Shown here in pieces: positions 1-64,000 of a stretch of 64,000 nucleotides of DNA. Numbering within the stretch: position 1 is the stretch's first letter; the number at the start of each line of letters is the position of its first letter. The notes beneath the pieces are model-generated. The model made no database searches and was not told where the DNA came from. It saw only the letters and a list, made by a program, of their open reading frames with translations. Source of the stretch: Vaginella massiliensis (GTDB lineage Bacteria; Bacteroidota; Bacteroidia; Flavobacteriales; Weeksellaceae); the NCBI RefSeq assembly GCF_900089075.1, contig NZ_LT593746.1, positions 494,920 to 558,919 on the forward strand, in the 5' to 3' direction. Both the position numbers and the translations under genes were made by a program.

Positions 1-370
1 CGGTGGCAACCGTGAGCGGCATGCCGGCAACGGTATGCAATCTGTGCGGAACTCCTGCTATTTTTGCCGCCATCATTCCCAGCAAGCCTGCTTTGGGCGT
101 GTGGGTGTGAACGATTTGTGGTTTTTCTTTACGGAACAATTGTACGAGTTGGACAAGCGCTTTTAGGTCTTTGATGGGTGTTATCGAGCGTGTCATTTCT
201 ATTGCAATGGTTTTGATGCCTTCGTTTTTGGCAACATCGTCCAAAGCTTCGCCTGCGCTAGAAACGCCTATCACTTCGAAGCCATTGTTCGACATGAATT
301 TCAATTGTCCTTTCAACAATCCTTTTAGGGAAACCGGCACGGTGGTGATGCGGATGAGTTTAGGGGTCAT
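1..370 (-). CDS. Glycosyltransferase family 4, N-terminal part (cut by window edge)
   Basis: The visible 123 codons begin at ATG 368-370 and run off the left edge. The translation starts MTPKLIRITTVPVSLKGLL and contains VHTHTPKAGLLGMMAAK near residues 86-102, the classic donor-fold signature of PglA/CapM-like GT-B glycosyltransferases. The family transfers a sugar from a nucleotide-sugar donor to a lipid-linked acceptor at the cytoplasmic membrane. It is the last visible gene of the minus-strand polysaccharide operon, about 220 bases downstream of another GT4 gene. The C-terminal nucleotide-binding half is outside the window, so donor and linkage cannot be judged. Confidence 0.85.
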   Translation of the reverse strand, partial: MTPKLIRITTVPVSLKGLLKGQLKFMSNNGFEVIGVSSAGEALDDVAKNEGIKTIAIEMTRSITPIKDLKALVQLVQLFRKEKPQIVHTHTPKAGLLGMMAAKIAGVPHRLHTVAGMPLTVAT

Positions 371-592
371 TTCACTATAATGTTTCTGTTAATAAAAAAA
401 TCTGAGATGTACAAATGCTTTATCCAGTTTAATAGCCATAGAAATACGGTTTTATTCGTATTTTTTAGGGTTATAACCACAAAAAGTTTACGGAAATTAG
501 GTTACTTATAGGTATATCCCGAAAATTGTTTTCTAAATCTTTTGATGATTGGTTTTGCATTGTTGGTTGTTTTTATACTCTCTTTTGTGTTG

Positions 593-1654
593 CTACGACA
601 AAAAACCATGAATTTTTCTCATAAATTCTTCTATACCTCTACTGTTCAACTCTTTTTCAAACATCGCTCTATTGGTGGTTGTATCATCTGTCAACGATTT
701 AATAATTGCATTTGACAAGGCATTTGCATCATCGGGTTTGCATTTTTCAACACCTGGAATTTCTTGAATTCCACCTGCACAGAGCGTACTCACCACTTTG
801 TTGTTTTGCGACATCATTTGCAGCAGCACATTAGGAAACCCCTCTCTTCTAGAAGAAACGACACATACTTGCGCGTTTTTGAAATACGGATAAACATTGT
901 TTTGATGCCCTAACAATTTCACCTGATCGACCAAAGATAAATCGGCAATCAACTTTTCTAAAAAAGCCCTTTGTTCGCCTTCGCCTAAGATGAACAACTT
1001 CAAATTGGGCGAAAAACTCAAAACATCTTTAAAAGCATGAATGAGCACATCAACTCCTTTTTCGGGGATCAATCTTCCTGCCGTAACAATAAATTTTTCA
1101 TTAGAACCAATCGGCGTGTTCTGCGAAACATTTCCGGGGTATTTAAATGGGTTTGGAATGACGTGCACCTGAGTACGACCAGAGAGATAATGACAATGCT
1201 CTAAAAGAACTCTTTTCATTAAATCTGTCTGACAAATGACCAAGTCAATATTTCTGTATCCCAACTTATAAGCTAATTTATAACCGAATAATTTTTTACC
1301 TGTATATCGTCCAAACACAGAGGTTGACTCTCTTACGATTAGTTTTTTGGTTCTAAGAAGTTTTAAAGTTCTTAAAAAACCCAAGCCAGCATTCACCATC
1401 AGATGAGAAGAGTATACCTTATCGAAAGCAGCATTACAAATTGCCCTTAAAAATGTAAACGCATTTTTGTTGCAATAAACGACGTTTATTGTTTCGCTTA
1501 TTGATTGCCAAAAATCATTGGTTTTCGCACCCCAAATAATGATGGTGATGTTATTATTGCCGTGAGTGGCATAATATTCTGCAAATTGAAAAAGTACCTG
1601 CTCGGCGCCTCCAAGCTGATCGCTTATAGAAACTATTGCAATTCTATCGCTCAT
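593..1654 (-). CDS. Glycosyltransferase family 4
   Basis: This 353-residue protein has the two Rossmann-like halves of a GT-B enzyme. An N-terminal glycine-rich loop (SDQLGGAEQV, residues 11-20) marks the acceptor domain. The C-terminal half has GRLIPEKG (193-200) and SRREGFPNVLLQM (268-280), the usual nucleotide-sugar binding E-x7-E-type region, here with Q in place of the second acid. It probably adds one sugar to the lipid-linked repeat unit on the cytoplasmic face. It lies 12 bases downstream of the beta-helix gene in the same minus-strand operon. The donor sugar cannot be deduced; the locus as a whole predicts uronic acids and N-acetylated sugars. Confidence 0.88.
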   Translation of the reverse strand: MSDRIAIVSISDQLGGAEQVLFQFAEYYATHGNNNITIIIWGAKTNDFWQSISETINVVYCNKNAFTFLRAICNAAFDKVYSSHLMVNAGLGFLRTLKLLRTKKLIVRESTSVFGRYTGKKLFGYKLAYKLGYRNIDLVICQTDLMKRVLLEHCHYLSGRTQVHVIPNPFKYPGNVSQNTPIGSNEKFIVTAGRLIPEKGVDVLIHAFKDVLSFSPNLKLFILGEGEQRAFLEKLIADLSLVDQVKLLGHQNNVYPYFKNAQVCVVSSRREGFPNVLLQMMSQNNKVVSTLCAGGIQEIPGVEKCKPDDANALSNAIIKSLTDDTTTNRAMFEKELNSRGIEEFMRKIHGFLS

Positions 1655-1666
1655 TAGCCTTGTTGA

Positions 1667-2740
1667 TTATCGGGTTTTAAATTTTATGTTTCTCTGTTTA
1701 TTAGATATATATTGATAGTCTGTTGAACTTTTCCGCTTATTATTGTATAAAGTATTCAAATTATAAAAAATCAACTCAGGTAATAACCCCTTGCCGTCTT
1801 CATACGTAAATGACCCTTTGTTACGTGTCCAAAAAGCATTTTCAACCACTATTTGACCTTGAATTGGTTTTAATTGGTCAATATTTTGATAGGCATTATT
1901 GAAGCCAGCATATCTAAAGGCTTGAACCGAACCTTCGTCTTTATGATTTTTGATAGAAATTGAAATGCTTTGTGGCTTAATATCTATGAGTTTACGTAAA
2001 GAGATAAGGATAGCAAATACATTATTTTTAGTGATTAAGTTATTAATCTCAATATTATCAATAGTATCAAATCGTCCATTAGGCTCAATATCAAGTGCAG
2101 CTTGAGGGCTTTTACCTTTGGTATTTTCAATTGTAACATTATTTATTCTTAACCCTTTTGCAGTTGTAACAGATATACCATTTCGTCTTGCGCCAGCAAT
2201 GTAGCTATCGTTAATCGTGATATTTTTGTTAGTAGTTATTTTATTGGCATTGCTCTTTCCTAAGTATATGCCATCGCCCCAGGCATTATATAATTTTGCA
2301 TTTCGAATACTCACATTTTCTGACGACCTTATCGCGATACACATCCCCCATTCTCCAGTACGTGTCTTACCTTGAAAACGTTCTTGTCGTTCTGCATAAA
2401 TTGTAGGATTAATTACTTTAACGTTTCGGACGTTTTCGATATTCAAGACTTCATATGACCTCGTATTTGAAGGGGTTAAAATTAGCGCAGCGTTTTTCTG
2501 AAAAATAATTTCTGAGTTACTCTTCAATTTCAACCCTTTGTAATTGACTAAGATGGGAAAGTTTGGCATTAATAATTTATCATTTTCATTAATAGCCTTT
2601 TGCAAATATTCTGTATAATCTTTGTCTCCTTTGTTTGAATAATTTGCAGGCAAATACTTAGTTGCATCTACTTGACCAAATACAAATCCATTACTGATAA
2701 ACAGCAAAACAAACAAAAAACTACATCTTAATAGTTGCAT
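1667..2740 (-). CDS. Secreted right-handed beta-helix protein (pectate-lyase-like fold)
   Basis: The start MQLLRCSFLF at 2740 is preferred over in-frame ATGs at 2746 and 2773 because it begins a clean signal peptide ending SNGFVFGQ. It overlaps the end of the polymerase gene by 20 bases. The 357-residue product has tandem turns rich in N, I and V (for example VRNVKVINPTIYAE and NITINDSYIAGARRNGISV) typical of parallel beta-helices such as polysaccharide lyases, hydrolases and epimerases of pectate-lyase fold. In a polysaccharide operon it may trim, epimerise or bind the exported polymer in the periplasm. No specific catalytic set was recognised, so the activity is unknown. Confidence 0.75.
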   Translation of the reverse strand: MQLLRCSFLFVLLFISNGFVFGQVDATKYLPANYSNKGDKDYTEYLQKAINENDKLLMPNFPILVNYKGLKLKSNSEIIFQKNAALILTPSNTRSYEVLNIENVRNVKVINPTIYAERQERFQGKTRTGEWGMCIAIRSSENVSIRNAKLYNAWGDGIYLGKSNANKITTNKNITINDSYIAGARRNGISVTTAKGLRINNVTIENTKGKSPQAALDIEPNGRFDTIDNIEINNLITKNNVFAILISLRKLIDIKPQSISISIKNHKDEGSVQAFRYAGFNNAYQNIDQLKPIQGQIVVENAFWTRNKGSFTYEDGKGLLPELIFYNLNTLYNNKRKSSTDYQYISNKQRNIKFKTR

Positions 2741-3881
2741 TGTCATAACGTTTATAATTTGAATAATATGCAATACTGAATGTTAAAACAAAAAAGAAAT
2801 AATAATAATTAAGGACAAAAAAAGTGGAACTATTGGTAGATAGAGACAATAAACAGACTAAAGACATAATGGCAACAGACTGGTTTCTTTTATTTTTTAT
2901 TTTTAAAATAAACTTCACAAAGCATATCATTAAAACTATGAACAAAAAAGATCCTATATAGCCCAATCTCACTAATAATTCGATAAATCCATCATGGACA
3001 CCTAAAACAGTGTCTTCGGTTTCACTTTTTATTTTACCACCTTCAAACCCAGCACCGAACCAAACATTTCCTTCATTAAAGTCTTTTAAAGCTCGATCTT
3101 TTAAGATATCCCGACCATTATATCCCATATAGAACAAGTGCGAATCGGCACTGTTAGGTGTTATGTTAAATTCAGTAGCGAAATACTTAAAAACTTCTAT
3201 GGCTTTGTAAGATAGAAAAACACTTAGAAATATATAGCAAATAATCAGGAACGATTTTTTATTTGAAGCCTGTATTCTATTAAAATATAAAAAACCTAAT
3301 AAGCCTAAACCTAAAGCCAAGGCTGCGCTTCTTGAACCAAAGCTAATAAGTCCATAAATCACAAGAACCGATAATATTAAATAAAACCTTTTATTTCTTT
3401 TAATAAATAGAGAGAAGGGCAATATCATTACTAAATTGTGAGCCGTGATATTTGGATTACCCATTAAACCGGCAGATCTTGTTAAATTCCATTCATTAAA
3501 TGATACTAAAAACAAACCAAATAAAACCAATATAAAGGTAGATAAGCTTGTTAGATGCTTTGCTTTAATAGTAGGTGCAATTGCGTTGGAATATAAACTG
3601 TACATTATGTACAAAATCATAATGACAATTGATTGCAAAAACTTCAACAAACTTAGGTTTTTCTGAATGTACATCCCTTGAATTACAGAGTATAAAAATA
3701 TTATAATCAATAAGATGGAAATGGTATCAAATTTTGCTTTCTTCCAATTTGATAAGAAAAGGAATGTGATATGTAGTACAATTAACGGTACTCTTAAAGC
3801 CGGGATCCACTGTAACAGGAAAATAATTCCCATGGATACTATTAAGAAATTAATTAATTTGTTACCTCCTATTTTATTCAC
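2721..3881 (-). CDS. O-antigen/capsule polymerase or ligase (Wzy/WaaL type)
   Basis: The 386-residue membrane protein has about ten or more hydrophobic segments. Its large extracytoplasmic loop near residues 225-300 contains GRDILKDRALKDF, WFGAGFEGG and HDGFIELLVRLGYIG, which match the conserved loop of the O-antigen ligase/polymerase family. Such proteins join lipid-linked repeat units or attach the chain to lipid A core on the periplasmic side. The start shown is GTG at 3881; the next in-frame ATG (3833) would cut into the first membrane segment. Beside a Wzx flippase, a polymerase role is more likely than a ligase role, but sequence alone does not separate them. Confidence 0.8.
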   Translation of the reverse strand: MNKIGGNKLINFLIVSMGIIFLLQWIPALRVPLIVLHITFLFLSNWKKAKFDTISILLIIIFLYSVIQGMYIQKNLSLLKFLQSIVIMILYIMYSLYSNAIAPTIKAKHLTSLSTFILVLFGLFLVSFNEWNLTRSAGLMGNPNITAHNLVMILPFSLFIKRNKRFYLILSVLVIYGLISFGSRSAALALGLGLLGFLYFNRIQASNKKSFLIICYIFLSVFLSYKAIEVFKYFATEFNITPNSADSHLFYMGYNGRDILKDRALKDFNEGNVWFGAGFEGGKIKSETEDTVLGVHDGFIELLVRLGYIGSFLFIVLMICFVKFILKIKNKRNQSVAIMSLVCLLSLSTNSSTFFVLNYYYFFFVLTFSIAYYSNYKRYDNATIKM

Positions 3882-4034
3882 TTTTCTAGCGTTTAATTAC
3901 CTTTTTATTCAACTAATCTACCATAAAAAACTGAGGGTTGAATTTTACTTTATGAAAGTCTAAATCTTTATCCCTGTACCCTTCGCAGTTAACGTATGCC
4001 TTCATAGAAAACGCATAACAAATTTCAACACCCA

Positions 4035-5159
4035 TCATTTTCTAAGAAACTCTTTCAATGCTAACTCTTGCACCCAAACTTTGCCTTTTCTAAACTCGTA
4101 CTTGCCTTCGGCAATCCGTTCGTAATAACCCGCGACACCATCTACCACCAACTGTTCGCAAGTATCAACTCCTATAAAAATAGAACTTTCGATAATAAAA
4201 TATTGATTTAGTTTTTTGCTATACAATAAATCGGTAGCCAAAAAAGTTGTACCAAAAGCTTCTTTTACTTTGTAGGCTATTTCTAAGGCATCAAAAGGAA
4301 TCTCCTTTTTTTCTATATTACCTGCTCCTGAGGCTCTAAAGTCACCTTTATTTGGATAGCGATAATAACCGAAAAGTTTATCACCAACCACCATAATCCT
4401 TAAATCAAAAGTAGCATCATCGACAAACTCTTGAAAATAGACATAATTTTTTTGTCGTTGATAAGGAAAATAGGTTTTTCTTCCTTTGAAAGAAAACGCT
4501 TCGTTTATCAGTTTCAGGGCTTCTTCTTTGTTTGATAATTTATCAACTCCGTAAGAAGATGAACCTGTGGTTAACTTTGATATAATAGGAAACTTACACT
4601 TATTCACATAATCAATTGCATCTTTTTTAGAATGAGATACAAATGTTGGAATTTCCTGAAAACCAAAATGTTTATATAAATAATGAGCATTTATCTTATC
4701 CTCATACGTCCATACCTCATCAAAACTTGGCAGACACTTTTTCCCCATTAATTTGTCTAAGACATAGATTTTATTGGTTGCAATATCTTGTGTCGAGACA
4801 TCAGAACTTGTATGCCAAATAACTACATCATAGTTTTTTGCTTGTTCTTGCCAATCGCTCTTGTAGATATCGTAATATTCGTATTGTATGTTGTTGTTTT
4901 TGAGGAAGCGCTCGTATTTAGGATAATAAGACCGTTCTTTCACATATCCCTCGTAATCGTCCCCGTCTTTTACTAAACCTACTTTTATATTTTTATCAAT
5001 CGAATTATCTAGTAATACGACTTCGGCCTTATTGAGCTCTTCATCTAAACGATCGAGTGGAATTAAGTCGTTTGTCGTCTTAATTCTTCTTTTGATGTAA
5101 TATTTTTTGAGGAACGGTATCGAAAAAACAATATCTTTTATTTGGGTTCTGCTAAGCAT
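4035..5159 (-). CDS. ATP-grasp ligase, RimK-like
   Basis: The 374-residue protein has a flavodoxin-like N-terminal half and a C-terminal ATP-grasp fold. Visible features are the phosphate-binding stretch ISKLTTGSSSYGV (193-205, K195), QEFVDDATFDLRIMVVGDK (243-261), a loop with FRASG (274-278), TDLL (309-312) and the metal-binding acid in ESS (324-326). ATP-grasp ligases join a carboxylate to an amine through an acyl phosphate. It starts 5 bases after the opine-type dehydrogenase ends, so the two are probably co-translated. A role in attaching an amino acid to a polysaccharide carboxyl is inferred from context only. A 150-base gap separates it from the downstream polymerase gene. Confidence 0.8.
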   Translation of the reverse strand: MLSRTQIKDIVFSIPFLKKYYIKRRIKTTNDLIPLDRLDEELNKAEVVLLDNSIDKNIKVGLVKDGDDYEGYVKERSYYPKYERFLKNNNIQYEYYDIYKSDWQEQAKNYDVVIWHTSSDVSTQDIATNKIYVLDKLMGKKCLPSFDEVWTYEDKINAHYLYKHFGFQEIPTFVSHSKKDAIDYVNKCKFPIISKLTTGSSSYGVDKLSNKEEALKLINEAFSFKGRKTYFPYQRQKNYVYFQEFVDDATFDLRIMVVGDKLFGYYRYPNKGDFRASGAGNIEKKEIPFDALEIAYKVKEAFGTTFLATDLLYSKKLNQYFIIESSIFIGVDTCEQLVVDGVAGYYERIAEGKYEFRKGKVWVQELALKEFLRK

Positions 5160-5164
5160 TATTT

Positions 5165-6118
5165 TTATCTTTTTTGAAAATCATTAATTCTTTGATCTTT
5201 CACTATACCATTTTCTACAATTAAGGCGTTTTTTAATACCTCTGTAGGATTATCTTCTATTAAAAAGTCTATAGTTTTAGCAACTTCTTTACTCAAGCTT
5301 CTAGAGATTGTTTTATAAAAGATAGACGGCGTATGATCTACTGCATAATGCACCACACCGTCAACTTCATAAGTAGGGTTGTCCATTGTGGTTGGAATAC
5401 AAGTTTCTACCCCTCCATTTCGGTCGCAACTTACATCGATAATCAAAGCGCCTTTTTTCATACGCTTCAAATCTTCCTTATAAATAATGTGATCTGTTCT
5501 TTTTGTATCCCAAAGAATACAATTAACAACTACATCGAATTGATCTAATTCTTTCTGGAAAAGTTTTTCGGTTTTCCTATCATATACCGTTACATCTGCT
5601 CCCATAAAGGTAAGGATTTTCAATGCGCCTTTTCCGATATTTCCACGTCCAATGACAGCCACTTTGGTATCATATGGAAATAATCCATGTAAAGTATAGG
5701 CATGCATAATAGCGGCTTCACCTGCTATTTCATTGTTGCGCCAGAAGGTATGGCGTCCATCTTCAAACATATCTTCCCAGGCATATGCTGTCAACGAATT
5801 GTTGATCAGGATATCTGTAATATCTCTATTCTGCACCGCATGTACCCAGCCATAGATAGTTTGGTTTTTTAATTGAGGTAAATATGCGGCATCTCCAATT
5901 TTTCCGTCGCAAATGATGTCTTTCGAAAGCACCTCTTCTTGGCTCACCACGTTCACTCCCTCTGCAATGTAATCTTGGTCTGTGTAACCCAATACCTCGC
6001 CATAGCCAGTCTCTATAAACAGTTGGTTTTTGTTTTTTATGTTTTTTATGTCTGCTGGTATCAAACATCTTCTTTTCTCGTTATTTTTCTGACTTATCGG
6101 AAATCCTACTGTTTTCAT
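5165..6118 (-). CDS. Opine-type dehydrogenase of the alanine dehydrogenase family, like N5-(carboxyethyl)ornithine synthase
   Basis: At 317 residues this is close in length to N5-(carboxyethyl)ornithine synthase (about 313), which reductively condenses pyruvate with the side-chain amine of ornithine or lysine using NADPH. Features are the N-terminal KRR (15-17) of the AlaDH/PNT family, a Rossmann loop VIGRGNIGKGAL (155-166), DVSCDRNGGVET (228-239) and YAVDHTPSIF (258-267). It replaces the DQGG motif of true alanine dehydrogenase with CDRNGG. Its ATG overlaps the stop of the upstream ATP-grasp gene as TAATG (6118-6120), so translation is coupled. Carboxyethyl-lysine occurs amide-linked to uronic acids in some known O-antigens, which fits this locus. 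The exact amine substrate is inferred. Confidence 0.78.
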   Translation of the reverse strand: MKTVGFPISQKNNEKRRCLIPADIKNIKNKNQLFIETGYGEVLGYTDQDYIAEGVNVVSQEEVLSKDIICDGKIGDAAYLPQLKNQTIYGWVHAVQNRDITDILINNSLTAYAWEDMFEDGRHTFWRNNEIAGEAAIMHAYTLHGLFPYDTKVAVIGRGNIGKGALKILTFMGADVTVYDRKTEKLFQKELDQFDVVVNCILWDTKRTDHIIYKEDLKRMKKGALIIDVSCDRNGGVETCIPTTMDNPTYEVDGVVHYAVDHTPSIFYKTISRSLSKEVAKTIDFLIEDNPTEVLKNALIVENGIVKDQRINDFQKR

Positions 6119-7191
6119 TATTTGATATTTTTTATATGTTTTATTATTTCGTCTGTATATTCACCAAAAAAAGGTCTTCCCGCATATTGTGAAAAACGTA
6201 TTGTTTGACCACCTAAGTTAATTTCAATACACCTCCAGTTTCCACTATTATCTAAACACATATCTAAACTTATCAGACTGGCAAACACTAACTTTTCTGC
6301 AATATTAATGGAAGTCTGGATCAAGGAAGGATAATTTTCAATTATTATATTTTCAAACTGTACATTAGAATTGGGATGTTTAAAAAATCTTTGACCCAAT
6401 TTATTAATTGCGTAACTATTTAAAAAACCATTATTATCTATATTACAAACTAGACCTCCTGCAGTTTCATTATCTAGACTTCCATCTTTACCCATTCGTA
6501 ATGAAGCGTTCAAAACAACAATTTCATTATTAAAAGGTCTCCTTAATAAACAAACCCTAATCGTATTTATACTTTCTGAGTAAATTTTATTTAATGAATG
6601 ATGCTGCACTAATTTCTCTTGAACAACAACATTATTAAATTCTTTATTTTTGTCAATGATTTCATTTTTTGAATTTAAAAAATAGACATCTTTTCCTCCA
6701 TAACTATCTACATTTGGTTTATATACTATTGGAAAATTTATATCTAAAGCTTCTATATAAGCAATAATATCATCAATTTTATTTAACTGACTATCATAAT
6801 AGTTACCATTTATTTTATGGAAATAACAATTAGGGAAAATCCCCATACCAAACCATTTATTATATATACTCTTGTTTTCTAAAAAAGATATATTACTTAA
6901 ACTATTCAATTTTGGTTCTAAATACAAGGGAAAAAATTCTTCTGGTATTATTCTCTTATCAAATTTCCCTGAAAAACTTTTACATATTTCAGCTGTTTTT
7001 AAATTAGCATTTTTTGAAATTACACTCCAATAATCTTTGTACTCTTTAACTTCTTCTGGTGTTAATTCTATTTTTTTATATTCTCCATTATTCTCAATCG
7101 CAGAATGCCTTTTCTTAAAACTTAATTTTACACTTACTATAGTTTTATAGAATAATAGTTTTTTGAAGATTTTTTTTAACTTTTTTTTCAT
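6118..7191 (-). CDS. ATP-grasp protein of the sugar-transfer-associated type
   Basis: The 357-residue protein resembles the ATP-grasp family found in polysaccharide clusters (ATPgrasp_ST). It has a very basic N-terminus (KKKLKKIFKK), YKPNVDSYGGKDV (157-169, K158 and the glycine loop), VQEKLVQH (190-197), NTIRVCLLR (209-217), NETAGGLVCNID (241-252) and the metal-binding CIEINLGGQT (321-330, E323 and N325). The family is predicted to ligate small carboxylates or amino acids to sugars. Its ATG overlaps the flippase stop as ATGA, and its own stop overlaps the next ATG as TAATG. It has lower GC than its neighbours. It is a second, distinct ligase from the one at 4035-5159. Confidence 0.8.
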   Translation of the reverse strand: MKKKLKKIFKKLLFYKTIVSVKLSFKKRHSAIENNGEYKKIELTPEEVKEYKDYWSVISKNANLKTAEICKSFSGKFDKRIIPEEFFPLYLEPKLNSLSNISFLENKSIYNKWFGMGIFPNCYFHKINGNYYDSQLNKIDDIIAYIEALDINFPIVYKPNVDSYGGKDVYFLNSKNEIIDKNKEFNNVVVQEKLVQHHSLNKIYSESINTIRVCLLRRPFNNEIVVLNASLRMGKDGSLDNETAGGLVCNIDNNGFLNSYAINKLGQRFFKHPNSNVQFENIIIENYPSLIQTSINIAEKLVFASLISLDMCLDNSGNWRCIEINLGGQTIRFSQYAGRPFFGEYTDEIIKHIKNIK

Positions 7192-8435
7192 TTTAATGTA
7201 CGTGAATATTTTTTATAATATACAAAAGCTAAAGTGCCTAATAATATTTGGCTAAACATAATATTTAAAGCTCCTCCTACCATCCCCAAAAAATGAATCA
7301 TTGGGTAAGCAGATACAAAGCCAATCAAAGAACTAAAAATTGTAATACTCATTACAGTTTTATCGGCACGGTGTACTAATAAAAAATTAGTGGAATATAT
7401 ACTATAAATCCCTATAAATAAAATTCCAATACTTAATATTAATAGAACGGTAAAAGCTAAATCATCATGTATATTTAAAAAATAAAATAAAACGGGATGA
7501 CTAAGCAAAACCAATGCTATGACTAGCGCAAAACAGAGCATTGAAATTTTAGCAAACTTTTTAAAGTATTTTTTATTTCTATTTAAATATGGAAAAAACA
7601 CTCTAGATACAATTTGTATGAATACACTTTCTAGCATAATAATCTTTTTTATAGCATCAAATACTCCAATTGTATAAGTGTTTACTACAATTCCCATCAA
7701 AAAAATAGATGTATTATTGAATAATGTTGGCACAAATTGGTTGACAAAAACAGGAAAGTTGCTTTTGAACGTTTTAATTATATATTTTTTTTTGAGCCAA
7801 ATGAATTTCAGTTTATATTTTTTTATCAGCAAATACTGCCCCACCAGCCCAGCGCCAATATATCCTACACTATTGAGCAAAGCATATTTCCAATAATCTT
7901 CTGTGGTTCTGACCAATAAAAAAATACACGCTGTAAAAAAAACCTTAATCCCTACATTTAAGAAAGCGATATATTTCATTTTCTCGATACCCTGGAAAAA
8001 CCATTCAGGAAAAAGCATATAGCCAAAAAGCATCAATGCTGTACAAAAAAACACCGTTTTTTCTTCATAAAATGGCGGATATGCGAGTACAATAATCGCT
8101 ATGGCAATCCACGAAAAAAGTAGAATAATCGATTTTACGGTAAGAACTTTGCTGTAGATGATGTTCAATTTTTGAGGGCTATCTCTGAAAACCGCTACAT
8201 CTCTCGTTGCTGTAATTCTAAAACTATAATCGGTAATCGATGAGAAGTATGCAATAAGCGAAGCAGCCAAAACCACCACGCCGTATCTGTCGAACCCTAC
8301 CGTTTTTATCATATACGGCAAAACCACCAACGGCAAAATAAGGTTGATGACTTGCAAGGCTCCTAAAGAAAAAAAATTCTCTATCAGCGTTTTTGCATCT
8401 TTGTTTTTTAGTAGCTGTTTGATTTTATCCTTCAC
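7188..8435 (-). CDS. Wzx-type oligosaccharide flippase
   Basis: The 415-residue protein has about twelve hydrophobic segments and opens ENFFSLGALQVINLILPLVVLPYM (from residue 15), the usual N-terminus of the polysaccharide transporter (PST/MOP) superfamily. It moves undecaprenyl-linked repeat units across the inner membrane. The start is GTG at 8433-8435, sharing the bases of the epimerase stop (GTGA), so translational coupling is likely. The C-terminal third (GMVGGALNIMFSQILLG) is also typical. Together with the polymerase at 2721-3881 it marks a Wzx/Wzy-dependent assembly route. Confidence 0.9.
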   Translation of the reverse strand: MKDKIKQLLKNKDAKTLIENFFSLGALQVINLILPLVVLPYMIKTVGFDRYGVVVLAASLIAYFSSITDYSFRITATRDVAVFRDSPQKLNIIYSKVLTVKSIILLFSWIAIAIIVLAYPPFYEEKTVFFCTALMLFGYMLFPEWFFQGIEKMKYIAFLNVGIKVFFTACIFLLVRTTEDYWKYALLNSVGYIGAGLVGQYLLIKKYKLKFIWLKKKYIIKTFKSNFPVFVNQFVPTLFNNTSIFLMGIVVNTYTIGVFDAIKKIIMLESVFIQIVSRVFFPYLNRNKKYFKKFAKISMLCFALVIALVLLSHPVLFYFLNIHDDLAFTVLLILSIGILFIGIYSIYSTNFLLVHRADKTVMSITIFSSLIGFVSAYPMIHFLGMVGGALNIMFSQILLGTLAFVYYKKYSRTLK

Positions 8436-9457
8436 GATAATCCGTTATATCCCTTAAACCATTTTACAAATTCTTTTACCCCTTGGGCTATACTTATGCT
8501 GCTTTTATACCCTAAGTGGTTTAGTTTTGTGGTTTCTGCCCAAGTTCTGGGTACATCGCCAGCTTGCATGGACATCATATTCTTTTCGGCCTCTTTGCCT
8601 AATTCTTTTTCTAATGTTTCGATGAAATCCATCAGAGACACTGGCGAACCATTCCCAATATTGAAAAGCTGATAGTAAGGATGCTCTACGTCTTTGGTTG
8701 GCGGATTTTCTAACGAGATGATAATGCCATTCACAATATCATCGATAAACGTAAAATCTCTACTCATATCGCCATTATTAAAAACTTTGATTGGTCGATT
8801 TTCGGTTATCGCAGTAGCAAATAACATGGGCGCCATATCTGGTCGACCATACGGACCATAGACGGTAAAAAAACGTAAGCCAGTCGTAGGCAATTGGTAC
8901 AAATGACTGTAGGTATGCGCCAACAATTCGTTGGCTTTTTTGGTCGCCGCATATAAACTAACCGGATAATCTACGCGGTCGTCTTCTTCGAAAGGGACTT
9001 TGGGATTTTCGCCATACACCGAAGAGCTAGAAGCATAGACCAAATGGTTCACTTTTGCATGACGACAACATTCTAATATATTGACATAGCCAACCAAATT
9101 GCTGTCTACATAGGCCATAGGATTCTCTAAACTATAACGCACGCCTGCTTGTGCTGCCAGGTGAATGACGGCATCGAACTGATGTTTTGCGAATAATTTT
9201 GGAAGGTTTTCTCGGTCTTCTAAATTCAGGCGAACAAAAGAAAGCTTCTCGGTTCGAGAAGAACGTGTTTCTTTGTTCCAACACTCAGCATCCGACCGAT
9301 CGAAGCCTAATTCTTTTAATCGAGCAAATTTAAGGTTTACATCGTAATAATCGTTGATATTATCCAAGCCCACTACTTCATAACCCAATTCGATCAGTTT
9401 TTTTACGGTAAAAAAACCGATAAAACCGGCAGCTCCTGTAACTAAAACTTTTTGCAT
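8432..9457 (-). CDS. UDP-glucuronate 4-epimerase-like NAD-dependent epimerase
   Basis: This extended short-chain dehydrogenase of 341 residues has the NAD loop TGAAGFIGFF (7-16), SSSSVYGENPKVPF (143-156) and the catalytic pair Y169 and K173 in SLYAATKKANE. The pattern and length fit the UDP-GlcA 4-epimerase group, which converts UDP-glucuronate to UDP-galacturonate. That fits its place 12 bases downstream of UDP-glucose dehydrogenase, which makes UDP-glucuronate. An insertion around residues 51-72 (after LKELGFDRSD) is common in this subgroup. Other nucleotide-sugar 4-epimerase activities cannot be excluded. Confidence 0.85.
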   Translation of the reverse strand: MQKVLVTGAAGFIGFFTVKKLIELGYEVVGLDNINDYYDVNLKFARLKELGFDRSDAECWNKETRSSRTEKLSFVRLNLEDRENLPKLFAKHQFDAVIHLAAQAGVRYSLENPMAYVDSNLVGYVNILECCRHAKVNHLVYASSSSVYGENPKVPFEEDDRVDYPVSLYAATKKANELLAHTYSHLYQLPTTGLRFFTVYGPYGRPDMAPMLFATAITENRPIKVFNNGDMSRDFTFIDDIVNGIIISLENPPTKDVEHPYYQLFNIGNGSPVSLMDFIETLEKELGKEAEKNMMSMQAGDVPRTWAETTKLNHLGYKSSISIAQGVKEFVKWFKGYNGLS

Positions 9458-9469
9458 CGCTCTTCGTTT

Positions 9470-10636
9470 TTAATCATTACCAAATAAATCTCTCGTATAG
9501 ACTTTCTCTTGTACATCGTGTAATTCTTCTGCCATACGGTTCGAAATAATCACATCGCATTCTTGTTTAAAGGCGTTGAGGTCTTTTGTTACTCTTGATC
9601 CAAAGAATGTTTCTTCTTGAAGAACGGGTTCGTACACCACCACTTCTATGCCTTTGGCTTTGATGCGTTTCATGACTCCTTGTATTGCCGAAGCCCTAAA
9701 ATTGTCTGATCCCGACTTCATGATGAGTCTATACACTCCCACTTTTTTTGGATTTTTAGCCAAAATAGAGTCGGCGATAAAATCTTTTCGGGTTCTGTTG
9801 GCGTCTACAATTGCCTGAATGATGTTGTTTGGTACTGCGTCGTAATTTGCCAACAATTGTTTGGTGTCTTTGGGTAGGCAATATCCTCCATAACCGAACG
9901 ATGGATTGTTGTAATGTGAGCCAATTCTCGGATCCAATCCTACGCCTTCTATGATTTGCTTGCTGTCTAAATTATAGGTTTGTGCATAGGTATCGAGCTC
10001 GTTGAAATAGGCAACACGCAAAGCCAAATAGGTATTAGAAAACAGTTTGATTGCCTCGGCTTCTGTAGAGTTGGTAAACAGGATTGGAATATCTTGTTTG
10101 ATAGCGCCTTCTTTCAATAAATTTGCGAATACGGCTGCGCGTTCGTTTTGTTCGCCCACAATAATTCTAGACGGATAAAGATTGTCGTATAAGGCTTTAC
10201 CCTCTCTAAGAAATTCGGGCGAAAAAATCACATTTTCAATTGCTAGTTCTTTTTTAATCTTCTTGGTAAACCCTACAGGCACCGTCGATTTTATTACAGC
10301 AGCCGCTGCAGGATTGTAGGTTTTAATATCCTCCAATACCGCTTCGACACTTTTGGTGTTGAAATAATTGGTTGTGGGATCATAATCTGTTGGTGTTGCT
10401 ATGATCACAAAATCAGCTCCTACGTAAGCTTCTTTTTTATCCAAAGTCGCTCTGAAATTCAAGGGCTTCGATGTTAAAAACTCGGTAATCTCCTTGTCCT
10501 CAATCGGTGATTTTTTTTGATTCAAAAGCGCCACTTTCTCGGGAACTATGTCCAAGGCAACTACCTCGTTGTGCTGCGCCAACAAAATAGCATTTGATAA
10601 ACCTACATAGCCCGTTCCAACAACCGTTACTTTCAT
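9470..10636 (-). CDS. ugd: UDP-glucose 6-dehydrogenase
   Basis: The 388-residue protein has the NAD-binding [13 protein letters not shown] (4-16), [18 protein letters not shown] (141-158) and the catalytic cysteine C253 in [14 protein letters not shown] (247-260). These are the hallmarks of short bacterial UDP-glucose dehydrogenases, which oxidise UDP-glucose twice to UDP-glucuronate using NAD+. Its length matches the compact Klebsiella/Streptococcus type. It is followed by the UDP-glucuronate epimerase in the same operon, so the pathway supplies glucuronate and probably galacturonate. A 123-base gap holding a palindromic repeat separates it from the second nucleotide-sugar dehydrogenase upstream. 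Confidence 0.93.
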
Positions 10637-10697
10637 TTTCGCTTTGTTTTTTGGTGAACTGTTTAATCGTTTACTTCTTCACGGCTATTTGCCTTGC

Positions 10698-10733
10698 TGA
10701 GCCTGCCGAAGTTTCAGCCCTTCGACAGGCTCA
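10698..10733. repeat. REP-like palindrome between two dehydrogenase genes
   Basis: TGAGCCTGCCGAAG (10698-10711) is followed by CTTCGACAGGCTCA (10720-10733), a 14-base inverted repeat with one mismatch around an 8-base loop. It is much more GC-rich than its surroundings. Very similar words (CCTGAGCCTGTCGAAGG) recur as intergenic palindromes in many bacterial genomes, including Bacteroidota. It could form an RNA hairpin between the two genes. There is no T-run, so it is not a standard terminator. Confidence 0.7.
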
Positions 10734-10759
10734 GGGTGACAAATGGGTTATAAAAACTA

Positions 10760-12097
10760 TTACAATCTATTATCTGCTTCTTCCAATATTCCTTTCACGT
10801 CGTAGGTAATGCAACGGTCTTTTTTGTAGGGCAATAGGTCTAAGTTCAAGAATTCTTTGTGAGCAACCGTCAAAACAATCGCATCGAATTTCTTGCCCTC
10901 TACTTGCGAGCAGCATTCTGCCAAATCTTGACAGCTCGTTAGGCCGTATTCTTTTTTTACTTCTTCTGGGTTGGCCCAAGGGTCGTAGATCGAGACTTTT
11001 ACTCCGTAATCGATCAGACCGTGGTATACATCTACGGCACGGGTGTTGCGTATATCTGGGCAATTTTCTTTAAAGGTAATTCCCAACATCAAAACATTGG
11101 CTTCGTTGACATGAATTCCTTTTTTTATCATGGTTTTGATGATCTGCGAGGCTACGTATCCGCCCATACTGTCATTCAAACGACGACCTGCTAAAATAAT
11201 TTCAGGGTGGTAGCCGTGTTCTTGTGCTTTCTGAGCCAAGTAATATGGGTCTACACCAATGCAATGTCCGCCAACCAAGCCCGGTTTGAACGGTAAAAAG
11301 TTCCACTTAGTACCCGCAGCTTCCAACACAGCATGCGTGTCGATGTCTAGGATATTGAAAATTTTGGCAAGCTCATTGACGAAGGCAATGTTGATATCGC
11401 GTTGCGAATTCTCGATCACTTTGGCTGCTTCGGCAACCTTAATGCTTGGTGCCAAATGAGTACCAGCTGTGATGACCGACTTGTAGAGGTCGTTTACGAT
11501 TTCGCCCACCTCTGGTGTTGAACCAGAAGTTACTTTCAATATTTTCTCTACCGTATGTTCTTTATCGCCTGGGTTGATACGTTCTGGCGAATAACCTGCA
11601 AAGAAATCTTCGTTGAATTTCAGTCCAGAAACTTTTTCCAATACAGGAATACATTCTTCTTCGGTCACCCCTGGATATACTGTCGATTCATAAATCACGA
11701 TATCGCCTTTTTTGAGGACTTTACCCACGGTCTCCGATGATTTATACAAAGGTGTCAGATCTGGTTTGTTGTGTTTGTCGACTGGCGTCGGAACGGTCAC
11801 GATATAGATGTTAGCCTCTGCGATATCCGAAAGTTGATGGGTGCAGAACAATCCAGCTGTGGGTTGCGATGTGCGGGGTTCGTCTTCGTTTTTTTTTGTT
11901 TCGGTAAATGGATTTTCTTTTACCAAAACCGATTGTAAAATATCGTCCTCGACTTCTAAGGTAGAGTCTGTACCACTGTTTAATTCTGCTATTCGTGCCT
12001 GATTGATATCAAAGCCTACTACCGGATATTTGGTTGCAAATAAACGAGCCAAAGGCAATCCTACATATCCTAATCCTATTACTGCAATTTTTTTCAT
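10760..12097 (-). CDS. UDP-N-acetyl-hexosamine 6-dehydrogenase (WbpO/TviB type)
   Basis: The start MKKIAVIGLGYVGLPLARLF at 12097 is chosen because the Rossmann loop begins immediately; the frame stays open upstream only through a low-complexity leader. The 445-residue protein has the catalytic C279 in GLVGGHCIGVDPYYLAQKA (273-291), which marks the group oxidising UDP-GlcNAc or UDP-GalNAc to the uronate, unlike the FGYGGYC form of ugd next door. Residues about 63-84 form an unusual polar insertion (TETKKNEDEPRTSQPTAG) after the first Rossmann half. With the C4-epimerase upstream it should provide an N-acetyl-hexosaminuronic acid for the polymer. Substrate assignment within this group is tentative. 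Confidence 0.87.
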   Translation of the reverse strand: MKKIAVIGLGYVGLPLARLFATKYPVVGFDINQARIAELNSGTDSTLEVEDDILQSVLVKENPFTETKKNEDEPRTSQPTAGLFCTHQLSDIAEANIYIVTVPTPVDKHNKPDLTPLYKSSETVGKVLKKGDIVIYESTVYPGVTEEECIPVLEKVSGLKFNEDFFAGYSPERINPGDKEHTVEKILKVTSGSTPEVGEIVNDLYKSVITAGTHLAPSIKVAEAAKVIENSQRDINIAFVNELAKIFNILDIDTHAVLEAAGTKWNFLPFKPGLVGGHCIGVDPYYLAQKAQEHGYHPEIILAGRRLNDSMGGYVASQIIKTMIKKGIHVNEANVLMLGITFKENCPDIRNTRAVDVYHGLIDYGVKVSIYDPWANPEEVKKEYGLTSCQDLAECCSQVEGKKFDAIVLTVAHKEFLNLDLLPYKKDRCITYDVKGILEEADNRL

Positions 12098-12121
12098 ATG
12101 ATGTGATGATGATTTTTTGTT

Positions 12122-12153
12122 TTTTTGTTCTTCTGTGTTTTTGTTCTTCTGTG
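12122..12153. repeat. Perfect 16-base tandem repeat in the leader of the dehydrogenase gene
   Basis: TTTTTGTTCTTCTGTG occurs twice end to end (12122-12137 and 12138-12153), in a pyrimidine-biased spacer between the C4-epimerase and the 6-dehydrogenase. On the transcribed strand it is an A-rich leader about 25 bases before the ATG. Copy number could vary by slippage; no function is shown. Confidence 0.75.
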
Positions 12154-12213
12154 ATTTTGTTTTTGTGTTTATGCTTTTGCGAAAATGCGAAAATACGATT
12201 AGCGAAAAAACAT

Positions 12214-13185
12214 TTACCTCTCCAAATTCTCCCAATACCAGGCTACGGCTTCTTTTAAGCCTTTGTCTATGGTATGCGTTGGTTGGTAGCCCAATAGGGT
12301 TTTAGCTTTTTCTATCGAAGCCAAAGAATGTGGAATATCGCCCTGACGATTGGGACCGTGCTTCACTTCTACGTCTTTGATTTCGGGGTCGAATTCGCTC
12401 AAATAATCTTTGAGATAAGCCACCAAGCTGTTCAGTGTTGTGCGATCGCCAACTGCGGTGTTGTAAACCGTGTTTATGGCGTCCGGATTTTCGGTCAGCA
12501 TCGCCAATTCGTTCATCTGAATTACATTGTCTATATAGGTAAAATCTCGTGAATAATCACCAGTACCATTTATGGTTGGTGACTCATGATTCATCAACTG
12601 TTTGACAAACAATGGTATAACAGCAGCATAAGCTCCGTTCGGATCTTGTCTTCGTCCGAAAACATTGAAATATCGCAAACCAATGCACTGAATGCCGTAG
12701 GTTTTACTGAAAATATCGGCATACAATTCGTTTACATATTTTGTGATGGCATACGGAGACAAGGGTTTACCGATGATATCTTCTACCTTAGGCAAGTTTT
12801 CAGAGTCGCCGTAAGTAGATGAAGATGCCGCATAAACAAAGCGTTTCACTCCAGCGTCACGAGCGGCGGCCAACATATTCAAGAAGCCCGACACGTTGAC
12901 CTCGTTCGAGGTTTGCGGATCTTTTATCGATCGAGGTACGGAACCCAGCGCTGCTTGATGCAACACATAATCCATGCCTTCTACGGCTTTTTGGCAGGTT
13001 TCAAAATTACGAATATCGCCTTCTATTAATTCGTAATTTTCATTCGATAAGAATGGCTCGATGTTGTGTCGATGTCCGGTTGCGAAATTGTCTAAACATC
13101 GTACAAAATAACCTTTGTTTAAAAAATATTCGGTAAGGTTAGACCCGATAAAACCGGCTCCTCCGGTGATTAAGATGTGTTTCAT
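12214..13185 (-). CDS. UDP-N-acetylglucosamine C4-epimerase (WbpP/TviC type)
   Basis: The start MKHILITGGAGFIGSNLTEY at 13185 is chosen over an upstream in-frame ATG that would add 16 basic residues. The 323-residue epimerase has GGAGFIG (8-14), SSSTYGD (121-127) and the catalytic Y145 and K149 in SPYAITKYVNE. RYFNVFGRRQDPNGAYAAVI (171-190) is the signature of the group acting on N-acetylated UDP-sugars (WbpP, TviC), interconverting UDP-GlcNAc and UDP-GalNAc or their uronates. It lies 7 bases after the cytidylyltransferase gene and before the matching 6-dehydrogenase, the pairing seen in Vi-antigen and Pseudomonas O6 loci. Confidence 0.88.
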   Translation of the reverse strand: MKHILITGGAGFIGSNLTEYFLNKGYFVRCLDNFATGHRHNIEPFLSNENYELIEGDIRNFETCQKAVEGMDYVLHQAALGSVPRSIKDPQTSNEVNVSGFLNMLAAARDAGVKRFVYAASSSTYGDSENLPKVEDIIGKPLSPYAITKYVNELYADIFSKTYGIQCIGLRYFNVFGRRQDPNGAYAAVIPLFVKQLMNHESPTINGTGDYSRDFTYIDNVIQMNELAMLTENPDAINTVYNTAVGDRTTLNSLVAYLKDYLSEFDPEIKDVEVKHGPNRQGDIPHSLASIEKAKTLLGYQPTHTIDKGLKEAVAWYWENLER

Positions 13186-13192
13186 TATAGCT

Positions 13193-13639
13193 TTAAGAAT
13201 TTGCCTTTGTAACTTTTTGACTTTCTTTTTCAAAAACCACTTTACGCAGAGAGGTGCTCGAGAATCTGTGGTCTCTACAATTGTAATATAATTCTATTCC
13301 TTTTTCTTGGCAATAAGCACGCCCAGTGAAATTTTTATCTCTGTACTCTTCTCCCAAAATACGAACGTCTATTTTGAACGATCGAAGAATATCCTCTAAA
13401 TCTTGCTCGGTAGCATAAGGTACGATTTCGTCTACAAACTTGCAAGCTTTTAGCTGTATATATCTTTCTACCACAGTTTGCGTTGGTTTGTTTTTTTCCG
13501 GACGATCTAAAGTTGGATCGGTTTGTAATCCTACAATCAAATAATCGCATTGTGCTTTTGCGTCTTCTAACATTTTTACATGCCCAGCATGCAATAAGTC
13601 AAAAGCACTGAAAGTAATTCCTACCTTTTTGTTCTCCAT
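13193..13639 (-). CDS. Glycerol-3-phosphate cytidylyltransferase-like nucleotidyltransferase
   Basis: The 148-residue protein has the HxGH motif in FDLLHAGHVKML (13-24; H17, H20) and the C-terminal FSSTSLRKVV, equivalent to the second ATP/CTP-binding signature of the TagD/GCT family. Members transfer a nucleotide from CTP or ATP to a phosphorylated small molecule such as glycerol-3-phosphate. In this operon it may activate a non-sugar or glycerol phosphate substituent of the polysaccharide, but no CDP-glycerol transferase is visible here. The substrate is therefore open. Confidence 0.82.
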   Translation of the reverse strand: MENKKVGITFSAFDLLHAGHVKMLEDAKAQCDYLIVGLQTDPTLDRPEKNKPTQTVVERYIQLKACKFVDEIVPYATEQDLEDILRSFKIDVRILGEEYRDKNFTGRAYCQEKGIELYYNCRDHRFSSTSLRKVVFEKESQKVTKANS

Positions 13640-13687
13640 AATTGTAAGTGTTAGGTTAATAGTTTTTGGTTGTTGATTTTATATTTT

Positions 13688-14029
13688 TTATACTCTAGAA
13701 TAGTCGTCTTCGATACGAATGATGTCGTCTTCATCAAACGATGAGCCATGTTGAACTTCTACAAATATTAAAGGCTGATTTCCGATATTCTCTATCCGGT
13801 GTTTTGCTTCTACAGGTATTTTTATCACATCCCCTACATCGAGAAAATGCTCAATTCCATCTAGTGTTACTTTAGCTTTTCCTTGCACAATAGTCCAAAC
13901 CTCTGATCGATGGTAATGGTATTGATAAGACAGGCGTGCACCTACTTCAACCTCAACTCGTTTAACTTTATGAGTTTCAGCATCATCCAAGACATAATAT
14001 TTTCCCCAAGGTCTTTGTCCTATTTCCAT
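13688..14029 (-). CDS. Stand-alone cupin domain, mannose-6-phosphate isomerase type II-like
   Basis: The start MEIGQRPWGKYYVLDD at 14029 removes an N-terminal extension that would be translated through the neighbouring tRNA gene. The 113-residue protein matches the C-terminal cupin of bifunctional GDP-mannose pyrophosphorylase/phosphomannose isomerase. RPWGKY (6-11), YHYHRSEVWTIVQGKA (with metal-binding histidines) and DVIKIPVEAKHRIEN are visible. It probably isomerises a hexose phosphate feeding the polysaccharide pathway, or binds a sugar nucleotide as a lone domain. It is the first gene of the minus-strand operon, about 100 bases from tRNA-Phe. Confidence 0.83.
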   Translation of the reverse strand: MEIGQRPWGKYYVLDDAETHKVKRVEVEVGARLSYQYHYHRSEVWTIVQGKAKVTLDGIEHFLDVGDVIKIPVEAKHRIENIGNQPLIFVEVQHGSSFDEDDIIRIEDDYSRV

Positions 14030-14102
14030 TGAATAATTATAATCAGGCGACAAATATACAAAAACTAGGGCTTGATATGTAAACTTAATTTGAAGAATAA
14101 AA

Positions 14103-14126
14103 AAAAGCCTTTTTTCAAAGGCTTTT
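14103..14126 (-). terminator. Terminator downstream of tRNA-Phe
   Basis: AAAAGCCTTT and AAAGGCTTTT form a hairpin with a 4-base loop; on the minus strand it is followed by a T-run. It lies 7 bases past the tRNA 3' end and should separate the tRNA from the polysaccharide operon. Confidence 0.75.
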
Positions 14127-14132
14127 GTGATG

Positions 14133-14205
14133 TGGTGCCTCCAGGAATCGAACCAGGGACACAAGGATTTTCAGTCCTTTGCTCTACCAACTGAGCTAAG
14201 GCACC
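14133..14205 (-). tRNA. tRNA-Phe (GAA)
   Basis: Read on the minus strand, the 73-base gene begins GGTGCCTTAGCTCAGTTGG and ends with TTCGATTCCTGGAGGCACCA. The acceptor stem GGTGCCT/AGGCACC pairs perfectly. The D-loop AGCTCAGTTGGTAGAGC, anticodon arm GGACTGAAAATCC (anticodon GAA) and T-loop GGTTCGATTCC are all present. The discriminator is A; the CCA end is not encoded. Confidence 0.96.
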
Positions 14206-14327
14206 AACTCAATTGCGGATGCAAATATAATAATTATTTTTACTGTTCTGCAACTTTTACTTAAATTATTTTTGTTGCCAATCTATCGCGCTTAGGCAAT
14301 TCTACTCGACCTGGGTACAGCAAAAGC

Positions 14328-14421
14328 AAAGAGGCTGTTTCATTATACAAAATCTTTTTCGGTTTATTGTCGCAATGGGGACGCGACTCGAAATCGTTCG
14401 TATTCTGGAGGCAGCCTCTTT
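14328..14421. repeat. MITE-like 94-base element with IS1182-type ends
   Basis: AAAGAGGCTGTTTC (14328-14341) and its inverted partner (14408-14421, read from the other side AAAGAGGCTGCCTC) form 14-base terminal inverted repeats with two differences. They resemble the ends of the IS1182-type element at 44874-46623 (AAAGAAGCCGTCTC; 11 of 14 bases shared with the left end). The interior has a small hairpin (GTCGC/GCGAC) and no coding capacity. It lies in the spacer between tRNA-Phe and ppa. No target duplication is apparent. This looks like a non-autonomous or relic element; the alternative is a structured RNA. Confidence 0.5.
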
Positions 14422-14442
14422 TATAGGGTTGTATTCTGTATC

Positions 14443-14928
14443 TTAGTGTTCTGCAGGAACGAAACGATCGTAAGCCGCTTGGATAATTTCCAAAGCTTGA
14501 GCTTTATCACCGTAACCCTCTACCACACAAGTTTTGTTTTCTAAATCTTTATACGTTTTGAAGAAATGTTCAACTGCCTTCAACGTATGCGGATTCATAT
14601 CGTGGATGTCTTCTAATTGATTCCAAGTCGGATCGGCTACTGGTACACAAAGAATTTTTTCGTCTTGTCCTTTATCATCCGACATGTTCAATACCCCGAT
14701 TGGCTTCACCTCGATTATACATCCCGGAATTGTTGGCTCTGTAAGGAAAACCAACACATCCAACGGGTCACCATCCAACCCTAAAGTGTTGGGTACAAAT
14801 CCATAATCTGCTGGATAGAACATTGGTGAAAATAATACACGATCGAAACGAATAAGACCTGTTTCGTGGTCCATTTCGTACTTGTTACGAGAGCCTCTCG
14901 GGATCTCTATAATTGCATCAAAAGTCAT
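14443..14928 (-). CDS. ppa: Inorganic pyrophosphatase
   Basis: The 161-residue soluble enzyme hydrolyses pyrophosphate to two phosphates and so pulls biosynthetic reactions forward. The family I signature DGDPLDVLV (52-60) supplies the metal-binding aspartates D52, D54 and D57. IEIPRGSRNKYE (7-18) and FYPADYGFVPNTLG (37-50) also match the bacterial type. The length is slightly shorter than the E. coli enzyme (about 176). The gene follows the DUF5686 gene on the minus strand with a 47-base gap. Confidence 0.96.
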   Translation of the reverse strand: MTFDAIIEIPRGSRNKYEMDHETGLIRFDRVLFSPMFYPADYGFVPNTLGLDGDPLDVLVFLTEPTIPGCIIEVKPIGVLNMSDDKGQDEKILCVPVADPTWNQLEDIHDMNPHTLKAVEHFFKTYKDLENKTCVVEGYGDKAQALEIIQAAYDRFVPAEH

Positions 14929-14975
14929 TTTTGTTAATTTGATTATCTTTTTTTAAGTCCTTGTTCTGAAAACGA

Positions 14976-17510
14976 TTAGAACGACCATTGCGTTCCAATT
15001 GAAACGCCAAATTTACGAACATCTGGCAAATTATTATAATTTCCTCGCCAATTAAAATCAATTCGCAACGGACGAATATTTCCGATCCCAATATTTTCGA
15101 TTCCAAATCCGTATTCGAAATAGATTTGTTTGTTGGGCGCAAGATAGTCGATTGAAGAGCGATTGATGCGGATATTTTCTTCCGAAATATTCCCTGCAGC
15201 CGCTCTGATAAACGCCACTTCTCGCCACTTGAGCTTTTTGATGAGCGGAATTTTGTTCAGGAACCAGCCTTTGAAATGTTGTTCCCAAATCAGCGAGGCA
15301 TATTCGTCGGTAACAAATTCATAATAATTGAGCTGACTGAAGGTCCCGTTGACCAAGCCGTAACTCTCGTTGCCTGGCAACGGACTGAGGAGCGTGAGTG
15401 GAACAGGCTGAAAAGTTTTGCCCGCTTCGAAAATCACATTTGCCATTCCTAAAGAACTGATGAGTATCGGTTGTTGATAACGAAATTGCAGTTTATCGTA
15501 AGCAAAATCTGAATCGATTACACCTTTCAGTCCGCGGATATAGCGCAACATGATGGTCGGATTGAGGGTCGAAATCTCGTACCTGTCGATTCCCCATTGT
15601 CCCCATTTAGCGGTTGGTTTCCAAATCAGCGAAAGCCCCAAACTAGAGTTGGTAAGCGTGGATTGCTCCACACCATTTTTTATAAAATTGATTTTAAATA
15701 GAATCGGATCTGCCGATTTTACTCGCTGATAATTTCCATCCAACCGAACCACAAAATTTTTCCAAGGTTCGATCGAGGTATAAACGTTGGTGATGTTGTT
15801 GTTGCTCAGCGTGGTGTTGTCTCCCTGATTCAGAATCGATGAAGACGAAAAACTTCGCGTCATGATTCCGTCTGATGCCGTAAGCTGCGAACCCAATTGC
15901 TCCACATCTCGCTTGGTTCCCAAACCCACCTGAAAACGGTTGGTTCGATTGAACATGACGCGCGCTTCTGTACCGTATTTTATTTTTTGATCTTTGAATC
16001 CGTAAGCTGTATAGGCTGCAATTCGCCACATATCGTTTTGAGAAAAATAGGTTCTTGCCCCCGCACGTAAACGAAATCCTTCGATGTCATTGTAACCAAA
16101 GGTAGAATACAAGTCGCCAATATCTAAGCCCTTGCTCACGTTGTAATAGCCCGATGCAAAGGTTTCTACCGTTTTTACTATTCGCTGGAAACGAGGCACT
16201 TTGTTCAACTCGTCTAATGTTTTGTACACGCCTTTTTCTTCTTCCGAAAGCGCTTCTGGACGATTGCTATCCCAAAACGCATCGGATTGAACGTTCACTG
16301 CCATTTTCGAGGGGTCGATTCGTTCGCTATAAAATTCATCTTTGTACCGCGTCTTCAAATCATAATCGTAAAACCTCAGTGTTCGGTGCGCAAACAGACC
16401 TTTTGCGTCTTCCTTTTTAGAAAGCATCGACATGTCCATCATCGAATAATATTTCAACGGATAATACACCTCATCACTCTCGATCTGGAAAGTCAAATTC
16501 AGGTAAATATCTTTGACGAAGTTGACATTGATATTCTTGCTGCTTTCCATCACAATTTCCTTTACCGCATAGTGTTCGGTACTGATGTACATATCGCCTT
16601 TGAAAGTGTATTCGCCCTCTCTACGAGGTGAATATTTGATGCGATAAACCCACTCGCCGTCTAAGTCTAAAGTGTCGCGTAGCTCATAATCATAAACCGC
16701 AAAGCCGTCTTTTGCCAATGGACTCACGAATTTGATGTCTAAGAAATTCAGTCGAGCTTCGTAAATATTAATGTCTTTGAAGAGGCTTTTGGTGATCTGG
16801 GAAACCATTTCATTTTCATCGAAACCCGATGTTTTATTTCCCAATAATTCTTTTCGAAAATATTTTTGGGGCAGATTGGTTCCAGAAACTCGGTAAATAG
16901 ATTCGTTGAGAAATGCAGGTAAATAGGTCTTGCCATTGATGCTCGAAGTGTCGACACGCTCGAAAATAAACTCAAAATCTTTGAAGATTTTTCGTTTCAT
17001 AAACGCACTATCGATATTGCTGATGTCGAATTGCAATTTTTCGTACTCTTTATAATCGAACTGCGCCACCTTGTCCAACCCATTGCTTTTATCTTTTTCC
17101 CAGACTTTTCGCAAGATGTCGTAGGCTGGATTTTCTTTTTTCTTCAATCGTTTTTTTTGTTTGGTAATTACCGCTCCTTCTAGCTCTATGTTTTCGTCGG
17201 CAATCTCATCCGATTCGGATTCTGGTTTCATCAACAAGCTGAAATCGTAATTGATTTTTTTGATGATCGGAAGCGAAACATCTTCGTATCCCAAGCGCAT
17301 GAAAAGAATTTCGGTTGCTGTTTGGGTAGATTCGATATAGAATTTGCCATCTGTGTTGGTGGTAGTCACCACGTTCAGCTCTGGTAAAACAACGTCTACA
17401 AAAGGGATGGGCTTGTTGGTAAGCGAATCGAGCACATAGCCCTGAATTTTTACTTGAGCCGATAAAATCGTGAACAATAGTAAGAAATATAGACAAAAAA
17501 GTTTCTTCAT
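14976..17510 (-). CDS. DUF5686 outer-membrane protein with carboxypeptidase-regulatory-like domain
   Basis: The 844-residue protein starts with a signal peptide (MKKLFCLYFLLLFTILSAQ). Residues about 20-105 form a carboxypeptidase-regulatory-like beta domain (VKIQGYVLDSLTNKPIPFVD), as in many Bacteroidota TonB-related proteins. The rest matches the DUF5686 family, a large predicted outer-membrane beta-barrel ending in alternating aromatic strands and a terminal phenylalanine (GVSIGTQWSF). The family is common in Bacteroidota and its biochemical role is unknown. It is transcribed toward ppa and separated from pdhB by a strong terminator. Function is not assigned beyond location. Confidence 0.85.
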   Translation of the reverse strand: MKKLFCLYFLLLFTILSAQVKIQGYVLDSLTNKPIPFVDVVLPELNVVTTTNTDGKFYIESTQTATEILFMRLGYEDVSLPIIKKINYDFSLLMKPESESDEIADENIELEGAVITKQKKRLKKKENPAYDILRKVWEKDKSNGLDKVAQFDYKEYEKLQFDISNIDSAFMKRKIFKDFEFIFERVDTSSINGKTYLPAFLNESIYRVSGTNLPQKYFRKELLGNKTSGFDENEMVSQITKSLFKDINIYEARLNFLDIKFVSPLAKDGFAVYDYELRDTLDLDGEWVYRIKYSPRREGEYTFKGDMYISTEHYAVKEIVMESSKNINVNFVKDIYLNLTFQIESDEVYYPLKYYSMMDMSMLSKKEDAKGLFAHRTLRFYDYDLKTRYKDEFYSERIDPSKMAVNVQSDAFWDSNRPEALSEEEKGVYKTLDELNKVPRFQRIVKTVETFASGYYNVSKGLDIGDLYSTFGYNDIEGFRLRAGARTYFSQNDMWRIAAYTAYGFKDQKIKYGTEARVMFNRTNRFQVGLGTKRDVEQLGSQLTASDGIMTRSFSSSSILNQGDNTTLSNNNITNVYTSIEPWKNFVVRLDGNYQRVKSADPILFKINFIKNGVEQSTLTNSSLGLSLIWKPTAKWGQWGIDRYEISTLNPTIMLRYIRGLKGVIDSDFAYDKLQFRYQQPILISSLGMANVIFEAGKTFQPVPLTLLSPLPGNESYGLVNGTFSQLNYYEFVTDEYASLIWEQHFKGWFLNKIPLIKKLKWREVAFIRAAAGNISEENIRINRSSIDYLAPNKQIYFEYGFGIENIGIGNIRPLRIDFNWRGNYNNLPDVRKFGVSIGTQWSF

Positions 17511-17525
17511 GAGTCGAAAAAAACA

Positions 17526-17552
17526 AAGTCTAGCAAAAGATATGCTAGACTT
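17526..17552 (-). terminator. Terminator downstream of pdhB
   Basis: AAGTCTAGCA and TGCTAGACTT form a perfect 10-base stem with a 7-base loop. On the minus strand it is followed by TTGTTTTTTT. It ends pdhB transcription before the DUF5686 gene. Confidence 0.8.
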
Positions 17553-17578
17553 AAAATTATGATATGGTTGTCGCTTAT

Positions 17579-18559
17579 TTATTTTTTATACATCACCGAT
17601 TTTACAGCATCTACTACTTCTTTTACCTGCGGATACCACTTCTCGAATAAATTTGGGGCATAAGGCGCCGAAGTATCTTTGGTGTTGATGCGTTTTACAG
17701 GAGCGTCTAAATAATCGAAGGCTTTTTGTTGAACCATGTACGTAATTTCTGATGAGACATTGGCAAATGGCCAAGCTTCTTCTAACACTACCAAACGATT
17801 GGTTTTCTTTACCGATGCAATAATGGTTTCGTAGTCCAATGGTCTAATGGTTCTGATATCGATGATTTCTACCTCGATGCCTTCTTTTGCAAGTTCGTCT
17901 GCTGCCGCATAAGCCTGCTTGATTACCTTACCGTAAGAGACCAACGTGACATCTTTACCTTCGCGTTTGATGTCTGCTTTACCAATCGGAATCAAGTATT
18001 CTTCTTCTGGAACTTCCATTTTATCACCATACATCTGCTCAGATTCCATGAAAATGACTGGGTCGTTGTCGCGAATGGCAGTTTTCAACAATCCTTTTGC
18101 ATCGTACGGATTAGACGGCACCACCACTTTAAGCCCAGGAACGTTGGCATACCAACTGTCAAAGGCTTGTGAGTGGGTTGCTCCCAATTGTCCTGCCGAA
18201 GCAGTTGGCCCACGGAAAACAATAGGACAATTCATCTGCCCGCCCGACATTTGATAAATTTTTGCCGCATTGTTGATGATTTGATCGATGGCAACCAATG
18301 AAAAATTGAAGGTCATAAACTCTACAATCGGGCGACAACCAGTCAAAGTCGATCCTACACTAATCCCTGCAAAACCAGCCTCTGCGATCGGCGCATCGAT
18401 TACTCGTTTTGGACCAAATTCATCCAACATACCTTTCGAAGCTTTATAAGCACCGTTGTATTCTGCTACTTCTTCTCCGATTAAAAAAATCGAAGGATCT
18501 CGTCTCATTTCTTCGCTCATTGCTTCGGCGATTACTTCTCTAAAAGTTTTTATAGCCAT
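17579..18559 (-). CDS. pdhB: Pyruvate dehydrogenase E1 component, beta subunit
   Basis: The 326-residue protein is the beta subunit of a heterotetrameric 2-oxoacid dehydrogenase E1, which with thiamine diphosphate decarboxylates pyruvate and passes the acetyl group to lipoyl-E2. It has FLIGEEVAEYNGAYKASKGM (25-44), the conserved DAPIAEAGFAGISVG (75-89), the transketolase-type QLGATHSQAF and the C-terminal LEEAWPFANVSSEI. Length and motifs fit PdhB of Bacteroidota. The alpha subunit is not adjacent, so in this genome E1 genes are split. A Bacteroidota-type promoter precedes it at 18592-18618. Confidence 0.93.
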   Translation of the reverse strand: MAIKTFREVIAEAMSEEMRRDPSIFLIGEEVAEYNGAYKASKGMLDEFGPKRVIDAPIAEAGFAGISVGSTLTGCRPIVEFMTFNFSLVAIDQIINNAAKIYQMSGGQMNCPIVFRGPTASAGQLGATHSQAFDSWYANVPGLKVVVPSNPYDAKGLLKTAIRDNDPVIFMESEQMYGDKMEVPEEEYLIPIGKADIKREGKDVTLVSYGKVIKQAYAAADELAKEGIEVEIIDIRTIRPLDYETIIASVKKTNRLVVLEEAWPFANVSSEITYMVQQKAFDYLDAPVKRINTKDTSAPYAPNLFEKWYPQVKEVVDAVKSVMYKK

Positions 18560-18591
18560 CTGATTTGTTACGTTTTATATTTTTCCAAAAG

Positions 18592-18618
18592 CAAATGTAC
18601 GTATTTTTCAAATTTCAA
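18592..18618 (-). promoter_or_regulatory. Candidate promoter of pdhB
   Basis: On the minus strand TTG (18618-18616), a 16-base spacer and TACATTTG (18599-18592) match the Bacteroidota -33/-7 consensus. The spacer is one base shorter than usual. The box lies 33 bases before the ATG. Confidence 0.5.
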
Positions 18619-18640
18619 CCATTTTTTTAGATTTTAATCC

Positions 18641-18669
18641 TTGTCTTTTTGTTTATTATGCTACTTTTG
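18641..18669 (+). promoter_or_regulatory. Promoter of the btuB-btuG operon
   Basis: TTG (18641-18643), an 18-base spacer and TACTTTTG (18662-18669) match the Bacteroidota promoter consensus. Transcription would start near 18676, exactly at the beginning of the riboswitch. Confidence 0.7.
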
Positions 18670-18678
18670 TAAATGTCG

Positions 18679-18838
18679 ATGGTGCTCTATTTAGGAGTTA
18701 AAAGGGAATATGGTGAAAATCCGTAACTGTCCCCGCAACTGTAAATCTCACTGCGTTTTCTTGCCACAAAGCCACTGTTTATCGTCTAAATGGGAAGGTC
18801 GGCGAGAAAGAGATCAAGTCAGGAAACCTGCCATTGTT
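18679..18838 (+). ncRNA. Cobalamin riboswitch (adenosylcobalamin-type aptamer)
   Basis: The leader shows the conserved cobalamin elements in order: GGTGCTCTATTTAGGAG, then GGGAATATGGTGAAAATCCG, then ACTGTCCCCGCAACTGTAA (the B12-box core region), GCCACTG, GGGAAGGTCGGCGAGA and finally AAGTCAGGAAACCTGCC. These are the hallmark segments of the B12 riboswitch. It lies between a good promoter and the btuB start at 18886, so it should repress the two genes when cobalamin is plentiful. No clear intrinsic terminator follows it, so control may be at translation initiation. Confidence 0.95.
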
Positions 18839-18885
18839 GCTAATGTTTAATTATTAAAACTTTCGGTGGAAAGGTTTTCGATAAC

Positions 18886-20685
18886 ATGAAAAAATCATTC
18901 TTATTACTTGTCTTTTGTCCTTTGCTGGCGTATGCGCAACAAGATACCATTGCACTGAAGAGTGTTGACATTAGCGATTATTTTCTAAACGCTAACCAGC
19001 ATCAACAGGTTATTGAACTGAGCGACTCCACTCAAAAACAGCACGAGGCTTTGTTGAGTGATATTATCCAGTTCAGAACGCCTATTTACCTCAAACAAAA
19101 CGGCGCCGCAATGGTTTCTTCTCCGTCTTTTAGAGGGACAACTGCTTCGCAAACTGCGGTGCTTTGGAATGGTATCAATGTGAATGCTGCCACAAACGGG
19201 CAAGCCGACTTCAACCAATTTTTCAACAATGCCAGTCAGCGCATAGATGTGAAATTGGGCGGTGGTAGTATTGCTCATGGCACGGGAGCAATAGGCGGAA
19301 GCGTGCACCTGCAAAATCATTTCGATTTTGGGCAAGGTTGGCAAAACGAACTCTCGTTGCAGGTGGGTAGTTTCGAGACTTATCATGCGCATTATTTTAC
19401 ACAATATAGCAACGACCGATTGGCTGCGCAATTGGGGTATAATCGTTTTCAGACCAAAAACAATTATCGCACACCCAACGAAGCAGGTCGTAATTTGAAT
19501 GGAGAATACCTTTTGAACCAATTCAATTTGGGCGTTGCGTATAAACTAAATGCCCACAACCAGCTGAAACTCATCAGCGAAACCAACTTTGGCGATCGGC
19601 ATTTTTCGTTGGTCAGCCCTAATGAAACACCGACCAAATACGAGACTTGGAATCATCGATTCTTAACCGAATGGAGCTTTGCTCAACGCCGTTTCGAATC
19701 GAATTTAAGGTTGGCTTACCTCAACGAAACTAGTGATTATTTTACTAGGCTCACCTCTCAAAATCCGTCGAGCCTCAATGTCGAAACTCTTCTTGCTAAA
19801 TATTGGGCTGCCTATCGCATTACACCCAATATGAAACTGCATTTCTTGACCGATTTTTCGCACAACCGAGGAAATGGCGACAAAATCGATGATAAGAAAC
19901 GGGACATTTGGTCTGTAGGTTTGATGATGCAGCATCAATTATCGCCTACGTTTCGTTACGAAATAGGCGCGCGTAAAGAGGAAACTTCGGCTTTCGAAAG
20001 TCCAATCCTCTATTCGATAGGTTTGGTGAACGAGTGGACAACTTGGTGGAAAATGCGACTACATCATTCCAAAAATTACCGCATTCCAACCTACAACGAC
20101 CTCTATTGGGAGGCCAGCGGCAATCCGAATCTAAAAGCAGAAAATGCGTATCAGTTCGAGATGGGAAACGAATGGAAATTCAAACAGCTAGAATTGAAAT
20201 GGAATTTGTACTACAATACAATTTTGGACCTGATACAGTGGGTACCGAGCGGGTCTAGCAGTCTTTGGGTTCCTATAAATCAAGCAAAAGTGAAAACCTA
20301 CGGAAGCGAATTGATGCTTTTGGCAAGGTATAATAAACTCAGCTTCGATGCGTTATATGCTTATACGCAAACGCACAATGAAAAAACCGATAAAGCGCTG
20401 ATTTACACACCCGAACATCAGGTAAAAGCGAGTTTACAATTTCATCAGAAGTGGTGGAATGTTTTTGCCCAACTCTTGTACACGGGCAAGGTCTATACCT
20501 TGACGGACGAGTCTGAGCAACTAAACGATAATACCGTGGTGAATCTTGGTGGGAGCGTCGAACTATTCAAAGCGTTTGATTTGCAAGTTAAAATCAACAA
20601 CATTTTCGACCACTACTATCAATCTTTACTGAATCGTTGGATGCCTGGAATAAATTATCAAATAACAATCTTATATAAATTTTAA
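18886..20685 (+). CDS. btuB: TonB-dependent receptor for cobalamin (BtuB-like)
   Basis: The 599-residue outer-membrane receptor has a signal peptide (ending LLAYAQQ), a plug domain (SSPSFRGTTASQTAVLWNGI near residues 78-97) and a C-terminal beta-barrel ending in aromatic TILYKF. TonB-dependent receptors import scarce ligands across the outer membrane using proton motive force. Vitamin B12 as substrate is inferred strongly from the cobalamin riboswitch directly upstream and from the BtuG-like lipoprotein gene 2 bases downstream. It lacks the N-terminal carboxypeptidase-regulatory-like domain seen in the other receptor of this window. Confidence 0.9.
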   Translation: MKKSFLLLVFCPLLAYAQQDTIALKSVDISDYFLNANQHQQVIELSDSTQKQHEALLSDIIQFRTPIYLKQNGAAMVSSPSFRGTTASQTAVLWNGINVNAATNGQADFNQFFNNASQRIDVKLGGGSIAHGTGAIGGSVHLQNHFDFGQGWQNELSLQVGSFETYHAHYFTQYSNDRLAAQLGYNRFQTKNNYRTPNEAGRNLNGEYLLNQFNLGVAYKLNAHNQLKLISETNFGDRHFSLVSPNETPTKYETWNHRFLTEWSFAQRRFESNLRLAYLNETSDYFTRLTSQNPSSLNVETLLAKYWAAYRITPNMKLHFLTDFSHNRGNGDKIDDKKRDIWSVGLMMQHQLSPTFRYEIGARKEETSAFESPILYSIGLVNEWTTWWKMRLHHSKNYRIPTYNDLYWEASGNPNLKAENAYQFEMGNEWKFKQLELKWNLYYNTILDLIQWVPSGSSSLWVPINQAKVKTYGSELMLLARYNKLSFDALYAYTQTHNEKTDKALIYTPEHQVKASLQFHQKWWNVFAQLLYTGKVYTLTDESEQLNDNTVVNLGGSVELFKAFDLQVKINNIFDHYYQSLLNRWMPGINYQITILYKF

Positions 20686-20687
20686 TC

Positions 20688-21755
20688 ATGATGAAAAAAT
20701 CTCTCTTAGTTATGGCGATCCTAAGTTTAGGATTCATGACTTCTTGTTCAAACGACGATGATGCCCGAATCGACAATGAAGAAATTATTGGCGAATATTC
20801 GAAAGGAATTCTAGTATTGAATGAAGGTAATTTTGGTCAATCAAATGCAGAGGTAACCTTTATAGACCCTTCTTTGACATCGGCTACGCAAAACCTTTAT
20901 CAAAAAGTAAACGGGGCAGTATTTGGCGATACGGCACAAAGCATGTATGAAGACGATGGTTTGCTCTATTTTGTGATCAACAATTCGAACAAAATTGTGG
21001 TGGTACAAAAACACGACTTCAAGAAAAAAGCCGAAGTCACCACCAATCTAGAGTCGCCACGCTACTTGGTAGAAAAAGGCAATCATTTGTATGTTACCAA
21101 TTGGGGCGATAGCAACGATCCAAATGATGATTATGTGGCAGTTTTCGACAAAAAAACTTTGTCTCTAGTTACGAGAATACCCGTAAAAGAAGGTCCAGAA
21201 AGAATAATCGAAGCAAACAACAAAATTATTGTAGCGCATAAAGGCGGATGGGGAACTGGAAACAGCGTCAGCTTTATAAACCCTGCGACTCAAAAAGTTA
21301 CACAAAACATAGAAGTAGGCGAATACCCAGATGGTATCGCTGAGGCAAACGGTACCTTGTATGTGCTTTGTTCTGGCTCTTCTTGGAGTCAACCTAGCAC
21401 AAGCGGAAAGTTGGTAAAAATAAACCTCAACAGCGAAACCGTGACGGCAACCTTGAATTTCAACGATGGAGAAAACCCTGCGTTCTTAGAAAAATCGAAC
21501 AATCAATTGTATTACACGCTAGGTTCTTCTGTTTACAACTTTGCACCCAACGCAACGCAACTCCCAAGCACGCCAATATTCAACACCAATGTAACGACCT
21601 TGTACGGATTTAACGTAGAAAACGGAATATTCTATGTTACCGATGCCAAAGATTATGTTTCGCGCGGTGAATTGAAAGTTTTTAGACCAAACGGAGAATT
21701 GATGAAAAGTCTCGAAACAGGAATTATCCCAAACAGTGTGATGGTTCTCGATTAA
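20688..21755 (+). CDS. BtuG-like surface lipoprotein with YncE-type beta-propeller
   Basis: The 355-residue protein has a lipobox ending at C20 (LGFMTSC) followed by SNDDD, the acidic signal that sends Bacteroidota lipoproteins to the cell surface. The rest is a repeated propeller pattern (VFGDTAQSMYEDDGLLYFVI, ANNKIIVAHKGGWG, VGEYPDGIAEANGTLYVL) of the DUF5074/YncE type. BtuG of gut Bacteroides, a surface propeller that binds B12 extremely tightly and docks on BtuB, has the same architecture. Gene order and the shared riboswitch support that role here. ATGs at 20688 and 20691 are both possible. No binding residues can be named from sequence alone. Confidence 0.82.
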   Translation: MMKKSLLVMAILSLGFMTSCSNDDDARIDNEEIIGEYSKGILVLNEGNFGQSNAEVTFIDPSLTSATQNLYQKVNGAVFGDTAQSMYEDDGLLYFVINNSNKIVVVQKHDFKKKAEVTTNLESPRYLVEKGNHLYVTNWGDSNDPNDDYVAVFDKKTLSLVTRIPVKEGPERIIEANNKIIVAHKGGWGTGNSVSFINPATQKVTQNIEVGEYPDGIAEANGTLYVLCSGSSWSQPSTSGKLVKINLNSETVTATLNFNDGENPAFLEKSNNQLYYTLGSSVYNFAPNATQLPSTPIFNTNVTTLYGFNVENGIFYVTDAKDYVSRGELKVFRPNGELMKSLETGIIPNSVMVLD

Positions 21756-21782
21756 TCATCAACATCTCATGAATTATTTTTA

Positions 21783-21812
21783 AAATCCAGTGTTTTAAAC
21801 ACTGGATTTTTT
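21783..21812. terminator. Bidirectional terminator after btuG and rarD-like gene
   Basis: AAATCCAGTG and CACTGGATTT flank a TTTTAAA loop; a T-run follows on the plus strand. The last codons of the convergent permease gene lie inside the hairpin. Confidence 0.8.
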
Positions 21813-22694
21813 AATTGTTTTGAATAAAAACTTAGCGTTGAAAATAATAATCGAAACAAAAATCAGCGAATACGCCACAATTTGTGCCGTCGAAACCTGT
21901 TCTTTATAATAAAATACAGCCAACAAAAAATTGATAATCGGATTGATGTAAATGAGAATACCAACCGTAGACGAATCGATGCCTTTGAGTGCAAAATTGT
22001 TCAGAATCATGGGAATCGTGGTAAACAGCAAGACCACCAAAGCTATACTCTTGAAAAATCGGATTTCGGTCGGAAATGGTCCAGAAAACCAAAAGTAAAA
22101 TGGCAGTAAAATAATCGATACAACCGAGAGTTGAAGCATCAGCAGATTGAAGCTGTCGAAAATACTGAGGCGTTTCTGAACAATAATATACGTAGCAAAA
22201 CTAAGCGCAACAAATAGACTGAAATATAGCTCTCTGAAATGTCCCAACGACATGATTGCACACGCAAGGGTACTCAACCCAATGGCAAACCATTTGGCAC
22301 TGGAAATCTTTTCCTTCAAAATCAAAACGCTCAGCAAAGTCGTTACAATAGGGCAAATAAGATACGACAACGAAGCCGTTTGCACACTCACGTGATTCAT
22401 TACATAGATAAAAACCAACCAATTCGACATCAGCACCAACGAACCGCCTACCAGCCTGTAAATCATTTGTCGTTGAACCTTTACCTCCTGAGCACGAAAA
22501 AGCTGCAGGTCTTGTCGCAATCGTTTCTTTCGAAATCCAAACCCAACGAGCAACAACAGCACCGTACTGAAAAACAATCGATAATACAAAATATCCATCG
22601 AGGGATAATCGCTAATCGGACGTAAGCCGAACGAAAAAAAACCCCACATGAAATAGGTAAGCAAAGCCGCAAAAAAATAGTTAGATTGTTTCAT
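21795..22694 (-). CDS. EamA/RarD-family membrane transporter
   Basis: The start MKQSNYFFAALLTYFMWGFF at 22694 is preferred because it begins the first membrane segment; upstream in-frame codons would add 26 residues without family resemblance. The 299-residue protein has about ten hydrophobic segments in the duplicated five-plus-five EamA layout. It contains LVFIYVMNHVSVQTASLSYLI (from about residue 92), the pattern typical of RarD. Family members export amino acids or other metabolites; some RarD proteins are linked to chloramphenicol sensitivity. The substrate is unknown. It converges on the btuG gene and shares its terminator. Confidence 0.82.
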   Translation of the reverse strand: MKQSNYFFAALLTYFMWGFFSFGLRPISDYPSMDILYYRLFFSTVLLLLVGFGFRKKRLRQDLQLFRAQEVKVQRQMIYRLVGGSLVLMSNWLVFIYVMNHVSVQTASLSYLICPIVTTLLSVLILKEKISSAKWFAIGLSTLACAIMSLGHFRELYFSLFVALSFATYIIVQKRLSIFDSFNLLMLQLSVVSIILLPFYFWFSGPFPTEIRFFKSIALVVLLFTTIPMILNNFALKGIDSSTVGILIYINPIINFLLAVFYYKEQVSTAQIVAYSLIFVSIIIFNAKFLFKTIKKSSV

Positions 22695-22808
22695 CTTGGC
22701 AAATGTACAATTTGTATGGCAGATCGCACATCGAAGAATTTCAGATAAAAGTCGGATTCGAAGCATCCCCAAAAAAGAAATCTTTACCTTCGCAACAAAG
22801 TTGAACTG

Positions 22809-23249
22809 ATGGAAGAATTGTTTTCTGACGAATATTTTATGCGAAAAGCGCTACAAGAAGCGGAAATCGCCTACGAAAAAGACGAAATTCCAGTAGGTGC
22901 AATTGTGGTTTGCAACAATAAAATCATCGCCAAATCGCACAATCTCACCGAAACCCTTACCGATGTTACCGCCCATGCCGAGATGCAGGCAATAACTGCT
23001 GCCGCAAATTATCTTGGCGGCAAATATCTCAAAGAATGTACATTATACGTCACCCTAGAACCCTGCGTCATGTGCGCTGGAGCCTTGTATTGGAGCCAAA
23101 TTTCGAGAGTGGTGATTGGTGCGGCAGATGAAAAGAGAGGTTTCAAAAGCAAAATGTTGCAGCTGCATCCAAAAACAGAAATCGTAGAGGGTGTATTGGC
23201 AAACGAAGGAAAAAAATTGATGCTCGATTTCTTTCAACAAAAAAGATAA
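22809..23249 (+). CDS. tadA: tRNA-specific adenosine deaminase
   Basis: The 146-residue zinc enzyme converts adenosine 34 of tRNA-Arg(ACG) to inosine. Catalytic residues are in HAEMQAI (H56, E58) and PCVMCAGAL (C86, C89), with EIPVGAIVV near the N-terminus. The length is typical. It reads divergently from the RarD-like gene across a short spacer, and tRNA-Cys follows on the other strand. Confidence 0.94.
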   Translation: MEELFSDEYFMRKALQEAEIAYEKDEIPVGAIVVCNNKIIAKSHNLTETLTDVTAHAEMQAITAAANYLGGKYLKECTLYVTLEPCVMCAGALYWSQISRVVIGAADEKRGFKSKMLQLHPKTEIVEGVLANEGKKLMLDFFQQKR

Positions 23250-23251
23250 AA

Positions 23252-23281
23252 AAACCTCAACAAACAATCTTGCTGAGGTTT
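23252..23281 (-). terminator. Terminator downstream of tRNA-Cys
   Basis: AAACCTCA and TGAGGTTT form an 8-base stem; on the minus strand a run of seven T follows. It starts 4 bases past the tRNA end and also lies just after tadA on the other strand. Confidence 0.75.
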
Positions 23282-23284
23282 GGG

Positions 23285-23355
23285 AGGTTCCTAGCGGATT
23301 CGAACCGCTGTGGACGGTTTTGCAGACCGCTACCTAGCCTCTCGGTCAAGGAACC
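23285..23355 (-). tRNA. tRNA-Cys (GCA)
   Basis: On the minus strand the 71-base gene begins GGTTCCTTGACCGAGAGG and ends with GGTTCGAATCCGCTAGGAACCT. The acceptor stem GGTTCCT/AGGAACC pairs perfectly, the anticodon loop CTGCAAA carries GCA, and the discriminator is U as expected for Cys. CCA is not encoded. Confidence 0.95.
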
Positions 23356-23406
23356 ATTTCCGTAATTGGATTGCAAATATAAAAATTAATTTAATATTCT
23401 AAAAAT

Positions 23407-23766
23407 TTACCGGTAGCGTTTTTCAAGTATTATGCTCACTTTCTCTACATGCCCACCAATTGGGGGATTGATTTTAGAGAGTTTTATTTTCGCTCGTTCT
23501 GCATTGGGCACTTCTACTCCGATGCGGTCTAAGATACGTTTGCACACATGCTCCAGCAATTTCGAGCGGATGCCAACTTCTTCTTTTACAATCGCATTCA
23601 ATAAAACATAGTCTACAGCATCGATCAGCTCGTCTGATTCACAAGCCTGCGAAAAATCTGCTTCAACCTCCAAATCTATCAAATAATCAGACCCGATTCT
23701 CGCCTCTTCTTCCAAACATCCATGATTCGAATATATTTTGATTTTCTCTAGTAAAATAATTCCCAT
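23407..23766 (-). CDS. folB: Dihydroneopterin aldolase
   Basis: The 119-residue protein catalyses cleavage of 7,8-dihydroneopterin in folate synthesis. It starts IILLEKIKIYSNHGCLEEEA (residues 3-22), where Y and the acidic cluster match the FolB active-site strand. VDYVLLNAIVKEE and LLEHVCKRILDRI follow, and KINPPIGGHVEKVSIIL near the C-terminus matches the family. Length is typical of the octameric enzyme. It sits alone between tRNA-Cys and the superoxide dismutase gene. Confidence 0.9.
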   Translation of the reverse strand: MGIILLEKIKIYSNHGCLEEEARIGSDYLIDLEVEADFSQACESDELIDAVDYVLLNAIVKEEVGIRSKLLEHVCKRILDRIGVEVPNAERAKIKLSKINPPIGGHVEKVSIILEKRYR

Positions 23767-23799
23767 ACGTTAAGTTTATTTTTTTGTTTCAAAAATAAA

Positions 23800-23834
23800 G
23801 AAGACTTGACAATCAAAGTTGCTGTCAAGTCTTC
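23800..23834 (-). terminator. Terminator downstream of the superoxide dismutase gene
   Basis: GAAGACTTGACA and TGTCAAGTCTTC form a perfect 12-base stem around an 11-base loop, followed on the minus strand by TTTATTTTT. It lies 25 bases past the stop codon. Confidence 0.8.
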
Positions 23835-23858
23835 AGAAATTCTATGAAAAATTAGTAT

Positions 23859-24461
23859 TTACTTTGCACCGAATCGCTCTGCAACCTTGTCCCAATTGAT
23901 AACGTTGAAAAAAGCTTCGATATAATCTGGTCTCTTGTTCTGATATTTTAAATAATAGGCATGCTCCCAAACATCTAATCCCAGAATTGGGAAACCTTCG
24001 CATCCAACACCTGGCATTAGTGGATTGTCTTGGTTTGCCGTAGAACAAACCTCCAATTTACCATCTGCTTTTTTGCACAACCAAGCCCATCCAGACCCAA
24101 AACGAGTTGCAGCTGCTTTAGAAAACTCTTCTTTGAAAGCTTCAAAAGACCCGAAAGATTCGTTGATTGCGGCTTCAACCTCTGCTGTTGGTTTGTTGCT
24201 TCCGCCTGGCGTCAAGACATCCCAAAATAGGTTGTGGTTGTAGAAACCTCCTCCGTTGTTGCGAACTGCTGGTTTATCTACACCTTTTACCAAAATTTCT
24301 TCGATGGTAAGTCCAGCCAAATCTGTTCCTTCAATCGCTGCGTTTAGATTATTCGTATAAGCCGCATGGTGTTTGTCGTGGTGAATCTCCATTGTTTTTG
24401 CATCAATATGAGGCTCTAATGCGTCAAATGCATACGGTAAAGCTTTTAATTCGAATGACAT
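23859..24461 (-). CDS. Superoxide dismutase, Fe/Mn family
   Basis: The 200-residue enzyme dismutates superoxide to oxygen and hydrogen peroxide. Metal ligands are visible as H27 (MEIHHDKHH), H76 ([10 protein letters not shown]), D163 and H167 ([11 protein letters not shown]). The Fe versus Mn preference cannot be fixed safely from these residues. No signal peptide is present, so it is cytoplasmic. A TATATTTG box lies on the minus strand at 24507-24514, about 45 bases before the ATG. Confidence 0.95.
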
Positions 24462-24611
24462 AATGTAATCTTTTTGTTTGTTTTATTTTTTACATTTTAA
24501 ATTTAGCAAATATATCGCAAATGAATGGCAACGTAGCGTCTATTTTAACAAATATTTAAAAATTATTGTTTAAATTTAGTAACGACTTTTTAATTAACGA
24601 ATAGCATCCTT

Positions 24612-25790
24612 ATGAAAATCCTTCGGAAAATTATAAAATACATCCTCATCATCTTTTGTTTACTCGTTTTAGTTCTATTTGCAACGGGTAACGATTACAT
24701 CATTCGAGGTATAAAACTCACTTATCTGAAAGGGCATAAAACGGCTAACATAGACGATTACAAAGATTTTGATAACAATGTTGTGCTCGCAGCTAATCCT
24801 CAACCTTGGCACCATCATCCCGACTATAATCGCATTCCGCTCACGAAACAATTGAAAGCAGAATTGGAGACCTACCAAAGCGCAGCATTTGTGGTTATAA
24901 AAGATGGCGAACTGCTTTGGGAACATTATTTCAACAATTACCGCGACCAGAGTCTGACCAATTCTTTTTCTATGGCAAAAACCATTACAACCATGATGCT
25001 GGGCAAGGCGATAGAACAGGGCTATATCAAGAGTTTGAACCAGAAAATTACCGATTTTTTACCCGAGTTTTCAGACGATCCGTTTGGTAAACACTGTACG
25101 GTGGGGGATTTGAGCGCTATGACTTCTGGTTTCGATTGGGAGGAGGATTATTACTTTCCGTTGAATCCGACAGCCAAGGCATATTATGGCGACGATATCG
25201 AAAAGCAGATGCTTTCTTACCGTTTTGTGTCTTCGCCAGGCGGACATTTCAAATATCAATCGGGCGATACACAGTTGTTGGCAATTATCATACAACGGGC
25301 AACAGGCAAGAGTTTGGCGCAATATTTTAGCGATCATTTTTGGAAACCAATGGGCATGGAGCGAGATGCTTTATGGTCGAAAGATAGCCAAGACGGCATG
25401 GAAAAAGCCTATTGTTGTTTCAATTCCAATGCAAAAGATTTTGCCAAATTGGGACAATTGTTGTTGAACGATGGCAAATGGAACAATCAAGCTGTACTCG
25501 ATTCTGCTTTTGTAAAAAAAATGGTCTCGCCAAACCTTAAAGCTTTCGATGCTGGCGAAGTTCCGATTTATGGTTATTCGGTTTGGACAGATTACCACTA
25601 TCAACCGCAACTTTATGCCATGTTGGGGCATCTTGGCCAACGTGTAATTGTAGTGCCATCAGAAAAATTAGTCATCGTTCGGCTTGGTCGGCTAAAAGAT
25701 CGAACTTCTCCCAACAAAGGTGCGCTACCAGACCCAGACATCTATATTTATGTAGACGAAGTGATGAAAATGATTCGACAAATTCCTTAA
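24612..25790 (+). CDS. Membrane-anchored serine hydrolase (class C beta-lactamase family)
   Basis: The 392-residue protein has one N-terminal membrane segment (residues 7-25), so it is exported but probably tethered. The nucleophile motif SxxK is S120-M-A-K123 in NSFSMAKTITTM, and a Tyr motif is present in FKYQSGDTQLL. This is the fold of class C beta-lactamases, penicillin-binding esterases and D-aminopeptidases. LGHLGQRVIVVPSEKLVIVR near the C-terminus matches the third KTG-like region in altered form (HLG). Antibiotic resistance should not be assumed. The exonuclease gene follows 10 bases later. Confidence 0.87.
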   Translation: MKILRKIIKYILIIFCLLVLVLFATGNDYIIRGIKLTYLKGHKTANIDDYKDFDNNVVLAANPQPWHHHPDYNRIPLTKQLKAELETYQSAAFVVIKDGELLWEHYFNNYRDQSLTNSFSMAKTITTMMLGKAIEQGYIKSLNQKITDFLPEFSDDPFGKHCTVGDLSAMTSGFDWEEDYYFPLNPTAKAYYGDDIEKQMLSYRFVSSPGGHFKYQSGDTQLLAIIIQRATGKSLAQYFSDHFWKPMGMERDALWSKDSQDGMEKAYCCFNSNAKDFAKLGQLLLNDGKWNNQAVLDSAFVKKMVSPNLKAFDAGEVPIYGYSVWTDYHYQPQLYAMLGHLGQRVIVVPSEKLVIVRLGRLKDRTSPNKGALPDPDIYIYVDEVMKMIRQIP

Positions 25791-25800
25791 ATCAAATCGT

Positions 25801-26490
25801 ATGAAACCGTTGAGCTTGAATAAAATTTTGTTTTTGGATATCGAGACTGTTCCAGAATTTTCGAGTTGGAATCTGATGGAGGAACGCGCTCAAAAACTTT
25901 GGACAGACAAGACCGCATTCCAACGTAAAGATGAAATTTCGCCCGAAGAATTCTATCACGAAAAGGCTGGCATCTATGCCGAATTTGGGAAAATTATTTG
26001 CATCTCATGTGGCATTATTCATCAAGACCGCATTAGAATCAAAAGCTTTTATGGTCACAATGAAGAAAAGTTGCTCAACAATTTTGCTCAGCTGCTGCAA
26101 GAACGTTATCAACAAGAAGACCAATTGTTGTGTGCGCACAATGGCAAAGAGTTCGACTTCCCTTATATGGCGCGTCGATTGCTTATTCATCAAATTCCTA
26201 TTCCGAATATTCTACAACTACAGGGCAAAAAACCTTGGGAAATTCAACACTTAGACACGATGGATATGTGGAAATTTGGCGATTACAAACATTATACCTC
26301 GCTCGATTTGTTGGCGCATGTTTTAGGCATCGACACGCCCAAAGACGACATCGATGGTTCGCAAGTCGCCAGCGTATATTATACCGAAAAAGATTTGGAT
26401 CGGATTGTTCGTTATTGCGAAAAAGATGTGGTGACGTTGATCAATATTTTTCTACGAATGCATTATATGCAACCGATTGAAAGAGAATAA
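25801..26490 (+). CDS. Predicted 3'-5' exonuclease (PolB-like DEDD family)
   Basis: The 229-residue protein begins a DEDD exonuclease core with FLDIETVPEF (11-20; D13, E15). HNGKEFDFPYMARRL carries the second acidic motif and RYCEKDVVTLINI the final one. The family is related to the proofreading domain of B-family DNA polymerases and is common as a lone protein in Bacteroidota. It may act in DNA repair or RNA turnover. It probably forms an operon with the serine hydrolase upstream. Confidence 0.85.
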   Translation: MKPLSLNKILFLDIETVPEFSSWNLMEERAQKLWTDKTAFQRKDEISPEEFYHEKAGIYAEFGKIICISCGIIHQDRIRIKSFYGHNEEKLLNNFAQLLQERYQQEDQLLCAHNGKEFDFPYMARRLLIHQIPIPNILQLQGKKPWEIQHLDTMDMWKFGDYKHYTSLDLLAHVLGIDTPKDDIDGSQVASVYYTEKDLDRIVRYCEKDVVTLINIFLRMHYMQPIERE

Positions 26491-26493
26491 AAA

Positions 26494-26514
26494 AGGAAGC
26501 TGTTTAGGCTTCCT
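26494..26514 (-). terminator. Terminator at the end of the CNNM/CorC gene
   Basis: AGGAAGC and GCTTCCT form a stem whose loop holds part of the stop codon of the minus-strand gene; TTTTTTATTC follows on that strand. It also closes the convergent exonuclease gene. Confidence 0.7.
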
Positions 26515-27907
26515 CATGATCTTGATCCGTTTCTACTTTTTCTTTGAGTGTGAGTTTGATGATTTCTACCGAGTTGCGGTACATCTGCATTACTTTTCCT
26601 TGATAGCTTTCTAAATCGATCTCATCACCTTCTTTTAAATCACGGTCGAAACATACCTCGCTTATCAAGCCAGCCAAGGTGTCATAATGCTCGCTTTCGG
26701 CAAAAGGATAGGGCAACAAACGGTTGATATCGCTGATTGTATTGTGGGCATTTACCAGATAAACGCCTTCTGCCAGCCGTTTCACAATCGGATCTTCGTT
26801 GTCGTACTCGTCCTGAATTTCACCTACCAATTCTTCTAAAATATCTTCCATCGTAACAATTCCAGTCAGCTCGCCAACCTCGTTGGTCACCACAGCCAAT
26901 TGAACGTGTTTTTTCTGAAATTGTTTCAAAACATTTTTTATCAAAGCACTTTCTGAAATGAACAAAGGCTCGCGAATCAACCCTTCTATTTCGGTCTGAG
27001 TCGGATTCGCCAACAAAGCGCGCATCAAATCTTTGGTATAGAGTATACCTTTGATATTGTCCAAAGTATCTTCATAAACCGGAAATCTAGAATATCCTTC
27101 GGTTATCGCGTAGTCGATCGCCTCTTTTATGGTTGTTTTGATTTCGATTGCCGAAACATTTTTGCGTAAGGTCTGAATATTCAATACGCGTCGATCGTCG
27201 AATTCAAACACATTTTGTATCAAATTCCGCTCAGACTCTTCAATTGCACCGCCTTCTTGTGATTCGGTAATGATCATTTTCAATTCTTCTTCACTATGAA
27301 TTTCGCCACCATGAATTGGTTTTATACCCAACAATCGCAATATAGCATTTGCCAAACCATTCATCAACCAAATCACTGGGCGGAAAACAAAATAAAAAAC
27401 CCTAAGTGGCCATGCAATAGTGAACGTTGTTTTGGTCGGATATTGGATGGCTAACGATTTCGGAGCCAACTCCCCGAACACAATGTGCAAAATGGTAATG
27501 ATAACGAACGCCAACGGAAACGCAGCCTTTTGAGCGAAACCAGCCCATTCGGGACCAGCCAACCCAATAAGTTCAAACGACTTCACGATTACAGGCGAAA
27601 GAGAACTTTCTCCAACCCAACCTAGACCAAGCGACGCCAGGGTTATACCGAGCTGAGTTGCAGCCAAGTAAGCGTCTAGATTGTTGACAATGGTTTTCGC
27701 TGTATCGGCAAGATTAGAATTGATATCTTGGTTTACTTCGATTTGCGAAGACCGCACTTTTACAATGGCAAATTCTGCCGCAACAAAAAAACCATTGAGT
27801 AAAACCAGAAAAATGGTTAGTAGTAATTTCCATAACGAAATATCATCGGTGACGTTGTGGTCGATATTGACAGCCAACAACGTCATAATCTGGGAGTGTG
27901 TGTCCAT
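26504..27907 (-). CDS. CNNM/CorC-family membrane protein (hemolysin-like)
   Basis: The 467-residue protein has a CNNM (DUF21) membrane domain with several segments in residues 25-200, a CBS-pair domain (about 220-350, including VLNIQTLRKNVSAIEIKTT and LYTKDLMRALL) and a C-terminal CorC_HlyC domain (about 375-455). This domain order is that of predicted Mg2+/Co2+ transporters or efflux regulators; the old name hemolysin does not imply toxicity. The protein sits in the inner membrane with the CBS domains in the cytoplasm. It is a single gene on the minus strand. Confidence 0.9.
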   Translation of the reverse strand: MDTHSQIMTLLAVNIDHNVTDDISLWKLLLTIFLVLLNGFFVAAEFAIVKVRSSQIEVNQDINSNLADTAKTIVNNLDAYLAATQLGITLASLGLGWVGESSLSPVIVKSFELIGLAGPEWAGFAQKAAFPLAFVIITILHIVFGELAPKSLAIQYPTKTTFTIAWPLRVFYFVFRPVIWLMNGLANAILRLLGIKPIHGGEIHSEEELKMIITESQEGGAIEESERNLIQNVFEFDDRRVLNIQTLRKNVSAIEIKTTIKEAIDYAITEGYSRFPVYEDTLDNIKGILYTKDLMRALLANPTQTEIEGLIREPLFISESALIKNVLKQFQKKHVQLAVVTNEVGELTGIVTMEDILEELVGEIQDEYDNEDPIVKRLAEGVYLVNAHNTISDINRLLPYPFAESEHYDTLAGLISEVCFDRDLKEGDEIDLESYQGKVMQMYRNSVEIIKLTLKEKVETDQDHEEA

Positions 27908-28030
27908 TCTTTAAATTTAGTACTAACTCGGTTTCAGGTTTTATGAGTTAGGAATTCTAAATTTCGAATTTAAGAAATTTTTGAATTCAATGTAAAGTTA
28001 GAAAAATTTTACAATCCTATCATTTTATTT

Positions 28031-28038
28031 TACTTTTG
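28031..28038 (+). promoter_or_regulatory. -7 box of the fused ABC ATPase gene
   Basis: TACTTTTG fits the Bacteroidota -7 consensus. Transcription would start near 28045, after the ATG at 28039, so the ATG at 28060 is the better start. No clear TTG -33 element was found. Confidence 0.4.
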
Positions 28039-28059
28039 ATGAATAAGTTTTTGTACAAC

Positions 28060-29748
28060 ATGACCGACTGGATACTGAAAATTGAGGATTTGAATTTGCA
28101 TTTTGGTGATCGGCACATTTTAGACGACGTGAGTTTTACCGTTTCCAAAGGCGAAACTTTGGGCGTTGTAGGAGAATCGGGCTCTGGCAAATCGGTCACA
28201 GCATTAGCCGTCATGGGATTGTTGAGTCGAAACGCAAGTATCGAACAAAACAGCAAAATATTATTCAACTCTTCTTCGGGTGTCATAGATTTAGCCAAAT
28301 TGGATCGAGCTGCTTTCGAAAAAATTAGAGGAAACGAAATCGGAATGATTTTTCAAGAACCCATGACATCCTTGAATCCGAGTATTCGATGTGGGCATCA
28401 AGTAGAAGAAACCATACTGTTGCACCAAAAACTTTCGAAAACCGAGGCAAAGGCTAAAGTTTTGAGACTTTTCGAAAAAGTAAAACTTCCAGACCCCGAA
28501 CGAATTTACAAAGCCTATCCGCATGAATTATCGGGTGGTCAGAAGCAACGCGTGATGATTGCCATCGCCATCAGTTGCGAACCAAAATTGCTGATTGCCG
28601 ATGAGCCTACCACCGCATTGGATGTTACCGTGCAAAAGGCTACGCTCGACCTGCTGAAAGATTTGCAACAAACTGAAGGCATGAGCATGCTATTCATTTC
28701 CCATGATTTGGGTGTGATTGCCAACGTGAGTGAAGAAGTTTTGGTCATGTTCAGAGGAAAGGTAGTCGAAAAAGGAAAGGTAAAAACAATTTTTCAGGAT
28801 CCAGAGCAGCATTATACCAAAGGACTCATCGCTTGTCGTCCACGCTTGAACGAGCGATACAAAAGGTTGCCAACCGTGAAAGATTTTCTTGAGAATGATA
28901 ACTATCAATCCGAAATTTTCACAACCCAAGAACGCGAAAAATTTCATGAAAAGCTGTACCAACAAGTTCCGCTGGTCGAGGTAAAAAACCTGAAAAAATA
29001 TTTCTATTCTTCCTCTGTTTTTGGGCCAGAAAAAATAGCGGTAAAAGCCGTAGACAACATCAGTTTCAAGGTTTATCCGGGCGAGACACTGGGGCTGGTG
29101 GGCGAATCTGGTAGCGGAAAAACTACGCTTTCGCGCAGTCTGCTCTTGTTAGAAAAACCCAGTAGTGGAGAAATTTTTTTTGAGGGTAAAGACATCAGCA
29201 AACTCAACAAACACGAAATCAGAAAGTTGCGAAAAGATATTCAAATCATTTTCCAAGATCCTTATTCGAGTTTAAATCCTCGTCATACCGTTGCTCAAAT
29301 CTTAATGGAGCCAATGGAAGTTCATGGGATTGGAACAAACAAAGCAGATCGTAGAAAAAGAGCTGCCGAGTTGCTAGAAAAAGTAAGCCTGAATGCGAGT
29401 GATTTGTCGAAATATCCGCACGAATTCTCTGGTGGTCAACGCCAGCGCATCGGCATTGCCAGAGCCTTGGCTTTGGAACCAAAGTTTATCATCTGTGACG
29501 AGAGTGTATCGGCATTAGACGTTTCTGTTCAGGCACAAGTCCTGAATTTGCTGAACGATTTGAAGGCTGAATTTGGTTTTACGTATATTTTTATTTCACA
29601 CGATTTGGCTGTGGTCAAATATATGAGCGATCAATTATTGGTCATGCAACATGGCGAACTAAAAGAATTAGCCGATGCAGATGAGGTCTATGCAAACCCC
29701 AAAACACAATACACCAAAGATCTAATCGATGCGATACCGAAATTATAA
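28060..29748 (+). CDS. Fused two-domain ABC ATPase of the peptide/nickel (DppD-DppF) type
   Basis: The start [20 protein letters not shown] at 28060 is chosen from the promoter box; ATG 28039 and TTG 28036 would add seven or eight residues. The 562-residue protein holds two full ABC domains. Each has a Walker [17 protein letters not shown], a Q-loop [22 protein letters not shown] and a signature [16 protein letters not shown]. Fused DppD-DppF-like ATPases drive oligopeptide or similar import, usually with two permeases and a binding protein. None of these partners is adjacent, so the transporter is assembled from distant genes or the substrate differs. A short-chain dehydrogenase follows 13 bases later. 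Confidence 0.9.
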
Positions 29749-29761
29749 TAAAATAAAAAAT

Positions 29762-30469
29762 ATGAATTGTATTAAAGATAAAGTGGCTTATATCACTGGT
29801 GGATCCAAAGGTATAGGCTATGGAATTGCACACGCTCTTCTAGAAGCAGGTATGAAAGTTGCCATCTCTGGACGCGATCAAGAGGCTATAGAGAAAGCAA
29901 AAATTGATTTGGGCAACCAAAATGTTTTAGCCATTACCTCCGATGTTCGAAATTTTGAAGATGAACAGCAAGCCGTAAAATCGATCATCGAAACTTTTGG
30001 CAAATTAGATGTGGTCATCGCCAATGCAGGTTTAGGAAAATTTGCACCTGTAGACGAAATGAGTTTAGAGGATTGGAATGTGATGATCGACACAAACCTC
30101 ACGGGCGTTTTTCATACGCTGAAAGCTGCTGTAGAACAACTGAAACAAAACAAAGGACATTACATCTCGATTTCGAGTCTTGCCGGGACTAATTTCTTTG
30201 CAAACGGAGCCGGCTACAACGCTTCTAAATTTGGTGTCGTTGGTTTCACACAAGCTGCCATGCTCGATTTGCGAAATTACGACGTGAAATGCACCACCAT
30301 CATGCCTGGTTCTGTTACCTCGTTTTTCAACGACCATACCCCAAACGAAGAAGATAGCTGGAAAATACAACCCGAAGATATAGGGCAATTAGTGGTAGAC
30401 CTTTTGAAAATGAATGCCAATGTGCTTCCGAGTAAAATAGAAGTAAGACCTACAAAAACAAGCTTGTAG
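29762..30469 (+). CDS. Short-chain dehydrogenase/reductase
   Basis: The start MNCIKDKVAYITGGSKGIGY at 29762 is chosen since the preceding in-frame ATG would overlap the ABC gene. The 235-residue SDR has the cofactor loop TGGSKGIG (12-19), NAG (88-90), catalytic S139 and the YxxxK pair Y152/K156 in GYNASKFG. Its family reduces or oxidises a small carbonyl with NAD(P)H; the substrate is unknown. A bidirectional terminator follows. Confidence 0.88.
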   Translation: MNCIKDKVAYITGGSKGIGYGIAHALLEAGMKVAISGRDQEAIEKAKIDLGNQNVLAITSDVRNFEDEQQAVKSIIETFGKLDVVIANAGLGKFAPVDEMSLEDWNVMIDTNLTGVFHTLKAAVEQLKQNKGHYISISSLAGTNFFANGAGYNASKFGVVGFTQAAMLDLRNYDVKCTTIMPGSVTSFFNDHTPNEEDSWKIQPEDIGQLVVDLLKMNANVLPSKIEVRPTKTSL

Positions 30470-30495
30470 AAGTTTGATTACAATGATTGACAAAA

Positions 30496-30523
30496 AAAGC
30501 AACTCATTTTGGTGAGTTGCTTT
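30496..30523. terminator. Bidirectional terminator between SDR and small secreted protein genes
   Basis: AAAGCAACTCA and TGAGTTGCTTT form a perfect 11-base stem, with T-rich tracts on both outer sides. Confidence 0.85.
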
Positions 30524-30537
30524 CTTTTTTGGTAAGC

Positions 30538-30777
30538 TTATTTTTTTCTGTCTGCTGGCTCCGATTTGAAAGTTGATTCTCTTTCAACCAATACAGGCTT
30601 TGTTGTTCTTTTTTGGTTTGTCTGAGCATCCTTTAACGTGAAAGGTTTTGCTTGTGTGTTAACGGCTGCGCTTTCACTAGTAGAATTTTCTTGTTTTTTC
30701 AGCCTTTTCGCAGGTTCTTGTTGTGCAAACGTTACAGTAGCAACAGAAAATAATGATAATAAAAGTAATTTTTTCAT
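30538..30777 (-). CDS. Small secreted protein of unknown function
   Basis: The 79-residue product has a signal peptide (MKKLLLLSLFSVATVTFAQ) and a short mature part of about 60 residues rich in K, E, Q and T with no cysteine or recognisable domain (QEPAKRLKKQENSTSESAAV). It is probably periplasmic and unstructured. The start is supported by the signal peptide. No family was recognised. It converges on the SDR gene and shares its terminator. Confidence 0.65.
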   Translation of the reverse strand: MKKLLLLSLFSVATVTFAQQEPAKRLKKQENSTSESAAVNTQAKPFTLKDAQTNQKRTTKPVLVERESTFKSEPADRKK

Positions 30778-30870
30778 AATATGTGTTTTTTGACTTCATA
30801 AATATAAATATCTTTTTTAAATAAAAAAACAATCTGCAAAAAATATTCATATCAAATCATTGTTTTATTA

Positions 30871-30878
30871 TAAATTTG
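30871..30878 (+). promoter_or_regulatory. -7 box of the lipid A modification operon
   Basis: TAAATTTG fits the consensus and lies 18 bases before the ATG at 30897. The best TTG is too close (8 bases), so only the -7 element is supported. Confidence 0.4.
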
Positions 30879-30896
30879 TATACTTTTTAGCAAAAA

Positions 30897-31619
30897 ATGG
30901 AAAAAAATCTGACGATCATTATACCCGTCTACAACGAGCAAGACAATCTCGAGCGAGTAGAGCAAGAGTTGAGCGCTTATGTAGAAATATCTTCTTTTCG
31001 GGCCAAAGTTCTCCTCATCAACGACGGATCTTCAGACAACAGTTTGGCTATTATAAAGAAGATTGCCGATCGTAACGATGCTTTTCATTACATCAGTTTC
31101 GATAAGAATTATGGGCTTAGCGCCGCCATCAAAGCGGGCTTCGATTGGGCAGATACAGAGTGGGTTGGTTATATCGATGCCGATTTGCAAACCTCACCCG
31201 ATGATTTCGAAAAATTGATTCCGTATGTGCACGATTACGCGTTGGTTACAGGCGTTCGTGCCGATAGAAAAGATTCTTTTGGTAAAAATTTGTCATCGAA
31301 AATTGCCAATAGCATCCGACGTGCTTTTACGCATGATGGTATGGACGATACAGGCTGTCCGCTGAAAATTATTCGGACCGAATATGCCAAAAGAATCCCG
31401 ATGTTCCAAGGTTTGCATCGTTTTTTACCCGCTATGATTTTGTTACAAGACGGTAAGATTACGCAAGTGCCCGTGCGACATTTTCCGAGAATGGCAGGCA
31501 AATCGAAATTCAATTTATGGAATCGTCTTTTGGGCCCACTCTCCGATTGTTTTGTCTATCTTTGGATGAAGAAAAAATACATCAATTACCGCGTAAAAGA
31601 AACAAATGTTGAACACTGA
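30897..31619 (+). CDS. Glycosyltransferase family 2, polyprenyl-phosphate sugar transferase type
   Basis: The 240-residue GT-A enzyme has IIIPVYNEQDNLERVEQEL (8-26), LINDGSSDNS and the metal-binding YIDADLQTSPDDFEKL. These are typical of dolichol- or undecaprenyl-phosphate mannosyl/glucosyl/aminosugar transferases (DPM1, GtrB, ArnC, FlmF). It lacks the C-terminal membrane helices of ArnC. It probably makes an undecaprenyl-phosphate sugar that the ArnT-like enzyme two genes downstream uses. It overlaps the next gene by 14 bases. Confidence 0.88.
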   Translation: MEKNLTIIIPVYNEQDNLERVEQELSAYVEISSFRAKVLLINDGSSDNSLAIIKKIADRNDAFHYISFDKNYGLSAAIKAGFDWADTEWVGYIDADLQTSPDDFEKLIPYVHDYALVTGVRADRKDSFGKNLSSKIANSIRRAFTHDGMDDTGCPLKIIRTEYAKRIPMFQGLHRFLPAMILLQDGKITQVPVRHFPRMAGKSKFNLWNRLLGPLSDCFVYLWMKKKYINYRVKETNVEH

Positions 31620-32238
31620 TTGGTACATTTACCTCATCGGTTTCGTTGCTCAATTGCTTTTTTCTAGTCGATTGATTTTGCAATGGATTGTTTCTGAAAG
31701 AAACAAACAGGTACTGACGCCCAAACTTTTTTGGGAATTTAGCTTGGTGGCTTCTATACTTTTGTTTTTATATGGTTATTTGCGCCACGATTTTGCAATT
31801 ATGCTCGGTCAAACGTTGACTTATTATATCTATATTCGCAACATTCATCTGCAAAAACATTGGAAGAGTGTTCATTTTCTGATTCGTTGGGGCTTGATTT
31901 TCTTCCCAGCGGTAATTGTGATTTATGGATTCAATAACGGAATTTTCGATGTGGATAACCTTTTCCGAAACGAAAAAATTCCGTTGTGGCTTTTAACCTT
32001 GGGCATCGTCTCGCAAGTGTTGTTTACCTTTCGATTTGTCTACCAATGGATCTATTCAGAATATAAAAACCAATCATCTCTGCCTGCTGGATTTTGGATT
32101 TTGAGTTTGGCTGGAAGTTTCTTCATTCTCACCTATGCCGTTATTCGTCGAGATCCTGTTTTATTCATTGGGCATTTTATGGGATTTATCATCTATATGC
32201 GAAATTTGTGGTTGATTTGGAAAACTAATAGCGAATGA
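31606..32238 (+). CDS. Lipid-A-disaccharide synthase N-terminal-like membrane protein, duplicated LAB_N
   Basis: The 210-residue membrane protein consists of two tandem LAB_N units. Unit one (about 4-80) has LLFSSRLILQWIVSERNK and ends YYIYIRNIHL; unit two (about 125-205) has VLFTFRFVYQWIYSEYKN and ends FIIYMRNLWLIWK. LAB_N was named from the extra N-terminal domain on some LpxB proteins and also occurs alone beside lipid A glycosyltransferases. It may act as a small flippase or membrane partner for the polyprenyl-linked sugar; this is inferred. It overlaps both neighbours (14 and 4 bases), so the three are co-translated. Confidence 0.85.
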   Translation: MLNTDWYIYLIGFVAQLLFSSRLILQWIVSERNKQVLTPKLFWEFSLVASILLFLYGYLRHDFAIMLGQTLTYYIYIRNIHLQKHWKSVHFLIRWGLIFFPAVIVIYGFNNGIFDVDNLFRNEKIPLWLLTLGIVSQVLFTFRFVYQWIYSEYKNQSSLPAGFWILSLAGSFFILTYAVIRRDPVLFIGHFMGFIIYMRNLWLIWKTNSE

Positions 32239-33863
32239 AAACTGAACTAAAACATCATCTTTTTCTGGCATTCGTTACATTGGGAATGTTGTTGTTGAAC
32301 TTGGGAATTACGCCTACCAATATCATGGAGGCTAGAAACCTCATCTCGGCAAGAGAAATCATCCAAAATAACGAATGGATTTTCACGACGCTCAACGGGT
32401 TACCTCGGTACGAGAAACCACCTCTTCCTACATGGATTACCGCTATTTTCGGGAGGTTTTTTGGTTTCGATAATCTGTATTTCCTTCGGTTGCCTGTTGT
32501 TCTCATTACCATGGTGATGGTGTTTTATTTTTATCATCTTGTGAAGCATTTTTCAAACCACTTTCAGGCCTATATCAGCAGTTTGATTCTGATTACTTCG
32601 TTTTACATTTTTTTTGCGGGTCGAGACAACAATTGGGATATCTACGCCCATAGTTTTGTTGTGGTCTGCTTGTTCTATACTTTTATTAGTCTGAAAAAGA
32701 ATTTTTACCCTTATTACCGATACTACCTTGTCTTGTTGGCAATAGTAGCGTTGGCGGCATCGATCATGAGCAAAGGTCCTGTGGCGCTGTATGCGTTGTA
32801 CTTGCCTTTCTTTGGGGCGTACTTTATTTGTTATGGGAAAAAACCTAAAGGCATTGTGGGTACAGCACTCATTATTACTGTATTGGGAGCTGTTTTAGGG
32901 TCTATCTGGATGTATTATGTGAGTACGCATGATCCCAAAATGTTTGGTAATGCAGCTACAACTGAAGTTTCGCGTTGGGGAAGTTACAACATTCGTCCGT
33001 TTTATTACTATTGGAGCTTCTTCACCCAATCTGGTATTTGGACACTTGTTGCATTTATTTCGCTGCTCTATCCTTACATGATAAAACGAGTGGAGGATAA
33101 AAAAGCCTATAGATTCGCTTGGTTTTGGACAATTTTTTCGTTGCTTTTACTTTCAATTATTCCAGAAAAAAAGACGCGCTATATTCTCCCTACCTTGATT
33201 CCGTTGGCATTTTGCAGTAGTTTTTACATCCAATTCTTATGGTCGAATTTCAAAACCTTAAATAAAAAAGATTCGTGGATTGCTAAGATTTGCTTTGGCA
33301 TTATCGGCGTTGTAGGATGTCTTCTGGTAGCGCTTATTCCCTACACCATTTATAGCAATCAGTTCTCTTTTTGGAGCGTAGCTCTTACCGTGAGCGGATT
33401 GTTGTTCGGAATTGCAATTTTCAGGGGATTGAAGCATTTACAATTTTCTAATGCATTCTACGGTTTAATTCTCTTGATGCTTTCGGTTGTTGCCTTTGGG
33501 TATCCGCTGATGAGCCCGAATTTCGACAATCCCCATTACACCTCGCGAGAATTCATCCACAACTTAGAACATCGATACCAAATCAAAACTTACGAATCCA
33601 ATGGTTTTGTACCCGAATTGGTTTTCTTGTATGGAAACTCGATTCCCGTTATCGATCGGAAAGAAAATGTTTCTTTGCCCAAAGAAAAGCGTTTTGGTCT
33701 GTTGGTCGAAGCAAACGACACGGTTTATATAGATTCTATTTTTGGCGACTATCGCTACAAAAAGCTCATACAATTAGACCTCAATAAAGCGAATCCTAAA
33801 ACACCTTTTTACAACAAACGGCTACAACGCGATTACTATTTGGTAGAAAAACCTAACAAATAA
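32235..33863 (+). CDS. ArnT-like glycosyltransferase, family 39
   Basis: The 542-residue inner-membrane protein has about eleven membrane segments. Its first periplasmic loop has NIMEARNLISAREI (about 29-42) and YEKPPLPTWI, the E/D-A-R type catalytic signature of GT39/GT83 transferases. ArnT and FlmK transfer an amino sugar from undecaprenyl phosphate to lipid A phosphate. With the GT2 and LAB_N genes this forms a complete modification operon. Which sugar is transferred is not visible; no arnA/arnB-like genes for aminoarabinose are nearby. It starts ATGA-coupled to the LAB_N gene. Confidence 0.85.
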   Translation: MKTELKHHLFLAFVTLGMLLLNLGITPTNIMEARNLISAREIIQNNEWIFTTLNGLPRYEKPPLPTWITAIFGRFFGFDNLYFLRLPVVLITMVMVFYFYHLVKHFSNHFQAYISSLILITSFYIFFAGRDNNWDIYAHSFVVVCLFYTFISLKKNFYPYYRYYLVLLAIVALAASIMSKGPVALYALYLPFFGAYFICYGKKPKGIVGTALIITVLGAVLGSIWMYYVSTHDPKMFGNAATTEVSRWGSYNIRPFYYYWSFFTQSGIWTLVAFISLLYPYMIKRVEDKKAYRFAWFWTIFSLLLLSIIPEKKTRYILPTLIPLAFCSSFYIQFLWSNFKTLNKKDSWIAKICFGIIGVVGCLLVALIPYTIYSNQFSFWSVALTVSGLLFGIAIFRGLKHLQFSNAFYGLILLMLSVVAFGYPLMSPNFDNPHYTSREFIHNLEHRYQIKTYESNGFVPELVFLYGNSIPVIDRKENVSLPKEKRFGLLVEANDTVYIDSIFGDYRYKKLIQLDLNKANPKTPFYNKRLQRDYYLVEKPNK

Positions 33864-33923
33864 TTGCTGTACAACATGTCGAGAATCGGACAGAAGCCTT
33901 AACTTTGTTCAAAATTTAATACT

Positions 33924-35192
33924 ATGTTGGTAGTTTCTTATATTCAAGAGAATAAAGAAAAAGTAATTGAAGGTTTGAAAAAACGAAACTTCAAAGAACT
34001 TGAACTGATTGATGAAATTTTAGAAGTCGATGAATTGCGTCGCAAAACACAATTCGAGTTAGACAATGTAGCCGCAGAGTCCAACAAACTTTCTAAAGAA
34101 ATTGGTGAACTCTTCAAGTCTGGAAGACAAGACGAAGCAAATGCGCTGAAAGCGAAAACTTCTAGCTTGAAATCATCGAGCGAAGAACTATCCAATTTAT
34201 TGAATTCGTATAAAATTTCTTTACAAAACCTTTTGTACCAAATACCAAATGTACCCAACGAATTAGTAAAAGCCGGCAAAGACGAAAATGACAACGAAAC
34301 CGTTTTCGAACAAGGCGATGCAACACCCAAAAAAGGTTATTTGCCGCATTGGGAAGTTGCCAAAAAATACGATCTGATTGATTTTGAATTGGGTGTGAAA
34401 ATTACTGGAGCAGGTTTCCCGGTATACAAAGGAAAAGGAGCCCGATTGCAACGTGCTTTGATTCAGTATTTTTTAGACAAAAATGCCGAAGCAGGTTATG
34501 AAGAAATTGTGCCGCCGTTTGTGGTAAACGAGGCATCTGGTTACGGTACAGGACAATTGCCAGACAAAGAAGGTCAGATGTATTACGTGAACGAAGATAA
34601 TCTGTATTTGATTCCGACATCAGAGGTTCCGGTAACCAATATTTATCGCGATGTGATTCTGCAAGAAAGCGATTTTCCTATCAAAATGACATCGTATTCG
34701 CCGTGTTTTCGTAGAGAGGCCGGCAGTTACGGGAAAGATGTACGCGGGTTGAACCGTTTGCACCAATTCGAAAAAGTAGAAATTGTACGCCTCGAAAAAC
34801 CAGAAAATTCGATGGCTGCTTTGGACGAGATGATCGAACACGTAAAAGGTTTGTTGCACGAGTTGGAGTTGCCTTATCGCATCTTGAGGTTGTGCGGTGG
34901 CGATACAGGATTTGCTTCGTCTATTACCTACGATTTCGAGGTGTTTTCGCAAGCACAAGAAAAATGGTTGGAGGTGAGTTCGGTTTCAAACTTCAATACC
35001 TTCCAGGCCAATCGGTTGAAGTTGCGCTACAAATCGGCAAACGGCACACAACTATGCCATACGTTGAATGGTTCAGCGTTGGCGTTGCCGCGTATTTTGG
35101 CGTCTATTCTCGAGAACCATCAGCAAGAAGACGGAAGCATCAAAATTCCGGAAGCTTTGGTGCCTTACACCAGATTTACCGAAATTCGATAG
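33924..35192 (+). CDS. serS: Seryl-tRNA synthetase
   Basis: The 422-residue class II synthetase charges tRNA-Ser. Residues 1-105 form the long antiparallel coiled-coil arm. The catalytic domain shows TSEVPVTNIYRD, motif 2 SPCFRREAGSYGKDVRGLNR and motif 3 NGSALALPRILASILENHQ. The length is typical. It begins 60 bases after the ArnT-like gene and ends before a bidirectional terminator. Confidence 0.97.
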   Translation: MLVVSYIQENKEKVIEGLKKRNFKELELIDEILEVDELRRKTQFELDNVAAESNKLSKEIGELFKSGRQDEANALKAKTSSLKSSSEELSNLLNSYKISLQNLLYQIPNVPNELVKAGKDENDNETVFEQGDATPKKGYLPHWEVAKKYDLIDFELGVKITGAGFPVYKGKGARLQRALIQYFLDKNAEAGYEEIVPPFVVNEASGYGTGQLPDKEGQMYYVNEDNLYLIPTSEVPVTNIYRDVILQESDFPIKMTSYSPCFRREAGSYGKDVRGLNRLHQFEKVEIVRLEKPENSMAALDEMIEHVKGLLHELELPYRILRLCGGDTGFASSITYDFEVFSQAQEKWLEVSSVSNFNTFQANRLKLRYKSANGTQLCHTLNGSALALPRILASILENHQQEDGSIKIPEALVPYTRFTEIR

Positions 35193-35214
35193 TAAATTAT
35201 TTTATACCTAATAA

Positions 35215-35244
35215 AAAAATCCGATGCTTGGCATCGGATTTTTT
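35215..35244. terminator. Bidirectional terminator after serS
   Basis: AAAAATCCGATGC and GCATCGGATTTTT form a 13-base stem with a TTG loop and A/T tracts on both sides. Confidence 0.88.
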
Positions 35245-35317
35245 GTGCATTAAATTTTGTATTATTGAACGCTACGCGTCATTTTGGTTAGAAAAATTAA
35301 AGATTGATTCCAATTCA

Positions 35318-36520
35318 TTAATTCGCACTTCTGATCAGAATTGTATAAATTGGTAAGTGATCCGAATATCCATCTGCACGGAAGGTGTCGCCACTGTAAG
35401 TACGATGAGGTGATCCTTTATATTGTCCAGATTGCGAGATGAGATACGCTTTGTTGTAAATCTCGGTTCTGAAGACTTTATAGGTATCAAAATCGTTTGA
35501 ATTGGTAACCAAACTTCCCGTCATGATGAATTGGTCGAACAGATTCCAAGCATCACGATAGGTGAGGGTTCCAATCCCTTTTTTGAAATATGGAATCATC
35601 GGATTGTAATATCCGTCTGCCTTTACCTTCTTTTTCTCCCCTGCTGGTTTGAAGGTGTCTCGTATGCTCGGACTTACCGGATCGTCGTTGAAATCTCCCA
35701 TTGCAATTATTTTTGCGTTCGGATTTTTAGCTTTCAACTCGTTCATGATATCGCGCATTACTTTTGCCGATTCTATACGACCTGGCATGGTCACCTTCTC
35801 GCCCGCACTACGAGATGGCCAGTGGTTGACGATGAATGTAATTTCTTCGCCATCTAATAATCCCGTTACCGCTAAGATATCTCGAGTATATCTTCTTGCG
35901 CCATTTTCGTCGAAAATATAAACAGGATAAGGTCGGGCAAAAGTCGGTACAAATCGATCTTTCTGATACATCAAACCTACATCAACCCCTCGAGCGTCGA
36001 ATGAATTGAAATGAACCACGCCATAATTATATTTTTTCAGATGTGACGTGTGGGCAATATCGATAATATTTTGGGCATTTTCTATCTCGCACAAACCTAC
36101 GATGACTGGTGGAGTTTTGGTTACATCAACACCCAATTCAGAAATCACACGTGCAATGTTGTTTATCTTGATTTGGTATCGTTTAGAAGTCCATACTTTT
36201 TTTCCTTTCGGTAAAAATTCGTCTTGTAAAATAAGAGGACGAATGATTTTTTTACCTTTCAAATTCTCGTAAGTATACGGTAATTTGTACTCTTCTACCT
36301 CATATTTATCTATTTCGGAAACTGGAATAGATATATGATAATCAGGATCATTAAACTCTTTGGTTCCATCGATATAACCAGCAGATTCTATGGTATCGAA
36401 GATATTTTCTACATTGTAAAAAGCAACCGTTGCACTTTGGTATTTTTGGGCATTAGCAGTTTGCAAGACAACTCCTATGCAGAAAAGTTGTAATATTAAC
36501 GTTAATTTATGTATTGACAT
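35318..36520 (-). CDS. Secreted endonuclease/exonuclease/phosphatase family protein
   Basis: The 400-residue protein has a signal peptide ending QTANAQ (about residue 25). It shows the metal-dependent EEP fold: VAFYNVENIFDT (32-43), VGLCEIENAQN with the catalytic Glu, NHWPSRSAGE, MGDFNDDP and the C-terminal SDHLPIYT. Members cleave phosphodiesters or phosphomonoesters of nucleic acids, phosphoinositides or lipids. It is read divergently from a TonB receptor and a DUF5689 lipoprotein, an arrangement suggesting extracellular nuclease/phosphatase action and product uptake. The true substrate is unknown. Confidence 0.88.
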   Translation of the reverse strand: MSIHKLTLILQLFCIGVVLQTANAQKYQSATVAFYNVENIFDTIESAGYIDGTKEFNDPDYHISIPVSEIDKYEVEEYKLPYTYENLKGKKIIRPLILQDEFLPKGKKVWTSKRYQIKINNIARVISELGVDVTKTPPVIVGLCEIENAQNIIDIAHTSHLKKYNYGVVHFNSFDARGVDVGLMYQKDRFVPTFARPYPVYIFDENGARRYTRDILAVTGLLDGEEITFIVNHWPSRSAGEKVTMPGRIESAKVMRDIMNELKAKNPNAKIIAMGDFNDDPVSPSIRDTFKPAGEKKKVKADGYYNPMIPYFKKGIGTLTYRDAWNLFDQFIMTGSLVTNSNDFDTYKVFRTEIYNKAYLISQSGQYKGSPHRTYSGDTFRADGYSDHLPIYTILIRSAN

Positions 36521-36599
36521 TTTAGCGAATTAAAAATTTGTTAAATTTGTAAACTATTTATTATAACTCACGTAAAATTAAAAAATAAAATTGTTATTG

Positions 36600-39401
36600 A
36601 TGAATAAATTATTATTAAGTATTTCATTCTTCTTGTTATCCTTGATGTCGATTTGGGGACAAACCAAGGTACACGGAGTAGTGAAAAATGTCACAACAGA
36701 TAGTGAGGTTTACAATCTGAATGTGCGACTGATTGGATTTTCGGATGAGCCTGTCATTAGTGATCGTATTGGTTATTTTCAATTTGTAGAAGTCCCGAAC
36801 GGTTCTTATACCCTACAAATTTCTGGGCCAAACTATGACCTATACCAGCAAACTGTTACTGTATCGAATGAATTCGATTTAGATTTGGGTAACATTTTTG
36901 TTACCTATAATCCTGCAGCAGCAGAGGTAGGTTTGATTACTTTATCGGAAGATGAAGTATCTTCTGACGAATCTTCTCTCGCTTCGAATTCAGGTATATT
37001 GCAGTCGTCTCGCGATATTTTTGCCAGTGTTTCGGCTTACGAATTAGGAGCCTACTGGTTCAAACCAAGAGGATACGACAACAAATACAACGATATCCAC
37101 TTCAACGGAATTCGTATGAACAAAATCGACAATGGTCGTGCAACCTTCAACAACTGGGGAGGTTTGAATGACGTTACTCGTCGCCCACAAGAAATCACCT
37201 ACGGTATCGAACCATCTGAAACTGCTTTTGGTGATATTGGAGGGGTAACCAACTTCGACACTCGACCATCTACCATGCGAAAAGGTGTTGGCTTAGCGTA
37301 CTCAATCTCCAATCGTTCTTACCGCCACCGTGTGATGGGAACTTACAACACTGGTTTGATGAAAAACGGTTGGGCGTTCATGGTTTCGGGTTCTCGCCGT
37401 TGGGCAGAAGAAGGAGTAATTGAAGGTACATTCTACGATGCTTGGGCTTACTTCTTGGGAATTGAAAAGAAATTCAACGAAAATCATACCTTAAACTTTA
37501 CTGCGTTCGGAGCGCCAAATCGCCGTGCTGGTGGTTCACCAAATACGCAAGAAATGGTTGATTTGAAAGGAATCTATTATAACTCTTATTGGGGATGGCA
37601 AGATGGCGAAAAACGCAACGAACGCGTTCGCAAGACTTTTGAGCCGGTTTTCCAATTGACTCACCATTGGAATTTTGATTTGAAATCAAAATTAACCACC
37701 ACATTCTCTTACCAATTTGGTAAAGACTCTGGAACTCGTTTGGATTGGTACCGAGCAGGAAACCCTTCGCCTACCTATTACCGCAATTTGCCGAGCTATT
37801 ATCTCTACGCAAACCAAGGTGCAACGACCAGCGATATGGCTTATATCGACCTCGTAAACAAATGGAGAAATGGGGATGACTATGCGCAAATAAACTGGAA
37901 TAGCTTGTATCAAGCCAATTACAATATGACAAATTATAACGATGGGAGATCTGTTTACTGGCTGGGAAGAGACGTAACAGCAGACAAGGTATATGCCTTC
38001 AATACCAATTTGTCATCACAATTCAATGAAAATATCGATTTCATTATTGCTTTAGCATACCAGAGAACAAAATCTGATTTGTACAAAGAAGTAGCCGACT
38101 TGTTGGGAGGTGAATATGTAAAAAACGCCGATGATTACGCATCAAATACCATTGCAAATAGTTACGATATGAACAATCCGACCTATATCGCAAAAAAAGG
38201 TGACCGATATGAGTACAACTACGAGATCAATCGTAATTATGCCGATTTATTCTTCCAATCAAAAATCAAGGGAAAATTCTTAGACGTTACCATAGGGGCA
38301 CATGCTTCTTACACAGACTTCTATCGAGATGGTAAATACAGACATTATTTGTATCAAGATCTTTCGTACGGAAAAAGTGCAACCTATGATTTTTGGAATT
38401 TTGGTATTAAATCACAATTCTTATTCAAATTAGATGGTCGAAACTTCATTACATGGAATGGACAATACTCAACAGAAGCGCCTACAGCTGACGAAGTTTT
38501 CCCGAATGCTCGTTTGCATGAGGTTACCATCAACGAAATCAACAATGCCGAGATTTTGTCAACTGATTTGAGCTACGTTTACCGCGCACCTCGTCTGAAA
38601 GCTCGTGCTACAGCATATTTCACTCAAATATCTAACGAAACCGATAAATCGTTTGGATACATCGACGGAAGACAAGGTACAACAGGTTCTAATACCTATT
38701 TTGCTGCAGAAGTGTTGACTGGCGTTGACAAACAACACATCGGGGCAGAATTGGCAGTAGAAGGACAAGTAACCCCAACAATCAAGGTTTTTGGAGTGGC
38801 TTCTTTAGGACAATTTACCTATACCAACAATCCTAAATATTATTTGTTTTCAGACGATTTGATCACCACAGAATACAACAACGGATCGTATGTATCGGTA
38901 GGTGAAGCATACCAATACTTTGGTGATGTATACCTGAAAAACTACCGCATTGCTGCCGGACCACAAAACGCAGGCACTTTGGGATTAGAATACCGAAGCC
39001 CTAAATTTTGGTGGATTGGTGCCTCTGCAAATTACTTAGCAGACAACTACATAGACATTGCAGCCTACAGAAGAACTCCGCATTTTGTTGCAGGATACAC
39101 TGGTGGCGAAATCACCGAAAGCAGCTTGCGCGAGGCATTACGCCAAACCAAAACATCGGATGAATTTATGTTCAATTTAAATGCTGGTTATTCGAAACGA
39201 ATAGGAAAATATTACGCCCTGATCAGCGGATCTGTCAACAACCTATTCGACAACAAAGAATACATCACAGGCGGATTTGAACAATTGCGTTTAGGATCTT
39301 TTGCCAATGCAACCAACCCAGCCTATAGAACCATGATGGGACCAAAATATTGGTACGGAATAGGAAGATCTTACTTTGTAAACATAATTTTTAGATTTTA
39401 A
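36600..39401 (+). CDS. TonB-dependent receptor with carboxypeptidase-regulatory-like N-terminus
   Basis: The start MNKLLLSISFFLLSLMS at 36600 (ATG) is chosen over an upstream TTG. The 933-residue receptor has a signal peptide, a regulatory-like domain (residues about 22-100, TKVHGVVKNVTTDSEVYNL), a plug (about 130-230, with FKPRGYDNKYNDIHFNGIRM) and a 22-strand-type barrel ending in SYFVNIIFRF. It imports a ligand across the outer membrane. The partner DUF5689 lipoprotein starts 20 bases downstream, as in SusCD-like pairs, though that lipoprotein is not a SusD. A TAAATTTG box lies at 36542-36549. Confidence 0.9.
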   Translation: MNKLLLSISFFLLSLMSIWGQTKVHGVVKNVTTDSEVYNLNVRLIGFSDEPVISDRIGYFQFVEVPNGSYTLQISGPNYDLYQQTVTVSNEFDLDLGNIFVTYNPAAAEVGLITLSEDEVSSDESSLASNSGILQSSRDIFASVSAYELGAYWFKPRGYDNKYNDIHFNGIRMNKIDNGRATFNNWGGLNDVTRRPQEITYGIEPSETAFGDIGGVTNFDTRPSTMRKGVGLAYSISNRSYRHRVMGTYNTGLMKNGWAFMVSGSRRWAEEGVIEGTFYDAWAYFLGIEKKFNENHTLNFTAFGAPNRRAGGSPNTQEMVDLKGIYYNSYWGWQDGEKRNERVRKTFEPVFQLTHHWNFDLKSKLTTTFSYQFGKDSGTRLDWYRAGNPSPTYYRNLPSYYLYANQGATTSDMAYIDLVNKWRNGDDYAQINWNSLYQANYNMTNYNDGRSVYWLGRDVTADKVYAFNTNLSSQFNENIDFIIALAYQRTKSDLYKEVADLLGGEYVKNADDYASNTIANSYDMNNPTYIAKKGDRYEYNYEINRNYADLFFQSKIKGKFLDVTIGAHASYTDFYRDGKYRHYLYQDLSYGKSATYDFWNFGIKSQFLFKLDGRNFITWNGQYSTEAPTADEVFPNARLHEVTINEINNAEILSTDLSYVYRAPRLKARATAYFTQISNETDKSFGYIDGRQGTTGSNTYFAAEVLTGVDKQHIGAELAVEGQVTPTIKVFGVASLGQFTYTNNPKYYLFSDDLITTEYNNGSYVSVGEAYQYFGDVYLKNYRIAAGPQNAGTLGLEYRSPKFWWIGASANYLADNYIDIAAYRRTPHFVAGYTGGEITESSLREALRQTKTSDEFMFNLNAGYSKRIGKYYALISGSVNNLFDNKEYITGGFEQLRLGSFANATNPAYRTMMGPKYWYGIGRSYFVNIIFRF

Positions 39402-39421
39402 TAATACGAAACAAAAACAAC

Positions 39422-40825
39422 ATGAATAATTTAAAACATTTTTTAACTACCCTAAGTTTAGCTTGTGGATTAATATTCATCAATTCTTGTGTGAAGGATG
39501 ATGAGTTTGCTTTGCCACCAACAGAAGGTTGTACCGGTATGGTAACCAACACCACTTTGGGAGAATTGTACGATATGGTAAACGCTTCTACAGCTCAAAA
39601 CAACATTGTTGAGTTTACAGAAGATAAAATCATCGAAGGTTACGTTATCACATCAGACGAAACAGGAAATTTCTTCAAAACCATTTCTATTCAAGATTCA
39701 CCAGAAAACCCAACAAAAGGGGTACAAATAGAAATCGACGCGTATAATCTATACACAAAATACCCTAAAAACAGTAAAGTACAAGTTAACTTGAAAGGCT
39801 TACATGCCGGAATGGATAGAGGGGTATTGAAAGTTGGATCTCCTTACACTTCTGGTACAGGAAACAACGCCGAAACTCGTGTTGGTCGAATGACCGAAGC
39901 ATTGGCAGAAAACAATGTAAAAAAGACCTGTGAGGCGGCTACTCCAATCGTTCCAAGAGAGTTCAACAGCTTGAATGAAGCTTTGAAACCAGAAAACATC
40001 AACACCTTGGTAACGATTCACAATGTACAATTCCAAAGTCCAGAAACAGACCTTACCTACGGCGATACGTCTAGTGCACAAGCGACACTGAATAGAGTTT
40101 TGGTAGACAAAGTAGGAAGAACAGTTGATTTACGAAATAGTGGTTACGCTTCTTGGCGAGCAAATCCACTGCCAACACAATCTGGATCGATCACCGTATT
40201 GGTTTCGATCTTCAGAAATTCTTACCAAGTATTCATTAGCGATCCAGAAACAGACGTTAATTTTGATCAACCTCGTTTCGACAGCAACGGAGGCGGAAAC
40301 AACAATACCGAAGCAAAAGACTTATTGTTCAAAGGTTCAGATTTCGAAAACTGGAGCGATTTCTTGGCTCAGTTGAATAGTTATGGTCTAAGTAATGGAT
40401 TAGCAGTACAAGGGCAAGGAACTGGTCGAGATGGTTCTAATTCTTTCTATTTGAATGGTCAAACTGGTAGCACAAACCCTTATGTGTTTACAGCCAAAGC
40501 TGGTTCTGTTACAGTACCTGCAAACCCAACTAGAATTACACTTTGGGTAAAAGGTAGTGCTGCAAAATCATTATCGTTCAATGTATACACTACTGCTGGT
40601 ACTATTTACTACAATTTAGGCGAATTGTCGACTAGCAACAATGTTACCCTACAAACTTCGAGTAATAATCAGTACACAGGTGCTGTAAATACCAACGGTC
40701 AATGGGTAATGGTTACGCTTAATATTAGCGGAAATACATTAAATACTTCTGGAGACTTATTTGCATTAAAAGCAGGCTCTGGAACGAAATACGACATCCA
40801 TATCGATAACATCAAAGTAGAATAA
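39422..40825 (+). CDS. DUF5689 surface lipoprotein
   Basis: The 467-residue protein has a lipobox ending at C23 (LIFINSC) followed by VKDDE, consistent with surface lipoprotein export. The N-terminal half is the DUF5689 domain, OB-like, with IVEFTEDKIIEGYVITSDE (62-80) and TISIQDSPENPTKGVQIEI. The C-terminal 150 residues look like a beta-sandwich carbohydrate-binding-type domain (GQWVMVTLNISGNTLN, KYDIHIDNIKVE). It probably captures ligand for the receptor encoded directly upstream. Ligand unknown; the neighbouring nuclease-family gene hints at nucleic acid or phosphoester material. Confidence 0.85.
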   Translation: MNNLKHFLTTLSLACGLIFINSCVKDDEFALPPTEGCTGMVTNTTLGELYDMVNASTAQNNIVEFTEDKIIEGYVITSDETGNFFKTISIQDSPENPTKGVQIEIDAYNLYTKYPKNSKVQVNLKGLHAGMDRGVLKVGSPYTSGTGNNAETRVGRMTEALAENNVKKTCEAATPIVPREFNSLNEALKPENINTLVTIHNVQFQSPETDLTYGDTSSAQATLNRVLVDKVGRTVDLRNSGYASWRANPLPTQSGSITVLVSIFRNSYQVFISDPETDVNFDQPRFDSNGGGNNNTEAKDLLFKGSDFENWSDFLAQLNSYGLSNGLAVQGQGTGRDGSNSFYLNGQTGSTNPYVFTAKAGSVTVPANPTRITLWVKGSAAKSLSFNVYTTAGTIYYNLGELSTSNNVTLQTSSNNQYTGAVNTNGQWVMVTLNISGNTLNTSGDLFALKAGSGTKYDIHIDNIKVE

Positions 40826-40845
40826 TTATTTTTGATGCTCACAAA

Positions 40846-40879
40846 AAAACCTTCAAGCTTCGCTTGAAGGTTTTTTTTT
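40846..40879. terminator. Bidirectional terminator after the DUF5689 gene
   Basis: AAAACCTTCAAGC and GCTTGAAGGTTTT form a 13-base stem with a TTC loop, followed by T-runs on both strands. Confidence 0.9.
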
Positions 40880-40984
40880 AGTAGGACTTTAAACCAAACT
40901 TCCCAACCCTTTTTGAAACTATTTATAGTCCAAAATAACTTACGGTAATCGTAAAAATTCTACCTATTCTGTACTGCTTCCATC

Positions 40985-42583
40985 CTATTCTTTCAGCACT
41001 TTTTGTGTGATGGTTTCCCCATCAGAAAAATAAACTTTCACCAAATAAACGCCTTGCGTAATTCCTTGCAGAGAAACAGCATCATTTTGGTAAAACTTTC
41101 TGATGATTTGCCCTTTCATATCGATGACTTCAACCTTTTCTACCACAGCATTCGATTTTATATGCAGTTGTGCTTTGGTAGGGTTTGGGTATAATAGAAC
41201 GGTTTGTTTATTAGAGGTTTGAATCGAAAGATCTTCGTCTAAATACTGCTTTGCTTTCGCAAAATCGGGAATTCCGTACCCATAATCATTATCCGGATTG
41301 GTGTAACGATCTGCCGAACGGAACAAAATCGATTTCAATTGGTCTACCGTAAATTCACTTTTTCCTTGAATCAAACTTGCGATTGCTCCTGCAATAATGG
41401 GCGAAGAAAACGACGTTCCACTCGCCGTAGTAAAGTAATCTCCAAAATAATAATTGTACAGCGGAACGTTACCTCCCATAGCCATCAGCTCAGGCTTTAT
41501 GCGGTTATCTGCAGTAGGTCCGTAAGAAGAAAATCCGGTAACGAAGCCATCGTCAAAGACCGCACCAATTGCCAAAACTCCATTGCTATCTGCAGGAAAA
41601 TTCATTTTACCCCAAGCGTTAGCGCGTTCGTTGCCCACAGCATTCACCACAATAATTCCTTTTTCTACCGCAACATTTGCTCCTTTGGTAATGTAGGCAG
41701 TGTTGCCGTCTAGCTCTGCGTGAGTATAATTGTACCGCGGATCATCGAAATCATAATACCCCAACGACGAATTGATGATAGCTACTCCTAAGCTATCTGC
41801 TCGTTCGGCTGCCATTACCCAATACACCATTTCGAGCGGCGTTTCGGCTGGCGCATATTCGGTGCGAAAAAGGTACAAATCTGTATCGTAACCAGTGCCT
41901 GTATAGCTTGCTGTTTTGGCTGATATATTGCTCAAAACCATGGTCCCGTGGGTGTGCGTATTGTGGGCGTAAATTTGCTGTGTTTTTTGTACAAAATCGT
42001 ATGTGTATCGGATGCGATTGTTTTCGCGAATGTATTGGAAAGCGTCCATGACATCTACACCCCAAAAACCTGAATCGAATACCGCCAATTTTACATTTTT
42101 ACCCGTAAAACCTTGTTCATGCAAGGCTTGCAAATTGAGTTGCTGTATGAAAATATCGGAATCTAATAAACTGTTTAGATCCTCTTTTTCGTAAAATTTT
42201 GATGCGATTTTGCTCTTTGGTTGAGCGTTCGGATTACGGACAAAGGTCTGCACTTGCTGAACAAATTCTTGCGATTGCAACCATTCTCTTTGCGACTCGG
42301 CAGTAATTTCTACTACTACGCCATTCAACCATTTCGAATATCCAAGAATCTCGAATTTACTTTTAATCTGCTCGCTATACGCCTGATGAATTGGCACATC
42401 GCGCAAGTCGATTTCTATTTTTCTATCTGTACGCCTCTGGAGTGCATCTTGTGACAACATCAGCAACGGATTGGCAAAATAACTGGATGCATAGGGCTTG
42501 TCTTTAAACTCGATAAACACCAACTCTTGTGCATTCGCAATGCTGCAAAGCCATGCAATAAAAAGTAGAAAGTATAATTTCAT
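40985..42583 (-). CDS. T9SS-secreted subtilisin-like serine protease (S8)
   Basis: The 532-residue protein has a signal peptide (to about residue 19), an inhibitor-like propeptide region (20-140), the S8 domain and a C-terminal sorting domain. Catalytic residues are D170 (LAVFDSGFWG), H212 (THGTMVLS) and S391 (SGTSFSSPI), with the oxyanion N318 (NAVGNE). Residues 463-532 are a type A T9SS tail (LLYPNPTKAQLHIKS, GVYLVKVYFSDGETITQKVL, ending KE), so the enzyme is exported across the outer membrane and the tail is removed. All catalytic residues are intact. It is a single minus-strand gene closed by a bidirectional terminator. Confidence 0.93.
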   Translation of the reverse strand: MKLYFLLFIAWLCSIANAQELVFIEFKDKPYASSYFANPLLMLSQDALQRRTDRKIEIDLRDVPIHQAYSEQIKSKFEILGYSKWLNGVVVEITAESQREWLQSQEFVQQVQTFVRNPNAQPKSKIASKFYEKEDLNSLLDSDIFIQQLNLQALHEQGFTGKNVKLAVFDSGFWGVDVMDAFQYIRENNRIRYTYDFVQKTQQIYAHNTHTHGTMVLSNISAKTASYTGTGYDTDLYLFRTEYAPAETPLEMVYWVMAAERADSLGVAIINSSLGYYDFDDPRYNYTHAELDGNTAYITKGANVAVEKGIIVVNAVGNERANAWGKMNFPADSNGVLAIGAVFDDGFVTGFSSYGPTADNRIKPELMAMGGNVPLYNYYFGDYFTTASGTSFSSPIIAGAIASLIQGKSEFTVDQLKSILFRSADRYTNPDNDYGYGIPDFAKAKQYLDEDLSIQTSNKQTVLLYPNPTKAQLHIKSNAVVEKVEVIDMKGQIIRKFYQNDAVSLQGITQGVYLVKVYFSDGETITQKVLKE

Positions 42584-42796
42584 AACTGAATTTGATTTTT
42601 TTTAACTTGTCGAAAAGTTACTCATTTTCAGTTATAATTCATCGATAAATTATGCTTTTGCTTCGATCTGCTTGCAAGCATTTTTGTCGAAAATTTTCGA
42701 AACTTGAAATGGCGTGTAATCTAGCTGTTTGTAGCCTTAGTACAAAAAACTATCCTAACTCGTACGCCAAACAAGGTCGGCAAAGAGGATTGTTGT

Positions 42797-43795
42797 TTAG
42801 GCGTTTACGATTCCGCTTTTCAACAAATATTCAGCAATCTGCACTGCATTGGTCGCTGCTCCTTTGCGCAAATTATCGGCTACAATCCAACAATTGAGCG
42901 TGTTGGGTTGCGAAAAATCGCGTCGAATTCGTCCTACAAAAACCTCATCTCTACCTTCTGAATAGAACGCCATAGGATAGGTATTGGTGTCGGGATTGTC
43001 TTGTACGATGACACCTTCGGTTTCGCCCAAAATTTTTCTAACTTCTTCGAGAGCAAAATCGTGTTGAAACTCGATATTCACCGACTCGGAATGACCGCCT
43101 TGCACCGGAACGCGAACAGCCGTAGCCGTAATCTGCAGTTCGTCTGCTTGCATTATTTTTTTTGGTTCTCGTGTGAGTTTGAGCTCTTCTTTGGTGTAAG
43201 CTGTTTCTTCGTCGAAAGAATCACAATGTGGCAAGGCATTTTTGAAAATTTGATATGGATAAACTTTTTCTGCTTTTTCTCCTTTTATCTCGCTTTCCAA
43301 TTGTTGTACTGCGCCTTTGCCTGTTCCTGTTACCGATTGGTAGGTCGATACCACAACGCGTTTTATACCGTATTTTTTATGTAACGGATGCAGCACCATC
43401 ACCAATTGTATGGTAGAACAATTTGGATTGGCAATGATTTTATCTTCTTTCCTAATCACATCGGCGTTGATTTCTGGCACCACCAAAGGTTTGTCTTCGT
43501 CCATTCGCCAGGCAGATGAATTGTCGATGACAATGGTGCCTTGCTGGGCAAAGGCAGGAGCCCATTCTTTAGAAATTTCACCGCCCGCAGAAAATAGGGC
43601 AATCGCTGCCTTGGCTGCAACCGCATCTTGCATAGAAACGATAGCATAGTCTCGATTTTTATAGCGTACCTTCTTCCCTATCGATTTTTCTGATGCTACT
43701 GGAATCAGCTCTGTAATGGGAAAATTTCGTTCTTCTAAAACCTGCAACATGATTTGTCCGACCATCCCTGTTGCGCCTACTAATGCTACTTTCAT
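42797..43795 (-). CDS. asd: Aspartate-semialdehyde dehydrogenase
   Basis: The start MKVALVGATGMVGQIML at 43795 is chosen; an upstream in-frame ATG would add 14 residues before the Rossmann loop. The 332-residue enzyme reduces aspartyl phosphate to aspartate semialdehyde with NADPH, feeding lysine, threonine, methionine and diaminopimelate. GATGMVGQ (7-14), the catalytic Cys in IANPNCSTIQLVM and PVQGGHSESVNIEF are visible. The length is typical of the Gram-positive/Bacteroidota-type enzyme. It stands alone on the minus strand, 47 bases past the terminator of the T9SS cargo gene. Confidence 0.95.
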   Translation of the reverse strand: MKVALVGATGMVGQIMLQVLEERNFPITELIPVASEKSIGKKVRYKNRDYAIVSMQDAVAAKAAIALFSAGGEISKEWAPAFAQQGTIVIDNSSAWRMDEDKPLVVPEINADVIRKEDKIIANPNCSTIQLVMVLHPLHKKYGIKRVVVSTYQSVTGTGKGAVQQLESEIKGEKAEKVYPYQIFKNALPHCDSFDEETAYTKEELKLTREPKKIMQADELQITATAVRVPVQGGHSESVNIEFQHDFALEEVRKILGETEGVIVQDNPDTNTYPMAFYSEGRDEVFVGRIRRDFSQPNTLNCWIVADNLRKGAATNAVQIAEYLLKSGIVNA

Positions 43796-43842
43796 TTGCT
43801 CGATAATTTTGCTTACAAAAATATGGATAATCTTCATAAAAA

Positions 43843-43866
43843 AAGCCGATGAAAATCATCGGCCTT
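43843..43866 (-). terminator. Terminator downstream of the T9SS cargo gene
   Basis: GCCGATGA and TCATCGGC form an 8-base stem with an AAA loop, followed on the minus strand by seven T. Confidence 0.8.
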
Positions 43867-43904
43867 CTAAAGTTTTATATCCTTTATGATTATTTCTTGA
43901 TGAA

Positions 43905-44816
43905 TTATTGGATTCTAGTAACTCCTTTATCATCTTTTACTCTCAAGAAATATACACCTTGAGACAGATTAGAAACGTTTACTTTACCGTTCAAGTCTAC
44001 TTTAGCTGGGATTACGCGTCCTGTAACGTCAGCGATTTCAACTTTTGCGATTTTAGAGTCTGCCAAAGATACATTCAATTCTGTAGATGCTGGATTAGGA
44101 TAAACACCTAATTTATTAGATCCTAACTCTACAAGTCCCATATCTGCAGTCGTACCGTTTACATGGAAAAGCATTGATTGCTCGAAACCTAATTCTGAGA
44201 TATTTGTAGGGTTGTCGTCCACACACTCTGTACCTGGCCAACCGATGTACGATGGACCTGTTTGTGGAGCTTCGTTGTTACCCAAGAAAAGACCATCAGT
44301 ATACGAAGATCCGTCAGAAGCTAATAGTACCGAAACCGCAACAGCTAATTTTTTGTTTGCTGGGAAAGAAACTTCGTCAAACAATGGAACATCTTGCCAT
44401 CCTGGAGCGTCGAATCCCATTGAACCATACGCATCTTCATTCAATCCTGCCAAAATAGACTCTGCATTGTAGTCTCCTTCAATTGCTGCAAATGCAAGTT
44501 CAACAGTGTTACTTGCTCCTTGTGGGTTTCCGTATACACCAACGCTTACTGGTGTGAAATCACTTGTAATACCGTATTCTGCAAAATCGAAAAGTCTAGA
44601 AAAGTGATTCGTAACTCCATTTGCATTTGAACATGATACCAAACTATTTCTAGTATTAGGATCAGTATATTGAATCAACTGATGCTCTCCTGCTACTCCA
44701 TTTGCTGGAGCAGTAGCAATCATTTCTTTGTTCGATTTTACTTCCTGAAGTTGAGCCATTTGCCCGAATGCAGCAGAAAATGCTACCGCTGATAAAAGTG
44801 TAAAGATTTTTTTCAT
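43905..44816 (-). CDS. Secreted T9SS cargo protein with shortened type A sorting domain
   Basis: The 303-residue protein has a signal peptide (to FSAAFGQ, about residue 19), a mature beta-rich region of unknown function (about 20-230) and a type A T9SS tail from LGVYPNPASTELNVSL onward. GVYFLRVKDDKGVTRIQ is the last visible part. The frame stops there (43905-43907), but reading past it gives FIKK and a second stop at 43890, the expected basic end of such tails. The last five residues therefore appear to be lost by a nonsense change. Cell-surface export may be impaired. No catalytic motif was recognised. Confidence 0.85.
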   Translation of the reverse strand: MKKIFTLLSAVAFSAAFGQMAQLQEVKSNKEMIATAPANGVAGEHQLIQYTDPNTRNSLVSCSNANGVTNHFSRLFDFAEYGITSDFTPVSVGVYGNPQGASNTVELAFAAIEGDYNAESILAGLNEDAYGSMGFDAPGWQDVPLFDEVSFPANKKLAVAVSVLLASDGSSYTDGLFLGNNEAPQTGPSYIGWPGTECVDDNPTNISELGFEQSMLFHVNGTTADMGLVELGSNKLGVYPNPASTELNVSLADSKIAKVEIADVTGRVIPAKVDLNGKVNVSNLSQGVYFLRVKDDKGVTRIQ

Positions 44817-44881
44817 AATTGTATGATTTTATAATTTTATAATTTTTTTACTAACTGAAAGCTAATGTAAACAAAAAGAAG

Positions 44882-44908
44882 CCGTCTCACAACTGAGGCG
44901 GTTTTTTT
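44882..44908 (+). terminator. Inward-facing terminator in the left IS end
   Basis: CCGTCTCA (44882-44889) pairs with TGAGGCGG (44894-44901) with one G-U pair, and seven T follow. It would stop plus-strand transcription entering the transposase gene from outside. Confidence 0.75.
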
Positions 44909-44981
44909 ATATAAATAATGGATTGATTATTAGGTGATTAATATAGAATTCACTATATTTAACTACTTAATTTTCAGCGAA

Positions 44982-46511
44982 ATGAACTATAGAATTAAAG
45001 AATATAACCAATCACAAAACTGGTTATTTCCACCTTCGATAGAAGAATTAATTCCGACTAATCATCCAGTAAGAATCGTAAACAACGTAGTTGAGAAGAT
45101 AGACTTAAAACCTCTTTTAGAAACTTACAGTCGGGAAGGTCATCCTAGTTATCATCCTAAAATGATGCTCAAAGTGATGGTTTACGCTTATATGGACAAT
45201 ATTTATTCCAGTAGAAAGATCGAAAAAGCCCTCAATGAGAACATAAACTTTATGTGGCTTTCTGGTAGAGAAAGCATCGACCATAATACGATAGCCCGAT
45301 TTCGAAGCAATAAGTTAAAAGCCGTATTCAAAGACATCTTCAAACAAGTGGTATTGCTTTTGGCAGAAGAAAAATTAGTGAGTCTCAAACGAGTTTATAC
45401 AGACGGCACCAAAATAGAATCGGTAGCTGGAAGATACACCTTTGTCTGGGGAAATTCCATCAAGACCAATCGGGAGAAAATGATCAAACAATTAGAGGAT
45501 ATGTGGCAATACGCGCAGTGCGTTGCTGATGAAGAAGACCAAGATCCCGAGCCACCGGAGTTCAAAAAACTTGATCCTGAAAAAGTCCAACAAGCTGCAG
45601 ATAAAATCAACCGAATCCTAAAAGAAAAGTCTGACGATCCAAAGAAAAAAGCCAAATCCCGTTACATCCAAAAGAATTTTGCGCCAAACTTAAAGAAATA
45701 CCAAGAACAAGAAAAGTTACTACAAGAACGCAACTCCTACAGCAAAACCGATCCCGATGCGACCTTTATGCGCATGAAGGACGACCACATGCAGAACGGA
45801 CAATTAAAACCCGGCTACAATGCACAAATCAGCACCGAAAACCAAATCATCGTCAACTATACCTTACATCAAGACACCAACGACATTCATACTTTAAAAC
45901 CTCATTTAGAAAACCATAAAAAACTCTACAATGAGCTTCCCGAAGAACTCACCGCAGATGCAGGATACGGAAGTGAAGAAAATTACGAACTTTTGGAGGA
46001 CAAAGCAATCAAAGCCTTTGTAAAGTTCAACACCTTTGACCAAGAACAAGGCAAATCAAAGAAAAGAAAAAATCCCAAACCCTTTGAACGAGACTCACTC
46101 TATTATAATGAAGCGCAAGATTTTTATGTATGCCCGATGGGACAACGTATGGACAAGCGCGGTGAGCGAAAAGTCCAAACAAAGTCAGGATATAAGCAAA
46201 CCTATAGTTGTTATAGCGCTAAAAACTGCAATGGATGTCCGCTCAGAAGCCAGTGCTTCAAGGGGAAAAACAACAGGACAGTAGAAAGGAACCATAAATT
46301 AGAATACCACAAACAAAAAGCAAGAGAACTTCTCACATCCGATATCGGAGAAATAAGAAGAAAACAAAGAACTGCTGATGTCGAACCTACATTTGCCCAA
46401 CTCAAACACAACCGAAACTTCAAAAGATTTACCCTAAAAGGAATTGAAAAAGTGGAATTAGAGTTCGGATTGCATGCTTTAGCTCATAATCTGAAAAAGA
46501 TGAGTGCGTAA
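44982..46511 (+). CDS. IS1182-family transposase
   Basis: The start MNYRIKEYNQSQNWLFPPSI at 44982 matches the usual N-terminus; an in-frame upstream ATG would add 16 residues. The 509-residue protein has the N-terminal DUF772 domain (HPSYHPKMMLKVMVYAYMDN, about residues 47-66) and a DDE domain with VYTDGTKIES and ELTADAGYGSEENYELL. A cysteine-rich insert (CYSAKNCNGCPLRSQC) and the C-terminal RRKQRTADVEPTFAQLKHNR carry the final acidic motif. The frame is complete, so the enzyme may be functional. Confidence 0.93.
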   Translation: MNYRIKEYNQSQNWLFPPSIEELIPTNHPVRIVNNVVEKIDLKPLLETYSREGHPSYHPKMMLKVMVYAYMDNIYSSRKIEKALNENINFMWLSGRESIDHNTIARFRSNKLKAVFKDIFKQVVLLLAEEKLVSLKRVYTDGTKIESVAGRYTFVWGNSIKTNREKMIKQLEDMWQYAQCVADEEDQDPEPPEFKKLDPEKVQQAADKINRILKEKSDDPKKKAKSRYIQKNFAPNLKKYQEQEKLLQERNSYSKTDPDATFMRMKDDHMQNGQLKPGYNAQISTENQIIVNYTLHQDTNDIHTLKPHLENHKKLYNELPEELTADAGYGSEENYELLEDKAIKAFVKFNTFDQEQGKSKKRKNPKPFERDSLYYNEAQDFYVCPMGQRMDKRGERKVQTKSGYKQTYSCYSAKNCNGCPLRSQCFKGKNNRTVERNHKLEYHKQKARELLTSDIGEIRRKQRTADVEPTFAQLKHNRNFKRFTLKGIEKVELEFGLHALAHNLKKMSA

Positions 46512-46582
46512 ACAAGAATAATAACTCATCTTTTTCTAAATTATTAAATTGAGTTGGTTTTTGACCTCAATTTTTTAATCAT

Positions 46583-46615
46583 AAAAAAACCGTCCCGATT
46601 TTATAAACGAGACGG
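46583..46615 (-). terminator. Inward-facing terminator in the right IS end
   Basis: CCGTCCCG (46590-46597) and CGAGACGG (46608-46615) form a stem with one wobble pair; on the minus strand seven T follow (46589-46583). It mirrors the left end and blocks antisense read-in. Confidence 0.7.
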
Positions 46616-46648
46616 CTTCTTTTGTTGTGAATTTTAACAATTCGACGC

Positions 46649-47059
46649 TTACACGAACTCGTTATAAGCAGATTTCAAATTTTCTGCGATGACTTCTGCA
46701 GAGTGCCCTTCGATATGATGACGCTCTAACATGTGCACCAATTCACCGTCTTTGAACAATGCCACGGCTGGCGAACTTGGCGGGAATGGAGCAAAATGTT
46801 CTCTTGCTTTTGCTACCGCATCTATATCGTAACCTGCAAATACGGTAGTGAGGTTGTTGGGTACTTTGTCGTTGTTCAACGATAAGATGACACCTGGTCT
46901 TGCTGCACCTGCTGCACAACCACAAACACTGTTGACTACTACCAAGGTGGTTCCTGGTCTTTGCAATGCTTCTTCTACTTTATCTGCTGTCGAAAGATCT
47001 TCGAAACCGTTTGAAGTGAGTTGCTCCTTCATCGGTAATACTATTTCTGATGGATACAT
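46649..47059 (-). CDS. BrxA/BrxB-family bacilliredoxin
   Basis: The 136-residue protein has the CGC motif at C46-G-C48 in VVNSVCGCAAGAARPGV, equivalent to the active site of Bacillus YphP/YqiW (BrxA/BrxB). Those proteins remove bacillithiol from oxidised protein thiols; in Bacteroidota the family is widespread and some members use bacillithiol. FAGYDIDAVAKAREHFAPFPPSSPAVALF follows in the usual order, positioned for the thioredoxin-like fold. The length is typical. The IS element sits 26 bases past its stop codon. Confidence 0.9.
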   Translation of the reverse strand: MYPSEIVLPMKEQLTSNGFEDLSTADKVEEALQRPGTTLVVVNSVCGCAAGAARPGVILSLNNDKVPNNLTTVFAGYDIDAVAKAREHFAPFPPSSPAVALFKDGELVHMLERHHIEGHSAEVIAENLKSAYNEFV

Positions 47060-47125
47060 AATATGCTCTTTTTTATATTTAATGATTACAAATTTACGAT
47101 ATTCTCTTATAATACCTAGAATCCT

Positions 47126-47133
47126 TACCTTTG
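47126..47133 (+). promoter_or_regulatory. -7 box of rnpA
   Basis: TACCTTTG fits the Bacteroidota -7 consensus and lies 13 bases before the rnpA ATG, giving a very short leader. No clear TTG -33 element was found. Confidence 0.4.
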
Positions 47134-47146
47134 AAAAAAAATTTGG

Positions 47147-47536
47147 ATGTCGTATACGTTTCCTAAAGAAGAAAAACTGAAAAACAAAAAAGCGATCGAA
47201 AAACTATTCGCCGAAGGCAAAAGCTTCAGCCATTTTCCCATCCGAATTGTTTACCGAGAAAATGAACTGATGATGAATAGGGTAGCGATAAGCGTATCGA
47301 AAAAGCATTTTAAGCATGCGGTAGATCGCAATCTGTACAAAAGACGTATGCGAGAGGCTTACCGCCTGAATAAAAGTATTCTACTCGAAAAGTCGACGAC
47401 TTACGATCTCATGTTTCTCTTTCTTAGCAAAGAAAAAACTTCTTACGATACCATAGAGCAGGCTTTACAGAAAGTCCTGAGAAGACTTATTTCGATTTCA
47501 GATTCTCTTGAAGTCGATCAGCTTTCAAGAAAATAA
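47147..47536 (+). CDS. rnpA: Ribonuclease P protein component
   Basis: The 129-residue basic protein aids the RNase P RNA in removing tRNA 5' leaders. The family core is AVDRNLYKRRMREAYRLNK (about 64-82), matching the RNR signature, preceded by NRVAISVSKKHFKHA. The length is typical. Unlike the common arrangement it is not downstream of rpmH. Its last 50 bases overlap the 3' end of a convergent small membrane-protein gene. Confidence 0.93.
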   Translation: MSYTFPKEEKLKNKKAIEKLFAEGKSFSHFPIRIVYRENELMMNRVAISVSKKHFKHAVDRNLYKRRMREAYRLNKSILLEKSTTYDLMFLFLSKEKTSYDTIEQALQKVLRRLISISDSLEVDQLSRK

Positions 47537-47690
47537 GACTGAGTATTATACCCAAAATACCTCCAAAAATTCCGCCAAGAAAAGGTAAGTTTTCGCCTGC
47601 CATTACACCCAATTTGTAATCGATACTGTACAGACAAAAAGCAATGCCGGCAACAAAAAGTAGGATGGTGATGTATAAAATCTTTTTCAT
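47487..47690 (-). CDS. Small two-helix membrane protein
   Basis: The 67-residue protein has two hydrophobic segments (about 3-22 and 37-57) and a charged C-terminus (KADRLQENLKSK). No family was recognised. Its ATG shares bases with the stop of the upstream marC gene as TAATG, which strongly supports a real, coupled gene. Its 3' end overlaps the convergent rnpA by 50 bases. Confidence 0.65.
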   Translation of the reverse strand: MKKILYITILLFVAGIAFCLYSIDYKLGVMAGENLPFLGGIFGGILGIILSLIFLKADRLQENLKSK

Positions 47691-48292
47691 TATATATTGA
47701 ATTCGTTGATGAACAAGGTACCAATGTTTGTTGTAAAAAGTTTGATCGCGATAGAAAGCAATACGATTCCGAAAACTTTTTTCAAAATACTCAAAACGGC
47801 TGGACCTAATATTTTTTCTAATTTTCCGGCAAACTTCAAAACCAAATAGACGATAATCATGTTGAGCAAGATGCCAACTACAATGTTGATGTCGTCATAT
47901 TGAGCTCTAAGCGAGAGAACGGTGGTCAACGATCCTGCCCCAGCTACCAAAGGGAAAGCGATGGGAACGATGGATGCCGAATTTGCTTCTACTCCTTTCT
48001 GTATCTCGATTCCTAGGATCATTTCCAAGGCAATCACAAAGATGACAAAAGCACCGGCAACAGCGAAGGCTTCTACGTCTACATTGAACAAGGTGAGGAT
48101 TTTGGTCCCGAAAAACAAGAAAGAAATCATCAAAACTCCCGCTGCGATAGCGGCCTTTTCCGATTGGATATGTCCTACTTTGGAGCGGATATCTACAATG
48201 ATAGGAATACTGCCCAATATGTCGATTACAGCAAACAAAACGGCGAAGGTGGCTCCGATTTGTGATAACGATAACTGTTCGAAAATTTGCAT
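47690..48292 (-). CDS. MarC-family integral membrane protein
   Basis: The start MQIFEQLSLSQIGATF at 48292 is chosen; an upstream in-frame ATG would add eight residues. The 200-residue protein has six hydrophobic segments in the MarC/UPF0056 layout, opening with FAVLFAVIDILGSIPI (about 15-30) and with SIVPIAFPLVAGAGSLTTVL in the middle. The name reflects an old link to multiple antibiotic resistance that was not upheld; the function is unknown. It is coupled to the small membrane protein downstream. Confidence 0.88.
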   Translation of the reverse strand: MQIFEQLSLSQIGATFAVLFAVIDILGSIPIIVDIRSKVGHIQSEKAAIAAGVLMISFLFFGTKILTLFNVDVEAFAVAGAFVIFVIALEMILGIEIQKGVEANSASIVPIAFPLVAGAGSLTTVLSLRAQYDDINIVVGILLNMIIVYLVLKFAGKLEKILGPAVLSILKKVFGIVLLSIAIKLFTTNIGTLFINEFNI

Positions 48293-48421
48293 AACGTAGT
48301 TTTGATTTTGTAGCAAATTTAAATCAATTCTTTGGGATTTAAAATTTAAGCTTTCAGCTTTTTTCTAATTTTGTATAAGCCATCCAAAAAATGTTTTTTC
48401 AACCTTAGAATTATGGCGGCG

Positions 48422-50188
48422 TCAGAATCGTTTCAGCAAGTTTTCGGTTTGTAGATACAGCGCATTTTGGTCTACAAATTCGGTAGAAGGTGCGTATTTG
48501 GCTTGTTGTGCTTTGTTGAGTAAAGTCTGCCATTCGTCTACAAGCTTGACATCGATTCCATTCGCTTTCATGAGTTCTGCTGCTCTGAAATCGGTGAAAT
48601 TTGCCAAATCCAAATCGGTATAATGTCGCGCGAGGTCGATCAATATTTTCTCTAATTGCGCAAAGAAGTTTTTATCATCAGCATTCAAATGATTTCGCAA
48701 TGTCTGTAAGGCTTCTTGGTAAGACCATTTTTGTTTTTTGACCACTTTTTTTGGAGCTTGTTCGGGTTGATTTACAGCTGTTACCGATTTATTTTTTTTC
48801 TTCTTTTTATTATTTTTCAGCATCAAGAATCCAAACAATACCGCAAGTGCAATTCCGATCAGCCCTAAAAATCCAACCGAAAAGAATTCGTCTTTTACCT
48901 TCTCAGGTAATTTTTCGGTAATTTTTGGAAGCAGCTGATTTTCGTTACCCGAATTGGCCAAATAATCGTTCACTTCTCCCACTTTTGCCGTCGAGTCTAC
49001 TTTTTCTGGCGCTAGGTCGCCTTTTACCTGCAATTGAATTGGTTCTGATTTCAAGGTTACATATTTTCCAGATTTCGGATTGAAATACGAAAACTCTATG
49101 GGATCTAAATGATATTCGCCACCATATTGTGGGATGAGCATGTGCCGCTCTGTAATTTTACCAGTATATCCTTGCGCTGTGGCTTCAAACTTTTCTTGTT
49201 TTTTTGGAGGATAAATCTCTAGATTCTCGTTGCCTTTGAGGTTGGGCAAGGCAAACTGATTGAGGTTTCCAGTCCCATTGATTTCTACTGTAAAATTGGT
49301 GGTTTCGTTTTGATTGAGCTTATCTTTGCTCAATTGCGTTTTCATCGTGAAATCGCCCACGGCTCCACTAAAATTTTTTGGTTTGCCTGCTGGTAATTTT
49401 TTTACATTCAGATAGACTGGATTACTGCTTATGGTAACCGGTTCTGCACCATAAAATCCTGAAACCATAAGGTCTAAGGTAAAAGGTTCTATTTTGATGT
49501 TCCCAGCGTCTTGCGGAAACAAAAGATAACGCACAATCTCTTCGGAAATGTAGACGCGTCCATTTACCATTTCTTGTTTCATGCGAACAGCTTGATCGTC
49601 CTGATTGATTACTTTTGCATCGAGACCCGAAAAATTTGCGGCTTTGAAGTTTTTTGCTCTATTGAGCAGGCTGTAATCGCGTGCATACAATTTTACCGAT
49701 AAATTTACAGCTTCGTTTACGTAGGGATCTTTTTTGGATACTTCCGAACTCAGAAATGCACTTTGTGTGCGATTGGGTTGCGCATTGTATGCTGTTTGTG
49801 GTCTTTCGTTTACCACAATATCTATGGGTTTGGTCGCATAGGTTTTGCCGTCGATCACTACTTTTGCCGAGCCTATTTTGTATCGTCCTTCTCGTTCGGC
49901 AACCAAAACTAGTTCTACGCCAGATGAAGATTGCATTTCACCGTTGATCACTTGAAAGTTGCGCACACTATTTTCGCCCAAAACATGGAAGCCTGCAAAG
50001 TTGGGGAAATTAATAGGCGAATCGACCGAAATCGAGCGTGAATCGCTGATGAGATAAAATCCAACTTTGAATTGTTCACCAACTCTTACTTGGTCTGTGC
50101 TTGCCTCTGATTTGAATGTAATATTCTGAGAGCAAACCAATGTAGAAAGTAAACCGAATAACAGTGCGATGTAGTGTTGCAATTTCAT
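48422..50188 (-). CDS. batD: BatD-family protein
   Basis: The start MKLQHYIALLFGLLSTLVCS at 50188 is chosen since its ATG overlaps the batC stop as TAATG. The 588-residue protein has a signal peptide, several beta-rich oxygen-tolerance (BatD) repeats (GEQFKVGFYLISDSRSISV, NEAVNLSVKLYARDYSL), one membrane helix near 433-455 (LIGIALAVLFGFLML) and a cytoplasmic C-terminal region after a lysine-rich stretch. Bat proteins act with MoxR in envelope stress tolerance, probably as an assembly or chaperone complex. It is the last gene of the operon. Confidence 0.9.
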   Translation of the reverse strand: MKLQHYIALLFGLLSTLVCSQNITFKSEASTDQVRVGEQFKVGFYLISDSRSISVDSPINFPNFAGFHVLGENSVRNFQVINGEMQSSSGVELVLVAEREGRYKIGSAKVVIDGKTYATKPIDIVVNERPQTAYNAQPNRTQSAFLSSEVSKKDPYVNEAVNLSVKLYARDYSLLNRAKNFKAANFSGLDAKVINQDDQAVRMKQEMVNGRVYISEEIVRYLLFPQDAGNIKIEPFTLDLMVSGFYGAEPVTISSNPVYLNVKKLPAGKPKNFSGAVGDFTMKTQLSKDKLNQNETTNFTVEINGTGNLNQFALPNLKGNENLEIYPPKKQEKFEATAQGYTGKITERHMLIPQYGGEYHLDPIEFSYFNPKSGKYVTLKSEPIQLQVKGDLAPEKVDSTAKVGEVNDYLANSGNENQLLPKITEKLPEKVKDEFFSVGFLGLIGIALAVLFGFLMLKNNKKKKKNKSVTAVNQPEQAPKKVVKKQKWSYQEALQTLRNHLNADDKNFFAQLEKILIDLARHYTDLDLANFTDFRAAELMKANGIDVKLVDEWQTLLNKAQQAKYAPSTEFVDQNALYLQTENLLKRF

Positions 50189-51036
50189 TACCAATCTTTG
50201 GTTGCGTTTGTTCTAGTTTTTTTTGCTTTTTTTTCTATAAATTTTTGTTGCGTCTGTGCTTCTTGGTTTTGTAAGGCTTTCAGTATGTTTTCTCCTTTAT
50301 TGTTGTGCGCGTTTTGCTGTTCTGCTCCTGCGCCGCTATCGCCTTGTTTTATTTGCGGATTGGCTTGTTCTCCCCGTCCTTTATCGTTGCCATTTTCACC
50401 TCCACTTTGCGATTGTTGCGCGTTTTCTTTTTGCTGTTTCGAATCATCACCTGGTTGTTGTGGCTCTTGTTTCGAATCTTGATTTGGATTGTTTTGGTTA
50501 TTTGGTTCCGATTGATTTTGCTCTTGGTTCTGTGGCTGATCTTCGTTGTTTTGCTGGTCTTGATTTTGTTGTTGATCTTTCTGCTCTTCTTTTTGTTGTT
50601 GTTGCAAAAGCTTTTTTGCCAAAGCAAAATTATGCCGAGTGTGTTCGTCGTAAGGATTATTTTTCAGCGCGTTTTTGTAACTTTCTACTGCTTTTTTATA
50701 ATCTTTCTCTTGCATATAAGCATTTCCCATATTGTGATAAGCCTGATGCTTCTCTGATTGGTCTCTAGCCAATTGTGCTGCTTTGTTGTAATGCGAAATG
50801 CTCTCTTTATAACGTTTTTGTTCATAAAGGGTATTGCCCAAGTTGTAATTCGCTTTTACCGAATTTGGATCTTCTGCCAATGCTTTTTTGTACGAAAATT
50901 CTGCCTGATCGAATTTTCCGTTTTCGAAACGCTTGTTGCCTTCGATAATGTTATCCTTCACTTGATTTTGAGCAAAACCAAATGTCGATAGCAATACCAA
51001 AAAAATAAAACAAAATTTATTTAAAAAGCGTATCAT
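50188..51036 (-). CDS. batC: BatC-type tetratricopeptide protein
   Basis: The start MIRFLNKFCFIFLVLLS is ATG 51036; the more upstream codon (51048) is TTG. The 282-residue protein has a signal peptide, three TPR units (about 28-130, with VKANYNLGNTLYEQKRYKES and YHNMGNAYMQEKDYKKAVES) and a long Q/N/E-rich tail (about 140-240) that ends in basic residues. Such tails are usual in BatC and are disordered. It likely scaffolds BatA/BatB at the periplasmic side. The stop overlaps batD as TAATG. Confidence 0.9.
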   Translation of the reverse strand: MIRFLNKFCFIFLVLLSTFGFAQNQVKDNIIEGNKRFENGKFDQAEFSYKKALAEDPNSVKANYNLGNTLYEQKRYKESISHYNKAAQLARDQSEKHQAYHNMGNAYMQEKDYKKAVESYKNALKNNPYDEHTRHNFALAKKLLQQQQKEEQKDQQQNQDQQNNEDQPQNQEQNQSEPNNQNNPNQDSKQEPQQPGDDSKQQKENAQQSQSGGENGNDKGRGEQANPQIKQGDSGAGAEQQNAHNNKGENILKALQNQEAQTQQKFIEKKAKKTRTNATKDW

Positions 51037-51050
51037 TATATCGTACAAAC

Positions 51051-52061
51051 TTATCTCTTTTTTCCGTTAAAATTCTTATATTCAGTTGTTAAGATTTCTA
51101 TAAAAAGTAAAACAATTGCTACGCCCAAAAACCACTGAAAAATATGTTTCATGTCTCGGGTAGAAGAAGTCGCGATTTGGGTTTTGTCTAATCGTGATTT
51201 GTAATCGTTGATTTGCTTCACCAATTCATTGGTAGGCGCATCGCTCAAATACATTCCGTTGGTCTGATTTGCCAATTTATTCAAATTGTTGCTTTCTAGG
51301 GTTGTGACCACGACCTCGCCGCTCCGATCGAGTTTGTATTCGCTGCTATAAGGGGTCTCGACTGGAATTGGTCCTCCTTTTTCAGTTCCGATTCCGATCG
51401 AAACAACATGAATCTGATTCTCTTTTGCCAATCGTACAGCAGCGGTAACCGTGTTTTCATTATCTTCTCCATCAGACAACAAAACCATCATTTTACTCGT
51501 ATTGGGAGCGCCTTTCAACACTTTTACTGCTTCATCAAAAGCCACCTGAAAATTGGTTCCTTGGTTGGAGATGATTTTGGTCGAAATGGTGGCAAGATAG
51601 GTATCAATGGCGGCATAATCGTTGGTTAGAGGTGAAATGGTATAAGAATCGGCTGCAAAAACAATCAAAGATGCGCGGTCCCCGCCCAAGGTATTCAACG
51701 ATTCGCTGATGACACGAGAAGCTTTTAGCAGGCGAGATGGTGCAATATCTTCGGCATCCATACTGGTCGAGACGTCCAAGACGTAGACGATATCGATTCC
51801 TTCTCGTGAAACTTCTTTTTCTTCTGTTCCAGCTAAAGGGTCCATGAGTGCGAGAATGATAAAAAATAAGGCAATGCAAGATAAAATCAGCTTCAGACCA
51901 AATTTTTTTGGCAAACTGTAAGGAAAGACAAATTCGAAAAGATGAGCATCGGCAAAGGTTTTTCGCACAGTTTCTCGCCATTGGTACACACGATAAGACA
52001 AATAAATGATCATTACCAAAGCCAAAAGCCACCAAGCATTATGTAAAGCTCCCCACTGCAT
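51051..52061 (-). CDS. batB: BatB-type von Willebrand factor A protein
   Basis: The 336-residue protein has N-terminal membrane segments (about 8-25 and 55-73), a VWA domain with the MIDAS motif DVSTS (96-100) and LLSDGEDNE further on, and a C-terminal membrane helix (about 308-328). The metal-dependent adhesion site is complete, so it can bind a partner. It pairs with BatA encoded upstream, whose stop overlaps its ATG as TAATG at 52061. Confidence 0.92.
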   Translation of the reverse strand: MQWGALHNAWWLLALVMIIYLSYRVYQWRETVRKTFADAHLFEFVFPYSLPKKFGLKLILSCIALFFIILALMDPLAGTEEKEVSREGIDIVYVLDVSTSMDAEDIAPSRLLKASRVISESLNTLGGDRASLIVFAADSYTISPLTNDYAAIDTYLATISTKIISNQGTNFQVAFDEAVKVLKGAPNTSKMMVLLSDGEDNENTVTAAVRLAKENQIHVVSIGIGTEKGGPIPVETPYSSEYKLDRSGEVVVTTLESNNLNKLANQTNGMYLSDAPTNELVKQINDYKSRLDKTQIATSSTRDMKHIFQWFLGVAIVLLFIEILTTEYKNFNGKKR

Positions 52062-53077
52062 TAGACCAATTGTTTAAAAAGGGTTCGACGTAAAACAAGT
52101 TCGAGCAACAGCAATATCATCGCCGGAAAAAGAAAACGAGCAAACAATTCGGTATAATTGTAATACTTGATTTCGTTGATTTCTGACTTTTCTAAGCGAT
52201 CTATTTCATCGTAGATTTTAGAAAGTGAATTGTTATTTGTCGCTCTGAAATATAGACCTCCTGTAACATCTGCAATATTTTGCAACAGTGGTTCGTCGAT
52301 ATCAACGGGCAACATCTCGAAGAAATAATTGCCCAGCATATCGTAACCCGTAGGGAAAGGCGCTAAACCGTTGGTTCCCACGCCTATGGTGTAAACTTTG
52401 ATCCCTCTAGAAGCAGCTAAATCTGCAGCTGTTTTTGGCGAGATATAGAGCAAATCATTGGTCGGATCTATACTTTCTACGCCATCGGTAAGGAGGATGA
52501 TTACTTTACTCACTGCTTTACTGTCTTTGAGGTGGTTAACAGCGGTTGCCAATCCAACGCCTATTGCTGTCCCATCTTCCAATTCGCCAGTTTGCAAGGC
52601 GTTGATTTCTCTAAACAATATCTCGCGATCGGTAGTCAAGGGCACGCGGGTAAGGGCCTCACCAGAATAAGCGACCAAACCTATTCTGTCTGTGTCTCTA
52701 CCAGCAGAAAACTTTATGGCGACATCTTTCAGGGCGGTGATTCTGTCAGGTTGCAGGTCTCTTGCCAACATACTCAGCGAGGTATCGACAGCTAAGATAA
52801 TGTCGACTCCTTTGTCTGATTTTATTTTGGTCGAAACGTCTACAATGCGAGGCCTGGCCAATGCTACCATACACAAGGCAAGTGCCAGCATGCGGATCAC
52901 ATTGAGCAGAGGAGCCAAGCGATACAGCGTATTTTTCGAATTTCCGAAAGCTCGTAACGTGCCAATTTTCATGGCAGGGCGAGTTTTCTTCCTTTGTTTT
53001 ATTTGCCAATAAATCACCATAGGAATCAAAATCAACCCGAAAAGGAACCAAGGATTCTGAAATTCGAAATTTGTCAT
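52061..53077 (-). CDS. batA: BatA-type von Willebrand factor A protein
   Basis: The 338-residue protein mirrors BatB: membrane segments (about 10-25 and 58-75), a VWA domain with MIDAS DTSLS (98-102) and LLTDGVES, and a C-terminal helix (about 310-330) ending LELVLRRTLF. It probably forms a periplasm-facing complex with BatB and BatC in the inner membrane. Its ATG overlaps the upstream stop as TAATG at 53077. Confidence 0.92.
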   Translation of the reverse strand: MTNFEFQNPWFLFGLILIPMVIYWQIKQRKKTRPAMKIGTLRAFGNSKNTLYRLAPLLNVIRMLALALCMVALARPRIVDVSTKIKSDKGVDIILAVDTSLSMLARDLQPDRITALKDVAIKFSAGRDTDRIGLVAYSGEALTRVPLTTDREILFREINALQTGELEDGTAIGVGLATAVNHLKDSKAVSKVIILLTDGVESIDPTNDLLYISPKTAADLAASRGIKVYTIGVGTNGLAPFPTGYDMLGNYFFEMLPVDIDEPLLQNIADVTGGLYFRATNNNSLSKIYDEIDRLEKSEINEIKYYNYTELFARFLFPAMILLLLELVLRRTLFKQLV

Positions 53078-54039
53078 TAATCTTTTATTTTTCTATAGTT
53101 TTCTCCCGTCACGCTATCCAAATTTGTTTCGGGGTTTTGGGGTATATCGATGGGTTTTATGTAATTTACAAAGTCTTCTACCCATTTTCGATAGCTCGTA
53201 TTTTTTTCTTCGGGCAGGGTTTGTTTGGCAAATTTTACCAAATCGGCATCGTACAAAAATTGCTTCAGCGTTTGGATTTCTTCGTTTTTCAACTCTTCTT
53301 TTTTGACCAATGCGTCGACTACTTCATCCGACAATAATTCTTTTGCAGAAAAATGATAAACTCGCCCTATATAATGTTTCAAAGCTAGAGAAAGGCGGGA
53401 ATAATATTCCTTTTGTTCGCCTCGTTGTAAGTATTTCTTTTTATCGATTGATTTCAGCTCGTCCATCATTTCTTCGAAAGGTGTTTTGATCAGTTGTTTA
53501 TTCAGACCTTTGCTTTTCGATCTGATGTAGAGAATGACCAAAACAATTGCAATCAGCAACAACAAAAGTGCAACAATACCGTAAATCCAATATTTTTTCC
53601 AATAATCGTCTAAGGTATAATCTTCTAGCATAATGGGTTTATTATCTGCTAGTTGCGGATTTTTTTCGTCTACGATTACGTCGTGCACTATGATTTGGTA
53701 GGAGGCAGATCGGACGGTATCTTGGTTCACGACAAAGGCGAGCGGTTTGATAAGAAATCTACCGGCTTCGTAGCTGGTAACCCTCAATTTCAGTTCTAAT
53801 TTCGAACTTCCGTCACGCTTGATAGTGTCGAGTTTTTGCTCCAACACTTCGATGTGATAAGATAGGGTGTCTTGAATGCTTGGAATTTGAATTTTATCGG
53901 AATCAGAAAAGGGTAGTTGATAGGTTAAGCGAATAGGCTCTCCTATTTTGATTTGCGTGGGTTCTATCGAGGATTCGACTTGTGCGAAAACCAAAAGTTG
54001 AGCAAAAAAAAGCAAGTATAAAAAACTCAATTTTTTCAT
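53077..54039 (-). CDS. Membrane protein of the bat operon, DUF4381-like
   Basis: The 320-residue protein has a signal peptide (to LLVFAQV), a beta-rich periplasmic part (20-155), one membrane helix (about 158-182) and a charged cytoplasmic tail with helical repeats (RGEQKEYYSRLSLALKHYI). It occupies the position between DUF58 and batA that in other Bacteroidota holds an unnamed Bat component. It probably belongs to the same complex. It starts 3 bases after the DUF58 gene ends. Confidence 0.78.
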   Translation of the reverse strand: MKKLSFLYLLFFAQLLVFAQVESSIEPTQIKIGEPIRLTYQLPFSDSDKIQIPSIQDTLSYHIEVLEQKLDTIKRDGSSKLELKLRVTSYEAGRFLIKPLAFVVNQDTVRSASYQIIVHDVIVDEKNPQLADNKPIMLEDYTLDDYWKKYWIYGIVALLLLLIAIVLVILYIRSKSKGLNKQLIKTPFEEMMDELKSIDKKKYLQRGEQKEYYSRLSLALKHYIGRVYHFSAKELLSDEVVDALVKKEELKNEEIQTLKQFLYDADLVKFAKQTLPEEKNTSYRKWVEDFVNYIKPIDIPQNPETNLDSVTGENYRKIKD

Positions 54040-54042
54040 GTA

Positions 54043-54915
54043 TTAGTTTCGTTTCGCTTTGAAATAATTCAACAAAGGTTTGATGTAATCTTCATCATTT
54101 CTGATGGATAAACTTCCGGCATTATTTTTTTTGAATATGGCATGAAATCGACGATCCAATTCTGCAAAATAGTAGGCATATTGCTGGCGAACTTCGGGCG
54201 ATGAGGTGTTCACCATGCGTATTTCGCCTGTTTCGTTGTCTTGTAAATGCAACATGCCCACATCTGGGAAAGTACCCTCTTTTTCGTCATAGATGCGTAT
54301 CCCAGTAACATCGTGTTTTTTAGCTAAAATTCGAAAATTTTTTTCGTAATCCGAAGCGTCAATATAATCAGAAAAAATGAAGACGTTGCTTCTGCGTTTT
54401 GTTTTTTTCAGAAATTCTTCTAACGATTGTTGCAAATTAGTGCCTTTGTTTTGCGCTTCTGTCGCAATCAATTCTCGAATGATGCGCAAAACGTGTTGTT
54501 TTCCCTTTTTGGGTGGGATAAATTTTTCGATACGATCTGTATATAGAACCAAACTGACCCGATCGTTGTAGGTGATGGCAGAAAAAGCGAGTGTAGCACA
54601 CAGCTCGGCAATGGTTTCTATTTTGGTTTGTTTGCGTGTGCCATAATATTCAGATGCAGAAATATCGACCATGAGATAGAGGGTTTGTTCGCGTTCTTCT
54701 TCGAAAACTTTTACAAAAACTTCATCATATCTTGCGGTTTTGTTCCAATCTATATTCCGAACATCATCGCCGTATTGATAGGGTCTAATTTCCGAAAAAA
54801 TCATACCTCTTCCTTTGAACGAACTGTTGTATTCGCCCATGAAAAGATCAGACGCTTTTCGACGACTTTTGATCTCAATACGTTTTACACGTTTGATGAT
54901 TTCATTTGCATCCAT
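54043..54915 (-). CDS. DUF58 domain protein of the moxR-bat operon
   Basis: The 290-residue protein has the DUF58 core FSEIRPYQYGDDVRNIDWNK (about 40-59), then a VWA-like fold opening LYLMVDISASEYYGT, whose DISAS retains the metal-site pattern. DUF58 proteins usually accompany MoxR ATPases and are thought to be their VWA-type client or adaptor. It lies 6 bases after moxR. It has no signal peptide and should be cytoplasmic. Confidence 0.92.
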   Translation of the reverse strand: MDANEIIKRVKRIEIKSRRKASDLFMGEYNSSFKGRGMIFSEIRPYQYGDDVRNIDWNKTARYDEVFVKVFEEEREQTLYLMVDISASEYYGTRKQTKIETIAELCATLAFSAITYNDRVSLVLYTDRIEKFIPPKKGKQHVLRIIRELIATEAQNKGTNLQQSLEEFLKKTKRRSNVFIFSDYIDASDYEKNFRILAKKHDVTGIRIYDEKEGTFPDVGMLHLQDNETGEIRMVNTSSPEVRQQYAYYFAELDRRFHAIFKKNNAGSLSIRNDEDYIKPLLNYFKAKRN

Positions 54916-54921
54916 GCTGTT

Positions 54922-55905
54922 TTATGGAACCGGAATTATATTCAGTATAGTATCGATGATTTCTTCTGGTGTCACATTTTCGGCTTCGGCTTCGTAAGTG
55001 ATGCCTATTCTATGACGCAAAACGTCTTTTGCAACAGCTCGTACATCGTCTGGTATTACAAAGGCTCTACGTCTGAGGTAAGCGTAAACTTTGGCTGCTT
55101 GTGCCAAGTTGATGGATCCGCGTGGCGATGATCCGTACGAAATCATCGAATTCATTTTTGTCAAGCCTACATTATCGGGAAATCGTGTTGCAAACACAAT
55201 TTCGAGTATATATTTTTCGATTTTCTCATCCATGTACACTTTTTTCACCATTTCGCGAGCTTCTAAAATTTCTTGCAAACTGATGACTTTGTTTACCGAC
55301 GGAAAAGTTTGATTGATGGCATGACGTAAAATCATTTGTTCGGCTTGTAAAGACGGATACGAAATTACCGTTTTCATCATAAAACGATCCATCTGAGCTT
55401 CTGGTAGAGGATAAGTCCCTTCTTGCTCCACTGGATTTTGGGTTGCCAAAACCAAAAACGGATGATCCAGCGAATAGGTTTCGTCGCCAATTGTCACTTG
55501 TTTTTCTTGCATGGCTTCTAACAAAGCCGATTGTACTTTTGCTGGTGAGCGATTGATTTCATCGGCGAGAACGAAATTGGCAAAAATTGGTCCTTTTTTT
55601 ATCGTAAAATCATTTTCTTTTACATTGTAAATCAAGGTTCCAACCACATCGGCTGGTAAGAGATCGGGTGTAAACTGTATACGAGAAAAGCTGCCATCTA
55701 CGGCATCTGCCAAGGTTTTGATCGCCAGTGTTTTTGCCAAACCAGGCACTCCCTCCAAGAGAATATGACCATTACCCAAAAGTCCGATCAACAAACTTTC
55801 GATCATTTTTTCTTGTCCAATAATGGTTGTGTTGATTTCGCTAGCAAGTCGATGGATGATTTCGCTTTTCGCCTCTATCAGCTGGTTAAGTTCTTGTATT
55901 TCCAA
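54922..55905 (-). CDS. moxR: MoxR-family AAA+ ATPase
   Basis: The 327-residue ATPase has Walker A GVPGLAKTL (52-60), Walker B VLADEINRSP (with arginine-rich sensor), LATQNPVEQEGTYPLPEAQM (sensor 1 region) and a C-terminal lid. MoxR proteins act as chaperones that load metal or mature VWA-containing complexes. The start shown is TTG at 55903-55905; the first internal ATG would delete the N-terminal helix before Walker A. It heads the seven-gene operon through batD. Confidence 0.92.
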   Translation of the reverse strand: MEIQELNQLIEAKSEIIHRLASEINTTIIGQEKMIESLLIGLLGNGHILLEGVPGLAKTLAIKTLADAVDGSFSRIQFTPDLLPADVVGTLIYNVKENDFTIKKGPIFANFVLADEINRSPAKVQSALLEAMQEKQVTIGDETYSLDHPFLVLATQNPVEQEGTYPLPEAQMDRFMMKTVISYPSLQAEQMILRHAINQTFPSVNKVISLQEILEAREMVKKVYMDEKIEKYILEIVFATRFPDNVGLTKMNSMISYGSSPRGSINLAQAAKVYAYLRRRAFVIPDDVRAVAKDVLRHRIGITYEAEAENVTPEEIIDTILNIIPVP

Positions 55906-56158
55906 TTCGAGTATCGTTAATTAAGGTTAGGTCAAATTTCTTTAAAAATTTCATCCAATTGCAACAATATCAACTAAATCTTTATTGACGTTTTGTTAAA
56001 CTTTGTTAAAGATCATTTCGATCGAATTTTCCTACTCTTTTTCGGGTTTCTGAGGGATTCATTCTAATGATTCTGAATGATTTAACATTTTTTATCATTT
56101 CTTACCGTTGCAATGGTATATTAGTTGTAAAGTTAAGGTATAATCAAATGAAATAAAA

Positions 56159-56512
56159 ATGAAAAAAATAATCACCTTAGTAGCAATCGCCATGGCGTTG
56201 AGTGTTTCGGCTCAAACAGAAAGAGCGCACAGACAAGACATTAATCCGCGGATGACGCAAGAGCAATTCATGCAAAAATTTGATGGATTGGATATTGATG
56301 AGCAACAACGCCAAAAGTTGGTTGAGCTTTATCAGAAAAAACAAGCTGAGCGTGAAGATTTTAGAAAAAATAGAGCAGAAATGAGTAAAAATCAGGTGTT
56401 TGATGCCAAGGCTGCAGAAAGAAAAACTAAAATTGAAGCTAAGAAATCGAACGAAATTCAAGAAATTTTAACGCCAACGCAATACGAAATTTTTTGCAGA
56501 AAAAGCAGATGA
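56159..56512 (+). CDS. Small periplasmic Spy/CpxP-like protein
   Basis: The 117-residue product has a signal peptide ending SVSAQ (about residue 19) and a helical, charged mature part. QRQKLVELYQKKQAEREDF and EIQEILTPTQYEIF resemble the LTxxQ repeats of Spy/CpxP-like chaperones and envelope stress sensors. The fit is partial and the assignment tentative. A 253-base spacer from moxR holds TCATTC/GAATGA and repeated TTTGTTAAA words but no consensus promoter was found. A bidirectional terminator follows. Confidence 0.6.
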   Translation: MKKIITLVAIAMALSVSAQTERAHRQDINPRMTQEQFMQKFDGLDIDEQQRQKLVELYQKKQAEREDFRKNRAEMSKNQVFDAKAAERKTKIEAKKSNEIQEILTPTQYEIFCRKSR

Positions 56513-56536
56513 GTAGATCGGTAAAAGCTACAAAAT

Positions 56537-56566
56537 AAAAAAAGAGCTCGGTTGAGCTCTTTTTTT
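56537..56566. terminator. Bidirectional terminator between Spy-like gene and pgk
   Basis: AAAAAGAGCTC and GAGCTCTTTTT flank a GGTT loop, with A/T runs on both sides. It ends two convergent genes. Confidence 0.9.
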
Positions 56567-57755
56567 ATTTCAATATGGCGGCCACGCCTGGCAATTCTTT
56601 TCCTTCCAAACTTTCGAGCATAGCTCCGCCTCCCGTCGAGACATAGCTTACTTTGTCTTCGTAACCAAACGATTTTACAAAAGCCACCGAATCGCCGCCA
56701 CCAACCAACGAAAAAGCTCCGTTTTTGGTTGCCTCGGCAATCGAATCGCCTAGCGCAATTGTACCTTTCGAGAAATTTTGCATTTCGAATACACCCAGTG
56801 GTCCATTCCACAAAATGGTCTTCGATTTGTTGATGACTTCATCAAAGATTTTAGCTGTTTCGGGTCCTACATCCATTCCCATCCAATCATCTGGTATCTG
56901 GTCTACTGCCACAATTTGTGTAGCAGCATCGTTGCTGAAAGCGTCTGCAATTATGTTATCTACAGGCAGATAAACTTTTACATTGTTTTTTTCGCAAGCG
57001 GCTAATATTTCGTTTGCCAAATCCAATTTGTCGTCTTCTACCAGAGAATTTCCGATTTTACCTCCTTTGGCTTTTACAAAAGTATAGGTCATTCCACCGC
57101 CAATGATCAGGTTGTCGATAACGGGTAAAATATGGTCGATAATGGTGATTTTAGACGAAACTTTTGCGCCACCAAGAATTGCTGTAATAGGATGTTGTCC
57201 AGTTTTCAACACTTTGTCGATGGCTTCTAATTCTTGTTTCATCAAATAACCAAATGCTTTATTTTCTGGAAAATAATGGGCTACAATTGCTGTTGAGGCA
57301 TGCGCACGGTGAGCTGTACCAAATGCATCGTTTACATAAATATCACCGTAAGAAGCCAATTGTTTTGCAAATTCTACATCGCCTTTTTCTTCTTCTTCAT
57401 GAAAACGCACATTTTCTAACAACAAAATATCACCAGCTTGCAATGCTTTCACTTTTTCTTTGGCGTCTTCGCCAATCACATCCGATGCAAATTGTACTTT
57501 TTTACCCAAAATTTCTTCTATTTTGTACACAATATGCTTCAAAGAAAAGGTGTCGTTGAATTTGCCTTTTGGTCTTCCAAGATGACTCATCAGAATTATA
57601 CTTCCACCGTTGTTCAAGATTTTTTCGATGGTCGGTTTTGCTGCTACAATTCGGGTATCGTCTGTCACCTTGAGGTTTTCGTCTTGTGGAACATTGAAGT
57701 CTACACGAATCAAGGCTTTTTTTCCTTCGAAGTTGAAATCATCAATTGTTTTCAT
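56565..57755 (-). CDS. pgk: Phosphoglycerate kinase
   Basis: The start [20 protein letters not shown] at 57755 is chosen; an in-frame upstream ATG would add 16 residues unlike the family. The 396-residue enzyme transfers phosphate between 1,3-bisphosphoglycerate and ADP in glycolysis. RVDFNVP (17-23), [32 protein letters not shown] and [10 protein letters not shown] are all present. Length and motifs are typical. A TATTTTTG box lies at 57791-57798 on the minus strand. Confidence 0.97.
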
Positions 57756-58300
57756 TTGGTTTTGCTTTTCTAGTTTGTTTTTATGTGTAACAAAAATAAC
57801 CAAAGATTTTCAGTCTGCAGGAATTAATTTTAGGAGTTATCAACCGTGAATATAGTTTAATAAGTATTTAATTTTTAAAATTTTTAAAAAAAGAATATAT
57901 ATTACCCTTATTAAGCCTGTTGATATGTTGATAACTGGAGAAGTGATATAATTATGAAGCTTTATCAACAGTTTGTAAAAAAAATATTTTGTTTGGTATG
58001 AGCAGGTTAACATGGTTATCAACATTTGTTAAAATCGTGATTTTATGTTGGATTGTGAATGAAGGCGTTGTTTATTTTTGTGGAGATGTGTGTGTAAAGT
58101 TTTTGTTACGAATTGAAATTTTCTTCTTGCAAAATTCAAATACTTATCTATCTGAAAATATTTTTCGATTTTCAAAATTTATTGTTCCTCAACTTATCAA
58201 TTTTCATGGGTTAATTATTAACAATATTTTCAAAATATAAAGGTGTTGATTCAGAATAGAATACCTATTTTTGAAAAAAATAGCTGTTAAAAACTATAAA
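57756..58300. other. AT-rich divergent intergenic region with DnaA-box-like repeats (candidate oriC)
   Basis: This gap of over 540 bases between divergent pgk and rpiB holds no plausible gene. TTATCAACA occurs exactly at 57962-57970 and 58016-58024 (+) and 57926-57934 (-); near-copies are TTATCAACC at 57837-57845 (+), ATATCAACA at 57918-57926 (-) and TTATCAATT at 58194-58202. They differ from the E. coli DnaA box TTATCCACA by one base. An A/T-only-rich stretch at about 57850-57905 could be an unwinding element. The region resembles a replication origin, but no dnaA gene is adjacent. The rpiB promoter lies at its right end. Confidence 0.4.
58246..58273 (+). promoter_or_regulatory. Promoter of rpiB
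   Basis: TTG (58246-58248), a 17-base spacer and TATTTTTG (58266-58273) match the Bacteroidota consensus. Transcription would start near 58280, which rules out the TTG start at 58271. Confidence 0.65.
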
Positions 58301-58303
58301 ATG

Positions 58304-58735
58304 ATGAAAATTGCAATTGGCGCAGATCATGCTGGATTCGAATTGAAAGAAAAAATTAAAGATTTATTAACATCAAAAAATATTGAGTATAAAGATTTTG
58401 GAACGTTTTCAACAGCTAGTGTTGATTATCCAGATTTTGCTCATCCTACGGCTTTGGCTGTTGAAAACAAAGAATACACTTTCGGAATTCTTATCTGCGG
58501 AAGCGCACAAGGAGTAACCATGACCGCAAACAAACACCAAGGTGTACGTGCTGCGCTTTGTTGGATGACCGATATTGCAAAATTGGCAAGACAACATAAT
58601 GATGCCAATATGCTTACCTTACCCGCTCGATTTATTGCCAAAGATTATGCATTCGAAATTGTAGAAATTTTTATCAATACTCCATTCGAAGGAGGAAGAC
58701 ATCAAAACAGAGTCGATAAAATATCTTGCAGCTAA
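58304..58735 (+). CDS. rpiB: Ribose-5-phosphate isomerase B
   Basis: The 143-residue enzyme interconverts ribose 5-phosphate and ribulose 5-phosphate. GADHAGFELKEKIK (6-19) supplies the phosphate-binding loop and acid-base residues D8/H9, and C65 in ILICGSAQGVTMTANK is the catalytic cysteine of RpiB. GGRHQNRVDKI closes the protein. ATGs at 58301 and 58304 are both downstream of the promoter; the second begins the family core. The length is typical. Confidence 0.94.
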   Translation: MKIAIGADHAGFELKEKIKDLLTSKNIEYKDFGTFSTASVDYPDFAHPTALAVENKEYTFGILICGSAQGVTMTANKHQGVRAALCWMTDIAKLARQHNDANMLTLPARFIAKDYAFEIVEIFINTPFEGGRHQNRVDKISCS

Positions 58736-58845
58736 AAGAATTTTTATAAAATTCGAATTTTATTTTAGATCGAGCAGTCTTATCGGTTACCTTTGTATGG
58801 TAAAATAGCGATTTTGTGAATGGCTCAATTTTAGCTGTGCTACTT

Positions 58846-58873
58846 TTGCTGTTGGTTTTATGATTTACTTTTG
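58846..58873 (+). promoter_or_regulatory. Promoter of rnr
   Basis: TTG (58846-58848), a 17-base spacer and TACTTTTG (58866-58873) fit the consensus exactly. Two further TAnnTTTG boxes lie upstream at 58788 and 58841. Confidence 0.65.
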
Positions 58874-58920
58874 ATATAATCAAAAAAAAAACAGCAGTTT
58901 ATTCAACTATAATTTAGAAT

Positions 58921-61077
58921 ATGTCGAAAAAGAAAAAATTCAAAAATAATTCTAATCACCAAAACAAGCTTCAGAAATTTTCTAAACAAATCATAGAAGT
59001 CTTGTTCAAAAATCCAAATAAACCGCTCAATTACAAACAAATAGCTTCTGCGTTGAAATTGGAAAATAGAATTGATAGAGAAATTCTTATCAAAAACCTC
59101 TACATTTTGGCAAAGGAAAAAAAAATTGTAGAATCTGAAAAAGGAAAATACAAACTGAACAATGTAGAGCGAGATTATGTTTTGGGTACGATAGACATTA
59201 CCCAAAGCGGAAGCGCTTATGTTTTGGTCGAAGGATCGGAGAAGGACATCTACGTACCGAAAGGCAAAACCAAAAATGCCATGCAAGGCGATAAAGTTCG
59301 TCTGTATCTATTTCCGCCAAAACCGCACAGTAGGAGAGAAGGCGAAGTAGTCGAAATCGTACAGCGACTAAAGACCCAATACACGGGCATCTACGAAGAA
59401 CACAAAACAGGCACTTACGGCTTTGTCGCGATGCAAGGTGGAAATTCTAAAGATTTCTACATCCCAAAAGGTAAATCTATGAACGCCAAAAATGGCGATA
59501 AAGTAGTAGTCGAACTGATCGATTGGCCAGAAAACGACGATTCGCCAATAGGTTATGTACGAGAAGTTTTGGGTAATCCTAAAGATTCTAATGTAGAAAT
59601 GCACGCCATATTGCTAGAATACGGTTTACCAGAAGATTTCCCAGCAGAAGTTATAGCAGAAGCCAACAATATCGATACACGCATCGATGAAGCAGAGGCA
59701 AGCAAACGTCGCGATATGCGAGCGGTAACCACATTTACCATAGATCCAAAAGATGCAAAAGATTTTGATGATGCCCTGTCGATACAAAAATTAGAAAACG
59801 GAAATTGGGAAATCGGTGTTCACATTGCCGATGTTACCCACTATGTACGTCCGGGGATGTTGATCGATCAAGAAGCATACAAACGCGCTACATCGGTGTA
59901 TTTGGTAGACCGTGTGGTGCCAATGTTGCCCGAAATTTTGAGTAACGTTGCCTGTTCGCTACGTCCAAATGAAGATAAATTTACCTTTTCTGCTGTTTTC
60001 GAAATGAACGATCAAGCCAAAGTTATCAAATCATGGTTTGGTAGAACGGTTACCCATTCCAATCGTCGTTTTACGTATGACGAAGCTCAGGTCATCATAG
60101 AAGGAGCAGAGGGTGACTTCAAAGAAGAAATATTAGCGCTCGATCGTTTGGCGAAAAAATTACGTCGCAATAGATTGAAAGAAGGCGCTATTAATTTCGA
60201 TAAAATAGAAGTGAAATTCGATTTAGATGAAAACCATAATCCAACGGGAGTATACTTCAAAATCAGTAAAGATGCCAATCATTTGATCGAGGAATTCATG
60301 TTGCTTTGCAACCGAAAAGTGTCAGAATTTGTGAGTTTAGAAAATGGAAAAGAATCCAACAAAACGTATATCTATCGTATACACGATGATCCCGATTCTG
60401 ATAAACTGATCGATCTGAAAAATTTGGTTTGGCAATTTGGTTATGACCTCGAATTGGGTGATCGTAAGAAAACCATCAAATCACTGAACAAACTTTTGGC
60501 TGATGTAAAAGGTAAACCCGAAGAAAATATGGTCGAAACTTTGGCAATGCGTTCGATGTCGAAAGCTAAATATTCTACCGACAACATTGGGCACTATGGT
60601 TTGGCATTCGATTATTATACCCATTTTACATCGCCTATTCGTCGTTATCCCGATATGTTGGCGCATCGTTTGTTGCAAGATTATTTAGACAAAAAGAGTT
60701 CTCCAGCTCAGACAATCTACGAAGACAAATGCTTGCACTGCTCAGCTCGAGAGAAGTTGGCTTCAGAAGCCGAACGAGAATCGATCAAATTCATGCAAGT
60801 AAAATACATGCTGCCATTTGTTGGCGAGACTTTCGAAGGTTTTATCTCGGGTGTGCAGGAGTATGGCATTTTTGTAGAGTTGCCTTTGACTAGAAGCGAA
60901 GGCTTGATTCGAACACGCAACATCGAGGGTGATTATTATTATTTTGATGAAAAAAATCATGCTTTGGTCGGTCGTAGCACAGGAAACAAGCTTCAGCTAG
61001 GCGATCGGGTTACAGTAAGATTAAGATCTGCCGATTTGCTCAAGAAACAATTAGACTTTGATTTATTAGTTGATTAG
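58921..61077 (+). CDS. rnr: Ribonuclease R
   Basis: The 718-residue 3'-5' exoribonuclease degrades structured RNA. It has a lysine-rich N-terminus, a winged-helix-like region (about 20-78), two cold-shock OB domains (about 84-220), the RNB catalytic domain with DPKDAKDFDDALSI (about 276-289; catalytic aspartates) and HYGLAFDYYTHFTSPIRRYPD, and a C-terminal S1 domain. The short basic tail of E. coli RNase R is missing. The order and length match RNase R of Bacteroidota. Confidence 0.94.
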   Translation: MSKKKKFKNNSNHQNKLQKFSKQIIEVLFKNPNKPLNYKQIASALKLENRIDREILIKNLYILAKEKKIVESEKGKYKLNNVERDYVLGTIDITQSGSAYVLVEGSEKDIYVPKGKTKNAMQGDKVRLYLFPPKPHSRREGEVVEIVQRLKTQYTGIYEEHKTGTYGFVAMQGGNSKDFYIPKGKSMNAKNGDKVVVELIDWPENDDSPIGYVREVLGNPKDSNVEMHAILLEYGLPEDFPAEVIAEANNIDTRIDEAEASKRRDMRAVTTFTIDPKDAKDFDDALSIQKLENGNWEIGVHIADVTHYVRPGMLIDQEAYKRATSVYLVDRVVPMLPEILSNVACSLRPNEDKFTFSAVFEMNDQAKVIKSWFGRTVTHSNRRFTYDEAQVIIEGAEGDFKEEILALDRLAKKLRRNRLKEGAINFDKIEVKFDLDENHNPTGVYFKISKDANHLIEEFMLLCNRKVSEFVSLENGKESNKTYIYRIHDDPDSDKLIDLKNLVWQFGYDLELGDRKKTIKSLNKLLADVKGKPEENMVETLAMRSMSKAKYSTDNIGHYGLAFDYYTHFTSPIRRYPDMLAHRLLQDYLDKKSSPAQTIYEDKCLHCSAREKLASEAERESIKFMQVKYMLPFVGETFEGFISGVQEYGIFVELPLTRSEGLIRTRNIEGDYYYFDEKNHALVGRSTGNKLQLGDRVTVRLRSADLLKKQLDFDLLVD

Positions 61078-61105
61078 AATTTCATAACTTGCAAGCCTTT
61101 AGGTT

Positions 61106-61786
61106 ATGGAATTAGTCTTATCAGCAATATTAATCGGAATTATTTTAAGTCTATTTTTAATAGGACCTGTCTTTTTCTTGTTGGTCGATACCAGCCTCAA
61201 CAAAGGTTGGCGTTCGGCGGTTGTACTCGATTTGGGAGTAATTACTGCAGATGTTTTGTGCATTGCCGCTGCCTATTTCGGATCCAAGGATTTCACCGAT
61301 TACGTTGCCACGCACCCCAAATATTACCAAATTTACATCATCGCAGGTTTCTTTGTGGTGGTCTATGGTTTTTTTATGTATTTTTCCAAGCCAGTATTGC
61401 ATTTGAGCGATGAAGCAGGAGTGATTAGTCGCAATTATTTGCGCACGTTTTTCAACGGATTTGTGATGAATTTGTTGAATGTCGGGGTAATTGTTTTTTG
61501 GTTTGTTATCGTTTCTTCCATTATCCTCAAATATCCAGATCCATCGCATTTTATGCTCTATATGGGTATAGTATTAGGAACATTTTTTAGCATAGACCTC
61601 ATCAAAATTTTCTTAGCAGCCAAACTCAAATCCCGAATTACCGATCAGAAAGTCTTCGTGATCAGAAAAATCGTTGGGATCTGTTTGCTGATTTTCGGAA
61701 TCATCATCGGTTTGAAAGGCTTTGGATTCTTCCAAGGAATTGATAAGAAAATCGAAAATAAATTGAATATCGAGCAGAATCTCTAA
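61106..61786 (+). CDS. LysE-family exporter
   Basis: The 226-residue inner-membrane protein has six hydrophobic segments. ILSLFLIGPVFFLLVDTSLNKGWRSAVVLD (from residue 14) is the typical LysE/RhtB N-terminus with the conserved G-P and D, and the C-terminal helix pair is regular. Members export amino acids or related metabolites using the proton gradient. The substrate is unknown. It follows rnr by 28 bases and may be cotranscribed. Confidence 0.85.
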   Translation: MELVLSAILIGIILSLFLIGPVFFLLVDTSLNKGWRSAVVLDLGVITADVLCIAAAYFGSKDFTDYVATHPKYYQIYIIAGFFVVVYGFFMYFSKPVLHLSDEAGVISRNYLRTFFNGFVMNLLNVGVIVFWFVIVSSIILKYPDPSHFMLYMGIVLGTFFSIDLIKIFLAAKLKSRITDQKVFVIRKIVGICLLIFGIIIGLKGFGFFQGIDKKIENKLNIEQNL

Positions 61787-61827
61787 AGGCTTTAATTTGA
61801 TTTAGATTCTAAATGTTTTTTTACTGG

Positions 61828-62829
61828 CTAAGCTTCGATTTTAGCCCTGATTTTCTCAAAAACATCATTCGCCTCAAGATGCTGAAAATAATCGAAATTC
61901 TTGAATTTTTTCGGGTCTTTACCATAGATACTCGTCGGTCGAATCGTTAAACCATCATCTTGTATCACATCTTCCATCGACTGCCCATAACCCAAAAATC
62001 CAGCGTAAGGATGAGTGCCGCCCCAAATCGATATTACCCGCGTTCCCATCAACGATGCCAAATGCATATTGGCACTATCCATAGAAATAATCACCTCCAA
62101 TTTGGCGATATACACCAATTCTTCATGAAAGGTCATTTTACCTGCCAATGATTTGATGTTGGCGTGTTTTTTTTCCCATTTATGAAGAATTCCAGCTTCT
62201 ATTTTTCCGCCTCCAAACAGCAAGACTTTATAGCCAGCTTCGGCAAACTTGATGGCGATGCTTTTCATTTTCTTTAAATCATACGTTTTGCTCTTGAATT
62301 TTGCAAAAGGAGCAATGCCAATCGTTTTTGGAATTTTGTTGGGACTCGGATACAATTGGTGCGATAAGTTGAGCGTATAGCCCAATTCTCGAAATACGTC
62401 GGCATATCGCTCGGTCATGTGTTTCAGAGGTTTCAGAACTTTGTTTTGTTGCGAGACCAAGGCTTTTTTTTCTGCACGACCTTTGTCTAAAACAGCAATT
62501 TTTTTTCCAGAAAATTGAAAAAATTTACACAAGATTTTGCTCCGAAGAACATGATGACAATCTGCAACTGCCGAGAAATGATACTTGTGCAAACGTCTGT
62601 ATAAGCGGTAGAGACCAAGAAGTCCTTTGTATTCATCATCCAAATCAACTGGGATAAAATGAATGTTTTCGATTTGGTTGAAAATGGCTTTCATGCCTGG
62701 CCTAGAAGCGACGTAGATCGAAATTTCATTGGAATGTTGTTTTTTCAACTCATCGAGTACAGGTGCCAGCATTGCCACATCTCCCAAAGCAGAAAATCGA
62801 AGCACCAAGATTCTCTTTTTGTTTTTCAT
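61828..62829 (-). CDS. Glycosyltransferase family 9 (heptosyltransferase-like)
   Basis: The 333-residue GT-B enzyme opens LRFSALGDVAMLAPVLDEL (10-28), the acceptor-side signature of the WaaC/WaaF family. The C-terminal half has IGIAPFAKFKSKTYDLKKM, MDSANMHLASLMGTRVISIWGGTHP and the usual ending. The family adds heptose or another sugar to LPS core. Bacteroidota often lack heptose, so the donor is uncertain. It follows sufE by 2 bases on the minus strand. Confidence 0.9.
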   Translation of the reverse strand: MKNKKRILVLRFSALGDVAMLAPVLDELKKQHSNEISIYVASRPGMKAIFNQIENIHFIPVDLDDEYKGLLGLYRLYRRLHKYHFSAVADCHHVLRSKILCKFFQFSGKKIAVLDKGRAEKKALVSQQNKVLKPLKHMTERYADVFRELGYTLNLSHQLYPSPNKIPKTIGIAPFAKFKSKTYDLKKMKSIAIKFAEAGYKVLLFGGGKIEAGILHKWEKKHANIKSLAGKMTFHEELVYIAKLEVIISMDSANMHLASLMGTRVISIWGGTHPYAGFLGYGQSMEDVIQDDGLTIRPTSIYGKDPKKFKNFDYFQHLEANDVFEKIRAKIEA

Positions 62830-62831
62830 AC

Positions 62832-63257
62832 CTATTGATTTGCTTTTGCCTGAAAGGCAATCGCATAAAACTTAAATTGTTTTATCATGGCCAATAAACC
62901 ATTGGCGCGGGTAGGCGATAAAAATTCTTGCAAACCTATCTCGCCAATGAAGTCGGTGTTCGCATTTACAATGTCTATAGGTTTTTGATTGTTGTAGATT
63001 CGCAACAGTAAGGCAGCAATACCTTTGGGTAAAATCGCATTGCTATCGACGGTGAACTGAATTTTATCGCCATCGAATTTTGCATCCAACCAAACAGAAG
63101 ATTGGCAACCTTTGATGAGTTTATCATCTGTTTTTTCATCTTCTGGCATCGACGGCAAATCTTTACCCAATTCGATGAGGTATTCGTATCGTTGTTCCCA
63201 ATCGTCGAAGAATGAAAACTCATCTATTATTTCTTGTTGAATTTCTTCTATTTTCAT
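62832..63257 (-). CDS. sufE: SufE-family sulfur acceptor protein
   Basis: The 141-residue protein accepts sulfur from the cysteine desulfurase SufS for iron-sulfur cluster assembly. The reactive cysteine is C51 in LIKGCQSSVWLDAKF, the same position as E. coli SufE. GLQEFLSPTRANGLLAMI near the C-terminus is the second family block. Length is typical. The remaining suf genes are not in the window. Confidence 0.93.
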   Translation of the reverse strand: MKIEEIQQEIIDEFSFFDDWEQRYEYLIELGKDLPSMPEDEKTDDKLIKGCQSSVWLDAKFDGDKIQFTVDSNAILPKGIAALLLRIYNNQKPIDIVNANTDFIGEIGLQEFLSPTRANGLLAMIKQFKFYAIAFQAKANQ

Positions 63258-63290
63258 ACAACAAAGTTAAGAAGATTTCTTTGATTTGGG

Positions 63291-63320
63291 TTGAGTTATT
63301 GCATTTGTCTTGTACATTTG
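63291..63320 (+). promoter_or_regulatory. Promoter of the D-2-hydroxyacid dehydrogenase gene
   Basis: TTG (63291-63293), a 19-base spacer and TACATTTG (63313-63320) match the Bacteroidota consensus; the ATG at 63337 is 17 bases downstream. Confidence 0.6.
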
Positions 63321-63336
63321 TATAAACACTTTTCGA

Positions 63337-64000
63337 ATGAAAATTTTAGCAATAGATACCAATCATCCCACATTGGTCAATGATCTACGCGATGCAGGTT
63401 TTACGGTAGACGAAGATTATGTAAATTCTAAAGAAAGAATTGAGGCTAAAATAGAGCAATACGATGGTTTGATTATTCGTTCCAGATTCCCGATTGATCG
63501 GAATTTTTTAGAAAAAGCATCAAAACTGAAATTCATTGGTAGAGTAGGAGCGGGTCTAGAAAATATCGACCAAGCCTACGCTGCAGAACGCAATATACAA
63601 TTGTTCAATTCGCCAGAAGGTAACCGCGATGCTGTTGGTGAGCATGCTGTAGGAATGTTGCTGATGTTGATGCATCATTTGCGTAGAGCCGATTTAGAAG
63701 TGCGCAACGGCATTTGGCGTCGTGAAGAGAATAGAGGCGATGAGTTGTACGGGAAGACGGTTGGGATTATCGGTTATGGCAATATGGGAAATGCTTTTGC
63801 AAAACGTTTACAAGGTTTTGGGGTTGAGGTGATTTGTTACGATATTCTCGATGGCAAAGGAAATGAGTACGCTCGTCAAGTTGATTTGAATGAATTTTTT
63901 GAAAAGGTCGATGTCTTGAGTTTGCATACACCGCAAACACCGTTAACCACCAAAATGATCAACAAAAATTTTATTCATAATTTTCGTAAACCGTTTTATC
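63337..64000 (+). CDS. D-2-hydroxyacid dehydrogenase, phosphoglycerate dehydrogenase-like (cut by window edge)
   Basis: The visible 221 codons start at ATG 63337 and run off the right edge. They contain the catalytic-side SRFPI and IGRVGAGLENIDQAYAAERN (68-87) and NSPEGNRDAVGEHAVGMLLM, then the NAD-binding VGIIGYGNMGNAFAKRLQGF (about 143-162) and LSLHTPQTPLTTKMINK. This fits SerA-type 3-phosphoglycerate dehydrogenase and related D-2-hydroxyacid dehydrogenases. Serine synthesis is likely but the substrate cannot be fixed. The C-terminal catalytic histidine is outside the window. Confidence 0.85.
   Translation, partial: MKILAIDTNHPTLVNDLRDAGFTVDEDYVNSKERIEAKIEQYDGLIIRSRFPIDRNFLEKASKLKFIGRVGAGLENIDQAYAAERNIQLFNSPEGNRDAVGEHAVGMLLMLMHHLRRADLEVRNGIWRREENRGDELYGKTVGIIGYGNMGNAFAKRLQGFGVEVICYDILDGKGNEYARQVDLNEFFEKVDVLSLHTPQTPLTTKMINKNFIHNFRKPFY

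Follow-up and report, generated by a model that had tools for sequence, protein, structure and literature searches.

The window analysed here is the whole 64,000-nucleotide stretch of the Vaginella massiliensis genome (contig NZ_LT593746.1, positions 494,920 to 558,919). Near its start a polysaccharide operon on the minus strand encodes a dehydrogenase (DH) between two ATP-grasp ligases (AG1 and AG2), in the following gene run:

593 to 1654, minus strand: GT4-type glycosyltransferase, same gene run (PF00534, 98.5 bits)
1667 to 2773, minus strand: right-handed beta-helix-like protein, same gene run (PF13229, 24.1 bits, slightly below the cut-off of 25.9)
2721 to 3881, minus strand: Wzy/O-antigen-ligase-like membrane protein (PF04932, 30.9 bits, slightly below the cut-off of 31.7)
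4035 to 5159, minus strand: AG1, RimK-like ATP-grasp ligase, 374 aa (PF08443, 44.3 bits, cut-off 21)
5165 to 6118, minus strand: DH, AlaDH/PNT-family enzyme, putatively of the N5-(carboxyethyl)ornithine-synthase type, 317 aa (PF05222 and PF01262 over cut-off)
6118 to 7191, minus strand: AG2, ATPgrasp_ST ligase, 357 aa (PF14397, 116 bits, cut-off 31.4)
7188 to 8435, minus strand: Wzx-type flippase (Polysacc_synt), GTG start (PF01943, 120.7 bits)
8432 to 9457, minus strand: GalE-type epimerase, proposed UDP-glucuronate epimerase (PF01370; NCBIfam galE 165 bits, below the cut-off of 262)
9470 to 10636, minus strand: UDP-glucose 6-dehydrogenase (UGD)-like enzyme (PF03721/PF00984/PF03720; PRK15057 704.8 bits against a cut-off of 757; TIGR03026 passed)
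10760 to 12235, minus strand: TviB-like UDP-HexNAc 6-dehydrogenase (NCBIfam PRK15182 547 bits against a cut-off of 592; TIGR03026 passed)
12214 to 13233, minus strand: TviC-like UDP-HexNAcA C4-epimerase (NCBIfam PRK15181 378 bits against a cut-off of 760)

The three cassette genes are tightly packed in the order AG2, DH, AG1. AG2 and DH meet in a TAATG junction with one base in common, 5 bases lie between the DH stop and the AG1 ATG, and the flippase TGA stop overlaps the AG2 start (ATGA). As the preliminary description had it, the two ligases are unrelated, falling into different Pfam families (RimK and ATPgrasp_ST), and its ORFs and junctions were confirmed exactly. Its account of the surrounding sugar enzymes held for the two nucleotide-sugar dehydrogenases and two epimerases of the operon, with their specific sugar labels tentative: the scores of the UGD-like, TviB-like, TviC-like and GalE-type enzymes all lie below equivalog cut-offs, and TIGR03026, passed by the UGD-like and TviB-like enzymes, is a subfamily model. 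Homologues of the GalE-type epimerase adjoin UGD-like genes in other loci with DH relatives (L009, L011, L013, L014, L031 and L033). In the window's genome AG2 is the sole ATPgrasp_ST gene over cut-off (the runner-up scores 21.5 bits where 31.4 are needed), AG1 has no further match at E 0.001, and the only other DH relative is one distant alanine-dehydrogenase homologue. With so few relatives, the adjacency of the three genes is not a chance effect of their abundance.

DH passes the gathering scores of both AlaDh_PNT_N and AlaDh_PNT_C (50.1 and 95.6 bits) and thus belongs to the AlaDH/PNT superfamily. The preliminary description would have fallen had DH been a plain alanine dehydrogenase; we set that identity aside because DH scores 117.8 bits against the NCBIfam equivalog TIGR00518, far below the cut-off of 391.85. 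Against annotated N5-(carboxyethyl)ornithine synthases DH scores 155 and 169 bits, and against the resident alanine-dehydrogenase homologue 94 bits. Among the 20 plasmid matches listed of 56, annotated synthases score 146-169 bits, with one at only 129, and annotated alanine dehydrogenases 107-129 bits, with one at 153, so that sequence gives no clean split between the two activities. The structure model of DH (pLDDT 94.3) lies nearest to the alanine dehydrogenase 2vhx (Z 34). Residues R16, K73, H93 and D232, which we take to be the positions of alanine dehydrogenase R15, K74, H95/96 and D269/270, are invariant across 29 aligned sequences and do not tell alanine dehydrogenase from opine synthases. 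Position 262 (H in DH, N in alanine dehydrogenase) was considered as an opine-synthase marker and rejected, as the Lactococcus synthase and the relatives in L028 and L029 have N.

These data bear on the view that DH is a dedicated alanine dehydrogenase whose alanine an ATP-grasp couples to uronic acid, a linkage exemplified by the alanine amide of Haemophilus influenzae type d. The family of DH, its four retained catalytic residues, its nearest solved structures and the plasmid relative at 153 bits are all in keeping with an alanine supply, and uronate alanine amides are listed in passages of PMC10609480. We nevertheless regard it as quite unlikely, given the missed TIGR00518 cut-off, the shortness of DH (317 aa, where the solved alanine dehydrogenases that match it best have 361-377), its greater similarity to a carboxyethylornithine synthase than to the resident homologue, and the presence of that homologue in the genome already.

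The closest characterised type is the N5-(carboxyethyl)ornithine synthase of Lactococcus, which we take to be EC 1.5.1.24; like DH, it is short (310 aa, DH 317) and of AlaDH/PNT architecture, and the two are 34% identical at 155 bits. DH sits between two ATP-grasps, whereas the 5.6 kb read at the Lactococcus cremoris plasmid gene contain neither polysaccharide nor ATP-grasp genes. DH also has the fold of saccharopine dehydrogenase (S. cerevisiae; human AASS LOR domain), matching 3uh1 with Z 26.5 at ~21% identity. In lysine metabolism, saccharopine dehydrogenase joins lysine to a 2-oxo acid, namely 2-oxoglutarate, as a secondary amine. Because DH lies outside the curated alanine dehydrogenase family, is nearer to an annotated carboxyethylornithine synthase than to the resident homologue, and has a fold that also fits this secondary-amine former, we propose that it is an opine-type enzyme condensing pyruvate with the amine of an amino acid.

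AG1 matches LysX/ArgX-type amino-acid ligases in the PDB by profile (3vpd, E 2.6e-8; 3vpb, E 3.8e-8). Its assignment as a RimK family alpha-L-glutamate ligase (TIGR00768) was set aside at 72.9 bits against a cut-off of 143.4. E-x-N is the canonical ATP-grasp metal motif, and AG1 has E-S-S at that site. The AG2 model (pLDDT 85.6) matches Ddl and LysX/ArgX-type ATP-grasps at E 4e-8 and weaker, with a TM of ~0.4 of the query. Neither ligase matches the TupA-like ATP-grasp family PF14305 at E 0.01. AG1-type ligases are not specific to opines, since they occur in 31 of 395 genomes of the phylum and 30 of those 31 show no DH.

The two ligases differ in their retention beside DH. A congener, G028, keeps DH (92% identical, dN/dS 0.04) and, beside it, AG1 (83%, dN/dS 0.10), these dN/dS values being rough as dS exceeds 1, whereas AG2 is gone genome-wide apart from a remnant of the final 31 codons, in which 82 of 87 aligned bases are identical. 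In another locus, L004, AG1 is likewise retained beside DH (47%), and a PGA_cap protein occupies the place of AG2. One ligase therefore appears to suffice, with AG2 as an optional second amide-bond former; the earlier idea that each of two bonds has its own ligase may hold but is not required. AG2 may even be unrelated to the opine, joining a different amine to some other residue of the polymer while DH and one ligase make the opine amide. Its loss from a genome that keeps DH and AG1 under low dN/dS, its replacement in L004, and the single ATP-grasp in the gene run of 13 of 19 loci (defined below) all favour this, but direct ligase-DH-ligase sandwiches recur in L005, L012, L016 and L026, and we consider the idea a real possibility that falls somewhat short of an even chance.

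The pairing of this dehydrogenase with an ATP-grasp recurs widely. An ATP-grasp gene of one of three families (TupA, ATPgrasp_ST, RimK-like) directly adjoins DH in 16 of the 27 genome loci of relatives (four phyla); together with the window, G028 and an E. coli plasmid (L031) these make 19 ATP-grasp loci. The carriers comprise Bacteroidota, Bacillota, one Fibrobacterota genome and the E. coli plasmid. A TupA gene lies within 3 kb of DH in 13 of 26 genomes (0.056 expected) and an ATPgrasp_ST gene in 5 of 26 (0.037 expected). In these counts L014 was omitted from the 27 loci, its DH being identical to that of L013, nearness was assigned by hand from gene positions, and two of the counted ATPgrasp_ST genes reach the cut-off only when the frame includes their neighbours. 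Taking gene order alone, the product over the 19 ATP-grasp loci is ~1e-12, a figure that includes near-duplicate loci and into which the 11 loci without ATP-grasp were not entered.

The dehydrogenase type stays constant across these loci and the ligase family varies (TupA, ATPgrasp_ST and two RimK-like lineages), TupA-like ligases of PF14305 being present in L005, L006, L007, L009, L011, L019, L022 and L023. The recurring unit is thus a dehydrogenase plus one ATP-grasp of changing family, as judged from these gene neighbourhoods. The ligase-DH-ligase sandwich is found in 5 of the 19 loci, the window included. Co-occurrence elsewhere, whose absence would have told against the preliminary description, is seen for DH with an ATP-grasp across several phyla, but the exact AG1-DH-AG2 set occurs only in the window's genome among the loci read. 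Uronate-type nucleotide-sugar dehydrogenase genes are present, within the stretches read, in 11 of the 19 ATP-grasp loci versus none of the 11 others. In L026, lysA and an aspartokinase gene lie three and four genes upstream of DH; they were dropped as a hint of a lysine substrate, as lysA is single-copy there and probably housekeeping, and the genome of L005 showed no match.

The preliminary description spoke of a decoration route little described in Bacteroidota. Carriers do occur there, but the pairing is not confined to that phylum and is rare near the window, with 2 of 296 genomes in the family and 1 of 395 in the phylum, the window's own counted in both; phylum-wide DH searches gave no further genome among the 395. 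A contig scan with short exact peptides of the window's DH, which detects close relatives only, did find other Bacteroidota carriers, so the 395-genome sample is thin. Among 72,556 plasmid records only one AG1 match was found (E limit 1e-5), on E. coli plasmid NZ_AP027746.1 (L031). There the AG1-family ATP-grasp sits immediately upstream of a gene annotated as a carboxyethylornithine synthase, followed by genes for a flippase, glycosyltransferases, an epimerase and a nucleotide-sugar dehydrogenase (UGD-like). The locus is flanked on either side by IS91 transposases, and a further ligase of the three families was not found in it. Its DH is only 32% identical to that of the window and its AG1 counterpart 25%, and a quick tree places its ATP-grasp in a lineage different from that of AG1, for which reason the pairing looks to have been recruited more than once. 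The DH tree, weakly resolved (8 of 28 inner branches starred), shows the ATP-grasp-linked dehydrogenases clustering with no single apparent origin, the ATP-grasp label needing 6 changes against 10.4 when shuffled.

DH seems also to act without ligases, since in 11 of the 27 relatives the stretch read contains none of the three ATP-grasp families, and most of these 11 lie, by eye, outside polysaccharide loci. Genomes without an ATP-grasp beside DH may hold one elsewhere (TupA in that of L008, ATPgrasp_ST in those of L025 and L029). A free opine is the likely product of those relatives in Clostridium, Oceanobacillus and Bacillus that by eye are solitary and not part of a polysaccharide locus. 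Extending this to the window, such that the three genes make a free opine-peptide metabolite without glycan attachment, is in our view very improbable, as the window genes, and by eye many of the ATP-grasp loci, are interspersed on one strand with genes for flippases, glycosyltransferases and uronate-type enzymes.

For attachment to a glycan, the nearest biochemical precedent is Cj1438C, a TupA-like ATP-grasp of the Campylobacter jejuni HS:2 capsule that amidates the C6 carboxylate of GlcA, according to passages of PMC11800379. Like Cj1438C, the window ligases are ATP-grasps in a polysaccharide locus, and TupA-family genes pair with DH relatives elsewhere. The precedent differs in two respects: Cj1438C takes serinol phosphate or ethanolamine phosphate rather than a dehydrogenase-made amino acid, and the window ligases fall outside the TupA family, AG1 being RimK-like and AG2 ATPgrasp_ST. 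For the product, passages of PMC10609480 describe the O-antigen of Providencia rustigianii O14 as containing galacturonic acid with amide-bound N-epsilon-[(S)-1-carboxyethyl]-L-lysine, the product type proposed for the window cassette.

The acceptor could instead be an amino sugar. The window's locus (L066) also encodes a Polysacc_synt_2 (PglF-type) dehydratase, a DegT aminotransferase and a PglD-type protein, which together are the usual route to a 4-amino sugar, and a DegT-like gene is seen by eye in L005 too. The ATP-grasp would then activate the opine-type product at its own carboxyl and attach it to the amine, for which alanopine on Qui4N in the Providencia alcalifaciens O35 structure (passages of PMC10609480) is a precedent. 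This is unlikely, however: the amine is already explained by the PglD-type acyltransferase, uronate-type genes accompany the pair in 11 of the 19 loci (aminotransferases were not counted), and the sole biochemical precedent found in the literature passages for a polysaccharide-locus ATP-grasp targets a uronate carboxyl.

From the gene identities and packing, the fold and conserved catalytic residues of DH, the repeated DH/ATP-grasp pairing and the loss of AG2 alone in the congener, we consider it somewhat more likely than not that the cassette adds an opine-type amino acid to an acidic surface polysaccharide by amide linkage to uronate carboxyls. Judging from its family, DH would reductively condense pyruvate with an amino-acid amine, most likely the side chain of lysine or ornithine, to give an N-(1-carboxyethyl) amino acid. 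An ATP-grasp would then activate a uronic acid of the repeat unit at its C6 carboxyl, to which it would couple the free alpha-amine of the opine, a step suggested by the recurrent adjacency and the published TupA-like precedent; we propose AG1 as the most likely enzyme forming this amide between the opine-type amino acid and the uronate carboxyl. Optionally, and with weaker grounds, AG2 may make a second amide, with either the other uronate or a carboxyl group of the opine as its site.

The types of parts and of product are known, carboxyethyl-amino-acid amides being described from a few O-antigens; the recurring cassette was not met in the passages retrieved from the open-licence PMC literature. 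Among the matches listed there and their passages, none connects the ATP-grasp ligases of polysaccharide loci with a carboxyethylornithine-synthase gene or names enzymes that make and attach carboxyethyl-amino-acid amides, and the cassette terms are absent from the passages of the Capnocytophaga capsule papers PMC5442547 and PMC5156936. The compact two-gene unit offers named candidate enzymes and a genomic marker for predicting such decorations. If the proposed function is true, uronate amidation by ATP-grasps would extend from amine phosphates to dehydrogenase-made amino acids. We suggest more tentatively, and with some doubt, a mix-and-match cassette across phyla, in which one opine-making dehydrogenase type is combined with whichever ATP-grasp (TupA, ATPgrasp_ST or RimK-like) suits the local polymer, to yield capsules or O-antigens of commensal and host-associated bacteria decorated with opine amides, or with short pseudo-peptides where at least two ligases are present. 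This would make for a glycan class mostly unseen because the polysaccharides of its carriers are unstudied. The pairing in such distant bacteria suggests a shared, little-described decoration of acidic surface sugars with unusual amino acids.

The three genes of the cassette are assigned by Pfam to the following families:

6118-7191, minus strand: AG2, an ATP-grasp ligase of the ATPgrasp_ST family (PF14397)
5165-6118, minus strand: DH, a dehydrogenase of the AlaDH/PNT family
4035-5159, minus strand: AG1, a RimK-like ATP-grasp ligase (PF08443)

The tight packing of the genes claimed in the preliminary description was borne out, with a one-base TAATG overlap on one side of DH and a 5-base gap on the other. 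A Wzx-type flippase gene lies on one side of the cassette and a Wzy-like gene on the other, and UGD-like, GalE-type, TviB-like and TviC-like sugar genes lie upstream. To the left of the window in this 2.43-Mb genome (stretch L066), the locus continues with genes that we take, in part, to be of the glycosyltransferase, sugar-phosphate transferase, PglD, DegT and Polysacc_synt_2 (PglF) types, and with genes for polysaccharide export and chain length. A 244-aa protein (L066:14407-15141), encoded between the PglD-type and sugar-transferase genes, has a P-loop start and by eye resembles a zeta-toxin-type kinase; it gave no Pfam match at E 1e-4.

One of the two main rival explanations of the cassette is that DH simply supplies alanine. 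On the alanine dehydrogenase model DH scored 117.8 bits, below the cut-off of 391.85. In pairwise comparison with two genes annotated as N5-(carboxyethyl)ornithine synthase it scored 155 bits (Lactococcus) and 169 bits (E. coli plasmid), versus 94 bits against the genome's own alanine-dehydrogenase homologue, a separation of the two enzyme classes that is not clean, with an annotated alanine dehydrogenase at 153 bits and one annotated synthase at 129 (best 20 of 56 plasmid records). The predicted structure of DH (pLDDT 94.3) matches alanine dehydrogenase 2vhx (Z 34) and saccharopine dehydrogenase 3uh1 (Z 26.5), and its residues R16, K73, H93 and D232 align with the alanine dehydrogenase pocket and are invariant in 29 sequences. 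From these results, DH likely condenses pyruvate reductively with some amine.

DH is present in two of 296 genomes of the family (this genome counted) and in one of 395 genomes of the phylum, namely this one, and a profile search of the phylum gave the same result. A cross-species scan with short exact peptides (one genome per species, 84,980 species) yielded 27 DH loci in Bacteroidota, Bacillota, Fibrobacterota and Mycoplasmatota, a scattered distribution suggesting that DH has been transferred horizontally. The nearest named relative belongs to a Capnocytophaga metagenome-assembled genome (82%). The Clostridium, Oceanobacillus and Bacillus relatives in L015, L020, L021, L024 and L027 (DH at ~7565 or 10001) stand alone, by eye outside polysaccharide loci, and may have a free opine as product.

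The loci were surveyed by reading open frames and by profile search for three ATP-grasp families, TupA, ATPgrasp_ST and RimK-like (the AG1 type). An ATP-grasp gene directly adjoins DH in 16 of the 27 (L004-L007, L009, L011-L014, L016-L019, L022, L023 and L026), and for those of the neighbouring ligases that were scanned individually, Pfam confirmed ATPgrasp_TupA or ATPgrasp_ST; none of the three families was found by profile search in the stretches of the other 11 (L008, L010, L015, L020, L021, L024, L025 and L027-L030). When 26 genomes were searched whole, 18 TupA genes exceeded the cut-off, spread over 14 genomes, and TupA lay within 3 kb of DH in 13 of the 26, versus 0.056 expected under uniform placement. 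ATPgrasp_ST in the same genomes amounted to 13 genes in nine genomes, and five genomes had one near DH versus 0.037 expected. In 14 control genomes TupA had no match, and ATPgrasp_ST had some match in seven, over the cut-off in two. A stricter null, permuting gene order inside each locus, gave a product of ~1e-12 over 19 ATP-grasp loci (the 16 plus the window, the congener's genome G028 and the E. coli plasmid), with near-duplicates (L013/L014, window/G028) included and the 11 loci lacking ATP-grasp not entered.

Several other genes accompany DH. Two proteins, alike by eye, precede it in L008 (6161-9101), a locus in which the three families were not found; that at 7695-9101 is PaaK-type adenylate-forming-ligase-like, below NCBIfam cut-offs, and such proteins are perhaps an alternative means of carboxyl activation. 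PGA_cap (CapA-like) proteins recur near DH and ATP-grasp (L004:8794-9933, L006:7961-9094, L012:12120-13277 and 14406-15626) and by eye also adjoin AG1-type genes in L060 and L062. In L026 (4836-7377), genes for aspartokinase and diaminopimelate decarboxylase immediately precede the flippase and the cassette; the genome has a single copy of lysA.

The operon of G028 retains Wzx (70%), DH (92%) and AG1 (83%), with the last 31 codons of AG2 left (82 of 87 aligned bases identical); neither another AG2 copy nor an ATPgrasp_ST gene over the cut-off was found in that genome. In L004 the AG2 position is taken by the PGA_cap protein, and the genome gave no ATPgrasp_ST match. A single ATP-grasp occurs in the gene run at 13 of the 19 loci. 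The minimal unit is DH with one ligase, and AG2 is optional.

The ligases themselves vary. DH is sandwiched between ST and RimK-like ligases in the window, ST and TupA in L005 and L026, TupA and ST in L016, and ST and ST in L012, and the order in L019 is TupA-ST-DH. Of the 395 genomes searched in the phylum, 31 encode an AG1-family ligase, often (by eye) beside other polysaccharide genes, and 30 of the 31 lack DH. Among 72,556 plasmid records, AG1 matched only the E. coli plasmid ATP-grasp (E 1e-5), which adjoins an annotated carboxyethylornithine synthase; in a quick tree that ligase groups with other Bacteroidota ligases, not with AG1 (SH-aLRT 97), suggesting more than one origin for the DH/ATP-grasp pairing. 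The plasmid's polysaccharide locus (L031, NZ_AP027746.1 161124-182191) carries the AG1-type ATP-grasp, carboxyethylornithine-synthase-like, UGD-like and epimerase genes, with IS91 transposases on both sides, and the gene pair occurs in two of 5426 E. coli genomes, plasmid-borne in both. In a Ruminococcus locus (L012:2592-15626), four ATPgrasp_ST, two further ATP-grasps, two PGA_cap and a ketopantoate-reductase-like gene surround DH, as if forming machinery for a longer amino-acid side chain.

The types of parts and one type of product are already known; no description of a recurring cassette whose ligases are exchangeable was found among the matches listed from the open-licence literature (for one query, the best 20 of 1,045). 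UGD-like or TviB-like genes were present at 11 of the 19 ATP-grasp loci versus none of the 11 others (stretches up to ~20 kb). According to PMC11800379, the TupA-like ATP-grasp domain Cj1438C forms amides on the GlcA C6 carboxylate, acting between the addition of GlcA and that of the following sugar. PMC10609480 reports an O-antigen that contains N-epsilon-[(S)-1-carboxyethyl]-N-alpha-(D-galacturonoyl)-L-lysine. Attachment to an amino sugar instead of a uronate is the other main rival. Given the Cj1438C precedent, the reported O-antigen and the genetics, the most economical reading is that DH would make an opine, which the ATP-grasp would attach to a uronate by an amide.

What the first reader, a model, noticed from the sequence alone, without database searches (positions are those of the whole stretch)
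43890..43919. In-frame stop removes the last five residues of a T9SS sorting tail
The 303-residue cargo ends GVTRIQ then TAA (43907-43905). The next codons read F-I-K-K and a second stop (43892-43890). The intact protease in this window ends TITQKVLKE, which aligns residue for residue with TRIQ-x-FIKK, the stop falling where a lysine is expected. One base change AAA to TAA would explain it. The basic end of type A tails is conserved, so secretion may be reduced. It may be a recent nonsense mutation, a sequencing error, or a tolerated short tail.
Basis: partly seen in the sequence, partly recalled or inferred. Interest (0 to 1): 0.6.

Follow-up and report, generated by a model that had tools for sequence, protein, structure and literature searches.

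The report
Secretion tag cut short by stop
In this Weeksella-group bacterium, a single-base change has put a stop codon on the key lysine of a protein's type IX export tag, so the protein is probably no longer secreted; it is an ordinary loss-of-function mutation, but it matches laboratory truncations of such tags.

Summary
The 303-aa gene (43905-44816, minus strand) ends GVTRIQ-TAA, then reads in frame TTC ATC AAG AAA TAA (FIKK-stop). All 11 full-length orthologues found, each from a different species and including Weeksella virosa, have AAA (lysine) at the stop codon's position and end KFIKK, KIIKK or KFI/VK. The stop is therefore a derived AAA-to-TAA change. The type A sorting-tail model (TIGR04183) scores 55.4 bits over its whole length if the stop is read through, but 48.8 bits without the end.

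The 29 other strong tails in this genome all run 4-5 residues further, and 28 of 29 keep a lysine at this place. It corresponds to the near-invariant lysine (RemZ Lys1110) that contacts PorV in the translocon structures. Published truncations of 2 residues (RgpB) or 4 (PPAD) impair export, so loss of 5 most likely abolishes it. PorV, SprA and PorU are intact, and no tRNA gene with a TAA-reading anticodon was found.

New here: an IS1182-family element sits 61 bp upstream of the start codon, where most orthologues carry a promoter -33 box. The gene therefore carries two changes suggestive of decay. Not settled: sequencing error, strain frequency, and actual protein location.

The parts
43905..44816 (-). 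T9SS cargo gene of unknown passenger function, 303 codons plus TAA; N-terminus MKKIFTLLSAVAFSAAFGQ looks like a Sec signal peptide
   Evidence: ORF; Por_Secre_tail PF18962 1.2e-13, TIGR04183 5e-13; 11 full-length orthologues
43908..44105 (-). Truncated type A sorting domain (residues 238-303)
   Evidence: TIGR04183 positions 1-65 of 72, 48.8 bits; 1-72 with one TAA inside and 55.4 bits when read through
43905..43907 (-). Derived TAA stop at codon 304, where every orthologue has the lysine codon AAA
43893..43904 (-). Remnant of the tail end, TTC ATC AAG AAA (F-I-K-K), still in frame and untranslated
43890..43892 (-). Original stop codon TAA, at the same position as in the orthologues that end in K-K
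44878..46619 (+). IS1182-family insertion sequence, 1742 bp, one of 13 full-length copies in the genome, inserted between the brxA-like gene and the cargo gene, 61 bp upstream of the cargo start codon
   Evidence: transposase NF033551 2.5e-142; copies; ends GAAGCCGTCTC...GAGACGGCTTC defined by comparing copies
44817..44877 (-). Remaining 61 bp of cargo leader; keeps a -7-like TACATTAG, while the only TTG at a suitable distance (20 nt) lies in the IS end
   Evidence: orthologues L004 and L055-L059 have TTG-N18/19-TANNTTWR 66-70 nt before the start codon; L002 and L003 do not match the pattern
46649..47059 (-). BrxA/BrxB-family bacilliredoxin gene, the conserved upstream neighbour of the cargo in orthologous loci
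   Evidence: TIGR04191 3.4e-59; same coding end and terminator upstream of the cargo in L002-L003 and L055-L059
42797..43792 (-). asd (aspartate-semialdehyde dehydrogenase), downstream neighbour
   Evidence: TIGR01296 7.1e-129

Best explanation
A nonsense change (AAA to TAA) at codon 304 cuts the last five residues (K-F-I-K-K by comparison with orthologues) from the type A C-terminal sorting domain of a T9SS cargo. The loss removes the second half of the last beta-strand (beta-7) and, at its first position, the near-invariant lysine that touches PorV in the translocon. The protein should still cross the inner membrane by Sec, but the T9SS (present and apparently intact) should no longer accept it, so it would stay in the periplasm or be degraded. 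The gene also has an IS1182-family element in its promoter region. It is best read as a cargo gene in early decay. Shown: the stop, its derived state, which residues are lost, the intact machinery genes, and the IS. Inferred: loss of export and altered transcription.
For: Stop and in-frame remainder. Orthologues in 11 species (Algoriella, Empedobacter, Faecalibacter, Weeksella virosa and others) all have AAA at codon 304 and end KFIKK, KIIKK, KFIK or KFVK. Read-through raises the TIGR04183 match from 1-65 (48.8 bits) to 1-72 (55.4 bits). Only this tail of the 36 in the genome has a stop inside, and none of the roughly 150 best tails listed from 36 family genomes has one. Of the 29 best other tails here, 28 have lysine at -6 to -4 from the end and 25 at exactly -5; all that keep the GxY motif in register have 18-21 residues after it, against 14 here. 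The intact Algoriella orthologue's predicted tail (245-319) aligns end to end with translocon-bound RemA and RemZ CTDs (Z 8.9 and 8.3) and with mirolase's CTD ending KLIKK; its last strand is 311-318, against 299-302 in the window protein. RemZ Lys1110 is fifth from that chain's end (1114), as K304 would be. Two-residue truncation of RgpB leaves it in the periplasm, and four-residue deletion affects PPAD (PMC11285876). PorV, SprA and PorU are full length. None of the 57 tRNA genes found has anticodon TTA. IS insertion 61 bp upstream.
Against: No reads and no second strain could be examined. No secretion assay of this protein exists. A five-residue truncation was not tested on this particular CTD. 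Tolerance varies among cargoes: PPAD tolerates loss of two residues. The rest of the reading frame is undamaged, which would also fit a gene still under selection. The -7-like box is kept, and the IS end offers a TTG, so transcription may persist.
Confidence: 0.8

Rival explanations
1. The TAA is a sequencing or assembly error, or a rare variant of this one isolate; the species' gene is intact.
For: Only this one assembly of the species is available, and the gene is otherwise intact and conserved. The orthologous context CAA AAA is an A-run, where consensus errors are commoner.
Against: The difference is a substitution, not an indel. The assembly is 9 contigs with 13 full-length, nearly identical 1.7-kb IS copies resolved, which suggests a good long-read assembly (inference).
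Confidence: 0.12
2. The shortened tail is tolerated and the protein is still exported by the T9SS at useful levels.
For: Sixty-five of 72 model positions remain, well over the family cut-off. PPAD tolerates a two-residue deletion. Translocon contacts are mostly hydrophobic and plastic (PMC10994853).
Against: No other of the 29 best tails here lacks this segment. The lost lysine is almost invariant. RgpB fails after losing two residues, and PPAD is affected by loss of four.
Confidence: 0.07
3. The stop is read through, so some full-length protein is made.
For: The four codons beyond the stop and the second stop are still in frame.
Against: No ochre-suppressor tRNA among 57 tRNA genes. TAA followed by T is a strong termination context in well-studied bacteria (general knowledge). 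TAA is also the usual stop of the other tails.
Confidence: 0.02

Closest known systems
Type A T9SS C-terminal sorting domain (TIGR04183 / PF18962)
   Same: Scores over both curated cut-offs; has YPNP start, GxY motif and predicted beta-sandwich
   Different: Ends five residues early and lacks the terminal K-[FLIV]-[IV]-K-K segment with the near-invariant lysine
Engineered C-terminal truncations of RgpB and PPAD, and the tail-replacement mutant of PorU (P. gingivalis; PMC11285876)
   Same: Loss or replacement of the last residues of strand beta-7 of the CTD
   Different: Those were made in the laboratory and assayed; here the truncation is natural and larger than those of RgpB and PPAD (5 residues), and unassayed
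KLIKK-ending cargo tails (Tannerella forsythia; PDB 8QB1 mirolase CTD)
   Same: Orthologues of the window protein end KFIKK or KIIKK, aligned with KLIKK
   Different: The window protein has lost this end, and its passenger matches no peptidase family

Membership tests
Type A T9SS cargo (TIGR04183) | Match to the sorting-domain model over the curated cut-off | tested here: met
   48.8 bits against cut-off 23; PF18962 51.5 against 27
Type A T9SS cargo (TIGR04183) | Complete last strand ending in the basic K-x-[IV]-K-K-like segment | tested here: not met
   Stops after model position 65 of 72; 11 orthologues and the 29 best other tails keep the segment
Type A T9SS cargo (TIGR04183) | Near-invariant lysine close to the C-terminus that contacts PorV | tested here: not met
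   The stop codon replaces it; RemZ Lys1110 is equivalent by position from the end and by the ends of the fold alignment
Type A T9SS cargo (TIGR04183) | N-terminal Sec signal peptide | tested here: inconclusive
   MKKIFTLLSAVAFSAAFGQ has the form and is conserved in orthologues; no signal-peptide predictor was run
Type A T9SS cargo (TIGR04183) | Host genome encodes the T9SS (PorV, SprA, PorU) | tested here: met
   PorV 478.7 bits, SprA 2017.6, PorU 998, all over cut-off and without stops
Type A T9SS cargo (TIGR04183) | Secretion depends on the T9SS | not testable with these tools
   Needs a secretion assay
Pseudogene (inactivated by nonsense change) | Derived stop relative to orthologues in other species | tested here: met
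   AAA in 11 of 11 orthologues
Pseudogene (inactivated by nonsense change) | Loss of function or of selection | not testable with these tools
   Nearest orthologues are only 39-52% identical, too distant for a selection test; no second strain held

The most novel reading that the evidence does not exclude
The truncation was favoured rather than neutral: by losing the lysine and half of strand beta-7, the protein was converted from an exported cargo into a periplasmic resident, with expression retuned by the inserted IS element.
Probability: 0.05. Interest if true: 0.5.

Novelty: new member of a known kind. Interest (0 to 1): 0.3.

Why it matters
It is a natural counterpart of the laboratory truncations that defined the T9SS signal's C-terminal motif, with the stop on the lysine whose role is still unclear in the translocon structures. 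It also shows a cargo carrying two changes suggestive of early loss, a cut secretion tag and an IS in its leader, in a genome rich in that IS.

Tried and rejected
Chance in-frame FIKK after a stop: rejected. Orthologues ending at the same residue: rejected in 11 of 11. Ochre suppression: no TTA-anticodon tRNA found, though the tRNA list comes from an Rfam search whose first look scored 150 of 222 candidates. Tolerated short tails elsewhere in the genome: the 29 best other tails are all full; of six weaker ones, one (G000:C8:159110-159271) is also truncated but lies in a gene with a frameshift upstream, so it is a broken gene and not a precedent for a working short tail. Passenger function: no Pfam or NCBIfam family beyond the tail. 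The AlphaFold2 models are of middling confidence (mean pLDDT 57 and 62). Foldseek gives no PDB match at E 0.001 or better, and passenger matches by VIA-align 2 (Z about 7) are to assorted jelly-roll proteins and not informative. Dating the mutation: four sense codons are too few; roughly, neutral divergence above about a quarter would be needed before an intact remnant became unlikely (estimate, not a tool result). A literature search on tails cut by stop codons gave nothing directly on point. Nguyen et al. 2007 on RgpB is not held, so it is cited through PMC11285876.

Full report
Observation. On the minus strand, the 303-codon gene at 43905-44816 ends GGA GTT ACT AGA ATC CAA TAA, and the same frame continues TTC ATC AAG AAA TAA. 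A scan of 24,729 TAA triplets in the window and fetched loci finds only this site and one unrelated site followed by an aliphatic-or-Phe, aliphatic, K, K, stop pattern, so the remnant is not a chance string.

The tail family. The protein matches Por_Secre_tail PF18962 and the type A T9SS model TIGR04183, but only to model position 65 of 72 (48.8 bits). A search of the genome that reads through stops matches positions 1-72 at 55.4 bits with exactly one TAA inside. It is the only one of 36 tails in this genome with a stop inside. In 36 family genomes, none of the roughly 150 best tails listed has one.

Derived state. Orthologues were found in the same GTDB genus (G001 is the Weeksella virosa type strain, judged by its 2,272,954-bp contig; and G002) and in Algoriella, Empedobacter and Faecalibacter. 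Removing duplicates between collections leaves 11 full-length orthologues from 11 genomes, each representing a species. All have AAA at codon 304, followed by FIKK-stop, IIKK-stop, FIK-stop or FVK-stop. A more distant relative (L134) ends MSKIVKK. The body of the gene aligns throughout, with an intact conserved start MKKIFTLLS. The window sequence is thus the outlier, one base away from the shared state.

What is lost. The intact Algoriella orthologue was modelled from an alignment of window and the search for related loci sequences. Its tail (245-319) aligns to the last residue with CTDs of RemA (8gl6, Z 8.9), RemZ (8gl8, Z 8.3) and NucA (8glk) held in the F. johnsoniae translocon, and with the mirolase CTD (8qb1), whose last residues are KLIKK. 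The last strand spans 311-318 there, but only 299-302 in the window model; both models have moderate confidence. Lauber et al. report that type A CTDs share one conserved translocon-facing residue, an almost invariant, functionally important lysine close to the C-terminus (RemZ Lys1110), bonded to PorV in all their structures (PMC10994853). RemZ's chain ends at 1114, so this lysine is fifth from the end. The residue replaced by the stop here is also fifth from the end in the KFIKK and KIIKK orthologues. In this genome, 25 of the 29 best other tails have lysine exactly there and 28 have it within one position. Tails that keep the GxY motif in register have 18-21 residues after it, against 14 here.

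Expected consequence. In P. gingivalis, removing two residues (not one) from RgpB leaves the protein in the periplasm; replacing PorU's last six residues blocks its export; and removing four (not two) residues from PPAD affects secretion and attachment (PMC11285876). Loss of five residues including the conserved lysine should therefore stop export. The machinery itself is present: PorV, SprA and PorU are full length, so the effect would be specific to this cargo. No tRNA with anticodon TTA was found among 57 tRNA genes, so suppression is unlikely.

A second change. In the orthologous loci read, the cargo lies directly downstream of a BrxA/BrxB-type bacilliredoxin gene and a terminator-like hairpin. 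In the window, a 1742-bp IS1182-family element (44878-46619) sits between them, 61 bp before the cargo's start codon; its ends were defined by comparing the 13 full-length genomic copies. Six of the eight orthologues examined have a TTG-N18/19-TANNTTWR promoter-like pair 66-70 nt before the start. In the window the -7-like TACATTAG remains, but the sequence where the -33 box would lie is IS DNA, which happens to supply a TTG at 20 nt. Whether transcription survives is unknown. With the stop, this favours a gene in early decay. The genome holds at least one more decayed cargo, at G000:C8:159110-159271, frameshifted and with a cut tail.

Limits. No reads, no second strain of the species and no secretion data were available. 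A substitution in an assembly good enough to separate 13 nearly identical IS copies is more likely real than an error, but this is inference. The age of the mutation is poorly constrained. The passenger domain has no recognised family.

Verdict. The finding is confirmed and its interpretation is supported and sharpened. It is a cargo with a nonsense-truncated type A tail, most probably export-deficient. It is biologically ordinary, with some value as a natural test of the C-terminal lysine.

Noticed in passing
44878-46619: IS1182-family element with 13 full-length copies at 99-100% protein identity plus fragments. Most copies are flanked by a run of A on the left and a run of T on the right, and the ends look like terminator hairpins (GAAGCCGTCTC / GAGACGGCTTC), suggesting insertion at terminator-like sites.
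   Followed up: partly
44817-44900: Possible hybrid promoter: TTG in the IS end, 20 nt, then TACATTAG in the cargo leader; the IS replaced the native -33 region.
   Followed up: partly
L135 (G000:C8:158700-159600): Another broken T9SS cargo in the same genome: an upstream frameshift, and the sorting tail ends after LYLITLLMDV without the last strand.
   Followed up: partly
L021 and L022 (G000:C9:752653-752871 and 750885-751103): Two neighbouring cargo genes carry sorting tails whose last 40 residues are identical (ending GVYIVRTVDVNGNVNSYKVVKK), suggesting a recent duplication or conversion of the tail.
   Followed up: no
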